A stretch of 64,000 nucleotides of DNA from Hygrophila difformis (Eukaryota; Streptophyta; Magnoliopsida; Lamiales; Acanthaceae), in contig JAOANR010000003.1 of the NCBI GenBank assembly GCA_030278955.1, forward strand, positions 20,111,050-20,175,049, given 5' to 3'. Positions 1-64,000 of this stretch are shown here, one piece after another. Every line of letters begins with the position of its first letter. Position 1 is the first letter of the stretch. A program made the position numbers and the translations under genes. The notes beneath the pieces were generated by a model. The model saw only the letters and a program-made list of their open reading frames with translations. It was not told the DNA's origin and ran no database searches.

Positions 1-1620
1 CATCCGTCTGGTTGATCATTGAGTAAACCTCCTGCTACGAACTGAGTCTTCCCTTTTGAAGATGAAGCTACGCTGGTGTTTTGATAGCCAAGTCCATGTC
101 GGTTACCATGTGACTTTCCAGCAGCAATGGCATCATCTAGTTTAGCCTTTCCGTTGTTCATACCAGCTAGAATCTTTTCTGACTTAGCCAGCTTCTCCTT
201 AAGTTCAGTGACTTCAACCACTAACTGATCATGCTTGGCTAAGATCTGCTCTTTTTCTGTCTTCAGAACCTGTGTTCCAACCTCAAGTTCGGACACCTTC
301 TTGGATACGGTTTCAGCTTTAGTACTCAGGTTTTCCTTTTCATTCTAAGATCACTGATCTGCTCCCTGAGATTCTGGATCATAAATTTTTGCTCCTCGCA
401 CTCAGTCATGGAAGTCTCAAGTTTCTCAAAAACTTCCTCATAGAGCTCAGTGAGTTTCTGAATGCTTTTAGTCTGATCCCTGTTCACATAAGAACAACCA
501 TGATCAATGAAACCGGTATTGACAGAGTCAGTGATATTACCGTGATTGGACTTAGTGTCAGGACATGAGTCAGAATCCCAAGTTCTTTGTACAATTAAGG
601 CATTTCCATATTCAGATTCTCCATCACTGGCTTCTCCTTCATTCTCAGATTCGCTGAAGGTTGTCTTCTTCCCACTTTTCCTCTTTAAGTTACCACAATC
701 GGCTTTAATGTGTCCAAAGCCTCCACATTCATAGCACTCGGGACCTTTAGGTTTGTCATCTTCATGATAATCATATTTGCCTTTGTCAAATGGATTTTGA
801 TTTTCTCCTGGAATCATTTCTTTCGTACGATCCTTCTTTTTTCTTGATTGTGTATCCTTGCTTGTTTCTTTTGTCTTTCAAAAGTCTACCCAATTTCTTG
901 GTAAGCACAGAAATCTCATCATCATCGCTATCTTCACTGTCAATCTCATCATGCTTCTCGACTGCATCTTTACATTCGGATTTGAAAGCAATGCTTTTGA
1001 TAACAACGTCCTTGCAATGATCCATCTCCCAAGATTGCAATATGCCCATCAATTCATCGACTTGAATTGTAGAGTAATTCCTGTAAAGTTCAAGTGCAGC
1101 AATTTTGGGATTGAACCTATCTGGAATAGATCCAACAATCTTGCGAACGATCTCCTGTTGAGTGTAAATTTTACCAAGCTGATGTGCCTGGTTTGTTAGA
1201 TCTCGAATTCTACCAAAATATGTAACAATCGTTTCGTTCTCATCCATAGTAAGTTTATGAAATTGAGATTCAATGGATATAAGCTTTGAAGATCTAACAG
1301 AGGCCATACCTTCATGGGAGTTTCCCAGTACTACCCATGCATCATATGCAGTCACACACGAGGATATGAGTCTGTATTGATCTTCTGTGACGCCATTGAA
1401 TATTGCATTTAAGGCCATAGAATTCATCTTGGAGAGGATTCTTTCAGCAACAGACCAATCTGCCTTAGGTTTCGGACTGTGTGTTCCATCATCCAGTTCT
1501 AACACCAGTGATTCGTACTTTGTCTCAACAGCATCCCAGACTCCTTCATCAATGGCCATAAGAAACGCCCGCATCTTTGTTTTCCAATAGGAAAAATTTG
1601 TGCCATCAAGTAGGGGCGTC
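1..1620 (-). pseudogene. Copia gag polyprotein (UBN2-like domain, CCHC knuckle), frameshifted
   Basis: This is the capsid-like gag of the Copia element, which would package element RNA. Read on the minus strand, an N-terminal segment (about 1620-1560) contains a YWKTKMRAFL motif typical of plant Copia gag. A UBN2/retrotran_gag-like helical region follows (about 1574-870). Next come an acidic and lysine-rich linker and a zinc knuckle CYECGGFGHIKADC near 750-710. A heptad-rich, coiled-coil-like stretch then runs to a GLGY motif near 100. The reading frame changes near 790-850 and again near 330-345. Upstream of the YWKTK segment a TGA lies in frame, so no intact start remains. Known: plant Copia gags have this UBN2 plus CCHC order. 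Inferred: a non-coding relic in this copy. Protease, integrase and RT are outside the window. Confidence 0.8.
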
Positions 1621-1682
1621 CTGGCAATGGATCCTCATTCACGAATCATCTCAACAACTGGATCTCACCCGGAGGTGTGTGC

Positions 1683-1694
1683 ACTCTGATACCA
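1683..1694 (-). other. Copia primer-binding site (initiator Met-tRNA type)
   Basis: On the minus strand this reads TGGTATCAGAGT, the usual plant primer-binding site complementary to the 3' end of initiator methionine tRNA. It sits two bases inside the LTR end at 1697 and fixes both the orientation and the LTR boundary. Confidence 0.85.
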
Positions 1695-1696
1695 CT

Positions 1697-2848
1697 TGTT
1701 AGGTCCCTTTTTCTTGTCGAGATGTGTAACTTATTAAATCTGTTTGTTCAACAACACACGCTTCGAATACTATTAGTAGGTTAGTACTAAATCAAGCACA
1801 TCAGAATAAAAATACGTGTAAGTAAAAAGAACAAACAGAAAGTTGTTGACCCAGTTCGGCCCAAGGCCTACGTCTGGGGGATACCAATCCAGGAGAGTTC
1901 CATTAGAGGTTCAAACACCGGGTTCGAACCCGAACATTAGTGAACGTGTTAATCTTTTACTCCAACATCCGAGCAGAGAGTTGATGGTACCAGAAAACCC
2001 TTTTTCTGGTGAGAATACTCCCGATTCTGCTTCAACTCCTTGAAGAACTCCACTCCAAGTTTCCCTCGAATGAACCTGTAAAAGATCCTCCTCTTGAATC
2101 GCCAATACGATGCAAGTATTACTTTGTTGACACAAGTTATTCCCTTGATTAATTGCGTCGGTCTCAACCAAAGGTTCTTAAATCTCAAACACTTCTTCGA
2201 TTCACTCAATAAACAATAGTGAATGGACCAGGGGTACCACTTCACCGTTGCAAATCGATCTCCTTCACAACAATGATGTAACTTGAGTTTTTGTGTGAGG
2301 ATGATCGAATGGATTCTCACTTTCTACTGGCCACGCTTTTTCTCTTGAATTTTTTCCAGGAAAATCAAAATGAATGAATCAATCAGCTTTCTCCAGGAAG
2401 GTGGCTATTAAAAGGAGGTGAGAATCTCGGCCTATGGAAGGTGCATAATATTACCAAGTGAGAAAACCTTCCATACCAATATTTCCTTCAATAAAGAAAT
2501 CCTCTTTCCAACTTACAACAACTCTATCCAGGAAAATCTTCATATAGATATTGGAGAAAATCTTCTTACCAAAGATCACAATTATATCATCAGGAAAATA
2601 TTCTCCAGAAGCAAGATTCCCAGGATAGGAAATATCATTTCCAATTTATGCAATCCATATCCAGGGAATAGTTCTAATTTCCTTACGATGGAGATTGACT
2701 TTCCAATGTGCTGAAATTCTATCCCCAAGAATCTGTTGGGAATCTTCATTCTACCATGTATAGATGCGGGCGACTGACGAGGGGCGGGTAACCTGTCTAG
2801 AGTTCATGCATCGGTTTGTACACATTCAAACAAAATCCGGTTCTAACA
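1697..2848 (-). repeat. Copia 5' LTR
   Basis: This is a 1,152-bp segment bounded by TG...CA. One boundary is set by the adjacent primer-binding site. The other is placed where the inverted terminal bases GGTTCTAACA end. It has no coding content; apparent ORFs at 1843-2714 are LTR shadows. The partner LTR is outside the window, so the outer end is the less certain one. Confidence 0.7.
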
Positions 2849-3799
2849 AACCTAATAATGAATGGTGTGCCTTTCAACTTTAGAGTATGGGGTTCATTTT
2901 CTATTGACATTCAAAATTCAATATGATGTACTCACTCCGTCCCATTGATAATGTCTGTTATTGTTGGACATGGGAATTAAGGTAGAGTTGATTTATGAGT
3001 ATAGAATGGGGTCCATATAGTTGTCAGAGTAGAAAATTATTTCTATTTATAGGAAGAAGACATTTGTTATAGGACATCCAAAAATAGTAAGTAAAACATT
3101 TTAACTGGGACAGATGGAGTATTACATTACTTTCTAATAGTATTCTATACCACCAAATCAACCATATCAGAATATTATTAACATACGGAACTTGAAAATG
3201 TATTTATCTTTACATTTTACATCTGATAATAACTCTCGAAACCTCATTATTAGGTCGAAGAAATTTTTTACATGAAATTTAAGAACATTAAATCAAAATG
3301 AAAAACCACTTGCAATTCCTTGAATACATCGAATTGAACACCACTATAAAGACACCTATTTACCATACCTATAGTGAAGCAAATGAATGCCAAAAATAAT
3401 AGCTTAATCTAATTTAAAAATGATTTAGGGGTTATTTGTTAAACTCCGAATTTAATGTATTTCAAAGGCTGGTTTAGAAACAAAATAGTTTTTGAACCAT
3501 TCACTTAGGAATAAATAGCACCTTAGTTATTAATTAGCTCCTTGCATATATAAAGAACCGGAATCATGTATAGGGGTAGCATTTTCTGTTTGTTAACTGA
3601 GATTTTAAATTTATTAATTAATCTAACTTTATAACCACAATATACTTGAATACTATTTTAAAAAATATAGTCGTATAATCATCATGGGAAAAAAGAGTTG
3701 GATTGGTATGACTGTGATTTTAAAGGCCATTTAATGAATCTTTACTTATACGATAAGCAAGCCATTTATTGGTAGTAATTGTAAGGATTAAACTATGCT
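2849..3799. other. AT-rich spacer with one Stowaway-like MITE
   Basis: No gene is seen here. A MITE occupies 2931-3120: it begins CTCACTCCGTCCC, ends GGGACAGATGGAG and is flanked by TA on both sides, the target preference of Stowaway/Mariner-type MITEs. The rest is AT-rich and shows no other structure. Confidence 0.65.
2931..3120. mobile_element. Stowaway-like MITE
   Basis: It is about 190 bp long. The inverted ends CTCACTCCGTCCC and GGGACAGATGGAG match the CTCCCTCCGTCCC consensus of plant Stowaway MITEs, and TA dinucleotides flank it. It is non-coding and would depend on a Mariner-like transposase elsewhere. Confidence 0.7.
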
Positions 3800-4694
3800 T
3801 AGGGATGTAAACGGATAGGGTACCGGTAGACCACCCCACTCACTACCAGAAATATAATTATTCTACCCTTATCCTACCCTATCACCCTAAAATTAAATAT
3901 CGGATAGGATTCGGGTAATACCCGTCTGGGTATGCAGATTATCCGCGGGTAAACGGGTACCCGAAAGCTTAAATGTTACATGGTTAACGGCTCTACTCGA
4001 CCGAACTTTAACAAAGAAAAAACTTATTTTTCACCATAAAAAAACAAATAAACCTTTATTATTGCGCGAAAATAAAATTTAAAATAATATTTAAAAGAAA
4101 CTGCTAATTCACTAAAGCAACATATTATTCTTAAATCAGTAAAAAATTTATAAATCTTTTTACTGTCAAATCTCAAATGCTAAGAGATTTGAAGTATATA
4201 TAAATAAATAAATATACAAACATATAAATAAATATATAAATATATCTCAATATTGAGTATAATATACTTCCTCCGTTCCTTTTTAATTGCACGGACCCAC
4301 ATTTCACGCAATCCAATACACATTTTTAATCTTCAATAACTCAAATTGCGTACAAGTAAAAATTATGAAACTTTGATATTCTAAATCTATGCGATTAGAC
4401 GAATCTAACAAGATCTCACTTGACTATTTTTTGTCCTATATAACTGTATTAAAAAGTCGAATCAAAATTACTCAATGAACAGTAACAAAACTTCTACCAT
4501 GTCAAATAAAAAGGAATGGAAGAAGCATATTAAAATATATATATATATATAAGTATATATATATATAAGTATATATAGATAAATAAATAAATAGATATTT
4601 AATCGGGTAATATATGAAATCCGTACCATACCCATGCCCGATACCCGATTACCCGACGGGTTACCCAACCCTACGGGTAAAGTTGACATCCCTA
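3800..4694. mobile_element. hAT-type MITE with 8-bp TSD
   Basis: The ends are TAGGGATGTAAAC and AGTTGACATCCCTA (inverted). The flanks are a perfect 8-bp direct duplication ACTATGCT (3792-3799 and 4695-4702), the hAT signature. The interior near both ends is rich in GGGTA/TACCC motifs. It has no transposase reading frame, so it is non-autonomous. A second MITE is nested at 4267-4525. AT-dinucleotide runs lie at 4534-4580. Confidence 0.85.
4267..4525. mobile_element. Nested MITE, 'GACGAATCTAAC' family, copy 1
   Basis: It begins CTTCCTCCGTTCC and ends GGAATGGAAG. It shares with the copies at 11229, 19410, 46016, 48518 and 54589 an internal block containing CGGACCCACA and GACGAATCTAACAAGATC. It sits inside the hAT MITE, so it arrived later. 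Confidence 0.7.
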
Positions 4695-4702
4695 ACTATG
4701 CT

Positions 4703-5270
4703 CATCGTTCCTTCTTTAACACTGGTCCATAACACTTACGGGGCGTTTGGTTTGGGGGAATTCAAGATTTCCACCGGGAATCTGGATATGGAATATGGAA
4801 TGAAATATGCTCATCTTTGGTTCGGGGCATGTTTCATTGGGGGAATATTCCCACCGATGTTGGAATCTTTGGGGTTTTGTGTGGGAATCACATTCTCACT
4901 CAGAAAGCAGGTATTCTAAGCTTATCATATTCATTTTCCTATTTTTATACTAATTTGTCTTTTATACCCTCATATTTTATATATTTATTTTATTTTTTAA
5001 TTGTAATATTTTATATTCTTAAAATGATAATATATGAAATTTAATTTTTTAAAAATCAATTAAAATACTAAATTATTTAAATATATAATACTTTTTTAAT
5101 ATTTATTCCCATATTTGCATAAAATTTATTTATATTCCTATATATAAAATAAAAATAATAAAGGTTTAGAGACATTAAATTAAATTATTAATATTATACA
5201 ATAAATTATTATAAAGAATTTTATATATTTAAAAAAAATAAATATGTTAAAACATTTTGTATTGTATAAC
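4703..5270. other. AT-rich spacer with a possible one-ended MITE
   Basis: GGGGCGTTTGGTTTGGGGG at about 4740 resembles a terminus shared by many plant MITEs. No matching inverted end was found downstream, so only a truncated end can be suggested. The rest is very AT-rich. The short ORFs here look like chance. Confidence 0.35.
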
Positions 5271-5280
5271 AAAATGACAT

Positions 5281-5420
5281 ATTTTTTTTGATGAGAACTT
5301 AGCCCAAGTAGTTAAGTCCCTTGACTTCCAACGCAAGGTTGAAAGTTCGATTCCCCCACCGGCCCCCTATCCCTCCCTTTTATTTCCTTCCTTTCCCAGA
5401 CCTTCAATAACTCCTTAAAA
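5281..5420 (+). mobile_element. tRNA-derived SINE, copy 1
   Basis: A pol III-like A box (TAGCCCAAGTAGTTAAG) and B box (AGTTCGATTCC) lie about 50 bp apart. They are followed by CCGGCCCCCTATCCCTCCC and a short tail. The flanking direct repeat AAAATGACAT (5271-5280 and 5421-5430) is the TSD. Related copies occur at 9539 (minus), 10830 (plus) and 42760 (minus). Confidence 0.75.
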
Positions 5421-5564
5421 AAAATGACATTTTTTTAAATTTGGCTCAATTAACATTTAAGAAACTCCTTTCAAAGCATTGCAATCGCACCTGCATTCTT
5501 TACCTGCTTTTTTCTTTTTTTTTTTTTTAAAAAAAGAAACTCATTAGGAACTCTCGCAATTCAG

Positions 5565-7580
5565 ATGATGAATTTTCAGCTAGTTAATACCTCCACACAT
5601 CACCCTTTCTTGCTTACCAACGGTTTTTGGTCGTGGAGTTCGACGACAAGGTTCTTCAACAGAGACAAAAGATTAAACCTTAGCCACAAGTCGCGTCATT
5701 TCTGCACCCTGTTGGAGGATATAGAAACTTCCTGGAAGTCGATGGAGGGCCTCATCAGATGCCCTGCAAAATTACGCCCCCTTAACGCCCATCACTTTCC
5801 TCAACAGAGCTAACAGAGCTGCTAAGGTTCATAAAGATCTAACTTCCATTGTGTATTGTTCTCTGCGCTTCACTTGGGAGGAGACTCACCTGCGTTGCAT
5901 CAAATTGGCTTCTGCTTTGTCCAGATTAGGCATTTGTCATGGTGATTTGGTATGTTTTTTTGTGGTTGATTTGAGCTTTCCTCTGATGCTTCACTGTTTT
6001 TATCGTTGTTAATTTCTTTTGCCTGAATTTATGACTTTTAATCAATCCATTCTGATGTGCTCTGTTTTGTGATTCAATCCATGCCTAAAAAAGAATTTAG
6101 ATTAATGAGATTGTAAATGTTTTCATAATCGTATTTAAGGTAGCAGTTCTAGCCCCGAATGTACCAGCAATGCTAGAGTTGCATTTTGCAGTGCCAATTG
6201 CAGGAGCAGTTCTTTGCACATTGAATTCCCGTCATGATGCAGCTATGGTATCGATCTTGCTGCAGCATTCCAAGGCCAAGATCATTTTTGTAGATTATAA
6301 GCTGCTTCCTGCTGCTCAAGGAGCATGCGATCTGCTGGCACAGAATGCTGTCAAGCCACCTATTCTTGTTCTGATTCAAGATCAAGAGCATGCCAATGAA
6401 TGCTCCTTCAATTCTTACCAGGAATGTATGACTACGAGGCTTTTTTATTGGATGGGGAAGACGGTGACTATCACATCAGGCAACCTAAAACTGAATGGGA
6501 ACCAATCCGTGTCAATTACACTTCAGGCACAACACCGCGACCCGAAGGAGTGGTTTATAACCACAGGGGGGCTTACATGAATGCCCTTGCAACAATATCT
6601 CTCCATGGAATGCGTGAATGCCTACCTACCTCTGGACAGTGCCGATGTTTTCACTGCAATGGATGGTGTCTGCCTTGGGGAATAGCAGCTTTGGGTGGCA
6701 CCAACGTTTGCCTTAGAGATGTCTCCCCGAAAAGTATATTCAACAGCATTGTGCGCCATAAGGTCACAAACATGGGGGGAGCTCCAACCGTCTTGAACAA
6801 GATCATCAATTCAACAGATATGAAACTTCTTCCCCACACGGTGGACATAATGACTGCCGGCTCACCACCACCACCATCTATCTTATCCAAGATTGAGGAT
6901 CTTGGGTTCAGAGTGTCTCATATGTATGGACTTACCGAAACTTACTGCGCAGGCACTTCATGCTTGTGGAAACCAGAATGGAATTCTCTGCCTCGTGAAG
7001 AACAGTTCAAGCTCAAAGCAAGACAAGGAGTTCAGCATTATGCCCTGGAAGAGGCTGACGTGAGGGACCCTATCACCATGATGAGTGTACCTGCAGATGG
7101 TGCAACCACAGGTGAGATAATGTTAAGAGGAAACACAGTAACGATGGGATATTTAAAAGATGTGGAGGCCACAAAAGCAGCCTTCGCAAATGGATGGTTC
7201 AGAAGTGGTGATCTAGGTGTAAAATATGAGGATGGATACATAGAAGTGAAAGATAGATTGAAAGACATTGTAATTTCAGGAGGGGAGAATATAGGCACAG
7301 TTGAAGTAGAATCAGTGTTGTACCATCATCCTGCAGTTGTTGAAGCTGCTGTTGTGGCAAGACCAGATAATCACTGGGGACAGACACCCTGTGCATTTGT
7401 GAAACTGAAAGAAGGATTTGAAGTTAGCTCTCAAGAGCTGATAAGCTTCTGCAGAGATCGTTTGCCCCATTACATGGCTCCCAAGACTGTTATTTTAAAG
7501 AATTGCCAAAAACCTCAACTGGGAAGATTCAGAAATTCATCCTCAGGAAAAAGGCAGAGGCCATGGGGAGTCTTTCATGA
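5565..7580 (+). pseudogene. Acyl-activating enzyme (AAE1/AAE2-like acyl-CoA synthetase) pseudogene
   Basis: The ancestral enzyme joined CoA to short or medium carboxylic acids through an acyl-adenylate. Exon 1 (5565-5949) has an N-terminal extension, MEGLIRCPA at 5742, and then a one-base gain in an A run. The following ANYAPLTP-type sequence continues in another frame. Intron 1 is 5950-6139 (GT...AG). Exon 2 carries adenylation motif YTSGTT (about 6510), AMP-binding YGLTET (about 6925), the SGD / [14 protein letters not shown] hinge (7203-7288) and the C-terminal lysine-loop region. Frame breaks lie near 6420-6430, within 6620-6650 and near 7497-7500. The restored C-terminus ends SLS at 7578, only weakly like a peroxisomal PTS1. 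Known: plant AAE proteins have this order. Inferred: a recent pseudogene, because most motifs remain readable. It lies tail-to-tail with ATS3. A single-read assembly error could fake one break, but not four. Confidence 0.85.
5950..6139 (+). other. Intron of AAE pseudogene
   Basis: The donor GTATG follows CATGGTGATTTG, and the acceptor is TTTAAG before GTAGCAGTTCT. Protein similarity to AAE enzymes runs up to one side and resumes on the other (GDLV then AVLAPNVPA). Keeping this intron argues that the pseudogene arose by DNA duplication or in-place decay, not by retroposition. Confidence 0.75.
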
Positions 7581-8078
7581 GCTTCTTTCTTCATAGTTGT
7601 CGGCAACAAAACAACGTGAATCTCTCACGTGAACTAAAAACAGCGATGTTCAACAATCATAGAAATAAAACCTGCTTTCCAGTTGCTTGTGTAATCCTAA
7701 ATGCTTAAAAATAATACTAGTACTTACTACAGTTCTGTCATTTCATACAGGCTACATTTCAAGTTTCAACAACTTACATTTCCTGTAAATAAGCAAAAAC
7801 ATTAAACAAGGTTCATTATAGACCAATATAACGAGTTGCCTGATTCAATAGACAGAATAAGTAGTCCCGATCCAATACTGGAATTCGTTCGACAAAACAC
7901 CAAGTAACAAAGGAATTACACAACATTCGCAAAAACCTTACTCATTATCCCGAGTAAACATGTATAGAATCATCTTTGAAACAGTCACATTCATCTCCTT
8001 ATTCATGGTATACAAGCGATCATAAAATACATTACCCCTATTCCACTGCAAATGCACTCACAATACAAGAAATCACAC
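7581..8078. other. Intergenic spacer between AAE pseudogene and ATS3
   Basis: This is 3' flanking DNA of two convergent loci. No ORF, repeat or RNA gene was recognised. Confidence 0.6.
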
Positions 8079-9049
8079 TTACTCCGTGGCCAAAGCATCA
8101 CCTCTGGTGCGACGACAATTGTTGAATCCATACCAAGTATCTCGAGGCATTTTCACATTGTAGTAAAAAGAGACTGATTTCGAATTAGATCCATAGACTG
8201 TCACATCATAAGGCATCCATCCATCATTGCCACTTCTATAGAGGTACAAGTAACATATTTGGTATGTACAAGGGCCATATATCTGAAACGTATCAGTTGA
8301 ACATCGCTCAAATGCCTTGGAACGTGGGTTATCCAACCGTGGTGCATAAACCTATGTATCGAAACCAACAGCAAAACATTAACCGCAGAAAGAAAGAGCT
8401 GAGCCATTCTCACATCAATTTCGTAAGGCTTTTTCCACAATGAAAAATACAAACACTGCCTAGGCTCGAAATTCAAATGCTGTCTGTGCTAAGGACAACA
8501 TCTAAAAGTGATTTTTTTTTAAAAAAAAATGATGCTTATTGCACTTGCAGAGCAGTGACCTAAAAAGACACAATCGATTAAACACAAACACAAGTTGATT
8601 ATTCAAATCCAAGAACAAACTATCAACGAGGAGCTTCCAATACTTAAACCCTAGAAATACTTGCAATCGTAGTCAATAGAATTAATAAATTAAAACTCCC
8701 CTAGAAGAAATGAGAACCTGATTTCCATAAGCATCGCCGAAGGAAAGACTAATTCCATCTCGCGTGTATCGAGGGGAAGAGCAACTGGTTGTGATCACAA
8801 CAGTAAAAGAACACTTGGCATTCTGCAAAAGCACCAAAGCAATTTAAAATTCAAACCCTATGCCATACCCCCCAAAACTCAGAAATACGAATGGAAGCCT
8901 CATTTGAATGATCAAACCTGAGTAATGTTCTTGATTTGGAGAGACGAGAGAGTGTTTGGACGCGGAACTACATATCTTGATTGGACCGCAGAAGAGCAGA
9001 TAAAACCAAAAATGACCAGAAACAGAAAACAGAGGGTTCCCATTTTCAT
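8079..9049 (-). CDS. ATS3: Embryo-specific protein 3 (ATS3), PLAT-like secreted protein
   Basis: The gene has three exons on the minus strand: 8918-9049, 8718-8822 and 8079-8351. All splice sites are GT...AG, and all joins are in frame (44 + 35 + 90 codons, 169 aa). The start at 9049 was chosen because it opens a clear signal peptide (MKMGTLCFLFLVIFGFICSS). A longer in-frame start at 9163 would bury that peptide. Exon 2 carries CSFTVVITTSCSS and RDGISLSFGDAYGNQ. Exon 3 carries FERCSTDTFQIYGPCTYQICYL in two overlapping parts, then YRSGNDGW and WYGFNNC. These are hallmark ATS3 residues, with conserved cysteines in a beta-sandwich PLAT/LH2-like fold. Known: ATS3 was first described as a seed/embryo-expressed Arabidopsis gene, with no established enzymatic role. 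Length is slightly below the family norm because of a short C-terminus. It looks intact. Confidence 0.9.
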
Positions 9050-9215
9050 CGAACGAAGAAAATTCCTCAAGTCCAAACCCGGAAATTGCGAGAGGGGTTT
9101 TGCCCGATGCCGATTCTCACTTTTCAGTTCACAGAGATCCCAAGAAAAGGTAATCCTTTTCACCTGCCTCGGTTTCGGCCCAACTTCGGACTAAATGTCA
9201 ATGGGCCCCAATAAA
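9050..9215 (-). promoter_or_regulatory. ATS3 upstream region with TGGGCC (site II) motifs
   Basis: Reading toward the gene, GGGGCCCAT (9201-9209) and GTTGGGCC (9177-9184) lie about 130-160 bp upstream of the start codon. TGGGCY 'site II' motifs are known TCP-factor targets in plant promoters. No convincing TATA box was seen at a standard distance, which fits site-II promoters. The control role is inferred. Confidence 0.4.
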
Positions 9216-9538
9216 TTATGATCATAACCTAAATAGTCGTAACCAAGGTTTTCATTTTTTAATATGTATGGTTTTTATTTTTACAAGAGTGAGATTTTAT
9301 GGATGATGAAAATACTAATATGTTAAAGCATAATTTTATATTTGTAGTAATTTTCCAATAATTAGTATAATACGAATAATATAAAAACATCACATTAAAC
9401 ATCAAATATAGTAGACGGGCATGCATATTGTGTTCTTTTTACACATTATACATAAAGACTTACTTCTAAATTCAAAGTTAAAATTTAAAAGTTAAGGGGT
9501 TAGACACTTGGACTTGAGCATTGCATGCAATTGTGGAC
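9216..9538. other. AT-rich spacer
   Basis: No gene or recognisable repeat is seen. A homopolymer T run at 9540 marks the tail of the following minus-strand SINE. Confidence 0.5.
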
Positions 9539-9703
9539 TTTTTTTTTTCCCTTAAACAACCTATACAAGCTAGAAAATGAGTGGCGTGAGCCCATGCCAT
9601 ATAAATTATAAAGGGTACAAAGGGGAGGGATAGGGGGCCGGTGGGCACTCAAACCTCAAACCTTCATGTTGGAAGTTAAGGGACTTAACCATTTGAATAT
9701 GTT
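9539..9703 (-). mobile_element. SINE copy 2, interrupted by L1 fragment
   Basis: On the minus strand it reads AAATGGTTAAGTCCC (A-box side), a diverged B-box zone, then CCGGCCCCCTATCCCTCCCC and an A-rich tail. It is the same family as 5281-5420. The 5' side is cut near the A box by the L1 insertion at 9704. A few SINE-derived bases continue beyond the L1 (10735-10756 duplicate). Confidence 0.65.
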
Positions 9704-10734
9704 TTTTGGATGAAGGGGACGCTGAATGCGTCAGCTAAATGAAAGGAAAAAACTAAACTACGAATAGGAAAACAAAAGAGAACTGAAACAAGGTAGTTCC
9801 AGTCGCCTAGAGCCGAGGTCGCTGCACACCCATCATGTCCACTGTAAGAAGCAGTCGCACGTCATCCGGCGGGAATGCCCAAGTAGTGAAAAACTCCAGC
9901 TCCCGAGAACCCCGCTTGGCCAAACAATCAGCAACAAAATTACCTTCACGGAAGATATGGAACCAACGATAGTCAGGGTTTCGCTGGCGAAGATCACAAA
10001 TAAGACTCACGATAGAGGAGAGGGGATGATCTCTATTTACGCCAGAATGAATAATCCGGATGGCCTCTAGAGAATCAGAGTAGCAACAAGCCTCGCGGAT
10101 TCCTCTATCTTGCAAAAGTCGCATCCCATTTAGAATTCCATGTAACTCCGCAACGAGGATAGAAGAGAATCCCACATACCCAGAGAATCCCACCTGCCAG
10201 AGTCCAAAATTATTTCGAATAACTCCACCGAAGCCTGCCCTCCCCGGATTGCCAATGGCACTGCCATCAACGTGCAAAACAGCCCCGCCATGCTTGAGGG
10301 GGTGCCACGGAATGAGGAGAGGTGCAACACGCCGGGGAGCTCTAGCAAAAACTCGATCAAACCCCTCACCCATGCGAATGGATTCAGCCACAATGGAGGA
10401 CTGAACTGGCGCTTCATTGCGGAAGCATTTAGCATTCCTCGCACACCACACTCCCCACAAGAGCGCCCAAAACTTACCAGTCCACCGGCGGGTGATGCGA
10501 CGCCAAAACAGCCCCGTCTCACCATCCAAGGGAGAAGAAACCTGGGAAGGCCCACCAAGCCATGCCCACACCGAGATGACCCAAGCACAGTTGAAAAACA
10601 AGTGCACAACAGACTCATCATGCAAGCCACACATAGGGCAGAGGGCAGAAGCAGCTAGGTTGCGTTTCATCCGTAATTCATTAGTTGGAAGCGCATCATG
10701 AACGATCAACCACAAGAGAAACCTGACCTTCTCC
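9704..10734 (-). mobile_element. 5'-truncated L1 LINE fragment with 22-bp TSD
   Basis: It is flanked by direct repeats containing ACTTAACCATTTGAATATG (9682-9703 and 10735-10756). The minus-strand 3' end has a short A tail (TTTTTT at 9702-9707 on the plus strand). Only the last part of ORF2 remains (zinc-finger RVT and RNase H). Long TSD, A tail and 5' truncation together indicate target-primed reverse transcription. Confidence 0.9.
9807..10734 (-). pseudogene. L1 ORF2 C-terminus: zf-RVT plus RNase H (RVT_3)
   Basis: The frame is open. It starts inside the ORF2 zf-RVT region (FLLWLIVHDALPTNELRMKR, CPMCG...ESVVHLFFNC) and ends with a plant RVT_3 RNase H domain (HVDGSAIGNPGRAGFGGVIR, the AELHGI helix, YSDSLEAI, GNFVADCLAKRGS). 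The apparent ATG at 10745 belongs to the target duplication, so this is not a natural start. The C-terminal TTWAFPPDDV closely matches the end of the L1 at 54.2 kb (TTWAFPPNEV), so both belong to related L1 families. Endonuclease and reverse transcriptase are absent. Confidence 0.85.
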
Positions 10735-10829
10735 GACTTAACCATTTGAATATGTTAATTTGGTCTTTTTTCGTATCTTTTGATTTTTACTTCTAAAATT
10801 TCTTTCAATTTCAATTATTTGTTAATGTT

Positions 10830-10963
10830 GGGGATGAGGATTTAGCCCAAATGGTTAAGTCCCTCCCCATCGGCCTCCTATCCCTTCTTTTTATTCCCCT
10901 ATGTAATTTGTATCGCATGGTCTCCCACCACCTCTTTTTTAGCCCGTATTTCAGCAAAAAAAT
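10830..10963 (+). mobile_element. SINE copy 3, internally deleted
   Basis: It begins with GGGATGAGGATTTAGCCCAAATGGTTAAG (A box, written here across two motifs) and runs to CGGCCTCCTATCCC. The B-box region between them is missing. The TSD is ATTTGTTAATG / ATTCGTTAATG at 10819-10829 and 10964-10974. Without a B box it could not be transcribed well by pol III. Confidence 0.7.
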
Positions 10964-10974
10964 ATTCGTTAATG

Positions 10975-11228
10975 GGCTTCAATTAAAATCAAAATAAGCT
11001 ATAAAAGTCAAATTTTGACTTTTCAGGTAAGGATTACTTTGAAAATTTAATTTCGATGATAAATACAAAAATATGTCTCTCTAAACTAATTAAAAAAATA
11101 AAAATAAAATACAATAATTACATTAATTATAAAAACAAAATAATTAAATTACGAATTACATAATCAACTTAAACTTATAAATAAAGAAAATAAATATTTT
11201 TAATATGTTTTCGGATTTTTAAAATATA
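10975..11228. other. AT-rich spacer
   Basis: No gene, repeat or RNA feature was recognised. Confidence 0.5.
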
Positions 11229-11488
11229 CTTCCTCTGTTTTTTGTTTGCTACGGACCCACCCAACACGCAGTCCAATGTATATTTTAAATCACTAATAAC
11301 TCAAATTCGGTACAAGTGAAAATTCTAAAAATTTGATATTTAAAAACTATACGACGAGACGAATCTAACAAAATCTCACTTAGCTATATTTTAACTTGTA
11401 TAACTAATATGATAAAACTTCAAGTTAAAGTGTTTGTGTGAATAGTGTCCAATTTATAAACGTAACTATTTTTAAAAAATAGAGGAAG
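11229..11488. mobile_element. MITE, 'GACGAATCTAAC' family, copy 2
   Basis: It begins CTTCCTCTGTTTT and ends AGAGGAAG, with TA on both sides. The core has CGGACCCACCC, CTAATAACTCAAATTCGG and GACGAATCTAACAAAATC. About 260 bp, the same size as copies 1 and 3, and non-coding. Confidence 0.75.
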
Positions 11489-11762
11489 TATATAAATAAA
11501 TTGAGATAAAACGAATTGTAAATACTCTTATTCACATAGATGTTCCTTTCATTAATTTAAATATATGAAAAGTGGATCCATTCAACAACTATATTTGTAT
11601 ATATGGGTTTTGCTACTAAGTTCTCATTATCCTTCTCACACAACGGCAGCTAGCTCCTTCAGCTTCATTGGCAGCCCCCCAGGCCGTGCCGAGTTTGGTT
11701 AACTGGTCTTGTTCGATCTCCCCAAAATTGTAATGGACATTGTGACAGGTTATTATTGTAGG

Positions 11763-12374
11763 GAGGGGCGTACCCAGCCTCAGGCTAGGAGGGACTCCAG
11801 CCCTACCTTCCAAATCTCTCCAACCCCCACCCCCCACTCCCTTAAAAAATAAAAAATTACTTCTAAGTTAGGGCATGTTTGTTTTGTTCATTTATTGCAT
11901 ATTTGCTTTATTATTGATATCAATTAATTTATAATAATTAATTTATTGATTTAGGGGAAGATTAATAGATATTTTTTTTTGTTAAATTATCAAGAAGTTG
12001 TGGAATTTCTTCTAAATTAAATGCAAATCCTAATTCTTCCGAGGAAGTTAGTGAGAGTAAGAGAAAATATTGTGATTTTAATCTAAATGACATTGAAGTT
12101 GATCCCGAAGTTCAAAGACAATTGATGATTTTGATGTGAATAACAAGGATTTAGTGGAAAAGAGATGTTTTCAGTTTTATAGATAATGAGTTCACATATC
12201 AACGGTATCAGAAGATGTTAATTTATACGTATATTATATTATTTTTCTTGTGGTTAAATCATTTTTATATTTTGTACTTTTTACGAACAAAATTATCTAT
12301 AATTATTTTGTAATATCTATGGCTGAAAAATAAATTTTAACCCTACCCGTAAAAAAATCCTAGATCCGCCACTG
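11763..12374 (+). mobile_element. Internally deleted hAT transposon (ZMYM/TTF-type), 612 bp
   Basis: The ends GAGGGGCGTACCCAG and CTAGATCCGCCACTG form imperfect TIRs. The 8-bp TSD ATTGTAGG is perfect (11755-11762 and 12375-12382). Bases about 11995-12160 still encode a transposase N-terminal remnant (SSEEVSESKRKYCDFNLNDI, then EVDPEVQ), after which the frame stops. The dimerisation and catalytic regions are deleted. Known: plant ZMYM-like hATs have this acidic N-terminus. The subfamily assignment is inferred. Confidence 0.75.
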
Positions 12375-12382
12375 ATTGTAGG

Positions 12383-12678
12383 TTAGAGGACGGCTGCACG
12401 CAGACTCATTGGACATGCTATATCTGAAAATTAAGGGTGATGAGCAAATTAAAGGATATATATTTTGTGATTCAGATAGACTGATAGGAGGTTAGGTTTT
12501 AATTACCATTGCTTCCTAGCTAGCGTTCCTCTTCTTCAACAATGTCACAGACAGGTTTAGATATACTATACTCCATTAGCTTTACTTTTGACACAATTTT
12601 AGATAAGAGTTCAATTGTTGGTTTTATATGTATGTTTCGTTCAAAGGCCCGATCTTAATTCTTTCCTTGTGGGATTGT
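12383..12678. other. Spacer without recognised features
   Basis: This is a short non-coding stretch between the hAT remnant and the Tat element. Its last five bases (12679-12683, ATTTA) are the Tat TSD. Confidence 0.5.
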
Positions 12679-12683
12679 ATTTA

Positions 12684-13087
12684 TGTTAACCCAACGAATA
12701 AGTGAGGCCCATTATGCAGGGGTCAAGTAGATGTACCTCATTACCAGCCCAGTCCATATTGCAGAAGCGGGAATTAGAGTTATCGAGTTCAAATTTGTTG
12801 ACTGTCAGCTGAAGTCCTAGAATGTGGCGACGTGGAGAGAACAAGAGAAGCATGGAAGCAACTTATAAGTTCCAGACGGCTTCCTAGAGGAAGGGGACAT
12901 CAACTTCTCCAAGAGAAACTGCATTTCATATTTTTAAGCTTTCTGTATTTCGTTCCTTTTCATTCTGCAGTTCATTTATTTACAGCTTTCCTGTATTTCC
13001 TTCATGTAATCCGCAATTCTTGTAATTCCTTTCAAAGTTCATCAATCAAAAGAGGTTCCTCATCCTCTGCAAATTTCGTGGTTACCA
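12684..13087 (+). repeat. Tat element 5' LTR
   Basis: 404 bp, TGTTAACC...GGTTACCA. It matches 34917-35321 nearly base for base, with scattered substitutions. Its ends are fixed by the ATTTA duplication and the primer site. Confidence 0.9.
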
Positions 13088-13109
13088 AATTAGCACGCCC
13101 AGTGGGACC
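13088..13109 (+). other. Tat element primer-binding region
   Basis: The sequence after the LTR contains TTAGCACGCCCAGTGGGACC, in the position of a tRNA-primer site. I could not assign the tRNA with certainty. Confidence 0.55.
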
Positions 13110-13142
13110 AAAGTTGAAGCCATATCCGTTTCAAAGGAGTGT

Positions 13143-14829
13143 ATGCGTCTCATATCTGGAAAGATTGTAAGTGATCTGACAAACAAGTTTGAAGAAACAT
13201 CGATACAAGAAAAGACACCAGTTCGAACATCACCTGAGGACGCTGTTGACACGGCGAGTTCCACCCAATCACAAAGGGGGATTATGCAAACCCCCACCTT
13301 GACAGAGCAGATGCGACTTTCGATCACAGAATCAATGGCCGAATTCATGCCTTTACTTACAAGGCATCTTGTGGATGTTTTGCAGCCTGCCATGGCCGAC
13401 CAAATTGATAAAGGTTCAGTTCATTGAGGGATCAACAAGAAATAACCGCTTCTGCAAACGGCGCTAATGTGTCGCCTAGCCTCCCATGTCCAGGGCCGTC
13501 AGGCGGCCAACAAAGTACTTGGGGCACCTCACCTAGCCAGCCGCCACTCCCTGAGTACGGGGGCCTGGCTAGTCCGTTCCCGTTCCCATATCAGGCTCCG
13601 TATGCCTTTACTCCAGCGGAACCTACCATGCCGAACTTGGGTTATGTGGCACCTCCAGTGCCGATCTATGCATCACCAGGGTGCCTGATGGCGTCCAGTG
13701 CTGTACCAGGTTGTCCAACGGGCTCTGGTGGACCTGTCATGGCGCCACGCCAGGCGGCACCACCTGTGCCGAATCCTTCAACCACACCATACGTGGCTAA
13801 CTACTCGCCAGTACCGGCGCCACAACCCTGGGGGCAAACACCACAGCCGGGGGGGCAGGCGCCACAACCTTGGGGGTAGACGCTACAACTAGGCGTCAGG
13901 CACCACAACCCTGGGGGCAGACGCCACAGCCATGTGGAGTGGCTGCGACTCCTGCCACACCAGCCACCATTGCTCCTACTACACCCCCAGTCGCCATGTC
14001 GCCTGCACAGGCACCAGCAGTGTCACCCGAGTTGCTTGCAGACATAATGTTGAACACTTCGGGATTCAACTAAGGCTGATGGAGCGGCCTACATACAAAA
14101 AGCCTTGCCCTGATTGGGTAGATACTATGCAACCATACTCACGAGGCTTCAAAATGCCCGAGTGCTCCACATTCTCAGGTGACGACGGCAAATCCACTGT
14201 GGTGCATGTGGGTAGGTTCACTGCTCAGTGTGGGGAATCAGCGGCTAATGACTGGTTGAAGCCGAGGCTCTTCAGCTCATCCCTCACTGGACCTGCTTTC
14301 ACGTGGTATGCATCCCTCCGGCCTAACTCAATCCAAAATTGGGTCGATCTAGAGCGAGCTTTCCATGATAGGTTCTACACACCACTGTCACAGGTGAGCC
14401 TCACAGATTTAACTAATGCAAAATAATTTGCTGATAAGATGGCAAATATTTTCATTAACAGGTTACAGCGGCTTAAGGGCCGATGCACGATGGCAGTCCC
14501 TGATAGGGAAATATGCAATATAGCAGTGGCTAACATGTTGCCAAAACTAAAGGAGTATTTAATTGTGTAGGATGTAACTGACCTTGCCCAACTGGCCGAG
14601 AGAGCAGGCCGACTGGAAAAATTCCTGGAAAAACAGGAAGAGAAGCGTCCTACGCGTCGAGTCCACTTCGAAGAGGTAAGATTCAGCGATGAGGAGGACG
14701 AACCTGTGGAGGTGGTTGTGGCGGAGTTGGTCCAGACAGCCAAGCCAAGTGTTCGACACCTTACTCAAAGACGGGGTGACTAAGCTGCCCGAGGGGCAGA
14801 AGCTACCAGCGGACGAGGACATTCGGGGC
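13143..14829 (+). pseudogene. Tat gag, first part, frameshifted
   Basis: This is the capsid precursor of the Tat element. It begins MRLISGKIVSDLTNKFEE. A frame change lies near 13424, and a stop (13877-13879) ends the proline-rich section. A retrotrans_gag core follows at about 14085-14560 (ECSTFSGDDGK, DWLKPRLFSSSLTG, FTWYASLRPNSIQNW, ERAFHDRFY), with stops near 14424 and 14567. The acidic region DEEDEPVEVVVAEL precedes the cut at 14834, where the Athila-like element is inserted. The remainder resumes at 23343. Gag proline repeats are listed separately. Confidence 0.8.
13820..13940 (+). repeat. Minisatellite coding PQPWGQT-like repeats in gag
   Basis: About five units of roughly 21-24 bp carrying CAACC(C/T)TGGGGG. 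In frame they give repeats such as PQPWGQTPQPGGQAPQPWG. A TAG stop (13877) interrupts one unit. Replication slippage is the likely origin. Confidence 0.7.
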
Positions 14830-14834
14830 CGATC

Positions 14835-16473
14835 TGCTAGCTCGTCGCAAAGCTGCAAAATAAATATTAATCCTACGCCACAATAACACAAATAAATGTA
14901 ATATATGGTGAGTAGGGTCGTCTCCCAAGGGATGCACACAAAGATTTAATAAATTGATTATTTATAATATATATAGATATAAAGAGGGGGGGATTTTTCA
15001 ATATCAACTAATCCTAATAAAAAGAAATAAAATCAGTCTAAACTAATAATGCAAGACAAAATTCCAAACTTCCAATAATCAAAGTATCTAGCTTGGGCAT
15101 GGATTTTCATTTGGGACATATGAATCGATCATCAACCAAAAACAATATTCATTCATTCAATGAATAAATTGGTTATAATTGCTCAACACGCGTTCACAAT
15201 CAACTTTTCCCTACTTTATCGTTAGCCAAAGTACGACCATTAGCTAATTCCCTAATTAAACGAGAACCCTAGGTACGACCATAGGATTTACAAGTTCAAT
15301 AGCATTACACACAAGAAAAGCCCAATTCAATATAACAAAATTCCTACGACGACATGTTTAATATTGATTCCAATTTCCCCTAGAGGTTTCTCCTCTAGTT
15401 TACTACTCAAATCGAATTTCAACACAATTACGGATGAAGAAACTCAATATAGCAATGAATTCACAAATTAACATGTGGCCAAAAATATTAATTCAAGAAT
15501 TCTAACATTTCAACATAGAGAAATAAGAAATACCCATAACAAATGAACATTCAAATTAAACCAAATCAAAATTTCACAATTCAGTATCCCAAAATTAATT
15601 CAATCCCAAACTAGACAAAACAATCTACTCACAACTCATTATAACTCCAACAAAATATGAAAGTTTCAACATCTCAAATTAATCCAAGGTTTTGAACAAG
15701 AATTCACCAAACTAGAACTGAAGTATTATCCAAACCACTGCCAGTGGAATGCAGCTGTGATGTCTCCAATCAGCCCCAAAAGTCGCCGCCCCTATGTTCC
15801 CAAAAACGTTGATACCGCTGCCCAGGAATTAATTGGTGCTGTCCTTCCCAGATGCGGCTGCTGTTTGGTGAAATTAGTGGTGGTGGATTGGTTGAAAATA
15901 TGTGAGGGATGAAAGGAATTGGAGTGCGGAGCTGTGTGTATGAGTGACTGGAAGGAGTATGAAAATCTGGACTGCTCTGGTGTCTGAAATCTGTCTGTCT
16001 GTGCCTGGAATCTGGTGACCTCCAATAGCAGCCCTCAATCCAATTTTATAGATGCCAAATTTGGGTAGCCTCTTCTCCATCGTGCTCTTCCCACTCTCAT
16101 CCAAGATCGGGTCTTCAAACATCGTGTTTTGATCTCTTCAATCTGCAGCAAACGTGCTTCCTCCTCTCCAAGTAATGAATTTTTAGATCCCCTTTGCAAT
16201 TGGGTAAGAAAATATGCTCAGGCTTTTAATTTCACCCCCAATGATCTTTTTGCAATTTGAGGCACTTTTAGACGGGCTCCACAGCTGCGAACCAGACCTT
16301 ACGCGTGGGCATGCCTAACACTTGAAAATGGGCTGTCCAAGCATGAAAATGCACCTTCTCTACAAATTCACACATTTCACAAAATTAGTCAAATTCAAGC
16401 CATTTTTACCACAATGCACAAAATTGTAGAGTTGAAATATGTAGAAAATATCCATAAAATATAGCATATATCA
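14835..16473 (-). repeat. Athila-like element 3' LTR
   Basis: 1,639 bp from TGCTAGCTCG to ATATATCA. It lies next to the polypurine tract, so it is the 3' LTR in element orientation. It contains a GCGTGGGCATGCC motif (near 16302) related to the repeats at 18281-18556. Confidence 0.9.
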
Positions 16474-16485
16474 ACTCCCCCACAC
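16474..16485 (-). other. Athila-like element polypurine tract
   Basis: The plus strand reads ACTCCCCCACAC, so the element strand is GTGTGGGGGAGT, directly against the LTR. It primes plus-strand DNA synthesis. Confidence 0.7.
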
Positions 16486-18280
16486 ATAATCCATGCTTGT
16501 CCTCAAGCATATATCAAAACCAAATCAAAAGTGCATGCCAAACCAAGTATCATTCAACAATGTCAAAGTTTCATCAAAATCAAGGTATGCAAAGCCAACT
16601 ATCCTCACAAAATGGGAAAATATATAAAGAGATCACTCACCCTCAAGTGTTTAGGCTAGATTTCGCTCAATACGCATAGAGAACTATCAATCTCAAAGGC
16701 TTGCTATCAAATCACAGGAAATTCACATCTCAAATAAGAATATGATGCTTATAATCAAAGGGTCTTTATTAGGGTTGTAACGGGGCTAAGGTTGGGGTAG
16801 GAAATATGGAATTTGTAGGTTAAAAGGAATTGAGGAAATTGTCTAACCATAAAAAATGCTACGAAACATATGTTGCACAAATTCTCTTTGACATCAATGA
16901 TTATGCTGCTCTCAAGATAAAGAATTACAACTTGCAGCTATAACACAAACATGTCTGCCTCTCTCTTTTTCTTTTTATTTTTTTTCTTTTTTTTGGTGGC
17001 TTTCAATAGCTTGGTATGTTTATTAGAGGAATTCCATTGTCTGAAAATTGCAGACAGAACTTCAACTCTTTGTTCATAACACTCCGGTCAGAGGAACACG
17101 TTCCAAGCTACTTATTTCCACTGCCCTGATATTTTTTTTCATAGGGCTTTTCTTTTCTTTTCTTTTCTTTTTTTTAGAGAGAGGCAGTACAATTACAAAA
17201 GCTCAATCAACTAACATCAAGTGCAAACTCTAAACAAAATCACATGTAATGGTGTTTAAACAAATTTCCTCATGTTCCTAGGGTTCAAATGAGTGTATGG
17301 CCATAATCAAAGAAAAAGGTCTCATAGGCTAAGGGTTAAACATGAACCAAAAAATGGATATATCATCAATAGGCTCAACTTGGTTCACTAGGGGATAAGC
17401 ATGGGTCAAGGGGAAAAACAAACAAGGCCAAAATGGGGTAATCCTAGTGCCCTTATCATTTTATTTGCATCAAGATTCAAAAATGAGAGTAGAATCAACT
17501 ATGTATAATCAAGCAAGTTCTAGAAAATCAAGTCTCATGCGTTACACACAACAAAAAATTTGAGCAAATATGTGATGTGTATTTTTTTTTTCTTTTTCTT
17601 GCTCAAAGAGGCTCAAATAGCTCACTTAGGGTTAAATGATAGAAAACTAAACATACCTCTCAATTAATTTGACTAAAAGCATGGAAAACTCTACAAAAGT
17701 CAAGCAATGCACATAAGAACTTGGCAAGATAAACGCAAGAGGACAAGCTAGGAAGTTCAAAAATTCATGTAAGCATAACCTAAAACCTCCCCCACACCTA
17801 AATCATGCAATGTCCCTATTGCAAAATAAAGATGAAAATTAAGCGAGGGAGAAAGGAAACTCCCCTGGATTAAGTGTGCCTGACCAAATGTCCCTAATGC
17901 CATCTTTTCAAAACCTGCTGTTGAAACTTGCCCTTTGCACCTCGGGCGTTTGAAATGCCTTTCAAGGTGGAAACAATGTGGAACCTTTTGAGAGGTGGTG
18001 CATTGGTTTTCATCCTCCCCTTGTTAGTCCAAAATTGGGGAACCCTATTAGCTCTTGATGGACGACGACCGAGAGGGGGAAGGGTACAGTGGCGCTGGCT
18101 GGTTGGTGGTGGCGAGTGGCGGCTGGGCGAGCAGGAGGGAGAGCAATGAGGCAGAGGGTGGTGGAGCGAAGCAAGAGGGCTTGGAGAGAGAGATGAAGGA
18201 GTAGGCGGAGGGAGTAGGGTTTGTGTTGTGTTTATGAAACCAAATTTGCCCTATGTGCAATTGATTGGCAAAAGAAATTC
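16486..18280 (-). other. Long non-coding 3' region of Athila-like element
   Basis: No RT, RNase H, integrase or envelope-like sequence was seen in any frame. Several poly-T/poly-C-rich tracts occur (16970-16995, 17120-17175, 17580-17600). Short ORFs such as those at 17928 and 18048 show no domain. Athila elements often have a large 3' region, but here pol is also missing. Confidence 0.6.
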
Positions 18281-18556
18281 CAGCCTTAGGTGTGCCCATG
18301 CCTAAAGAGTATTTTTGAGCTGTCCAAGTCTCTTTCCTTCCTCAAATCTCCAGTCCATTTTGCTTCCTTGGGCGTGCCCACGCATAAGGCATTAATTTGG
18401 ACTGCTGGACCTCCGTCCTTTCCATATGTTTCCCAGTCTAAATCCTGTTCTTGGGTGTGCCCACGCCTAGGGCTAATAATCTATCTGTCAATTCCACATG
18501 TTCTCCTCTTCAATCCAGTCTGATTTTAGCCCTTAAGCATGCCCACGCTCAACATC
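18281..18556 (-). repeat. Four diverged ~85-bp tandem units with GTGCCCACGC motif
   Basis: Motif hits are GGTGTGCCCATGCCTAA (about 18285), GGGCGTGCCCACGCATAAGG (about 18369), GGGTGTGCCCACGCCTAGG (about 18454) and AAGCATGCCCACGCTCAAC (about 18535). They are spaced about 82-87 bp apart. Each centre is near-palindromic (GCGTG..CCACGC). A related inverted motif sits in both LTRs. Confidence 0.65.
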
Positions 18557-18750
18557 AAATTTTGGTCTGCAATCCCAAAGGTTCCTGAAATCAACAAACA
18601 AGACCCAAAATCAAGGAAAACTTTATTAGACTCGAACTGAGACTCAAAAATTCAACTAAACTAATGAATTTGAAATAAAATGCTTGGGTTACCTCCCAAG
18701 AAGCGCCTTTCTTTTACGTCTTTGGCTAGACAGAACTTTGAATTTCCAAC

Positions 18751-21591
18751 TTAAAACTTTCTCCCTTGTGATTTCTTAGAGTCATAAACTCCACATTTTT
18801 TCTTCTCAAAACCTTTGTAATATGGCTTAAGTTGGAAGCCATTTACAATCAACTTGCCCTTGGTGGAACTTCCGGTTGCTATCTCATCAAATGAATCAGT
18901 ATTAGTTAAAGCAAATGAACAAATCCCACAAAAACAACACTTGCCTCGATCAAATAATGAATAAGATCCACAGAATTTTCTACCATTTCCTTTTGGTGGA
19001 TCTTCTTTGTAATCTATGGCATTCCCTTGCATCTCATTCCTCAGTTCCTGCACATTTTGGTTAAGAACAACATCCATACTATACACAAAGTTAGATTCCA
19101 CATGATTTACATTCTCAAAAATATTGAACTCAACCTTCTCACCATCAAATTCCATAGTCAATGTCCCATTCTCCACATCGATTTTTGTTCTTGCAGTATA
19201 CATAAATGGCCTACCAAGTATGATAGGTGAAGGATTTCGACATTTTTCATCATTCATATCTACCACATAGAAATCAACAGGAAAAATTAAGTCATTTACT
19301 TGCACTAGGACATCTTCCACCATGCCTTCAGGATATGCATTTGTCCTATCAGCTAGTTGAATGATTATTCCAGTTTCTTTCAATGGCCCAATATTCAGTG
19401 AATTATATACTTCCTCCGTTTTTATTTGTTTGCTACGGACCCACATTGCACGCAGTCCAATGCACATTTTAAACCGTTAATAACTCAAGTTCGGTACAAG
19501 TAAAAATTCTATAAGTTCCATATTTAAAAACTGCATGACGAGACGAATCTAACAAGATCCCACTTGACTATATTTTAACTTATATAACTATGAGAAAAAT
19601 TGAAATCAAAGTAGTTCAATAAATAGTAGCAAAACTTCTAATGTAGCTAACAATAAAAAACGGAGGAAGTATAAATTTTGGCATGACATTTATCGTTGCT
19701 CCTAAATCTAACATGGCCTTTTCAATATCCATCTTACCTATCTTACATGGCACTGCAAACATACCAGGATCTCCAAATTTTTGAGGTAATTTGCGTTGAA
19801 GGACTGCTGAAACACTCTCCCCAGCTAAGATCTTCTCATCTCCTCGCAGACGTTTCTTCTTGGTACATAAATCTTTTAAGAACTTGGCATAGTGAGGTAC
19901 ATGCTTTATTGCATCAAGTAGAGGGATGCTCAAATCCACTTTCTTGAATATTTCCATCATCTCTTTGTCCTTGTCCCCTTTTTTCGGTTTCGCCAACCTG
20001 TGAGGAAAAGGGGCCGGGTTAGAATATGATTGAACTGGAGAATTCAAAACTACCTTAGATGAGTTCTTCGCTTCTTCTTCTATTTCTTTTTCAAGCTCTT
20101 CATCGGCTTTATCCTTAGAATTGATAACCCTTGGACCTTCCAACTCCTTGCCACTTCTCAAGGTTATGGCACTAACATTGCATGGGTTCATGCTAGTTTG
20201 CGCAGGTAGCTTCCCTTTCTCGCGCTCTTTAGACTCTCGAAGTTCCGCCATGACTTGAGCCATTTGATTCTCCAGGTTCTTTACACTCGCCCTAGTTTCC
20301 TGCTGGAATTGCAACACACTTGAAGCAATAGATTTAACCATATCTTGTAAGGAATTACCTGGAGCAGGGGCGTGAGGTGGCTGCTGTTGTTGTTGAGGCT
20401 GTGAATTGGGTTGGAAACCAGGTGGCGGTTGCTGTGGATAGCTAACTTGCTGATTTCCATACCTCAGATACGGGTGATCACGCCATCCCGGATTGTACGT
20501 GTTGGAATATGGATCATAGGGCCTCCTAGGAACGAAACCAACAGCATTGACATCTACTTCCTCCATCAGCGTGGGGCATGCATCAGTAGGGTGCTCGGTG
20601 TTGGACAAGATGCCACACGCCTTAACCTGTGCATTTCCTATAGCAAGTTTTCGAACAAAAGAGGTTAGCTCAGTTAGTTGCTGCTGTAATGAATTTACCT
20701 CAATGGCTTCTTTCACTGCCACAGTCTCTCGTGGCCCAAATTGTTGAGAATTCATGGCCATATCATTCAACGGTTGCCATGCCTCTGCTGGAGTTTTGTT
20801 CATCAGTGCACCACCACTCGCAGCATTTATGATCATCCTATCCATAGCAGTTAGCCCTTCATAAAAATACTAGATTAGTAATTGTTGAGAGATTTGGTGT
20901 TGAGGACACATAGTAATGAGTTTATTAAATCTATCCCAATATTCATATAAAGACTCCCCTGTTGCTTGCTTGATTCCACATATTTCTTTTCGCAAGTTGG
21001 CAGCTCGAGATGCAGGAAAATACTTCTCCAGGAATCTGCACTTCATGTCATTCCACGTGGTAATACTCCCTGCTGGAAGGTTGAAGAGCCAGTCCTTTGC
21101 AGCACCCTTCAGTGAAAATGGGAAAGCCCTCAGCTTGATCTGGTCTTCAGTGACATTTGGTGGTTTCATGCTTGTGCAAACCACATCAAACTCTGCAGGT
21201 GTTTGTGTGGTTCTTCTCCTGACAAACCATGAAAATCAGGCAACAGATGAATTAGTCCAGTTTTTAGCACAAAATCAGTATTATTAGCTACAGTAGGGAA
21301 TGTGATACACAAAGGCTGTTGAGCCAAATCAGGAGCTGCTAGCTCCGTTAATGTCCTTTGTTGAGCCATTTGTGTCTGAGGAATATCAACCGTGTCCTCT
21401 AACTCCTTGTTATCCTCAGAATCCGACGAGCTAGAATCCTCAGCAATTTGGACTGCCAAGCTAATCAGTGGTGATAGCACGACTGCTTTTTCTGCTCTCC
21501 TTAGCTCCCTAGCTTCCTTCCTTAAACGACGTGCAGTCTTTTCAATTTCAGGATCAAAATTTTGTTCAGCACCACGTTCTGTTCGAGGCAT
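18751..21591 (-). pseudogene. Athila-like gag plus aspartic protease, MITE-interrupted
   Basis: It starts MPRTERGAEQNFDPEIEK at 21591. A basic/acidic N-terminus is followed by a retrotrans_gag core (LRAFPFSLKGAAKDWLF, FLEKYFPASRAANLRKEI). A frame change lies near 21170-21185, and an in-frame TAG near 20868 sits just before YFYEGL. Next is a glutamine/proline-rich stretch (20400-20470). The retropepsin region carries DLGATINVMPKFI (about 19672-19710), and after the MITE (19410-19669) continues NSLNIGPLKETG and IILGRPFMYTARTKIDVENG. The catalytic triplet reads DLG, as in other Athila-type elements. No pol follows. Inferred: this copy is inactive even as a gag donor. Confidence 0.82.
19410..19669. 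mobile_element. MITE, 'GACGAATCTAAC' family, copy 3, inside the protease
   Basis: CTTCCTCCGTTTTT...AACGGAGGAAG, with TA at 19408-19409 and 19670-19671. It splits the protease between VMPKFI and NSLNIG. It is the cleanest copy of the family in the window and is good for defining the ends. Confidence 0.85.
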
Positions 21592-21675
21592 AAACTAGTA
21601 AATAGAAGCAAACAATAATATATATAATAAAATAGAAAAAATAAAATAACCAAAGTATCCAAATCCTTAATGGCG

Positions 21676-21693
21676 TCCCCGGCAACGGCGCCA
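21676..21693 (-). other. Athila-like element primer-binding site (tRNA-Asp type)
   Basis: The minus strand reads TGGCGCCGTTGCCGGGGA, the classical primer site of Athila and some Tat elements, complementary to the 3' end of tRNA-Asp. It lies five bases inside the LTR. Confidence 0.88.
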
Positions 21694-21698
21694 AAAAT

Positions 21699-23337
21699 TG
21701 CTAGCTCGTCGCAAAGCTGCAAAATAAATATTAATCATACGCCACAATAACACAAATAAATGTAATATATGGTGAGTAGGGTCGTCTCCCAAGGGATGCA
21801 CACAAAGATTTAATAAATTGATTATTTATAATATATATATAGATATAAAGAGGGGGGGATTTTTCAATATCAACTAATCCTAATAAAAAGAAATAAAATC
21901 AATCTAAACTAATAATGCAAGACAAAATTCCAAACTTCCAATAATCAAAGTATCTAGCTTGGGCATGGATTTTCATTTGGGACATATGAATCGATCATCA
22001 ACCAAAAACAATGTTCATTCATTCAATGAATAAATTGGTTATAATTGCTCAACACGCGTTCACAATCAACTTTTCCATACTTTATCGTTAGCCAAGGTAC
22101 GACCATTAGCTAATTCCCTAATTAAACGAGAACCCTAGGTACGACCATAGGATTTACAAGTTCAATAGCATTACACACAAGAAAAGTCCAATTCAATATA
22201 ACAAAATTCCTACGACGACATGTTCAATATTGATTCCAATTTCCCCTAGAGGTTTCTCCTCTAGTTTACTACTCAAATCAAATTTCAACACAATTACGGA
22301 TGAAGAAACTCAATATAGCAATGAATTCACAAATTAACATGTGGCCACAAATATTAATTCAAGATTCTAACCTTTCAACATAGAGAAATTAGAAATACCC
22401 ATAACAAATGAACATTCAAATTAAACCAAATCAAAGTTTCACAATTCAATATCCCAAAATTAATTCAATCCCAAACTAGACAAAACAATCTACTCACAAC
22501 TCATTATAACTCCAACAAAATATGAAAGTTTCAACATCTCAAATTAATCCAAGGTTTTGAACAAGAATTCACCAAACTAGAACTGAAGTAATGTCCAAAC
22601 CACTGCCAGTGGAATGCAGCTGTGATGTCTCCAATCAGCCCCAAAAGTCGCCGCCCCTTTGTTCCCAAAAACGTTGATACCGCTGCCCAGGAATTAATTG
22701 GTGCTGTCCTTCCCAGATGCGGCCGCTGTTTGGTGAAATTAGTGGTGGTGGATTGTTTGAAAATATGTGAGGGATGAAAGGAATTGGAGTGCGGAGCTGT
22801 GTGTATGAGTGACTGGAAGGAGTATGAAAATCTGGACTGCTCTGGTGTCTAAAATCTGTCTGTCTGTGCCTGGAATTTGGTGACCTCCAATAGCAGCCCT
22901 CAATCCAATTTTATAGATGCCAAATTTGGGTAGCCTCTTCTCCATCGTGCTCTTCCCACTCTCCTCCAAGATCGGGTCTTCAAACATCGTGTTTTGATCT
23001 CTTCAATCTGCAGCAACGTGCTTCCTCCTCTCCAAGTAATGAATTTTTAGATCCCCTTTGCAATTGGGTAAGAAAATATGCTCAGGCTTTTAATTTCACC
23101 CCCAAGGATCTTTTTGCAATTTGAGGCACTTTTAGACGGGCTCCACAGCTGCGAACCAGACCTTACGCGTGGGCACGCCTAACACTTGAAAATGGGCTGT
23201 CCAAGCATGAAAATGCACCTTCTCTACAAATTCACACATTTCACAAAATTAGTCAAATTCAAGCCATTTTTACCACAATCCACAAAATTGTAGAGTTGAA
23301 ATATGTAGAAAATATCCATAAAATATAGCATATATCA
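21699..23337 (-). repeat. Athila-like element 5' LTR
   Basis: 1,639 bp, with the same ends as 14835-16473. By eye they differ by scattered substitutions and one-base indels (for example ATTAATC(C/A)TACG near the start). Confidence 0.9.
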
Positions 23338-23342
23338 CGATC

Positions 23343-24556
23343 ATTTTGTAAGTAGCACCATTCTTATATTCATAGAATTACTAAGTGCAGGAGTTTCAGA
23401 AGTGCCATTCAGAATAACATTAAAGAGGGACGTTTGAAAATTGCAGGTATGAAGGTGGATATAGACCCGTTCCCTCAGCTTCACGTTGGTGCTTCCGGAT
23501 TCATTCCAAATCCGGAGGTTGGCGGCTCCAGTAGCCGGACTGATCGAGGAGGGGAATGTGTTGAAATCAATGAGCAAGACGAGGACTTGCTATCTGATGA
23601 ATCTGAGGCTGAAAAAGAAAAGGAAAATGAGCTGTATAGAAAACAACCTAAGTTTAAAAATATTTCCAAAGGGGATTTGAAGAAAATCCTCGAGGCTGAA
23701 GAGAAAGACCATCAGAAGAAGCGGAATCTTCCATTGAGGATTGAGATCCCTAAACCTACATTGAAGATCCGTGAAAATGGGGGACATTAGCCTGTAACTC
23801 GGGATTATAAGCCTGGAGTATAGGTAGTGCCAACTTTGATGAGACGTCCAGAACATCCCGCTGAAGCTGAGAGGTGGATGGGAATCGGGCAGAAAGCAGA
23901 TCCGCCCAAAGGGACCCACCATCCATGACCAGAAGCCTATTTAGGCAGGCTCAAAGACGGTATGCTGAGGAAATGCGGAAATGGGAAGCTCAGATTCATA
24001 AGTTGGAGTCCTCTAGGCCTCGGAAGCCAGTACAACCAACCTATTTCAGATCTCAAGGGGAAACCTCTGAACGGCGGAGACCTGTTCATGAGAGGTTGCA
24101 ACGTCCGGAGGGAAGGCACCTCACTAGGAAGCCTAGTTCGCCTATACCACCTCGCAGGCCAGTTCATGAGCGACTTGACACAAGCCGGGTTGATAGGGGA
24201 AGGTCACATGAGGCGTCGAGGAGAAACCTCAGCCGCCATCATCTTTCACTAGGAGGCCAGTGCAGGAAAGGCTGCAGTGGGCGGAACGTCAGCCGCCATC
24301 ACCTGAGCCTAAGGCCACAGAGGCTGAGCCTCCTCAGACTAAGACTCAAATGCCAGCTTCCCAAAACAAAGGCAAAGCGGTCGCCTTGGCCGAGCCAAGT
24401 AATGGAAAAAATGGGACCAGATCTTGGGCAGAAAAATTCATGGAGAGGTTTGATCGCATGGGTGAGCCGGGTACAGCCAGTATGAGAGGTGCTTACCAGA
24501 TACTTCGCTTACATAGCGGCCACCAAGCCGGTGATTTGGGGAATGAACCTGACAGC
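23343..24556 (+). pseudogene. Tat gag, second part
   Basis: It resumes the gag split by the Athila-like element. A C...H...H...C-type arrangement (HHSYIHRITKC) and AIQNNIKEGRLKIAGM match the late-gag finger of Tat elements. An acidic/lysine-rich region follows (EDLLSDESEAEKEKENE). A TAG lies near 23788, and frame changes occur at 23870-24300. It runs into the hAT MITE at 24557. Confidence 0.7.
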
Positions 24557-25364
24557 TAGGGGTGGGCATTGGGTTCGGGTTAGTCGGGTACCCACCCCGA
24601 ACCCGAAAAAAATCATGTTCGGGGTCGGGTTTTTTTTAATGGGAAAGGTCGGGTCGGGTACCCGAACCCGAACCCAAAATTTGGATCGGATATCGGGTCC
24701 TAAGTTTTGACCCGAATTACCCGATCGGGTACCCGAATAACCCGAAGTGTCTTTTTTTTTTAACGTTTCACAATTTCTATAATCTTTTTAAAGTGCTTAA
24801 AACGCCTCATAATTCCACAAGCCATTATCATTTAGGTCAAAGTATCACAATTATCATCTAGAATAGATATATACATAATCAAGTTTTTTAATTAATTAGT
24901 TTATAAATATGATATTCTTCACTATTCTTCAAATATTTATTCAAATTCTTCACTTTTCATTATGTCTTTCTCAAATAGAAGAATTTATTAATTACTCTAT
25001 TTATCTAGATATAGTAGTATTTGCTAAAAACCTCTTTATACGTGTTCGTAATTTTTTTAATGTGTAGTTAATCCACATATATATTTGTTATGGATGAATT
25101 ACATATTTAATTCTAGATTTTTTTGTTAGTTGTTAACTTTGTGTATATATAATGCCCTTTGATTTTATATATTTAATTTAATTTTTTTAATATATATTTT
25201 TTATTTTTATTTTATAAAAAATAAGTGGGGTAATTGGGTACCCGAAGTGGGTACCCGACCCGATCGGGTACCCGACATGTCGGATACCCACCAATATCGG
25301 GTTTTGGTTGGGTATTTTAATTTCGTACCCGAACCCGACAAACCCGACCCGATGCCAACCCCTA
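24557..25364. mobile_element. hAT-type MITE rich in GGGTACCCG repeats
   Basis: The termini TAGGGGTGGGCATTGGG and CCCGATGCCAACCCCTA are inverted. The TSD is CTGACAGC / CTGACAAC (24549-24556 and 25365-25372). Both subterminal regions carry many copies of CGGGTACCCG / GGGTTCGGGT. It has no ORF. It lies between gag and protease of the Tat element. Confidence 0.85.
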
Positions 25365-25372
25365 CTGACAAC

Positions 25373-26290
25373 TATGAGGGGTTCCTTGCTTACTGCAAGA
25401 CCTTGGATGAGTCCGAGCAGGCAAAGTCGCAGCCTGAGGTCCAACCTACCAACGAGGCCGCACAAGTGAGCTTTGGTGCAGTTACTCCCAAGAAAGTAGA
25501 AGCCGCCATGGAAGGCAACCTAGAGGAGCCTAAGGTTGGGATTGGTGCCTTAGGTATCATTTCTGATGATACTAGCGTGTTGGATAGTATGGATCTTGAT
25601 GAAGATGCTAATATGGATACTTTCTGGGACGACCTTGAAAATGAGCTCAAGGACGCAGGCTATGGGTATGGACAAGAGGATGAGCCAGCAGACCCTGCTG
25701 TGTCCATGCAAGTTGTGGGATTGGCAGCAGATGAAGAGATCAGTGATGTTGAGTCTGAAATATGGGATGAGGAAGAGCCGGCAAATAAGATTGATTGAAG
25801 AGATAGATGAAATGATAGCAGAGCTGTCTCACCCAACCAGATGTCTCCTTGAAGAGTTAGGTGGCCAGTCTGCTCAAAAGCCAGCTCTCGCACAATTTTC
25901 CAAGCCAAAGGTGGCTCAAACAAGACAGTTGAAACCCTTGTATGTCAAGGCCCACATTGATGGACATCCCTTCAACAGAGTGTTTGTTGACAATGGGGCA
26001 GCGGTAAATGTGATGCCGATGTCAACTCTGAAGAAGCTTGGAAAAAGTGAGAGGGATCTGATCCCTACCAGGGTCAGGATGTGTAGCTTTGTTGGAGAAG
26101 CGACTCAACCTGCAGGGTTCATAACGGCGGATGTTACTGTGGGGTCTAGAACTATCAAAGTAGCCTTCTTTGTGGTGAAATCAAAGATCTGTTACTCAGC
26201 GTTGCTAGGACGTGATTGGATCATATGGCAGAGTGTATGCCATCCACCTTACACCAACAACTACTCATCTGGGATGGTGACCACATAGAG
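25373..26290 (+). pseudogene. Tat gag C-terminus and aspartic protease
   Basis: After the MITE, the frame gives an acidic linker (DLDEDANMDTFWDDLENEL) and a stop near 25796. It then gives a retropepsin domain: PLYVKAHIDGHPFNRVFVDN with GAAVNVMP, and LLGRDWI near 26205. The active-site region reads VDNGAAVN, where most retropepsins have D-S/T-G, so Asn replaces the usual Ser/Thr; DNGA is known in Tat proteases. A frame change separates it from the linker. Confidence 0.8.
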
Positions 26291-26484
26291 TTGGTGGAGG
26301 CAGACCCTCAACACTTCATATGGCCAGACATCAACAGTGATGAGGCCATCTTCTATTTAGAGGATATTCAGCCTGCGTCAACTCTGATTGGTGTTGATGT
26401 GGACTTGGAGTCCATCGACTTTACTTCCAGCGGCTTCAAGCTACATCCAGCGGACAGCCGACAAGAGGCGTCAAGTTTCTCATC

Positions 26485-27520
26485 ATGAGCACTCAGGACA
26501 TCTACAAAGACTTGTTACAGCGGCTTGCCACCACTGAGATGATGATGGGTGCCGAAGACAAGTCCAAGAATCTGATTGATAGCCGGCCATCCGAGTGGCC
26601 ATCTCATGTGAAGCGGACATTGCCTAGTCCGGAGGCTAAGGAACCACTTGTGGACATCAATCTCAAGACAGATGCAGAGCTGAAGCTGACCAAGATAAGT
26701 GCATCTCTGCCTGAGGAAGAGCGGCACCAACTCGTGGAGCTGATTCCGAAATATAAAGATTGTTTCGCGTGGCAGTACATGGACATGCCAGGGCTTTCAA
26801 GGGAACTCGTGAAACATAAGCTACCAACTCACCCAGAGTTCAGACCTCACAAACAGCCACATAGACGGTTTGATCCAGACACCATTCCAAAAATAAAGAC
26901 TGAGATCGAGAAGCTTCTTAGAGCAGGTTACATTAGAACTTGTCGTTATGTAGAATGGCTTGCAAACATTGTACCTGCTGTAAAGAAGAATGGTCAATTG
27001 AGAGTCTGTATAGACTATAGGAACTTAAACTTGGCGACACCCAATGATGAATATGTAATGCCTATGGCCAATATGCTTATTGATGCGGCGGCCGGACACA
27101 AATTTTTATCGTTAATAGATGGTTATTCTGGATACAACGTTTCGTTGCCCAGGGCTAGTTGGCATCTTCGAGTGGGTAGTCATACCCTTTGGCTTGAAGA
27201 GTACTGGGGCAACGTACCAAAGAGCCATAAACGTGATCTTTCATGATTTAATTGGCCATATAGTTGAAGTTTACATTGATGACATCGTCATCAAGTCATG
27301 TGAATTTGGCCAGCACTTAGTCCACCTTGAAGAAGCTTTAATCCGGATGAGGCATCATGGATTAAAAATTAACCCAGCTAAGTGTGCTTTTGGAGTGGCG
27401 GTTGGGAATTTCTTAGGCTTCCTGGTACATCAGTGGGGCATTGAGGTTGATCAGAATAAGGCTAAGGCTATCTTAGAAGCTCGTGCACCGTCTAATCTCA
27501 GGAGCTACAATCATTATTAG
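26485..27520 (+). pseudogene. Tat reverse transcriptase, frameshifted
   Basis: The RT copied element RNA into DNA. Recognisable blocks are HKLPTHPEFRPHKQPHRRF, KIKTEIEKLLRAGYIR, VPAVKKNGQLRVCIDYRNLN, FLSLIDGYSGYN, then (after a frame break near 27130-27170) PFGLKSTGATYQRA and the catalytic box VYIDDIVIKS. The YIDD variant replaces YVDD. The thumb (GLKINPAKCAFGV..FLGFLV) is present. The frame breaks again near 27510. Confidence 0.85.
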
Positions 27521-28110
27521 GCAAGATCAATTTCTTAAGGAGGTTCATTCCCAATGCTGCAGGAATGATGAAAGCGTTCACTACCTTGCTTAAAGGAAGG
27601 GAGAATGAGACGTTTCTTTGGACGGCTGAGCATCAAGCGACCTTTGAAGAAATTAAGAGAGTATCGGCCAATCCTCCAGTGTTTGTGCCACACAGACCTG
27701 GAGTACCATTGAAGCTGTACGTATCAGCCGCCGAAGAATCCATCGGTTGTTTGCTTGCACAAGATGATGAGAGCGGTAAAGAAAGGGCCATCTACTACCT
27801 GAGCAAGACTCTACAAGGACCGGAGGTCAGATACACAGCTTTAGAAAAACTGTGCTATGCGCTGGTGTATTCTTGCAATAAGCTAGAGCACTACATGTTG
27901 GCAAGGAGGGTCCATGTGGTAGCTCTATTCGACTTGGTCAGGAGACTGTTAAATGGACTGGCTATGAAGGGCCGCCAAGCTACGTGGGCTATGAAGATTA
28001 GTCCTTTCGCTCTGGTACACGTCCCTCAGAAAGCGGTCAAGGGACAGGCCTTAGCTGATTTCTTGGCTCAACATCCTTCGTTAACGTTGCCAGAAGATCC
28101 TGGAGAAGCA
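27521..28110 (+). pseudogene. Tat RNase H (first, retroviral-type)
   Basis: A connection segment (INFLRRFIPNAAGMMKAF) leads to RNase H: PLKLYVSAAEESIGCLLAQD, AIYYLSKTLQGPEVRYTALEK, then PQKAVKGQALADFLAQHPSL. The second catalytic acidic position lies in the YTALEK helix. The usual YVS start lacks a DAS-type aspartate (VSAAEESIG), as in the degenerate first RNase H of Tat elements. The domain is open from 27565 on. Confidence 0.8.
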
Positions 28111-28540
28111 GTATTCATATGGTTTGAGTCTTGGGAATTAAATTTTGATGGGTTTGCACAAGCAGCGGTTCGGGAGCCGGTATTACATTACTAATCCTCT
28201 TGGGGAACATTGGAAACTGGCTCCGGAGTTGGAGCCTGGCACGACCAACAACCAAGCTGAGTATGAGGCCTTGATATTTGGCCTGGAGACAACATTGATG
28301 AAGGGTGCAAAATCCATTGTAATTTTTGGAGATTCCCAAGTCATCTTGAAGCAGCTAACAGGACAATATGAGTGCAAGAGTCCGAGGCTGATTAAATGCT
28401 ATGAGACAGCACTAGAGTTATTGGGAAATTTTCGGATGCTACGATCACTCATGTGCCTAGAGGCTAAAATCAAGAAGCCAACGAGGCTGCTCAACTTGCT
28501 TCAGGCTGGCAGACTGGTCGCCCTAGGGGGGCACCACACA
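28111..28540 (+). pseudogene. Tat second RNase H (archaeal-type, aRH)
   Basis: WELNFDGFAQ begins a second RNase H with the catalytic D. A frameshift near 28170 moves on to GSRYYITNPLGEHWKLAPEL, NNQAEYEALIFGLETTLMKG and IFGDSQVILKQLTGQYECKS. These carry the remaining acidic residues (the E of AEYEAL, the D of GDSQ). The doubled RNase H is the main reason for assigning the Tat lineage. Confidence 0.82.
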
Positions 28541-28689
28541 TTGTTTTCATCACGAATAAGTCTGAAGACTAAGAAGAAATCCAGCTTCAAAACCCAGTTG
28601 GTGATTGGATGACAGAGATTATACAATACCTTAAGAACCCATCATCCGGAGAAGATAGCTCAATGAAGGTAAAAGTCTTATGATATACT

Positions 28690-29849
28690 TTGGTTGATGG
28701 CGAGTTGTTTCGAAGGGCGCTAGACGGATTACTACTCAAGTGTATAGGTCCCGAGGATGCTAAGCTGGTGATGGGAGAAGTCCATAAAGGAATATGCGGC
28801 TCTCATCCGGTGGGGCCTAGCATGAGATGGAGTATCCACTGCCACAGATACTTTTGGCCAACCATCATGGAAGATTGTATTACTTATGCTCTTGGCTGTG
28901 AGGCTTGCCAGAAGCACGACCTAATTTAAAGGGTGCCGGCGGAAGAGTTGCACATAGTAGTCAAGCTTTGGCCATTCCAGGGCTGGGGGATGAACATCAT
29001 TGGGAAGATTCATCCGCATTCATCTAAGAACCATGCGTTCATACTTGTGGCCACTAATTACTTTACCAAGTGGGTAGAAGCATGACCAATGAAGAAGATC
29101 AATCAAAACGATGTAATTAAGTTTGTGACTGAGCTGATACATCGATTTGGAATCCCTCAAACAATCATTGCCGATTGTTCACAGGTGAAAGGTTTATGGC
29201 TTTTGCTAAACAATTTGGGATTCGCATCTATCACTCTACTCCATACTACCCCCAAGCAAATGGTCAAGCTGAGGCCACTAACAAGATCTTGATAAGCCTG
29301 ATCAAAAAGGCAGTTGGAGAGAAGCCAAGAAAGTGGCATGAGGCCTTATCAGAGGTCCTATGGGCTTACAGAAATTCTAAGTCTACAGCCACTGGTTTCA
29401 CACCATACTACCTGACGTATGGTCATGATGTCGTTCTACCTCTGGAAATCACGGTTCCTTCACTAAGGGTGGTCCAGCAGCATCACTTAGACTTAACTAA
29501 GTATGAGGAGGCCATGTTACAAGAGTCAGAAACGACGGATGGTGACAGGCTTGTGGCCTTGGAAAATATTCGGCATCATAAAACTAAAACTGCAAAGTAT
29601 TATGACAAGAGGGTCCGAGGCAAGACTTTCAATGAAGGGGATCTAGTGTGGAAGGTGATTTTACCTTCAGGAGTGCGTGATAACGAGACTGGGAAGTGGT
29701 CTCCAAATTGGGAGGGACTTATTGTCACCCAGAGGTTACTAAATGGTGCATACAAATTGATGGATATTGATGCACAAGAACATAAGCAGAGTATAAATGC
29801 AAAATATCTCAAAATGTACCATCCATTAGTTTGGGAATTGGAGTAGGAA
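28690..29849 (+). pseudogene. Tat integrase, frameshifted
   Basis: The HHCC zinc domain region lies at 28770-28925 (MGEVHKGICGSHP, CEACQKHD). The DDE core starts with WGMNIIGKIH (the first D appears replaced by N). It continues ATNYFTKWVEA, a stop at 29083-29085, IHRFGIPQTIIAD (second D), a frame break near 29180, and YYPQANGQAEATNK (E). A C-terminal SH3-like region ends WELE at 29846. At least two stops or frameshifts make it inactive. Confidence 0.82.
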
Positions 29850-30013
29850 AAAACATAAGTGCATCAAGTCAAAAGTGGTCGTATGACTGGCCAAATGTAG
29901 CAAAAACATCCTAAGGAAAAATGAAAGGACCAAAAGTTACCACCACAAGGCCGGCGGCTGACCCAAAAAAGTGTACTGAATGAAAAATCAAGAAAAGCAG
30001 TGCAAATCCTAGA
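29850..30013 (+). other. Spacer between integrase and antisense gene
   Basis: No domain is seen. The sense pol stop (29847-29849) and the antisense stop near 30014 are tail-to-tail, about 165 bp apart. Confidence 0.6.
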
Positions 30014-31023
30014 CTACTGGGAAGGAGGCAGCGCCCCATCACCAAGTATGCGACGACGCATGGCGGTCCACTGGTCACGTGTGCGCCCAAGGATGTCTGT
30101 CGTACGAAGAGCAGTAGCAGCGGCTCGGGCACGAGCATCTGCCCGAGGCCGACGAGCCTTCGACAGCTCAGCTGATAAGTCACGATCATCTGCGGCTAAG
30201 CAATCATGGGTGGTCTGCAAAGCAGTAGCCTGCATGGACGTCTCGGTTAACCTAGGCTCAACAGAGGTAAGCCTGTCTTTGGCCCCCTGAATAGTACGTC
30301 GCCTGTCTGCGATAACACGCTTTGCCTTCGCAATGTCGCGCTCTGCCTGTGCAATAGTACCCATCAGTTGTGACTTTGACTCTCTTGAGCTGCACGATTA
30401 GTAGATAACTGCTCACGCTGAAGATGATTTGCCTCTAACCGTGAGAGAGTCTCACGATGTCGCGCCTCAAGATCGTCAACAAGTGTCAAATCCTGGGCGG
30501 ACTGGTCTGCAGTACTCCTATAAATGGGATAGAAAAGGGAAAAATCCGAGATGAGCTCTGAAAAGTTCTGGAAGCCGGAATCTTCAACAAAGAGATAAAG
30601 ACCGAACTGATGTCACTACGCAAACCATCGAGACCGAAGACCATCTCGGCGGAAAGTGGACCGGTCTGGGCAGAAAGAATGCGATCAAACGCCTCACATG
30701 TCGAAGTGATGTCGCTGCCAATGGGACTGCGAATGCTCGAATCCAATATAGGAGAGGTCACGAGACCTGCAGTATGAACCAGGGGTACCTAAAAGCAAGC
30801 TTGTGTTAGTATTGTTTCATGGAGATCTCACAATACCTAAGACGAGATTAAACAATACTTGAGGATTTAGAGGGCGTTCAACCAAGCCAGCCGAAGGAGC
30901 AGAAATGTTGCCTACTGAGGGCGATAATTGATCTGCGGGGGCCTAAAAAAATGGTCCTTAGTATGTATTCTTGAGCAAAATGAAATAAAAAAAAGGGAGA
31001 AAGAATATGTGACTAAAAAGTAC

Positions 31024-31268
31024 CTGAGAGACCAACGCGGGGCCAGTCGGGCTAACGGTAGATGTGTGATCTGCAGCCTGGGAAGGAGGTGGACGGTCTA
31101 CTTGATCCGCATGGGTCTGGAAGAAAAGGTCTTGAGGCCATGTTCTTAGAAAAAATGGAAGTGGAAAAAGGTATAATTAAGGAATACCTGAGAGACCGGC
31201 TCGAGACTAACTGAGCTAACCATGGAAACATGACTGTCAACCTGAGAAGGGGATGGATCCACTTGAAC
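31024..31268 (-). repeat. Duplicated in-phase mini-exons of the antisense gene
   Basis: Exon 31188-31268 (81 bp, 27 codons) and exon 31024-31116 (93 bp, 31 codons) both have PPSQ/PSPSQ-type starts and both end in ...PVSQ or ALVSQ at a CTCTCAG|GTA donor. A third, 30859-30942 (84 bp, 28 codons), begins ADQLSPSVG. All are phase 0 at both ends, so loss or gain of one keeps the frame. Introns are 70-80 bp. Confidence 0.7.
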
Positions 31269-32015
31269 CTGGAAGTAAAAGAAAGGTGTCAATACCTTAT
31301 CAAGAAGAAAGTGAATCTACAAACTCAAAACAGCAAGACATACCTGTGAGGGATCCTCAGCGGCGGTCTCTACAGCACTAGTTCGATATTTGGGATCATC
31401 GTCGCCATGATTGAAGATGTAGTCAGCGCGAGCCTGCAGCTCGTCAGGCGTAGAGGCGGGATCATCAGGGGGCCTACCCAAAGAAGAGGAGTGAGGGTCA
31501 ATAGCCACATGATCGTCGGCGTCATCCATAGGATCCTCTTCCTCGCCTAAAACTGCGGACTCCTCCTCATCACAGTCTTCATTGCCATCAGTGGCAACAT
31601 CCTCAGTCTCTCCATCCTGAACCAAAGAACCCCAAATACTACCGGCGGGCGTCCCGCGAGATCTGGGAGATGGATCTGTAAGAAAGAAAAGAGAGGTGTT
31701 AGACAACAAGGGAAGAAGTTATGAGAACCCGTATGAAATGATTCGAAAGCATACCTCTATGGCGCTTGCGGGATAAAGGAGGCGCAGTAGACTTCGGGGC
31801 AACACTGCGAGAAGCTGGTATAGGAGCCGACCAGATAGCGGCACCACGAGCACTAGAGCCGAGTCAGGTTGCAGGGGAACTAGAGGCTGAATTGAAGGCT
31901 GCCGCAAGGAAGCTGAGCTGCACACGGGACCGGGAGCTCGCTGTGAAGGTGGAACTCCGAAGCGCTCTACAAGACTATTCTCAGACGGCAAGAGAGAGGT
32001 GATGTACGGCATCCA

Positions 32016-33491
32016 CTAGGCCATAAATTCAGCAACAAGCGTTCCTGATGGAGTGAATGTCAGATAAGTCGAATTTGGCTGGCGAATCAACAACACAAGT
32101 ACAGCCTGGATATCTGTGTCAGTCAGCCTCGTGTCCCTATCAAGGGGAGCTGGCCACTCCACTCCACAAGGGAGGCCAAGTCGACAGCCGAACTGGTGAG
32201 CTAGTAGGTGAGGGCAGTATTGCTCAATAGTGAGTGGATTGGACTTGTCATTTTGCCGAATACCACTCAAAAGCATGTTCGGCTTCATGCAGACTTTCCA
32301 CGTATCCTCACCGAAAGAGCCGTCTGGCTCAGAAGGCGAGCATATGAGCCCAGCTAACAACGCATCCCGTCGGGCGTAGGCAAACAAACCAGTGCGGTCG
32401 GCCTGTAGCCGAGGAACCAACGAATAATTTGTAAGCCATCTTTTTCTAGAAGCTTGCCTTGACAAATCTCCACAGACTCAGTAGCTAGATAAGTGCCCAA
32501 CGGGGTGTTTTTCCTACAATCTCTCGGGCTAGGGCGGAACACGCCACGAAACAGGCGTGGGAAGTACAGCTGGATCCAAAGCTGTAAAAACCACAAGGGC
32601 CCTGAAGCTTTGTTGGTGGGGTCTGTCCCGCTAGCCAACAAATCAGCAACCTTGGACATACCGCCAAACAAAGTAGCAAGAAAATATGAACCAATCCCCA
32701 AAGTCTCCTCGTCGCTGTCCATAATAGCCTGAACAAGGGGCAGAGCGGTGCGTAGCACAGTCCCGGCAGTGGAATAGATAATGAATCGGCTGAACCACAT
32801 CAAAAGGAAGGTGACATGCTCATTGCCTGTAGGAGGCCCATTCGGCCTATTGTGGTCATTGAAGACCGAATACTGCTTGGTCGTTTTACCCGCAGGGCAA
32901 ATCGCGTCACCAAGATGAAGGTCATCCACACCAATGGAATGTGTCAAATTCGAACCAACAACAAGGAGGCCTGTGATCATCGCAACATCTAGGATAGTGG
33001 GTCCCACAAAACCACAAGGGAGCTGGAAGCATTGACTGAGGAGTTCCAGAAGCCCATGAGGTAGTAGAGCAAGCGATGGTCTAGTGCAATGGTCTGGGTG
33101 GACAAAAGAATAGCATCTGTGATCCCCTATCTATCCCAATCGTCAGAACGTGCTCTCCACATCCTGTGGGCCAGTCGATATACCTCTTTGTGCTGTTTTT
33201 ATCCTTACTACTTTTTTCGTTGCCATTCTTAGTCCGCGGAATCGTAACCTTGGGCTTGAAGACTGTTTTAGAGTTGCCCGACTGCTGAGACCGAATGATC
33301 TTCGTATGGGAAATGAAGGCCTTAGTGAATGCGGCCTGAGTGATCGGACACGTGCAAGACAAAAATTCACGGGCACCATCTGCATGCTCGCCCGTGCGGT
33401 AGAAAGGGCGCAGAACAGGTACCGATTCCTCACGAGTAAACTCACAGGCTTCGTCGTCAGAAGCAGGGAGTCCCTCCACATCCGGTATCAT
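32016..33491 (-). pseudogene. PMD core exon of the antisense gene
   Basis: From MIPDVEGLPASDDEACEF the exon passes CPITQAAFTKAFISHTKII, then a frame change near 33007-33085 (between FCPPRPLH and HGLLELLSQCFQLPCGFVG), GPTILDVAMITGLLVVGSN, GSYFLATLFGGMSKVADLLA, LWFLQLWIQLYFPRLF, a frame change near 32440, and IEQYCPHLLAHQFG. It ends in FMA, with a stop at 32016-32018. Hydrophobic helices with conserved Trp and Phe fit the PMD family. No catalytic residues are known for this family. Confidence 0.72.
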
Positions 33492-33571
33492 TAAACAGAA
33501 GTATAAGAGGCGATTACGAAGGGATCAATCAAATCAAACAGAGTCAAACAGCCAAGAGAAGCAACGCAAAC

Positions 33572-34105
33572 CTAAGAAGCCGTGATGCGAGAAGCAGTGA
33601 AGCGAGGCATGCGAATGGCCCGGCCAGGCTGGGTCGCAGCTGAAGCCTGAGCAGCGGCTTTCAGTTGAAGCACGACGACTGGCACCTCACTTGTGGTGTC
33701 TGATGGGCCTCTTGTGGCGTCTGGCATGCCCTGAGGTTGTGAAGTGATGGCTGGTATGGTTGAGTTCGCCAAATCCTATGTCACCAAAGATTGCAAAATG
33801 TGGTTGAGGAGACGCCAGCCAACAGAACAATCAAAATGAACAAATAGAGCCAGGGATGTAATCAAACCTTGAAATCCGTGGCGCGCGCGAGATGACAAAG
33901 CAGCAAAGCCAGATAAGCCCGTGGCCACTGAAGGCTGCAAAGTGGCGGCTGAGGAGGGCAGTGTGGCGGCTGGCACTCCCTTGGTGGCGGCTGAGTCTCG
34001 CAACGAGGGTCGAGGTTCGTTCGATGCAAGAGCTACGCCTGAGGACTGCTCAATGGCGACATGAGACTGCGAAGTGGCGTTGGGTGTGGATGAGTTCGAC
34101 AAGTC
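33572..34105 (-). repeat. Duplicated N-terminal exon modules (DL(S/A)NS type)
   Basis: Two consecutive exons both start at a CATAG|GA acceptor with the peptide DLSNSSTPNATSQ or DLANSTIPAITSQ and continue as Ala/Thr/Ser-rich sequence. The introns after and between them are similar (CAAACCT donors on the plus strand). One is 204 bp, the other 238 bp (one base out of frame). This points to exon-intron tandem duplication. Confidence 0.65.
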
Positions 34106-34189
34106 CTATGTCATCAGACAATGATATTAGATATGTTTGAAAGGATACAGACCAACGAACAAGTAAAATAAGCAAGATACAAACCTGTG

Positions 34190-34700
34190 ACGCCATAATA
34201 AGTACAAGTGGCGGCTGGAGAGGGGATAATGGCGGCTTGCAAGGGCTGGATGGCGGCTGAGAGACTCCTAGTGGCGGCTTGAGCAAGGCGGATGGCGACC
34301 CTAGCACGAGTAGTGGCGGCCTGGAACAAAATGAGTGGCGGCCCGGAGTGATGCTAGTGGCAGCTGGGAGATTTCGATTGGCGAATGCTCCAGGAAAATT
34401 CAATGGCGGTCAAGGCAATAGGGATGGCGGCTGGAGCCCTCCTGATGGCGGCTGGGGACGCTGAGAAGATCGTGAGTGGCGGCCGAGGACTCCTCAATGG
34501 CGGCTGGTGGCTTCGTGGTGGCGGCTTAGACTGAAGTTGGCGGAACACGATCACGACAACCTGGGCACACGCGGACGGCGGCCAGGATAGTAAGAGTAGC
34601 GGCCTGACGTGCGCAGACGGCGGCCAGGGAAGTCCTGATGACGGCTGGTGATGCTACAGTGGCGGAAGGGTTGATTCCGGCGGCTGGTTGCCGGCGTTCG
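34190..34700 (-). repeat. ~30-bp GGCGGCTG minisatellite in the antisense first exon
   Basis: The plus strand has more than a dozen GTGGCGGC / ATGGCGGC motifs at irregular spacing of about 25-33 bp. In the antisense frame they give PPL or AAT repeats (for example PPLGVSQPPSSPCKPPLSP). It is the most GC-rich tract of the element. Confidence 0.75.
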
Positions 34701-34811
34701 AACGACGTCCGACGTTTAGCGATGTTCAGCTACGTACGTTCAGCGATGGTAGAGGAAAAGAGAGGAAGATTAAAAAAATAATAATAATAAGCAAATTTTT
34801 GTCCTCTAGTG

Positions 34812-34826
34812 AACTTGGTGGCTTTT
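34812..34826 (-). promoter_or_regulatory. Candidate TATA box for the antisense gene
   Basis: The plus strand GGCTTTTTATAAAG gives CTTTATAAAAAGCC on the minus strand, between the right LTR and the first antisense exon. It is about 70-90 bp upstream of the earliest exon sequence. The distance suits a pol II start, but no transcript evidence exists here. Confidence 0.4.
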
Positions 34827-34900
34827 TATAAAGACCTAAATAGGCCATGCCTATGTTAAACACGCAGATTCGTCTTAGGAAACCCTAAACAGACAAAATT

Positions 34901-34912
34901 GCGCGAGGGGGG
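34901..34912 (+). other. Tat element polypurine tract
   Basis: GCGCGAGGGGGG lies four bases before the right LTR, in the place of the plus-strand primer. Confidence 0.6.
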
Positions 34913-34916
34913 TATC

Positions 34917-35321
34917 TGGTAACCCAACGAATAAGTGATGCCCATTATGCAGTGGCCCAAGTAGATGTACCTCATTACCAGCCCAGTCCATATTGCAGAA
35001 GCGAGAATTAGAGTTATCGAGTTCAAATTTGTTGACTGCCAGTTGAAGTCCTAGAATGTGGCGACGTGGGGAAAACAAGAGAAGCCTGGAAGCAACTTAT
35101 AAGTTCCAGACGGCTTCCTAGAGGAAGGGGACCTCAACTTCTCCAAGAGAAATTGCATTTCATATTTTTAAGCTTTCTATATTTTGTTCATTTTTATTCT
35201 GCAGATCATTTATTTACAGCTTTCATGTATTTCCTTTCTGTAATCCGCAATTCTTGTAATTCATTTCAAAGTTCATCAATCAAAAGAGGTTCTTCCTCCT
35301 CTGCAAATTTCGTGATTAACA
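34917..35321 (+). repeat. Tat element 3' LTR
   Basis: 405 bp, TGGTAACC...GATTAACA, matching 12684-13087 with scattered differences. It is followed directly by the TSD ATTTA. Confidence 0.9.
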
Positions 35322-35326
35322 ATTTA

Positions 35327-35801
35327 AATGAGAGAGAATATTTTTTTTTTTTTTTGTTTTAAACTATGGACAATAGGAACTTTTATGAACTTGCAATACA
35401 GAGATCAAATGTACAACCAAACAATGAAAGAGTGAAATTAATAAACATTAATTTCTGCACCACAGTAAATTGAGCCATTTGAATTTTCAAGACAGGTTGA
35501 CAGAAACCCCTCTTCGTGTCATCATCTAATTCCTTCCACAAAACATTCAGATACATAATAATTACATGCTTGAATTTACAGGGAAAGCTTCAATTTGTAG
35601 CACTCTACTACTAGAAATTCATTAATGCCGAGTAATTTTTTTAAACAACAGAAAAGTGAATTCATTAATAAAATAGTAGTAGTAATTAAATTAAGATGAA
35701 ATTTTTGTGCATTACTTTGTCTGATCATTACAGCATATAGTTTTATATTGATAAGGATGTTCTTTTCCTATATAAAATTAATTGATAGAATTTACTGATG
35801 A
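35327..35801. other. 3' flank of the SHN-type gene
   Basis: A T run at 35341-35357 and AT-rich sequence. No other feature was recognised. The Tat element inserted about 480 bp beyond the SHN stop codon. Confidence 0.5.
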
Positions 35802-36567
35802 TTAGTTTCTGTTGAGGAGTTCTTCGATCATCTGCAGTGCGATCCTTTCCTCGTCCTTCATTCCATTCCTTGCGGTTTCGTTTGGCAGCGGCGGTGCCAC
35901 CGTGACCTCCGCCGTCTGCGGTTCACTATCGTCATTGTCCAAAGTTGGATTTTGATGGCTGGTCTTTTTCTTCCCCAATTCGACGGTCATGACCCACCTG
36001 CTCGAATCGGATCGCGACCCGGCCCGTTTCTGCCAGACACCAATGTGCGAATTCTCGGTGTCCAATCTCAGGCAGGTCATCGACGGCGACGGCGACTTGG
36101 TGCATTTCCGAAGCTTGGCGCTGAGGATCGACGACAGGGAAGCCGCCGCCGATGAGGGAGAGGAAACGTCATCACCACCGCCGCCATTGTCATGAGGCGC
36201 CGGAATCGGGAAATTCGTCTTGGCATTACGGCCGCTCATCAGGACCGCCGCCTCGTCGTACGCCCGCGCCGCCGCCTCCGCCGTCTCGAACGTTCCCAAC
36301 CACACCCGCCTTTTCCTGCCAAACAATCATCAATTGAATGAATTCACTACAAAATTCGATGAAAAATGCCAATTAGGGTTTGATCTCAAATTCCCCCGAA
36401 ATTGATACTCCATTTGCACATAATACAAATACAAACATAAATTACAAAAAATAATCAAAAAGAAAAATGTAGCAACAGAACACATACAAGAGAGGATGAC
36501 GAATCTCGGACACCCAGGAGCCCCAATGGCGCTGTCTGACCCCTCTGAACTTCTTACTTTGTACCAT
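35802..36567 (-). CDS. SHN: SHINE/WIN1-type AP2/ERF transcription factor
   Basis: There are two exons: 36488-36567 and 35802-36315, with a GT...AG intron 36316-36487. The spliced protein is 197 aa (the Arabidopsis SHN clade is about 190-200). It begins [27 protein letters not shown] and continues [20 protein letters not shown]. Together these are an almost complete AP2/ERF domain at residues about 6-63, including the YRG- and RAYD-type elements. The middle motif ([20 protein letters not shown] and [13 protein letters not shown]) and the C-terminal MIEELLNRN are diagnostic of SHN/WIN1 (ERF group V). Known: SHN/WIN1 factors activate cutin and wax genes in epidermis. The intron at the L-K junction inside the AP2 domain is the SHN position. 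The gene appears intact. Confidence 0.93.
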
Positions 36568-36658
36568 GATATCCAAACCAATTCAGACAAAAAAACCTCA
36601 AGTCTGAGATCCAGACAGTACGTACGTACACTGAGGAGAATGACGATGGTGCTTCAAT

Positions 36659-36698
36659 TATAAATAAATGTACTCCTACAGAAGTACTATATATTGTA
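36659..36698 (-). promoter_or_regulatory. Candidate SHN core promoter
   Basis: The minus strand carries CAATATATAG (36687-36696) and ATTTATTTATAATTG (about 36656-36670), both TATA-like, about 90-130 bp upstream of the start codon. The first would give a 5' UTR of about 90 nt. The assignment is positional only. Confidence 0.35.
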
Positions 36699-36699
36699 A

Positions 36700-37145
36700 G
36701 CACATAACGAGGCCAAGGAGGGAGAGGTACCTAGCTGGACTGCTTTAATGAGCGATACAGATTATACTAGTACTACTATACATACTATTATAAATTAAGA
36801 AATGCAGAATGAATAATAAAGGCATTTAATTTGAGGAGAATTGAAGGATATGTAGTAGTTCGTTGTCGGCGAGGTTTGCATCGTCAAGGGTCATTGCCAA
36901 TTGCCAATTGGTTGTCCTACGTTTATACTTCAACTATATAGACATATATAATCCAAAAATGTCCGTACAGCAACTAGCCATGGCAGTTTCTAGCTAGGTT
37001 TATCATTTAACCAGTCAGTTAGGGCCATCTTATATCATAAATTTATGAAGTATATAGAAAATGGATGGATACGTCATACGTGAACGTGAAGGCAATAATA
37101 CTCCATAAATGAGGGATCTGTGGGCAGGCCTAGTCTGGTCTACTG
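36700..37145. other. SHN upstream region without recognised repeats
   Basis: It is AT-rich with direct ACTACTA-type runs. No ORF or repeat family was recognised. It is likely part of the SHN promoter. Confidence 0.45.
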
Positions 37146-37153
37146 GTTCGATG

Positions 37154-37744
37154 TAGGGGCGGGTCGGTACCGTATACCGAATAAATTTCGCCGTACCGTA
37201 GATCGTATCGAAATTTACGGTATGGAAAATTTCATACCGTTGCCGTACCGAAACTTTCGGTATGCCGAAGATCGGTATACCGAAGATTTCGGTATGAAAT
37301 ATTTCCTTACCGTTACCGTACTGACATTTTGATAAGTTCAGTATATACCGCTATACCGATCATTCGGTACATACTGACATACCGATACCACGGTATATAC
37401 CGATATATTGAACATTCGGAACATTCGGTATATACCGTCATACCAATGTATAGGGTTAAATATGTAAAATTATATATATTTTACGGTAAGTTCGGTATAT
37501 ACCGATATATCGAACAATCGGTATATACCAAGAGATCGGTATCGCGGTATATACCGATATACCAAACCTTCGGTACATACCGATATACCAATACCGCGGT
37601 ATATACCGAAGTTCGGTATACTTACGGTATACCGCGGTATCAAAAATTTTATACCGTTACCGTACCGAAAACTTACGGTATATTCAGTATTTTTTCGATA
37701 AAATATGTGCGGTATACGGTATTTTCGGTATTTTTCCAGCCCTA
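37154..37744. mobile_element. hAT-type MITE built from CGGTATACCG repeats
   Basis: The ends TAGGGGCGGGTCGGTACCG and TTTTTCCAGCCCTA are inverted. A perfect 8-bp TSD GTTCGATG lies at 37146-37153 and 37745-37752. The interior is nearly all CGGTATA / TATACCG words in both orientations, giving extensive self-complementarity. ORFs here are artefacts of the repeat. Confidence 0.88.
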
Positions 37745-37752
37745 GTTCGATG

Positions 37753-38041
37753 TATCATCAGTTAGGTGCCATTACATTATATTGAGCCAAGATTAATGGG
37801 GATTGCCATTTGTGTACTACTGATGTAAGATGGCATGTGGGCAGTGGGAATGCTTAAATTCCTTGTCTGCTCATTACATATGCTCCAGTATAAAACAAAA
37901 ACCCTCGTGATCAATCCCGGGCTTTAATTAAGTTTGTTTAGCCACAATTGTAATTAATTAATTAATCCATCTACTTTCGGTGGGGTGCCAACAGGCAATG
38001 GAATACTCCCTTTTAAGCTTTAAAGTAACTAGTACTATGTG
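37753..38041. other. Spacer
   Basis: No gene or repeat was recognised. Two short TAATTAATTAATTAAT runs occur near 37950. Confidence 0.5.
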
Positions 38042-38848
38042 TTAAATGACTCGAATTTCATATATACATTGTTTATACAATTCATAAACCCCATGTAATC
38101 TCATCCGATCATCCCGTAACAATGCCGATACTGCACCAGATGGAGAGTGCTTGATAGCGGGCTCCGACGATGTTGTGCAATGCTGTGATAATTCAATATC
38201 ATTAGCCAGAGATGGTGTTGCGGAAAATGATGACAATGTAGAGGCGGTTATCGAAACATGCTCTCCGATTCGTTTATAATAAGTGATGCCGCCGATTGTT
38301 GTATAGTCGAAGCCGGATACTGCCGTGTTGCACCGATATTTGTCAGGTACCATATCAAGATGTTTAAACTTATCCACGAATATGATACCTCAAACTGTAT
38401 GCTATGAATTCAGTTTGTATTTGTATGAGAATGAGTCGACAAACGTTTGTGTGGAGCACAAAATCTGCATAGCATATGACGATCAGAATTTTTGTGTGCA
38501 AAAAGTAAAGTTTGGCATAATTTGATTTTGGATGATAATGATCTATGATGCAAAAAATAGCGTGATGTTTTTTTAATACTGAAGTGATTATTTCATCCTA
38601 ATAACTTGCAGATTTCTTATCCAAAAAAATAACTTGCGGATATAAAGGACTTCGAACACCGTAAATTCAAGAGTATTAGAGATGCCTACAATGCATACTG
38701 CAATTTCGCACACAGTCGTAGGTTTTTGGACGCGACTATTGAAATACCACACCTTCCTCCAGAGTGAATCGGCCACAAAAAACACCCAATGGTTGTCACA
38801 CAGACGGGGAAAAAAATCAACAGAGCATATATGACCATTAGATTGCAA
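38042..38848 (-). pseudogene. Ulp1-like (C48) cysteine-protease fragment and a possible second exon
   Basis: The minus strand 38588-38848 encodes ICSVDFFPRLCDNHWVFFVA and WRKVWYFNSRVQ. The HWVFFV and VWYFNS blocks resemble the histidine strand and following strand of plant Ulp1/C48 peptidases, many of which come from Mutator-type elements. The active-site Cys region is missing. A second minus-strand ORF at 38042-38377 (FKHLDMVPDKYRCNTAVSGF) has no recognised domain and could be an unrelated exon. I rate the C48 call as moderate and consider the locus a fragment. Confidence 0.45.
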
Positions 38849-39451
38849 AATAAGACAGCATTTAAAACTTGTTCATATATCATGAAGGAAGGAAAAAGAA
38901 CATTTTATAAGGCGTGGGCAACACATATCATATGCGTTCACAACACAGTGGTGTAGTCAGTACCTGTGATACCACTTTCAGTAGGTGTAAGTGTAGCTTG
39001 ACATCAGGGGAAAAAAACATACCCCCTGAATAATTACATCATGTGTATGCAAACTAAATAGCACAAAGAAATGGTGAGAATAACATAAAATGAAATAAAT
39101 CTGCAACACAAGTGAAACTATTGATAATTAATCGTATACTAGATTTATTCGCCCGCTACGCACGAGTGTTGAAGAAATATGACGATATAAAATGAGAATA
39201 TAGTGTTATTGGATTACATGAGATTCAAAGTCGTTTGCTTAATAGTGGTTGGAATGTATGCAACAAAAAATAAAAGGAAAATAAAGGAGATAATAAAATG
39301 AATGAAGAAAATTCAAACCCAAGTGGACATAATATAAAATAAATTATTTTTACTGTTAAAAAATTAAATATATATAGTTTTATTTCATATCTAAAATGAT
39401 GAGAGCAAGTGGAAAATAAATACCCCTTAACTATTCAAAATTAGTAAAAAT
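38849..39451. other. Spacer
   Basis: AT-rich. TTTATTCGCCCGCTACGCACG near 39145 looks like a repeat terminus, but no partner end was found. Short words from about 39060-39115 recur, diverged, at 41925-41955. Confidence 0.4.
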
Positions 39452-39453
39452 TA

Positions 39454-40028
39454 CTCCACCCGTCCCACTAATTCTGTCTTACTTTCCTTTTTGGTCCGTC
39501 GTCCCACTACAATTGTCACATTTCCTTTTTTAGGAAAAACTTACTCCATAAACATCAACTAAAACATCGCATCAACTAATTACTCCGCTTTATCACAATA
39601 ACTCATTATATCTAAAATACCATGGGAAAAAGCCAATATGATCCCACAACTTTCGTGTATTTTTCAAATGATCCCATAATTTTGCACTTCACTTAATCCA
39701 TCCAATATGTTTGCTAATTCTCGCCCAAATGATCCTGTCGGAGGTTAATTGCGAGGATTAATGGGTAAATCATCCCATAACTTTCGTCTGTTTCGCGAAT
39801 GGTCCATTAATTAACCCATTAATCTTTGCGACACGTCAGCCTGGGAGATCATTAATCTCGGATGAGATCATTTGGGCGAGGATTGACAAACATATTAGAT
39901 GAATTAAGTGAAGTGCAAATTTATGAGACCATTTGAGAAACACACAAAAGTTGTGGGATCATATTGGCTTTTTTTCCCAAAATACCATGCCCAAAAGTTA
40001 TGGGACGGTATTACAGGAATTGATGGAG
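39454..40028. mobile_element. Stowaway-like MITE interrupted by a Mutator-type MITE
   Basis: It begins CTCCACCCGTCCCACTAATTC and ends GGAATTGATGGAG, with TA on both sides. Bases 39624-39978 are a later insertion, so the host MITE is about 210 bp. Confidence 0.75.
39624..39978. mobile_element. Mutator-type long-TIR MITE, 355 bp
   Basis: The ends GGGAAAAAGCCAATATGATC and GATCATATTGGC(T)nCCC are inverted, and the similarity continues for about 110 bp (CCCACAACTTT, CACTTCACTTAAT, CGCCCAAATGATC). The TSD is a perfect 10-bp AAAATACCAT (39614-39623 and 39979-39988), typical of Mutator-like elements. It is non-coding. Confidence 0.85.
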
Positions 40029-40030
40029 TA

Positions 40031-41292
40031 TATTTTTCATTATTAAGGTTCTAAAAAATATTAGTTTACTCCCTAATATGTTGTAAATTTTCAGTATTAT
40101 CACCAAGGTTTAAAAAAATATTATTTATACTTTATTGTTATAGTTTCAACATTTAAAACTTATATTTTATTACGTAATGTATTTTAAATTTTTGTTGTGA
40201 TTAATTTTTAAAGATATTACAATACATGCAATTTAATTTATCATTCATTGTATATTATTTTATTATGTTAAATAGTATAATTTATTTTTATTAGTTAACT
40301 ATATTTTTTTGTATTTAAATTAAAAGGGGAAATTAATTACTAAATACTGTATATTGTTTTCAAATTCTTGCGCTAATGCGGAACTTTTCAAAAATGAATG
40401 GGTGAAATGAGATTTTTTCCAAATTCTTAGGACCAAAATGAGATATTTTTTTTTAATTGATGAGGTCTAATTTGATATTTTAAAAGGTAGAAGGGTAGAA
40501 ATTTTAAACTAAATAAAGTTTAGATTTATTTTTTGTCAAAAAATTTTTAAGGGTATAAATGGCCAAACTTGATAAGTTTATAGTTATATTTATGTTTGAC
40601 TGTTTACTTTAGGCTATTTTTTGTGAAAAATAAAATGTTAAATGATGTTTGATTGAATTCATATATTTTATTATTCCATGTTTTGACATTAACACGATCA
40701 CTTAATATTATAGCTGTTTTGGGTAAAAATATTGCTACAACCCTAAACTATTTATGGTTACCACAAATCTCTACATATTGTTTATACTAATATACTTCTT
40801 ATATTCTTTTACAGTACAAATTATTTATTTATAAAAAAATTGTATAACAATTTACTCCGAATTTTATATATATTTTTATTTTATACTGAAATAGATGAGG
40901 ATTACTGGATTAATGATATTATGTCTAATAATTAAACTATGATGTGTTTTAGTCTTTTTTTCCTTTTCTTTCTTTTCTTCTTTAAAAAGAAAAAAAAAAT
41001 TATGTAGAATTTGTTTAGAATATATGGTATAAAAATTTTAGGTTATTAGTCATTTTATATTAGTCAATATTTATTTGGTCAATTTAATGTTTACATCATA
41101 TTTTCAATAAAATATTTTTATCTAAAATATCATTATTATATTTCTTGTATTGATATATGATTATATATTTTCCAGACATAAATTTTTAACCTATTTAACT
41201 TTATTTAATAATATTATAATATTAATATTTTTTAAAATATTATGTATACAATCAAATAATTTATATATATATTTTTAATCAATTATATCTTT
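40031..41292. other. Very AT-rich spacer
   Basis: No ORF, RNA gene or bounded repeat was seen. It is probably decayed transposon DNA. Confidence 0.5.
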
Positions 41293-41842
41293 TTAAAATA
41301 TATATGAAGATTTTCTCAAGATTTTGTTATATTAATAGATAGATTTATTTTCTAAATATTGATATGATGATGTGTCCGATGACGTGTAATTAGTCAGCAG
41401 ATTAAGTGTGAACCCAGTCTGCCTATGTGTTTTAATAAGAGCCGTTGATTTAAAAATGAACATATAATGACTGATTAATCCTTTAAAATTAAGAATGATG
41501 AATTAAATTTAATAAGGATAAAAGAGTCTACACATGCCAAAAAGTATTCAGGATTTATTATATAGATTTAAAATATATATGAAGATTTTCTCAAAATTTT
41601 GTTATATTAATAGATAGATTTATTTTCTAAATATAGATATTGATGATGTGTCCGATGACGTGTAATTAGTCAGCAGATTACGTGTGAACCCAGTCTGCCT
41701 ATGTGTTTAATAAGAGTCGTTGATATAAAAATGAGCATATAATGACTGATTAACCCTTTAAAATTAAGTATGATGAATTAAATTTAATAAGGATAAAAGA
41801 GTCTGCACAAGCCAAAAAGTATTCAGGATTTATTATATAGAT
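41293..41842. repeat. Tandem duplication of a ~275-bp unit
   Basis: The units are about 41293-41567 and 41568-41842. Both run from AAAATATATATGAAGATTTT through GATGTGTCCGATGACGTG and GTGAACCCAGTCTGCCTATG to CAGGATTTATTATATAG. They differ by scattered substitutions and one-base indels. No TSD is needed, so unequal exchange or slippage is likely. Confidence 0.85.
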
Positions 41843-42743
41843 ATAGATATTTCAAGATATCACATAATAAACGTTATGACATCATATATTATGTAGTTCT
41901 GAAGCACATAATATTGATGCTGACACAAATGAAATGAATCCGCAAAACAAGTGGAAAATTGACAAATGAGCGTTTATATTTTCATATATCACATAATAAA
42001 CGGTATGACAACACATACTATGTTGCTCTTAAGCACAGACTATGATACTGACATCACAGGTTTGCAATTTAGGTAGTGTTAAATCATGCGAATCAGAATC
42101 AGAATCGAGCATCGCAAACCAGGGGAATGTGCGAGTGAAGATAAAACTTTTAAGATTCAAATTTTTTAAGGATATACAACTTTTAAAAAAATGATAAGGG
42201 CTAAGACAAAAAGTGGTCCAAAATGAATAAGGGCGGGTGAAGATAAAAATCTCACACAAAATCTATTGTTAAAATTAAAAAAATGTAGAATCTTCTTTAA
42301 TTTGGAAAACAATGTTGGCCCACCACATGTGTATCCCTACATAAAATAGTCCCACGATTCAGGGAAAAAAATGAAAGCATCCATTCATTTGACATAAATT
42401 AATAAAGTATAAAAAAGGAAAACAAAAGTAATTTCTACTGCCATATGTAAAAAAAAAAATTAAAAAATAGCACATATTTGCCATTGACATAGCAAGTCTG
42501 ATATCCTGACTCAGGATACAAACTCATTACTTGTTTAAACTTTAGAATGACTCCATAATGGAGGTTGATCAAGATTCCTAACCATACTTCAATAGTTTAA
42601 ACTTTAAATGACTTACATATAAAATATATATATATGTCAATATTACTTGAAAAGATACTACTAATAATTTTTCAAATATTATTTTATTTTAATTGAAATT
42701 AACGGGGACAAAAGGTATGCACTATATAGCTACGGTTGTATAC
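41843..42743. other. Spacer
   Basis: No recognised gene or repeat. A minus-strand ORF at 42029-42259 shows no domain. Confidence 0.45.
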
Positions 42744-42759
42744 ATACATGGCTTCAATT

Positions 42760-42926
42760 TTTTTTAAACACTGACACTCATATATCAGTAAAGGTGTGTG
42801 AGAGTCCAAACTATACAAATTATAAAGGAAAATAAATGGGAGGGATAGGGGCCGGGTGAGAATCAAACACCCCAACTATAAAGTTGGAATTCATGGACAT
42901 GACCATTGGGGCAAGTCTCCATTCCC
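42760..42926 (-). mobile_element. SINE copy 4
   Basis: On the minus strand it reads GAGACTTGCCCCAATGGTCA (A-box side), TTTGATTCTCACCCGGCCC (B-box side), CTATCCCTCCC, and an A tail at 42760-42767. The 16-bp TSD ATACATGGCTTCAATT lies at 42744-42759 and 42927-42942. Confidence 0.85.
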
Positions 42927-43242
42927 ATACATGGCTTCAATTGTTTCATGCTTCAAATGATAATTTTGGGTTTTTATTTTTTTATTTATTTTGAAACCTA
43001 GCTATAGGAGCTTAAAGAAAAGAAAAACAATCGAATAGATGGATATAATGAGGACTATAGAAGTTGGTTTATATACTACTTGAAAAATTATGATTTTGGT
43101 AGCTAAACTATGATAGCTAATGAATTTCGATTGCTAAACCTGTGGTAGCTAAATAATTTAATTCGGGGCCAAATTCGGTCCTAACCTAAAAATTTTGGTT
43201 GATAGAATAGAAAATTTTTGTAGTATTTGTAAATTAGATTAA

Positions 43243-44420
43243 GAGGTAATAACTAAAATAGGCCACCAGAAGGAGTCATTTCCACTTTTAGGCCACGATA
43301 TTTTGATTTAGGAAAATAGGCTATTAGATGGATTTCGGGCCTGAATTTAGGCCATTGGGCTAGAATTCGGGCTGGCCTAAAAGTGGAAATGACTCATTCT
43401 AGTGGCATATTTTAGTTTTTTTTGAATTATTTTTTATTTTATTTAATTAAAATAAATAATAATCATTTTTTGACATTATTTATGTCCTACTTTCTTTATT
43501 TTTGTTCCAACATTTTTATATCCATTTTAAAAATAATTAAATATTAATTACCAAATATACACATCATATCGTATTAATAAATAAATATATTAAACTTTCA
43601 AACCCATTACCATTAATAATTCTCTTCCAACCTACAACCATATATTAGTAAACCACACATAAATAAATAAATTATTGTAAATTGATTACAACCGCATTAT
43701 ATAAATTCTTAAGCTACATTTTTAACCCTAATATATCCTTGTATTTAATAATAATTATCCCTGCATAAAGTACCATTCTGAAAATTTTGGGATACTTATA
43801 ATATAACATGTTTATTTTTTAATTTATAATTTATTTGAATATGTGTTTGTTTTACTTATTTTATAATATATTTGAATTAATATTTATTTCTTATATTACT
43901 CTATTCGTCACATTTTTAGTGTTAAAAAAAATTAACTTAAAAATTTATATAATATGATTGTAATGAGTTTACAATTTTAATTAATTTATTTATATGTGAT
44001 TTACTGATATGTGGTTGTGGGGTGGACATGAATTATTAATGGTAGAGGGTAATTTGAAGGTTAATATATTTATTTATTAATGTAAGGTGATGGGTAGGTT
44101 TGACGATTAATATTTAATTATTTTTAAAATGAAATGAAATAAAAATATTGGAATAAGAAAGAAAAAAGTAGGATATAAATAATGACACAAAATGAGTATT
44201 ATTTATTTTAATTACATAAAATAAAAAAATAATTGAAAAAAACTAAAAAATGCCACTAGAAGGGGTCATTTCCATTTTTAGGCCATCGCAGCCCGAATTC
44301 CAGCCCAATGGCCTAAATTCAGGCCCGAAATCCTTCTAATGACCTATTTTCCTAAATCAAAATATCGTGGCCTAAAAGTGGAAATGACTCCTTCTGGTGG
44401 TCTATTTTAGTTATTACCTC
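43243..44420. mobile_element. Mutator-like element with ~200-bp TIRs, non-coding
   Basis: The ends GAGGTAATAACTAAAATAGG / CCTATTTTAGTTATTACCTC-like are inverted and stay similar for about 200 bp. They carry GTCATTTCCACTTTTAGGCC and AGGCCCGAAATCC on the opposite side. The 9-bp TSD TTAGATTAA is perfect (43234-43242 and 44421-44429). The interior is AT-rich without transposase. Each TIR itself contains a palindromic block (AGTGGAAATGACT both ways). Confidence 0.88.
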
Positions 44421-44544
44421 TTAGATTAATTGTCTTATTTATACATACAAACATATCATTTTTTTTGGTAAAGATGCCGTTTTGCCACAAAAATATAATA
44501 TTTTTTTTTATACAAATCTATACTATTTTTTATCAATTCCGTTA

Positions 44545-45990
44545 GGGTGCGACTAAGCATTTTGACTTGATGTACTGCGGTACATCGCAGCCATTGATTT
44601 AATTTATAAATTGATGGTTGAGATTAACTTAAAGGTTAAAATAGTAAATTTGCTACATTTAGTTTGTGAACGCTAATTCTTCCATTCTTCTTCCGTTCTT
44701 CTTCTCTTCTTCTTTGCATTTCAAGGATTGATCTCATACTACCCTCCAATTTGCTTAATTATGCTGCTATACATAGATATACGTCGCTGAAATATTTTTA
44801 AATAAAGTCATTGAATTGTTCATGAAAACGTACCCGAAATATTCTAGTTGAGTCGCTGAATTGTTCTTCATAGCATCGCTGAATTGTTCTTCATGGCATC
44901 GCTGAATTCTTCTTGACAGCCTCGCTGAATTCTTCTTGACAGCCTCGTTGAATTCTTCTTTGTTCCGTCGCTGAATTCTTCTGTGTAATGTGGCTGAATG
45001 CTGAACTCTTCTAGGATAGTGTCGTTTAAATATTTTTTATAGCATCACTAAATTGTTTTTTTGTAGCATGATTGAAATTATCTATTAATATATTTGTTAC
45101 CATTCGTTGATGATTATTTGAAAATATTAGATTAGATATGATATTATTTACCAAATATTAGATATGATAACATACTAAATATAGGTTTACCAAATATTAG
45201 ATATGATATTATTTACCAAATATTATATATGATAACAGAAATGTTTTTGGTAGCATCGCTGAATCATTCTTGGTAGCGTCGCTGAATTCTGCTTGGTACC
45301 ATCGCTGAATTACTCTACTTGATCTCGCTGAAATATATTTGATAGCATCCCTTCATTATTTTTGATAGCATCACAGAATTATTTTTGGTAGCATCGCTGA
45401 ATTATTCTAGGTTGCGTCGCTGAATTATTCTTGGTATCATCGCTGAATTATGCTAGATACAGTCGCTGAAATATATTTGATAGCATCCCTTCATTATTTT
45501 TGGTAGCATCACATAATTGTTTTTGATAGTATCGCTGAATCATTCTACGTTGCGTCGCTGAATTATTCTTGCTACCATCGCTGAATTATGCTAGATACTG
45601 TCGCTGAATTCCTCTACTTGTGGTCCCTGAAATATATTTTATAGCATCACTTAATTGTTTTTGGTAAGATCGCTGAAATGATCTATTAATAAATTTGATA
45701 CGTATCTTTGATTATAAAAAGATATTATTTGAAATATTAGATATGGATTACCAAATATTTAATATGATTTACCAAATAATAAATATGATAACATACTAAA
45801 TATAGAGTTACCAAATATTAGATATGATAACATGTCTAAATACTTGTCATATCGCTGAAATGCATTGTTTTTAAAATGAACTATTGTTGTGTTATGACAA
45901 TTATACCCTTTTTCATTTACAACCCTTGGATTTTAAATGGACGCTTCAGATCGCTGCCTTGATGTGCTGTGGGATTTGTTGATTGCACCC
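44545..45990. mobile_element. TIR element with internal GCTGAAT minisatellite
   Basis: The ends GGGTGCGACTAAGC and GTTGATTGCACCC are inverted, flanked by TA (44543-44544 and 45991-45992). Joining the flanks gives CCGTTAACTGG, consistent with a 2-bp TA duplication. It is non-coding; most of the interior is a degenerate minisatellite. The superfamily is not certain (Mariner-like by TSD only). Confidence 0.55.
44771..45835. repeat. Two-level minisatellite: ~23-bp GCATCGCTGAATT units
   Basis: Block 1 (44771-45063) and block 2 (45232-45680) are arrays of units such as TAGCATCGCTGAATTATTCT, with about 10 and 18 units by eye. Each is followed by a similar AT-rich spacer (TTACCAAATATTAGATATGA several times, 45100-45240 and 45700-45835). 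So the array plus spacer is itself duplicated. It has no conserved reading frame. Confidence 0.8.
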
Positions 45991-46015
45991 TAACTGGACC
46001 CATTTTTTATGTATA

Positions 46016-46265
46016 CTCTCTCCATTTTAAAAAACTTGCTTCAGACCCACAGTGCACGTATTCATTGCATATTTTAAACTGTTAATAACTCAAGTTCGAT
46101 GCAAGTAAAAATCTTAAAGTTCGATTTTTAAAAATTGTACGACGAGACGAATCTAACAAGATCCACTTAGCTATATTTTAACTTGTATAATTATGATAAA
46201 AATTGAAATCAAAGTATGTGTGAACATTTTAAAAATCCCAATTGTTGCAACAAAAAAGGAGGAAG
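46016..46265. mobile_element. MITE, 'GACGAATCTAAC' family, copy 4
   Basis: CTCTCTCCATTTT...AAAAAAGGAGGAAG flanked by TA. The core has GACCCACAGTGCACG and GACGAATCTAACAAGATCC. Confidence 0.75.
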
Positions 46266-46267
46266 TA

Positions 46268-46964
46268 TATCACATTTTGTAAAACATAGTTTTCAACATT
46301 TCAAAAAGACTAATATTTATTACATTCTCAAAACTCACTTATCACTTAAAAGCGGACCGTAGTTAATCAGCACTATAATAAATACTATATATCTTAATAA
46401 ATACAATTACAAAAATGGTAAAATGAATAAATCTTTAAAAAGAAACTAATTAATTAATAGTAACACGATCGTTCCAAGAATAGAATCATTTAAATTGTTT
46501 GAATAACAAGGTGGAAATATCCCTTTCTCCTCCATTCAACTTATTTATTTATTTATTGAAGTCTGAAGAGATTATGACGTTTTTCATTTGTTCTTAGTAA
46601 GATTTTCGTTATATTCATACTTTCTTTTCCCGTCTCCCGATCAACATAGGGTAAAAAAAAGAAAAAATTATTTTACAAATTTTTAAAGACTTATTGAGTG
46701 TTTTTAGAATTATTTATTCATTCTCTATTTTTAAATTTCCATTTCCTAATTTGTGAAAACTCATTCAGTTTATTAATTTGTGAAATTTTATTCACTGCTT
46801 TATGAAATAATGCCAATTGCATTGTTAATTATTACCAGTACTCACACTTTATACGATATAATATAACAGCTCCAGTAAAAATACAAAAACGATGTATAAA
46901 TAATTAAAGCAAGAGAGCCCATGAACTACAAAGTTGTCCCTGCCCATCCCTTAGAATATTAGTA
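46268..46964. other. AT-rich spacer
   Basis: No gene or bounded repeat was recognised. Confidence 0.5.
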
Positions 46965-47219
46965 CTCCCTCCATTCCTTATTAATTGTCTCTTTCAACTC
47001 AATTTCAATAACCAAGATTTGCATTAATTAGTTCATAAATTTACATTTTTACCCTTCAACTACACTCACTCTTAATAAATATCAACAAATAGCATTTATG
47101 TAAAGTGAATGGCACTATAGTAAAAACATACCATAACTACCTATAACTACCTCAAAATGACAACTATTTTGGAACACTTTTTACTCTCTAGAAAGACAAC
47201 TAAAAAGGAATGGAGGGAG
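46965..47219. mobile_element. Stowaway-like MITE
   Basis: CTCCCTCCATTCCTTATTAA...TTAAAAAGGAATGGAGGGAG-type inverted ends with TA at 46963-46964 and 47220-47221. 255 bp, non-coding. Confidence 0.8.
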
Positions 47220-47221
47220 TA

Positions 47222-47983
47222 TTATATAATTTGCTCTGGAAAGTTTATCCCATCTCCATGTTAATTAATTACATGAACCCAACAAATTAAAGTAGAATAA
47301 AAACATAAAAAGGTGGTCCACTGGTCCAGGGAAATTGAAAGCTTCTTGAGATTAATAATAAAAATAATAATGAGGTAGCAGTAGTTAAACTGTCAAAAAT
47401 AAATGACCATATGTGATTATTGCTTTCATAATTGGTGATAAATTACCACTAACATATGGTTGATAATTTCTGTCAAGTACATTGTTGGCTGGTGCTTAGT
47501 TGGAACAAGATATGTAATAATCAATTTTCTACATTGCATATATTATATACTATTATCACATAGAAGTACATTTCCCTTAGCCAGAATATAACTATCGTAT
47601 AGAAGTGTGTTTTATAATTGATCTGCATTGCACATAGGACTAGCTAGAGCTAATATAATCTTATGTAATTACTCTATAAGATGTAGTGTGGATAATTATA
47701 TGTGTAATCCATCTAGGTGTATCATGATAGCTAGTCATATCAGGTTAAATAAATTGTGAATGTTATTGGCTAAAATTAAAGATTTTTTTTTTTTTTTTTA
47801 TTGAATTTGATCATAGCCAGAGTATGCAAGATGGTTTTGATGAGTACTTTATTTAATGAAACCATTGAATTGCAAGGACAATAAATTAAATGACAAATGA
47901 TGTGATGGGAAGTAACTAAGGTAGAAAAGTCATCCCTATTGGCCAATGGTTGGTGTAATGTCAATTTTATATAGACTTGGTGG
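47222..47983. other. AT-rich spacer
   Basis: No gene or repeat was recognised. A T run at 47786-47799 is present. Confidence 0.5.
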
Positions 47984-48245
47984 CATGGGCGGATCTATAT
48001 AATATCAAATGGTGGCACAGTACACCACTTAAATTGATAAAAATATTATTTTAATGTAGAATTTTTTTTATATTTAACTAAATTATGCTTAGTGACACCA
48101 CTTAATTTTTTATGGTGACACCACAATAATTCATTTCAACAAAGTTTTCCTATGTATTTTTGCATTATAACTACTATCCCAAATTTAAATTTAGTTTCCA
48201 CTATTTTTTGGTACACCACTAGAAAAATTTTAAGGATCCGCCATG
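47984..48245. mobile_element. hAT-like MITE, 262 bp
   Basis: CATGGGCGGATC at the left and GGATCCGCCATG at the right are inverted. The flanks TTGGTGG / TTGGTAG are a near-match TSD. The GGCGGATC core resembles the hAT remnant at 11763-12374. Confidence 0.6.
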
Positions 48246-48517
48246 TTGGTAGAGAGGTCAAAATATTGGCAATATAATATACTACTACTACTAATTCTTT
48301 TCTTCTTGAGAAGAGGGGTTTAGTTATTGATTAAGGATAATTCTTTGAAGTATAAAAGTATTAATATTGTTGTTCTTTCTAAGATGGGGTTTCTAATAAT
48401 ATTGTTGTTGAACAAATAATTAGTAGTATAATAATCATGGGAAAAAACAACTAATGCAAAGATGATTATAAAATATAGGGAAATGAAAATTATAATATAT
48501 ATATATATATATATTAT
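48246..48517. other. Spacer ending in an (AT)n run
   Basis: No gene was recognised. An AT run (about 48493-48516) abuts the split MITE. Confidence 0.5.
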
Positions 48518-48600
48518 AAACCTATACGAAGAGACGAATCCAACAAGTTCTCATTTGACTATATTTTTCTTACATAACTACAATAAAAATATAGGTCAAA
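48518..48600. mobile_element. MITE, 'GACGAATCTAAC' family, copy 6 (left piece, split by L1)
   Basis: GACGAATCCAACAAGTTCTC and CTTACATAACTACAATAAAA match the 3' half of the family. It continues at 54409-54432 (GATGGTGGGAG end) after the L1 insertion. The 5' half is missing. Confidence 0.7.
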
Positions 48601-48632
48601 AAACGTATATAAATTTATAGAAAAAAACCTAG

Positions 48633-50215
48633 ATGTCTCTCGTTCCCGCTCTTGGCCCCCTTCCGACGGCAGCCTCCGCTCGCCCCTCTCCAGAACCACC
48701 GGACTCCTCTCAACATAAGGCTTCTCCCCCATGATCGTACAAGGATGCGACTTGCAATGTTCCCTTCGTGGACACCGCTGGGGCCTTCTCGGACGTCCCC
48801 TTCACGGAGTTGGTGGACACGGCTTGGTTGGACGATAACCCGCTTCTCCCAACGGTGGAGTTTCACGCAGCAGCCCTGGATCGCATGTGTGCGCCGTTCC
48901 TTGATGCGCTCCTCGTCAAAGTTCTCGGACGAAGGGTTGCCTTCCCGATATTAAAAGAACGTCTTTTGAAATTATGGAAACCGAAAGGGGAAGTTGCCAT
49001 CACAGATACTGCTGAAGGACACCTGATTGTCAAGTTCATGCTTGCTGAGGACAAAAAAAAGGTTCTTTTCGATGGACCATGGTCGGTGTTTGATCACCAT
49101 GTTGCAGTTGCCCCTTGGTCAAGGGAATTCATGAAGCCGTCGGTCCAAATTACGAAATCCACGGTTTGGGCGAGGATCTTGGACTTGGACCCGGTCTACT
49201 ATAACGAGGACTCGCTGAGTATCATTACTAACATGTTTGGAAAATTTATTAGGTTTGACGCCACCACGAAGGACATTAGCCGTGGACAGTTTGCTAGGGT
49301 TAGTGTCGAGGTGGATCTCATGAAGCCTCTTGTGGGGAAGATCCGTGTGGATGGCGAATGGCATCTGATATCATACGAGGGTTGCACAATATATGCACCA
49401 CTTGTGGGAAGTTTAGTTATGGTTTGGGTCCATGTGATCATACAGACACAATACATGAGATACAGGTGGCGGAGAATGAGGTAGAGGAGGAAGGTACAGG
49501 GGCAGGGACCGATGGCCAAGATGGGAACCAACCATCCGGCATTGTAAACAACAACATCTCGACGGTGGTTCAGAAACCAGTTGACATGGTAACGGATATT
49601 CTCGTGGCGACACATGGGGACTGGATTATGGTGGTGAGGAAGCCGAGGCCCAACAGGAATCGGCTAGCGCAGCCAGTCCGTCCAGACATAGCTCCAGTGC
49701 TGCAGCAGCCTCTAACCAATAGTAGTTCCCTGCATGCAAATCGGACGAGGCATGAGAGGACTCACGACACACCAGCTCATGCAAGGCAACCTTTGGATCC
49801 TTAGCGGCATGCCAAAGGAAAGGGCCTGGCAACTGATTCGCAGCCGACGGACAAGGCACCTGAGGATCGGGGAAAAGCTAAGGAGGTTATCCGCAACAGA
49901 CTGGTGTTCCTGGAGAGGGGCCCTCTTACAGTGCTGTTCCGGAGCTTGCGTTGGTGGCAGTTGATACTGGAAAATTGAAGTCTACCGGGAGCCAAACACT
50001 GAATAGGCCTCGGCTCGAAGAGAAACGGACATCTGCACGGGATGGAGGTCGGAGAGAGAGGGAAGGGTCTTCCACCCCAGGCAATGAGCTAGTTGGTGCT
50101 AATAAATTTCTCCTGCTACAGGACCATGCTCATGAGGACTCTCTTGATGGGGATGGTGAGGAAGAGGGGAACGGTGTTAGTATGGATGAGGAAGGTGACA
50201 AACGTATGCAGTAGG
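48633..50215 (+). pseudogene. L1 ORF1 (DUF4283, zinc-knuckle), frameshifted
   Basis: ORF1 proteins bind LINE RNA. The readable frame MDTAGAFSDVPFTELVDTAW (48768) runs into a DUF4283-type domain (FMLAEDKKKVLFDGPW, DHHVAVAPWS, ARILDLDPVYY, GKFIRFDATT). A frame change near 49385 moves to a degenerate CCHC knuckle, ICTTCGKFSYGLGPCDH. A serine/arginine-rich tail follows, with further stops. The whole region upstream of ORF2 is in several frames. Confidence 0.75.
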
Positions 50216-50244
50216 AAGGGTAGGTTTTTCTCATAATATTATTT

Positions 50245-53200
50245 ATGGATTTTAATGACTTTACTATTATTACGTGGAATGTGTGTGGAATTATGAGTCG
50301 GACAGCACAGAGGTGGATGGGCGACTTGATCAGGGAGCACAAGCCGGATTTGCTTTGTGTTTTAGAGCCCAGGGGACCTTTTTCGCGTCTGCGTGGCTTT
50401 TTTGTGCGGATGAGATATATCCCGGTGGCTGTACAGGAAGCCCAGGGTATGGGAGGTGGTATTTGGATCCTGCGAACTATGGCAATAAGTTGCCAAGTTA
50501 ATGTTATTGATACTCAAACCAGAATGATCACTATTGAGCTGATGCGGGGAGCAATGAGTTGGATGTTTCCTGTTTTTTACGCAGCACCAAACTACCAACG
50601 ACGGAGAGCTAACTGGATGGAGTTGAGTCACCTTGCCGAGGTGGTGAATAGTCCTTGGATAATATGTGGAGACTGGAACGAAATTCTAGGTGAAGACGAG
50701 GTGCAGGGGGGCATCTATTTGGCTGATAGAGCTATGGAGCTACGGGGTGTGTGTGACTCTTGCCAACTGATAGCGATTCCGACGATCGGGCCGACTTTCA
50801 CTTGGTCGCGTATGGCGGATGGGGGTCGTCGCATTAGTAAACGCCTTGATAGAGGCCTGGCAAATCTGGATTGGATGAATTTGTTTGAGGAAGGTCGAAT
50901 CGTTCACTTGCCCAGAATGGGGTCGGACCATTGCCCATTGCATATCCGATGTGGGGAACGCATCTCCGCTCCGGGTTCCTGGCCTTTTCGGTGGGAAGCG
51001 GCTTGGGGCTTGCATGGGGATTATAAGGCTGTGGTACTGGAGAGTAGAGCGTGTAGTGATGGGAGTTTCCAGAATTTGCTGAATATGGCTAGAGATAAAT
51101 CCTTGGAGTTTAACCGCCAATCGTTTGGAAGCATTCGAGATAGGAAGCGGAAATTGAAGAATCGTATTCTGGGACTGGAGAAGCGATTGGCAGTCGTGGA
51201 CTTTACGTGGATGAGACGATTGGAAAGGGAGTTGAAGGCGGAACTGGAACTGCTCTTGGAACAAGAGGAAATACTTTGGTACCAAAAAGCGAGGGACCGA
51301 TGGGTACGATTGAGAGATCGCAACACTAAGTATTTTCATGCCAAAACTCAAATTCATCGACGGAAGGGGCGCATTTATGGTCTAATGATTGGTGATGATT
51401 GGGAGATGCGGCATGATGTGCTTCAGAATCATGCTGTGGAATATTTCACTGATATGTTTGCGGAGCATCCGGAGCCGGAGGTAGGTACGGCCTTGCCTGC
51501 CTTGGACCCAATTTCGGATGTTCATAAAGGGGTGTTGGAGCAGCATGTGAAGGAGGAGAATGTTTTTGCGGCCATATCGTCTATGAGGTCTTTCGCTGCA
51601 CCGGGACCTGATGGGTTTCCTGCGGGTTTTTACAAAGACTATTGGGAGATTATCAAAGAGCCCCTTGTTGCTATGGTGGGGAATGCTGTAGTCTCATGCG
51701 AGCTACCTGAGTACTTATCACATGCATATATATGCCTCATTCCAAAAGTTGAAGTTCCTTCCACAATTAAGGAATTTAGACCGTTGATGCTTTGCAATGT
51801 GGCTTTTAAAATTATTACCAAAATTTTGGTGCAACGATCGAGGCCGATTCTGTGTGAAATTATCAGTCCATTCCAATCAGCCTTTTTACCTGGGCGAGGC
51901 ACCGCTGACAACGGTATCCTCCTCCAGGAGTTGGTGTCATCGCTTGAGCACCCCCGGGCGCATTGTCGAGCAGCGATATTGAAGATAGATCTAGCTAAGG
52001 CCTATGACACAATCAGATGGGATTTCCTTGTGGAGTGTCTGCTGGAATTGGACCTCCCAGTTGGTTGTCGAGATTTAATTAAAGCATGTGTTCAGACGTC
52101 TAGCTTTTCCTTACTATGAAATGGTTCACCTATCGGGCATATACCAGTGGGGCGGGGATTGCGTCGGGTGATCCATTGTCACCTTATCTGTTTGTTATTA
52201 TTATGGATAAATTAGCCCGGACAATTCTTAATGAGGTTAATGCAGGCCACTGGAGTCCCATACGTCTTTGGGTGGATGGATTGGGTATTTCTCACTTGAT
52301 GTTTGTTGACGATCTTATTTTTTGTTCAGAGTTGGTGGAAGATAGTATCAAGAGTATGGCTGATGTTTTGGCTCGATTTCGTCGTCGTTCTGGGCTGAAA
52401 ATGAATGCTAGCAAATCAACTGTTGTTTGTTCTGCTAGTGTGACTAATGATGAGAAACTTTGGTTTGAGAACTATTTAGGCATTCAGGTTGGGGGAGAGC
52501 TAGGAAAGTATCTAGGGTTCCCAATTATCCAAGGGCGTGTTAAAGCGGCTCATTTTGATGGCTTGATGAGAAAATTAGAAGACAGGTTGAGCTCCTGGTC
52601 TGGATTTCTTTTGAATAAGGCCGAGAGGGTGACGAACGCTTGTGCGGTGTTGGCGGCTATACCAATCTATACCATGCAGGTTCACCTCTTGCCGCAAGGT
52701 GTGTGCAATAATATCAATAAAATGCTTAGGCGTTGGATCTGGAAGGGTTCGGAGGGTCGAGGTTTACACCTCGTTAACTGAGAATGTATGGTCGCCCCCC
52801 GCAAACTGGGGGGTCTGGGGTTTCGGGATGCTCGACAAATGAATATGGCGCTCCTTGGGCGTTTGATTTGGGACTGGATGTTCAAGCCTGAAAAGTTGTA
52901 GGTCTCCGCTTTGAGAAATAAATACGATCAGGAAGGGGGACTCCTGACTCAAGCTCATTATTGTAGCACGAAAGTATGGAAGATGTTGGTCAAAGTGGGA
53001 GAAGCTTTTCGTAAAGGGTATGGTGTTCGCACTGGAGATGGCGAAAGCTCCTTATGGTATTCACCCTGGTGGAAAGGTGGAACTCTTGCTGCCCAAGTTC
53101 CTTTTGTCCACATCTGTGATATTCCATTTAAGATCAAAGATATTACTCAGGAGGGCAAATGGGTATTGGATGATGTTTACTCATGGTTGCCGCAAGAGGT

Positions 53201-54299
53201 CAAGAACGAAATGAGGGAGACACCAACGCCTGTGCTTACTTCACATGCTCATGATGTGTTACACTGGAGGAACGATAGGAGGGGCTTGTATAAAGTAAAA
53301 TCTGGATATGAGTGGTTGCATGGGACTGGGGCGAATGAGGAGGGTTGGACATGCATGTGGCGTTCATGCATCCCGGAGAAAATAGGGTTCCTGCTTTGGT
53401 TGGTCGGGCATGGGGTGCTTCCGTGTAATCTCTTACGACATCATCGGCGACTGAATTCCTCACCTCTTTGTACTATATGTGGGGAACATGTGGAGGATTG
53501 GCGTCATGCCCTTTTTCTATGCGTGTGGGCAAAGGAAGTTTGGCGACGTGGTGGTTTTCTCCATGTAAACAATGAGGCTGCTATTGATGATGATAGGGGA
53601 AGACACTGGTTGGAATGGAATTATAGGAGATTTGGACCTGTCTTTCTTGCGATCCTTTGGACTGTGTGGCTTGAGAGAAACGGGCGTGTGTTTAGAGGTG
53701 ATACCTCTACGACTGAGCAGCTGCTGTATCGAGCTCAGCACCTTCGGCAAGCGATGGAGAGAAACGAGCGACAACTGCAGGGGTAGAGGCCGGTTCGGGC
53801 TATCCGCTGGAAGGCTGATGATGATGTAGGATGGCTCCTCCATTCTGATGGAACTGTATCTGCTGCTGGTTCTGGCTATGCTGCGGTTATACGCAGCAGT
53901 GGGGGTGAGTGGCGGCTTGGCTGCTGTGGTTGTCTTCGGGGCCGTGAGGTGCTTGAGGTTGAGCTGATAGCGCTACGCTTCGGTTTAGAAATGGCCACCA
54001 ATAATGGCATTCTGCTGAAGTGTTGCTATGTGGATGCTTTGGAGGTGGTAAGATTAGTCAAGGATGAGGCAAATCAAAGGCATGCTTTTTGGCCATATAT
54101 ATCCACGATCAGATCTCTGTTGAATAGCATGGAGGGTTGCGCTCTTCGACATGTGCTCAAGAAAGGCAATCAAGTGGCGGATTCCTTTGCTCGTCGTGCA
54201 CGATCTGAGGAGTTTTACACCACATGGGCCTTCCCTCCGAATGAAGTGAAGACCTATCTTGAGATGGATTCGCTTGGTACAGTGTTTCAGCGGCGATAG
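50245..54299 (+). pseudogene. L1 ORF2: APE endonuclease, reverse transcriptase, zf-RVT, RNase H
   Basis: From MDFNDFTIITWNVCGI the APE-type endonuclease shows WNVCG, ICGDWNEI, and ISKRLDRGL with MGSDHCPL (the catalytic H near 50930). RT blocks are AAPGPDGFPAGFYKDYW, YICLIPKV, FRPLMLCNVAFKIITK, PFQSAFLPGR, KIDLAKAYDT and GDPLSPYLFVI, then the catalytic box MFVDDLIFCSE at about 52300. A frame change near 52119 separates the fingers from the palm. A stop near 52779 precedes zf-RVT (53365-53530) and RVT_3 RNase H (53824-54299) in other frames. RNase H-bearing ORF2 is typical of plant L1s. Confidence 0.85.
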
Positions 54300-54408
54300 A
54301 GCGAGGCTCTGACAATTTCTTGTTTCTTTGTTTCATTTATTTTATTTTTTTCTTTTCTTTTGCTCGCCTTCTCAGGCCGTGTCACCCAAAAAAAAAATAT
54401 AGGTCAAA

Positions 54409-54432
54409 CATGCATAATAAAGATGGTGGGAG
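54409..54432. mobile_element. MITE copy 6, right piece
   Basis: This is the short terminal remnant ending GATGGTGGGAG beyond the L1 TSD. It completes the copy started at 48518. Confidence 0.6.
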
Positions 54433-54588
54433 TATATAGTAGAATGTAAGAGAGACAAACATCAGACCACCCTCAAGAAGAGCCAGAGGAGTCAAAATAG
54501 ACAAATTATTGGTTGATAAAAAGTTCATTTCTCTTGATTAGAGGATTGCAAATTGCATTCTATGGTTGTTAGTGAGACTAACATACTA

Positions 54589-54790
54589 CTCATTCCGTTT
54601 TCAAAAAATTGAAACGGGCCCACAGTGCACTCAATCCAATGGACATTTTAAATCATTAATAACTCAATTTTGGTACAAGTAAAAATTCGAAAAGTTCGAT
54701 ATTTAGAAACTACTCAACGAGACGAATCTAACAAGATCTCACTTGACTATATTTTAACTTTTATCACTATAATAAAACTTTAATTCAAAG
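54589..54790. mobile_element. MITE, 'GACGAATCTAAC' family, copy 5, cut by the Tekay element
   Basis: CTCATTCCGTTTTC..., GGGCCCACAGTGCACTCAATC and GACGAATCTAACAAGATC are present. The 3' end is missing because the Gypsy LTR starts at 54791. The other end lies outside the window. Confidence 0.75.
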
Positions 54791-55408
54791 TGTAACGCCC
54801 CGAAAATTCAAACCTGATTTTTGCAAGCATTACCGCCGTACTCACTACCATAAACTAGTGGCCAGCTAATTTAAAACAGCTAGTACAAGGTTGAGCAAAC
54901 CTAAAGTGATCATCTGATTAATCCAATTTCATGCGGAATCTAAAATAAAATAAAACAAAACACAAAGGTACTTAAATAATCCCCACAGAATAACTGAATA
55001 ACAAAAACAATCCCTGTCAGAGTATCAGGCTACAAGCCTTTCAAACATAATCTGGCATCCTGCTAATATAACAGAAACAAGGCTACCAGCCAAAGCAGTA
55101 GACACATAAGGCCACAGGCCGACAGAATGTAAATCCTAGGCTCACAGGCCTCAACTAGTCAACAAAGTATCAAGTAACAGCAATCAACAGAGTACCACAT
55201 AAATAAACATAATAAAAAGAACATGAGAATCCTATCTATGCGTTCTCTCATCCCCATACCCCAATCATGCTCCAGCGCCTCCAGCAGGATCTATAAAACA
55301 GACAAAAGCAAAGGGAGTCAGTACAACGTACTGAGCAAGGCTACGTGTTGGGGAGTAAAGGATAACAGAGCAACAAGAGTAAATAATAATAAATATAATA
55401 ATAATAAT

Positions 55409-55475
<67 letters not shown>

Positions 55476-56994
55476 GCATGAATAATAGAGCAGAATAAAA
55501 ATAAAAGCAAATAAACATCACTGTCCCATACCGGTGCTTCAACCACAATCATACAATTTATGCACGTGATGCATGGCATAACATACACCTATCTAACCTA
55601 TATGCAAATGCAATTAATATGTCTAACCGGCACCTAAAAACCCGGATGGTATGAACCCACGGGTGAGGATATCATCAACTCTAACCCGTTACAGGGTAAC
55701 ATACACCATCCCCGCAGGGATCACAGGCATCACAGCCTAATCATACACCCCGAAGGGCCAACATGCATCACAACCAATAATCACACCACAAAGGGCCATC
55801 GGGACTCAACAACACCTATGAAGGCTGCCCGATCAATTATACTCAATACCCCCACAAGGGGTCAATTCCACAAATTCCATCATAATACTAGAGAATAGGT
55901 CACAACTATATAAATACTTAATTATTCATTCCACATGATGGTAAAAAAATTGCATAATCAACCACTCATCTCAAGCCTTGGTGACAAATCGCCATTTACA
56001 AGATAAATCCCAAGCTTATCAAATATTATACTTATTCTGCTATAGTTCCAACAAGAATTTCTCTATTCCTTGTATTAGACAGCAACCACCTAATATTAAG
56101 ATCAAAATAACTTATACATATATGTACTGATATCATTATCTAATCCAAAATCCACCTAGAATAGTCTTACAACAATTCAATACCAATCCGTAGAGAATAT
56201 ATTTATACATATATATACCCACGAGTTGAGTTAATAGTAAAAACAATGCCCAAATCACCAACTGTAATCCACTCGACCAATTCACAATAAAAGTGGGAGG
56301 CATCAGATTTAATTTCAAGACATCAATTAACAAATTCATAAGCAGAATCAAAACAGAAAGAGATATTCAATTTGACTTTGCCTATACCGTGCCGTACAGA
56401 CGAATTCATAAATTTTAATGAAACCGAAGTTCTTAAGCAGAATGCTTTCCAAGAAATTTCAGAGAAATAATGGTAAAACACATATAACCCTTGCACTATC
56501 ACTCCCAATACCCCCAAACACGTAATTTAAGCATATAAATCCCTTGCCTGATATCTTCTCAACGATTAAACGCCTCCGAATTGCTCAAATTTGAATCCGA
56601 TCGGCCAAAACAACTCACAAACCTAGCATTTCAAAACATCCCCAATTCACCACCAAAACGATCGAAATAAAAATCATAGCAAAGAAGACGATGAGGAGAA
56701 TCGTTTACCTTCAACCACTCAATCAATCGGCCAAGATACGTGATAGTTTGGATGAGCCGAAGATCGCCCAAAAACCTCCCAATCAGTCGGCCTCCACTCC
56801 TTCTCCCGTTTCTTTTCTTTAGTTTTCCCAATTATGCAAAACAACCCCCTTTTAACTCCCAACTTGCTGATAATTATAAAAGGCTCCCCATACCTTCTCA
56901 AGTACAACCAATTGACTCCATCCGGACTGAAATGCAAGATAATCAAATACCAGATTATTTAAAACAGTTCAAACAATTAAATCGGGTCATTACA
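54791..56994 (-). repeat. Tekay-like 3' LTR
   Basis: 2,204 bp, TGTAACGCCCCGAAAA...GGGTCATTACA. It contains an ATA/TAA microsatellite at 55380-55475 and several GC-box-like GGGCCAT words. Confidence 0.9.
55380..55475. repeat. (TAA)n microsatellite in the 3' LTR
   Basis: TAATAATAA... with a few interruptions, longer than the matching run in the 5' LTR (62605-62664). The translated ORFs of poly-Asn or poly-Ile here are artefacts. Confidence 0.9.
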
Positions 56995-57007
56995 TTCCTC
57001 CCCCCTT
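56995..57007 (-). other. Tekay-like polypurine tract
   Basis: The plus strand TTCCTCCCCCCTT gives AAGGGGGGAGGAA on the element strand, next to the LTR end. It primes plus-strand synthesis. Confidence 0.85.
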
Positions 57008-57107
57008 ACGATCATTTCGTCCCCGAAATGCACATTCAAGAACGTGATCAAAAATCAAAAACAAGGGGAAAGAGGTTACCTCAAGGCAACGGAGTCATGT
57101 CCAAGTC

Positions 57108-58778
57108 TGGGTACTTCAGCTTCATATGCTCCTTGGTTTCCCAAGTAGCATCTTCAGCCCCATGCCTAGACTACAGCACCTTAACCATCGGGATGGTTTT
57201 GTGCCTCAAAACCCTTTTCTTCGCATCAATCACCCGAACTAGATACTCCTTATACTCCAGACTTGCATCCAACTCAATTTCATCAGGCTGGATAATCTTA
57301 GATGGGTCAGACACGAACTTCCAGAGTTGAGACACATGAAAGACATCATGAGCTCGGCCCACTTCGGCTGGTAAAGCCAACCTATAAGCCACTTTACCAA
57401 TTCTCTCCACAATCTCATAGGCTCCAATGTATCTCGGGCTCAACTTGCCCTTCTTACTAAACCGGCGTACCCCTTTCATAGGCGATACCCGCAGTAACAC
57501 CCTATCACCAACCTCAAACTCCACATCTCGACGAGCTAAATCAGCATAGCACTTCTGTCTATCCTGAGCTTCTTTCATATGATCCCTAATGATCCTCACC
57601 AATTCCACAGTCTGCTCAATCATTTCAGGGCCCATATTCACCTTATCGGTTGGATCATTCCAACATAAAGGACTCCTACACTTCCTCCCATACAATGCCT
57701 CGAAGGGGGCCATACCAATACTTGCATGGTAACTGTTATTGTAACTGAACTCCACCAAACTAAGGTGATTCTCCCAACTTCCCTGAAAGTCCAATGCACA
57801 AGCTCGCAGCATATCCTCTAAAGCCCTAATGGTCCTCTCCGTCTGACCATCTGACTGAGGATGCCATGCAGTACTCATGCTAATCTGTGTGCCAAATGCT
57901 GCCTGCACATCCTTCCAAAACTTGGACAGGAATCTGGAATCCCGATCAGACACAATCTCCTTGGGAATCCCAAATCTCTTAACAACATGCTGAATATAAG
58001 CCTGGGTAAGCTGGCTCATACTCCATGTCAGCCTCATAGGTATGAATACTGCACTCTTTGTCAATCGATCCACCACTACCCAGATAGTGTCCATCTTCCT
58101 CAGCGTCTGAGGCAATCCTGTCACAAAATCCATGGAAATGGATTCCCACTTCCATTTGGGCACTGCTAGAGGCTGTAGCAAACCCATCGGTCTCATGTGC
58201 TCAACCTTCACTCGCTGACAGGTCACACACTTAGCCACATATTCAACTATCTCCCTCTTCATGTTGTTCCACCAATAAGTCTGTCGGATGTCCTTATACA
58301 TCTTTGTGACCCCTGGGTGAACAGAATAAGGAGTCGTGTGGGCTTCATCCATGACCTTTCTCTTCAGGTCATCACAACACTCCGGAATGCACCATCTATC
58401 ACCATATCTCACCATGCCCGTATCATCAATTCTGAAACCCGGAGCCTTACTATCCTGAATCTTCTGTCTCAGTACTGCCATCTCCCCGCTATCATGCTGA
58501 CTGGCAAATATCTCATCAATCAAAGAAGATGCAGTAACTAGCATGTTTAAAGTGTGCTTAACAGAGCCAACAGGAACTACCTGAACCTCAAGTTTAAAGA
58601 GTTCCCTACGCCATTCCGGCATCACCCCCAAGCATGCCACTGAATGATGATCCTTCCTGCTCAAATCATCCGCCACCCGGTTCGCCTTTCCCTCAATGTA
58701 CTGAATATCAGTGTCATAGTCCTGTAACAACTCCATCCACCTCCTCTGCCTGCCACTCATGTGGTGTGAGGTGTACAA
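57108..58778 (-). pseudogene. Tekay-like RNase H end, integrase and chromodomain-like tail
   Basis: The integrase has HHCC (H..HPGVTKMYKDIRQTYWW, KCVTCQRVKVEH), a DDE core (DFVTGLP, IVSDRDSRF, QSDGQTERTI), a GPY-like/C-terminal region (KLSPRYIGAYEI, DVFHVSQLW) and a chromodomain-like stretch (SLEYKEYLVRVIDAK, HKTIPMVKVL). The next codon is TAG where related elements have Trp (VKVLW), and after it the frame goes on as SRHGAEDATWETKEHMKLKY to about 57090. One point nonsense thus removes the end of the chromodomain. Near 58784, the RNase H is cut by a deletion and frame change (THDLG then a displaced KCLYTSHHMS). Confidence 0.85.
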
Positions 58779-58783
58779 ACACT

Positions 58784-59401
58784 TCAGATTCTTATGATCT
58801 GAATAAATTCTACACTTTGCCCCATCCCCAAATCGTGAGTCGGGTAGTTTTGCTCATGTGGCTTAAGCTGTCGAGATGCATAAGCAATCACCTTCCCGTT
58901 CTGCATCAACACACAACCTAAACCCTTAAGTGACGCATCCGTGTAAACTTCATACTCTCCTGAATCATCAGGTAGTACCAAAACAGGTGCCTCTGTCACT
59001 TTCTTCTTTAACAGTTTGAATGCCTGCTCACAATCCTCATCCCATCTAAATCTGACATCTTTTCTCAACAATCTCGTCAGAGGTCTAGCAATACTAGAGA
59101 ACCCCTCAATGAATCTGCGGTAGTAGCCCACAAGACCCAGGAAACTCCGAATCTCTCCCACATTATTCGGGGCTTGCCACTTTTGCACTGCTTCCACCTT
59201 AGCCGGGTCAACTGCAATACCTTCACCAAAAATAATGTGTCCTAGAAAAGACACATTCTCCAACCAAAACTCACATTTAGAGAGTTTAGCATATAGTTTA
59301 TGCTCTCGCAATGTGTTCAACACTGTCCTCAGATGACCAGCATGAGCCTGCCGAGTCGGCGAATAGACCAGAATATCATCTATGAACACAACCATGCACA
59401 C
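58784..59401 (-). pseudogene. Tekay-like RT end and RNase H
   Basis: It starts with the RT catalytic box [11 protein letters not shown] (FIDD). Then come [16 protein letters not shown], the connection region [19 protein letters not shown] and RNase H ([41 protein letters not shown]). The C-terminal RNase H is lost in a deletion of perhaps 50 bp, inferred from the missing block between THDL and KCLYTSHH. Confidence 0.85.
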
Positions 59402-60548
59402 ATCCAGTAGGGGACGAAATACTCTGCATCAGATCCATGAAGATCGCTGGTGCGTTAGTCAAACCAAAAGGCATGACCGTGAATTCAAAGTGTCCATAAC
59501 GAGTTCGGAATGTTGTCTTAGGCCTATCAGCCTCTGCCACCCTTATCTGATGGTAGCCCGATCTCAAATCAATCTTACTAAATACACTGGCCCCTCTCAA
59601 CTGATCAAACAGATCCTCAATCCGAGGTAGAGGATACTTATTCTTCACTGTGATTCGGTTCAAACCCCTGTAGTCGATGCACATCCTCATCGACCCATCC
59701 TTCTTCTTAACAAACTGCACAGGAGCTCCCCAAGGCGAGCTACTCGGCTGGATATACCCCTTACTAGTAAGCTCATTCAACTGATCCTTCAACTCCTTCA
59801 ATTCAGCATGGGCCATTCGGTAAAGAGCCTTAGAAATAGGAGTTGCATCAGACATCAACTCGATAGTAAAATCAATCTCCCGAGCGGGTGGGAGACCAGG
59901 AATTTCGTCGGGAAATACATCCCCGAACTCAAAGACAACAGGGACACTCGAAGCAGCAGGAACCTCTGCTCGAAGATCCCTCATGTTCCACAGGGAAAGA
60001 GAAGAACCCCTGCGCATCAAATCACACAACGCAGCAACAGAAAACACACTAATAGCAGGTGGAATTAAAGAAGGTCGGTAAGAGACATACTTATCGAGAG
60101 GATCTCGGAAGGAAATACGTGGAATACCATAATCGATAACAGCACGATGGCGAGTCAGCCAATCCATGCCCAAAATTACGTCAAAGTCAGCCAGACTAAA
60201 AACCACCAAGTCGGCTCTGAACTCACGGCCCTCGATGCTCAATACCATATCTCGCCATATGTAATCACTACGAATGATATCACCCGAAGGCAAGGAAACG
60301 GGAATCTGGTAGGGCACCAACGGTCCTACTCCATGCTCCCGCAGAAATCGCAAAGCCACGAACGAACACGAGGCTCCCGAATCAAATAATACTAAGGAAG
60401 AGTGATTCGCAACAGTAATAGTACCTAAACAGGATATAAAGTTTACAAAGACAGAGCAAAATGAAAAGAAAATAAATAACTGCAGGAATTTAAAACTCAC
60501 CTGCAAGAACGTCATCCCTGCGATCCGCCTCCGTGCGGTCCAGGACAT
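59376..60548 (-). pseudogene. Tekay-like protease and RT, frameshifted at the RT catalytic box
   Basis: Retropepsin with [12 protein letters not shown] and [17 protein letters not shown]. Then RT with [51 protein letters not shown] and [20 protein letters not shown]. The frame breaks at 59400-59440 (MQSISSPTG, where the displaced frame reads VFRPLLDV). A TGA (60549-60551) separates this ORF from gag in the same frame, a possible read-through or a nonsense codon. Confidence 0.85.
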
Positions 60549-61674
60549 TCAATCTGCCACCTCTATCAGCCGAACCGGTCTACCCCGGCCTGTATGTGGG
60601 CAATCTGCTCGGCGATGACCCACCTCGTGGCAAGTCCAGCAACGGTACACGGGTCGCCCATTGGGACCAACCTCACGAACAGGTAGCGGTGCACAGCCAC
60701 CATCTCTGCCTACCTCAGCACGACCCCCATCACGGCGGCCCCTAACAGCAGGTTGGCCTCTCTGATCGCGGCCTCTGTGCCCCTCACGACCCTTCTCCCT
60801 ATGCCTCTTTTTACTTTGCCACTGCTGGCGTTCTTCAGACCGACTCTCCTCCACATATAGGGCCTGATCGAACGCCTTAGACAATGTATCATAACCTCGA
60901 TAGCCAAAAGAGGACTTAATCCCTGCCCGGAGACCGGAAATGAAACGACGAACCTCGTCCCTACCAGTGGGCATAACTTCCGGAGCATACCTCATAAGCT
61001 CCACAAACTTCCTGTGATAAGCGGTCACGCTCATACTTTCTGTCTGTCTCAAACCCATAAATTCCATTTTCTTCGCCTCCAAGACATGTGGTGGATAGAA
61101 TGGGAACTAAGAGCCTCTGTAAACTGCTCCCAGTTGAACCGGGTCGAGCGAGTAGGTCGTGCTCGTAGGTCCTCCACCAATGCAGTGCTTCCCATTCAAG
61201 GTAGTGGGAAGCCGCATAGACCTTCTGGTCCTCAGGACAGTTGATACTAATAAGAACCCGACCCAACTGGTACTTCTTCTCCAGATCAGAAGGACTGGCA
61301 TCCCCTGCAAACTTTGGTGGACGGTGCTTTGTGGACAGATCCACATAATCCACATGGACTGGAACAGGTGCAGGGGCAGGCTGCACGACAGGCTGTGGTA
61401 ACAACTGAAATAACTGTGCCAGTTGCTGAGCGAACTCAATTGGATTGAAGGCAGCTGCTCCTCCTACTGGTGGATTCCCGAGAGGCACCTGAGCAACAGG
61501 TGGCACCTCCGGTACGGATGGAGGAGGAGGAGGTAATCCATCATTCATCGCCTCAACATCATCAGGTTGAACCTCCTCAGGAACAAAATCCCCAGCCCTA
61601 TCCCCAACTGGCGGGCCTTGGTTTCTGCGGGGCCTCCCTCGTCGCCCAGTACCTCTAGCTCGGTAAGGAACCAT
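60549..61674 (-). pseudogene. Tekay-like gag, frameshifted
   Basis: It starts MVPYRARGTGRRGRPRRNQ (ATG at 61674). A proline-rich spacer follows, then a retrotrans_gag domain (RPPKFAGDASPSDLEKKYQL, KVYAASHYLEWEALHWWRTY). A frame change near 61107-61130 leads to VTAYHRKFVELMRYAPEVMP, an Arg-rich stretch and the knuckle CWTCHEVGHRRADCPHTGRG. The longer upstream ATG (61731) adds an N-terminus unlike gag and is disfavoured. Confidence 0.82.
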
Positions 61675-61731
61675 TCTGATATGCAAAACAGACACAACAC
61701 GAACAACCATGTCAGCAGAAATCACCAACAT

Positions 61732-62016
61732 ACATTTATCATAAATGAATGATTACAGAATAAGAATATAACAATTAAATAAATAAACAATGTATTCACA
61801 GTCCTCAATGACTGTCAAGTCACAAGGATCCTGACTGAAGTACCATTGTTCTTCCACAGTTCCCTAACTGTGGCTCAACCTGGTATGCGCAAAACTCAAC
61901 AAAAATAAGAATAGGAATGCAAATCTACACTATATGTATCCCACACACACATCTCACCGCCTATGTCTACACCAATTTTAATGCAATAAAAGAACACACA
62001 GGCTCTAATACCACTC
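61732..62016 (-). other. Tekay-like 5' leader with primer-binding site
   Basis: The leader between LTR and gag. Bases 62002-62013 read TGGTATTAGAGC on the element strand, one mismatch from the Met-tRNA primer site TGGTATCAGAGC. Confidence 0.8.
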
Positions 62017-62603
62017 TGTAACGCCCCGAAAATTCAAACCTGATTTTCGCAAGCATTACCGCCGTACTAACTACTATAAACTAGTGGCCAGCTAATTTAA
62101 AACAGCTAGTACAAGGCTGAGCAAACCTAAAGTGATCATCTGATTAATCCAATTTCATGCGGAATCTAAAATAAAATAAAACACAAAGGTACTTAAATAA
62201 TCCCCACAGAATAACTGAATAACAAAAACAATCCCTGTCAGAGTATCAGGCTACAAGCCTTTCAAATATAATCTGCCATCCTGCCAATAAAACAGAAACA
62301 AGGCTACCAGCCAAAGCAGTAGACACATAAGGCCACAGGCCGACAGAATGTAAATCCTAGGCTCACAGGCCTCAACTAGTCAACAAAGTATCAAGTAACA
62401 ACAATCAACAGAGTACAACATAAATAAACATAATAAAAAGAACATGAGAATCCTATCTATGTGTTCTCTCATCCCCATACCCCAATCATGCTCCAGCGCC
62501 TCCAACAGGATCTATAAAACAGACAAAAGCAAAAGGGAGTCAGTACAACGTACTGAGCAAGGCCACGTGTTGGGGAGTAAAGGATAACAGAGCAACAAGA
62601 GTA

Positions 62604-62663
<60 letters not shown>

Positions 62664-64000
62664 TAAAGCATGAATAATAGAGCAGAATAAACATAAAAGC
62701 AAATAAACATCACACTGTCCCATACCGGTGCTTCAACCACAATCATACAATTTATGCACGTGATGCATGGCCTAACATACACCTATCTAACCTATATGCA
62801 AATGCAATGAATATGCCTAGCCGACACCTAAAAACCCGGGCGGTATGAACCCACGGGTGAGGATATCATCAACTCTAACCCGTTACAGGGTAACATACAC
62901 CATCCCCGCAGGGATCACAGGCATCACAACCTAATCATACACCCCGAAGGGCCAACAGGCATCACAGCCAATAATCACACCCCAAAGGGCCATCGAGACT
63001 CAACAACACCTATGAAGGCTGCCCGATCAATTATACTCAATACCCCCACAAGGGGTCAATTCCACAAATTCCATCATAATACTAGAGAATAGGTCACAGC
63101 AATATAAATACTTAATTATTCATTCCACATGATGGTAAAAAAATTGCATAATCAACCGCTCATCTCAAGCCTTGGTGACAAATCGCCATTTACAAGATAA
63201 ATCCCAAGCTTATCAAATATTATACTTATTCTGCTATAGTTCCAACAAGAATTTCTCTATTCCTTGTATTAGACAGCAACCACCTAATATTAAGATCAAA
63301 ATAACTTATACATATATGTACTGATATCATTATCTAATACAAAATCCACCTAGAATAGTCTTACAACAATTCAATACCAATCCATAGATAATATATTTAT
63401 ACATATATATACCCACGAGTTGAGTTAATAGTAAAAACAATGCCCAAATCACCACCTGTAATCCACTCGACCAATTCACAATAAAAGTGGGAGGCATCAG
63501 ATTTAATTTCAAGACATCAATTAACAAATTCATAAGCAGAATCAAAACTTAAAGAGATATTCAATTTGACTTTGCCTATACCGTGCCGTACAGACGAATT
63601 CACAAAATTTTAATGAAACCGAAGTTCCTAAGCAGAATGCTTTCCAAGAAATTTCAGAGATATAATGGTAAAACACATATAACCCTTGCACTATCACTTC
63701 CAATACCCCCAAACACGTAATTTAAGCATATAAATCCCTTGCCTGATATCTTCTCAACGATTAAACACCTCCGAATTACTCAAATTCGAATCCGATCGGC
63801 CAAAACAACTCACAAACCTAGCATTTCGAAACATCCCCAAATGACCACCAAAACGATCGAAATAAAAATCATAGCGAAGAAGACGATGAGGAGAATTGTT
63901 TACCTTCAACTGCTCAATCAATCGGCCAAGAAACGTGATAGTTTGGACGAGCCGAAGATCGCCCAAAAACCTCCCAATCGGTTGGCCTCCACTCTTTCTC
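62017..64000 (-). repeat. Tekay-like 5' LTR (truncated by window)
   Basis: It matches the 3' LTR over its whole visible length. Its microsatellite (62605-62664) is shorter. The missing right end prevents a full comparison. Confidence 0.88.
62605..62664. repeat. (TAA)n microsatellite in the 5' LTR
   Basis: An uninterrupted TAA run shorter than that in the other LTR. Length changes after insertion are likely. Confidence 0.9.

Follow-up and report, generated by a model that had tools for sequence, protein, structure and literature searches.

Whether the strand opposite to pol in a plant LTR retrotransposon can carry a real gene with many introns is the question raised by a locus of Hygrophila difformis (contig JAOANR010000003.1), which we analysed as a window of 64,000 nucleotides. 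The initial annotation had proposed at this locus an antisense, spliced gene for a Plant Mobile Domain (PMD) protein, located within an element of the Tat lineage.

Host element and exon plan in the window

The host element spans positions 12684-35321 of the window (Table 1) and is bounded by 5-bp target-site duplications, ATTTA, at 12679-12683 and 35322-35326. The LTR pair, the target-site duplication and the gag-PR-RT-RH-INT order assign it to Ty3/gypsy, and the additional archaeal-type RNase H (aRH, 28142-28612) lies between RH and INT, a position in pol that marks the Tat clade (PMC6317226), in agreement with the proposed Tat setting. Its LTRs differ by a K2P distance of 0.0647, corresponding to ~2.5 My at a rate of 1.3e-8. 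A second LTR element is nested inside it, flanked by CGATC repeats and with LTRs that are 98.3% identical (K2P 0.0148). When scanned alone, 26398-27246 gave no RT family match and was assigned to RT by eye, and 29133-29846 gave weak integrase-like NCBIfam matches only. The region from pol to the 3' LTR measures 5070 bp, and the internal region is ~13.3 kb when the nested element is subtracted. Compared with Retand elements, the LTRs (404 and 405 bp; Retand range 315-1194 bp) and the pol-3' LTR region (2933-6566 bp) fall inside the range, and the internal region (7.4-12.9 kb) is slightly above it. A purine tract was observed directly before the 3' LTR, at ~34905-34912.

Table 1. Coordinates of the host element and of the antisense gene within the window.
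Feature	Position	Strand	Remarks
5' LTR, host element	12684..13087	+	404 bp; 93.4% match to 3' LTR; TG...CA ends
gag piece, host element	13893..14426	+	PF03732, E 2.8e-7
Nested second LTR element	14835..23337	.	inside host element; 1.64-kb LTRs; TSD CGATC
Aspartic protease piece	25554..26288	+	PF13975, E 2.7e-7
Reverse transcriptase, two frames	26398..27520	+	PF00078, E 1.4e-16 on 27119-27520
RNase H of pol	27496..28194	+	PF17919, E 1.5e-21; PF17917, E 1.6e-18
Additional archaeal-type RNase H (aRH)	28142..28612	+	PF13456, E 3.1e-12; NF041175, E 9e-17, under that family's own cut-off
Integrase region, pol end	28684..29846	+	PF17921, E 5.2e-7 on 28684-28929
Exon 9, coiled-coil-like C-terminus with stop	30788-30014	-	frame broken in window copy; acceptor 32/36 rows
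Exon 8, 84 nt, phase 0-0	30942-30859	-	acceptor 30/35, donor 33/35 rows
Exon 7, 93 nt, phase 0-0	31116-31024	-	resembles exon 6; acceptor 31/31, donor 31/31 rows
Exon 6, 81 nt, phase 0-0	31268-31188	-	acceptor 26/26, donor 33/33 rows
Exon 5, acidic block, entered in phase 1	31675-31344	-	open in window; flanking acceptor 26/27, donor 35/35 rows
Exon 4, PMD core and basic patch RKRHR	33482-31755	-	window copy: acceptor lost, frameshifts and stops
Exon 3	33775-33572	-	resembles exon 2; terminates on stop in window copy; sites present in L051, L048
Exon 2, Ala/Ser/Thr/Pro-rich	34105-33868	-	frame-breaking difference in window copy; acceptor common to L051 and L048
Exon 1 (MASQ, four codons)	34196-34185	-	start less certain than other exons; 12 bases and donor position identical in L051, differ in L048
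Predicted antisense TATA box	34824..34830	-	87 bp outside 3' LTR edge
3' LTR, host element	34917..35321	+	405 bp

Between pol and the 3' LTR, nine minus-strand exons were placed by eye on the window sequence and then checked on alignments of sister copies; 15 of their 16 splice dinucleotides are GT/AG, which bears out the proposal of at least nine antisense exons with consensus splice sites. Intron 4 (31755 to 31675) is the claimed phase-1 join RKRHR|D, and the remaining introns are in phase 0 in the exon model. At the sequence level, the gene is antisense, lies between pol and the 3' LTR, and has 8-9 or more exons separated by short GT-AG introns. It codes for an Ala/Ser/Thr/Pro-rich N-terminus, the PMD, the basic patch, an acidic stretch, a set of short cassettes that vary, and a coiled-coil-like tail.

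The PMD core is supported by a match of exon 4 to PF10536 on 32354-33130 (E 1.8e-14; 54.1 bits against a Pfam gathering cut-off of 34.9), which excludes the objection that the similarity is limited to chance-level helices. The matches are full-length (profile positions 1-346 of 347) in L045, a sister copy (E 6e-26, 91.8 bits), and in L052, a copy of another subfamily (E 1.9e-32, 113.3 bits). The basic patch, acidic block and coiled-coil tail were also found at the proposed places; every coiled-coil family match of the L045 homologue of exon 9 is under its cut-off, and SMC-type coiled-coil NCBIfam matches of the window tail piece are weak and far under theirs. An NCBIfam scan gave no match for the PMD piece and the acidic piece of the window, and a search of a set of 5.8 billion proteins, seemingly without plants, with the 258-codon PMD piece yielded 990 candidates, none at E 1e-3. 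PDB sequence searches returned 0 matches for the window PMD piece and three, at chance level only (E 0.32-0.34), for exon 4 of L045. Transposase_28 (PF04195) was absent from the Pfam matches (E up to 1) of eight antisense window pieces, and a genome-wide search for it gave 0 matches, in a search whose controls were silent too.

The window copy is a dead pseudogene: the exon-4 acceptor is gone, exons 4 and 9 contain frameshifts and stops, a difference in exon 2 breaks the frame, and exon 3 ends on a stop. Because L048 and L045 have a different exon 1, the 5' end of the gene is uncertain, and the count of 5' cassettes seems to vary. The comparison of 5'-exon splice sites covered the few copies L048, L051 and L052. 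The first exon of L052 is similarly tiny. Among 13 exon-unit pairs compared, similarity reached z = 7.6 for exons 6/7, 5.3 for 1/2 and 3.7 for 2/3, and stayed at or below 1.7 in the other ten, including 1/3, 6/8 and 7/8; exon duplication is thus supported for 6/7, and weakly for 1/2 and 2/3. Upstream of the gene, the sequence of the predicted TATA box, TTATAAAAAG, is identical in the window and in L039, L040, L043 and L044, which belong to one young subfamily, so that this five-row match represents two subfamilies only. The surrounding similarity fades within ~20 bases past the box. The diverged L052 also has a TATA box.

Splice sites and reading frame in sister copies

The source genome (915 Mb) carries many sister copies of the element (336 candidates in the search, 40 scored, at least 47 matches), and the antisense gene region is present in 20 clusters at 90% identity. 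The alignment comprised 29 loci (L010-L038), L004, L005 and seven young copies; L004/L014 and L029/L034 proved to be the same places and were merged, giving 36 sister places, and L042 and L047, which overlap and stem from a single rearranged place, were excluded from the young-subfamily counts. With non-splice GT and AG in the same alignment as the comparison set, the donors of introns 4-8 were intact in 152/156 cells against 767/1731 (44%) for other GT (p 7e-45), and the acceptors in 137/147 cells against 1002/1870 (54%) for other AG (p 1e-24), p-values that are overstated because the alignment rows are related. When a single row represented each 90% cluster (19 rows), 79/81 GT and 67/74 AG were intact. 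Acceptors stand out less clearly than donors, as 14/61 other AG sites reach a conservation of 0.85 and one splice AG has only 0.76. In addition, distinct indels were multiples of 3 in 20/45 cases in exons and in 8/54 cases in introns (p 0.0016; 19 rows, 18 places).

The seven young copies are 96-99% alike. The exon-4 acceptor lost from the window is present in all seven, as well as in L048 and L051; the sites of introns 4-8 are retained in them, except in L046 at intron 7; and exon 4 is uninterrupted in four of the seven. In L052, the spliced frame runs through 8 exons and 7 GT-AG introns for 1046 codons without an internal stop, in the same phase plan and with the integrase on the strand opposite to the PMD gene. 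The PMD exons of L052 and L045 share 54% protein identity, and a PMD match of the L052 type was found at at least 33 places, 32 of them without a stop in the match, in a best-scored list that favours intact copies.

Frame-specific substitution patterns point in the same direction. In the predicted frame, dN/dS between L045 and the window, a comparison between subfamilies, was 0.19 for exon 4 and 0.28 for exon 9, compared with 0.97-1.37 in the two wrong antisense frames; between L045 and L024 it was 0.22 and 0.34, compared with 0.86-1.61. Among the young-copy comparisons, rows that took L024 as reference proved out of frame (1.33 for exon 9, 7-8 stop codons) and were excluded, and the L045-referenced rows against L024 and L021 were retained. 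One mirror sense frame also gave a low value for exon 4 (0.29), but with 30 stop codons, and a low value is expected there because third positions coincide. Exons 5-8 are weakly constrained, with dN/dS of 0.45-0.63 between subfamilies and 0.63-1.5 within young copies (four pairs, few changes), and at the DNA level the conservation of exons 5 and 8 (0.68) is below that of introns (0.72-0.75). By these ratios, the PMD exon and the tail have evolved under protein-level constraint during the spread of the family.

Since splice sites and reading frame are kept in sister copies, the gene looks like a real accessory gene. What the window holds is very probably the decayed remnant of an authentic accessory gene that belongs to a Ty3/gypsy element of the Tat lineage, and it is likely that this gene has spliced expression from the antisense strand. 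The view of the initial annotation that this was a real gene and not noise is sustained by splice sites kept in 36 sister places and an exon-4 dN/dS of 0.19; the window copy itself is a pseudogene.

Nature of the product and competing readings

On the best reading of these sequences, the product would be a nuclear accessory protein encoded by the antisense strand. Host Pol II would transcribe the gene from the integrated copy, using the TATA promoter beside the 3' LTR, and only the antisense mRNA would undergo splicing; the introns would outlast retrotransposition because the genomic RNA is the other strand, without these splice signals. The PMD protein would then go to the nucleus and, via its PMD, may act on chromatin or on the element's transcription. 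One conceivable way would be to compete with, or to imitate, the MAIN/MAIL1-type PMD proteins that the host uses for silencing. Host PMD proteins silence transposable elements, and counter-silencing by PMDs of such elements has already been suggested (PMC8616336). We put forward a counter-silencing role of the element protein as a tentative hypothesis, and we hold it rather unlikely that an antisense promoter belonging to the family itself drives a fully spliced PMD protein sabotaging or mimicking the MAIN/MAIL1 silencing complex of the host. If this were true, one domain would serve both sides of the silencing arms race.

It is quite possible, if somewhat short of probable, that the PMD protein does not oppose host silencing but helps to target integration, to handle RNA or to activate transcription of the element. 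A basic patch, an acidic block and a coiled coil are compatible with a chromatin or transcription factor. Grande makes a nuclear antisense protein, and DNA binding has been predicted for antisense proteins with Transposase_28 (PMC11963269, PMC7264820), whereas the PMD relatives of known phenotype have roles in silencing and in the expression of genes (PMC5418596, PMC7156037).

It seems improbable to us that the gene works through its antisense RNA as such, which would pair with genomic RNA and regulate the element via dsRNA and small RNAs while the reading frame is incidental. Genomic RNA would cover the entire antisense gene, making dsRNA possible, antisense aORFs have been suggested to regulate in this way (PMC7264820), and PMD genes yield phasiRNAs in tea (PMC10673657); however, the frame-specific dN/dS (0.19 vs 1.0-1.4), the in-frame exon indels and the kept splice sites indicate selection on a spliced protein. 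RNA and protein roles may both exist.

Recent capture (transduction) of a host PMD gene by one element lineage is very improbable. The genome does contain an apparently genic PMD ORF (L053; 748 codons, PMD E 1.5e-100), but the element PMD has just 30% identity to its protein over 250 residues, the subfamilies are 54% alike, the intron plan is common to them, and the gene region occurs in 20 clusters (90% identity), so that a host-gene capture, if there was any, would be old. Finally, although consensus splice motifs are common, and a slide of the single-sequence template, a circular test, found 10/10 sites only at its own place and 6/10 at the next best, the idea that splice-like motifs line up by chance on a junk strand is refuted by sister-copy splice conservation, frame-specific dN/dS and the L052 spliced frame.

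Relation to known systems and significance

The nuclear accessory protein favoured here can be compared with several known systems. PMD-encoding extra ORFs are known in plant Ty3/gypsy elements (clades PMD-A1/A2), with PMD in 57% of Ogre elements in one survey (PMC6317226, PMC5418596); the Pfam domain, superfamily and Tat lineage are the same as here, and the Ty3/gypsy survey was built on single ORFs with a minimum of 250 codons. In the description consulted, it gives no orientation, introns or exon layout for the PMD genes. Antisense ORFs are likewise known in Tat elements, namely the aORFs of Retand, Grande and RIRE2 with Transposase_28 (PMC11963269, PMC7264820), which occur in 97% of Retand clusters (PMC11963269), and gene23 of Grande has a promoter of its own (PMC11963269, PMC7264820). 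These aORFs share with our gene the antisense orientation, the position between pol and 3' LTR and a large pol-3' LTR region (5.07 kb here), and differ from it in that the domain here is PMD, with no Transposase_28 match in the eight antisense pieces scanned, and that the gene is divided into 8-9 exons. The host proteins MAIN and MAIL1 have the PMD in common and silence transposable elements with PP7L (PMC7156037, PMC5418596, PMC8616336), but they are host genes and identity is low (30% between the element PMD and one host PMD in the source genome). HBZ of HTLV-1, a nuclear regulator made from a spliced retroviral antisense mRNA (PMC2099442, PMC11963269), provides a comparison of how such a gene works only, without sequence relation, and the present gene differs in its many exons and PMD.

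In the open-access literature searched, we found no account of a PMD gene that is both antisense and spliced; in single-frame surveys of extra ORFs, a gene interrupted by seven or eight short introns could surface in pieces only. Should splicing proceed as predicted, Tat elements have more coding capacity than has been read from them so far, and the role of element-encoded PMDs would become testable with one full protein. Location on the opposite strand would allow an element to carry an intron-rich gene through its RNA life cycle, and this family would then be a clear case, owed to that location, of such a gene in an RNA-copied element.

The antisense gene and its host element

The host element carries LTRs with TG...CA ends and is flanked on both sides by the 5-bp target duplication ATTTA. 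With a rate of 1.3e-8 per site per year, as quoted in PMC6123737, the LTR-LTR distance of 0.0647 corresponds to ~2.5 million years. A second LTR element, nested in its gag region, is younger, as indicated by an LTR distance of 0.0148; without it, the host element measures ~14.1 kb. The sense gene order is gag (PF03732), protease (PF13975), reverse transcriptase (PF00078), RNase H (RH; PF17919), an additional RNase H and integrase (PF17921). The additional RNase H is of archaeal type (NF041175, E 9e-17; PF13456), and within the Tat clade its position between RH and integrase is a mark of the Ogre/Retand part (PMC6317226).

Between the end of pol (29846) and the start of the 3' LTR (34917) lie 5.07 kb, in which the initial annotation had proposed at least nine antisense exons with consensus splice sites. 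Nine minus-strand exons could indeed be placed by eye on the sequence, with introns of 70-92 nt and GT or AG at 15 of the 16 splice dinucleotides; the exon 4 acceptor is the one missing. Intron 4 is in phase 1 and all others are in phase 0, bearing out the claimed phase-1 join of exons 4 and 5 (RKRHR joined to D), and the claimed PMD core is found in exon 4 (PF10536, E 1.8e-14). Judged by its reading frame, this copy is dead, since exons 2, 3, 4 and 9 carry the defects tabulated here.

Host element, nested element and antisense exons within the window
Feature	Position	Strand	Remark
LTR element (host)	12684-35321		LTRs 404 and 405 bp, 93.4% identical
Second LTR element, nested in gag region of host	14835-23337		own target duplication CGATC
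Exon 1	34196-34185	minus	by eye
Exon 2	34105-33868	minus	by eye; frame-breaking difference
Exon 3	33775-33572	minus	by eye; stop at its end
Exon 4	33482-31755	minus	by eye; carries PMD; frame broken
Exon 5	31675-31344	minus	by eye
Exon 6	31268-31188	minus	by eye
Exon 7	31116-31024	minus	by eye
Exon 8	30942-30859	minus	by eye
Exon 9	30788-30014	minus	by eye; frame broken

Also in the window, a dispersed repeat of ~205 bp occurs in five places (4264-4468, 11224-11428, 19408-19612, 46012-46216 and 54587-54791; ~73-86% alike), and a further LTR pair (54791-56805 and 62017-64000, 95% identical, the second reaching the window end) encloses minus-strand pol-like frames. A minus-strand frame at 35802-36326, its nearest end ~480 bp past the host 3' LTR, is presumably AP2/ERF-like, and long plus-strand frames at 50224-54299 are taken to be LINE endonuclease-reverse transcriptase-like with an RNase H-like end.

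Conservation of splice sites and protein

Sister copies were searched for in the 915-Mb genome (246 contigs). The exon 5 query gave at least 62 matches (40 scored among 83 candidates) and the exons 6-9 query at least 47 (40 scored among 336), both lower bounds. The splice-site alignment comprised 38 rows from 36 distinct places, forming 20 clusters at 90% identity with the window included. The initial annotation had advised looking for the same gene in other copies, and across the 36 sister places the splice sites of introns 4-8 are kept: 152 of 156 donor GT cells and 137 of 147 acceptor AG cells are intact, compared with 767/1731 and 1002/1870 for the remaining GT and AG dinucleotides that the window sequence has in this alignment. 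The rows are mutually related, and the control sites have identical relatedness; with one row per cluster, donors are intact in 79/81 cells and acceptors in 67/74. Over cluster representatives, conservation per site is 0.93-1.0 for splice GTs, and 8 of 56 GT sites elsewhere are at or above 0.85; the acceptor signal is weaker, since the values for splice AGs are 0.76-1.0 and 14 of 61 AG sites elsewhere attain 0.85. In addition, distinct indels are multiples of three more often in exons (20/45) than in introns (8/54; p 0.0016; 19 rows, 18 places). At the DNA level, exons 5 and 8 are no better conserved than introns (identity 0.68 vs 0.72-0.75).

A young subfamily of seven copies (L039, L040, L041 and L043-L046; mutual identity 96-99%) has the exon 4 acceptor and the sites of introns 4-8, with a single site lost, in L046. 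Exon 4 is uninterrupted in four of the seven, and exons 4-9 are all open in three (L039, L044, L045). Between L045 and the window, exon 4 (554 codons) gave dN 0.224 and dS 1.166, a ratio of 0.19; exon 9 gave 0.28 and exons 5-8 0.45. The two wrong antisense frames of exon 4 gave 1.03 and 1.37, with 27 and 51 stop codons vs 2 in the predicted frame. One sense frame gave 0.29 but contains 30 stops, and its low ratio is expected because its third positions coincide. When L045 was compared with L024, a third subfamily, the part of exon 4 present in both gave 0.22, exon 9 gave 0.34 and wrong antisense frames gave 0.86-1.61. Four pairs within the young subfamily gave 0.11-0.16 for exon 4 and, with few changes, 0.63-1.5 for exons 5-8. 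Thus, constraint is clear on the PMD exon and on the tail, and hardly present on the linkers.

By eye, a short tandem repeat of type GGCTCACTT fills a stretch between 5' exons in the young subfamily (L045, 720-1140), and 5' phase-0 exon cassettes seem more numerous there (L045, 1-2240) than in the window copy and the more distant L052.

A distant subfamily and other PMDs of the genome

A PMD profile search of the genome gave at least 146 matches (117 scored among 3305 candidates). One match type (profile 1-346) was common to 33 places, 32 without a stop in the match, a count made among the best-scored candidates and thus favouring intact copies. One of these loci, L052, was read in detail. At the protein level, the PMD exons of L052 and L045 are 54% identical, and the L052 integrase lies on the strand opposite to the PMD gene. 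The gene has eight exons on the same plan as in the window, all introns being GT-AG (390, 86, 78, 74, 75, 70 and 69 nt), and a predicted spliced frame of 3141 nt (1046 codons) free of internal stops. Exon 4 ends on basic residues (RKRRR), followed by a phase-1 intron, an exon of 41% D+E, a pair of short cassettes and finally a long tail, whose heptad pattern is reached by 5 of 200 shuffles.

Two other PMD families, L054 (2128-4269, minus) and L055 (1477-3459, plus; 3999-5627, minus), have stops or introns within the PMD match. We take the neighbours of L055 to be a MULE-like transposase and an OTU-like protease reading frame, and that of L054 to be an OTU-like frame. Captured PMDs in MULE elements have been reported for grasses and Amborella (PMC5418596).

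Putative expression and role

The antisense TTATAAAAAG beside the 3' LTR is identical in the window and four young-subfamily copies (L039, L040, L043, L044), and similarity is lost within ~20 bases after it. In L052, a TATA box CATATAAAAC lies ~110 bases from the LTR edge and precedes a CT-rich leader. We infer that the TATA region adjoining the 3' LTR is a putative promoter of the antisense gene. Pol II would transcribe the gene from integrated copies, the transcript would be spliced and the PMD protein may enter the nucleus. The introns would persist in the element because the reverse-transcribed RNA is the opposite strand, in which they are not introns; antisense-intron retrotransposition reporters work by the same logic. 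For the maize Grande antisense gene, an own promoter has been published (PMC7264820).

PMDs were present in 57% of Ogre elements in one survey (PMC6317226), and PMD-A clades are Gypsy-borne (PMC5418596). A published survey of extra ORFs dealt in single ORFs, and examination of antisense and spliced transcripts has been called for (PMC7264820). No description of a spliced antisense PMD gene was found in the open-access literature searched, a scope outside which the survey of Steinbauerova et al. (2011) lies; as far as that literature extends, the gene is a novel form of the already known element-borne PMDs.

Genomic comparison establishes the predicted gene plan, the PMD and the constraint. On the host side, MAIN and MAIL1 are PMD proteins that act with PP7L to silence TEs (PMC7156037, PMC5418596, PMC8616336), and TE PMDs have been suggested in a review to be a counter-silencing strategy (PMC8616336). 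The element PMD is 30% identical over 250 residues to L053, an apparently genic host PMD, so direct mimicry of host PMD proteins may be possible. One hypothesis is that the element PMD protein has a counter-silencing function.
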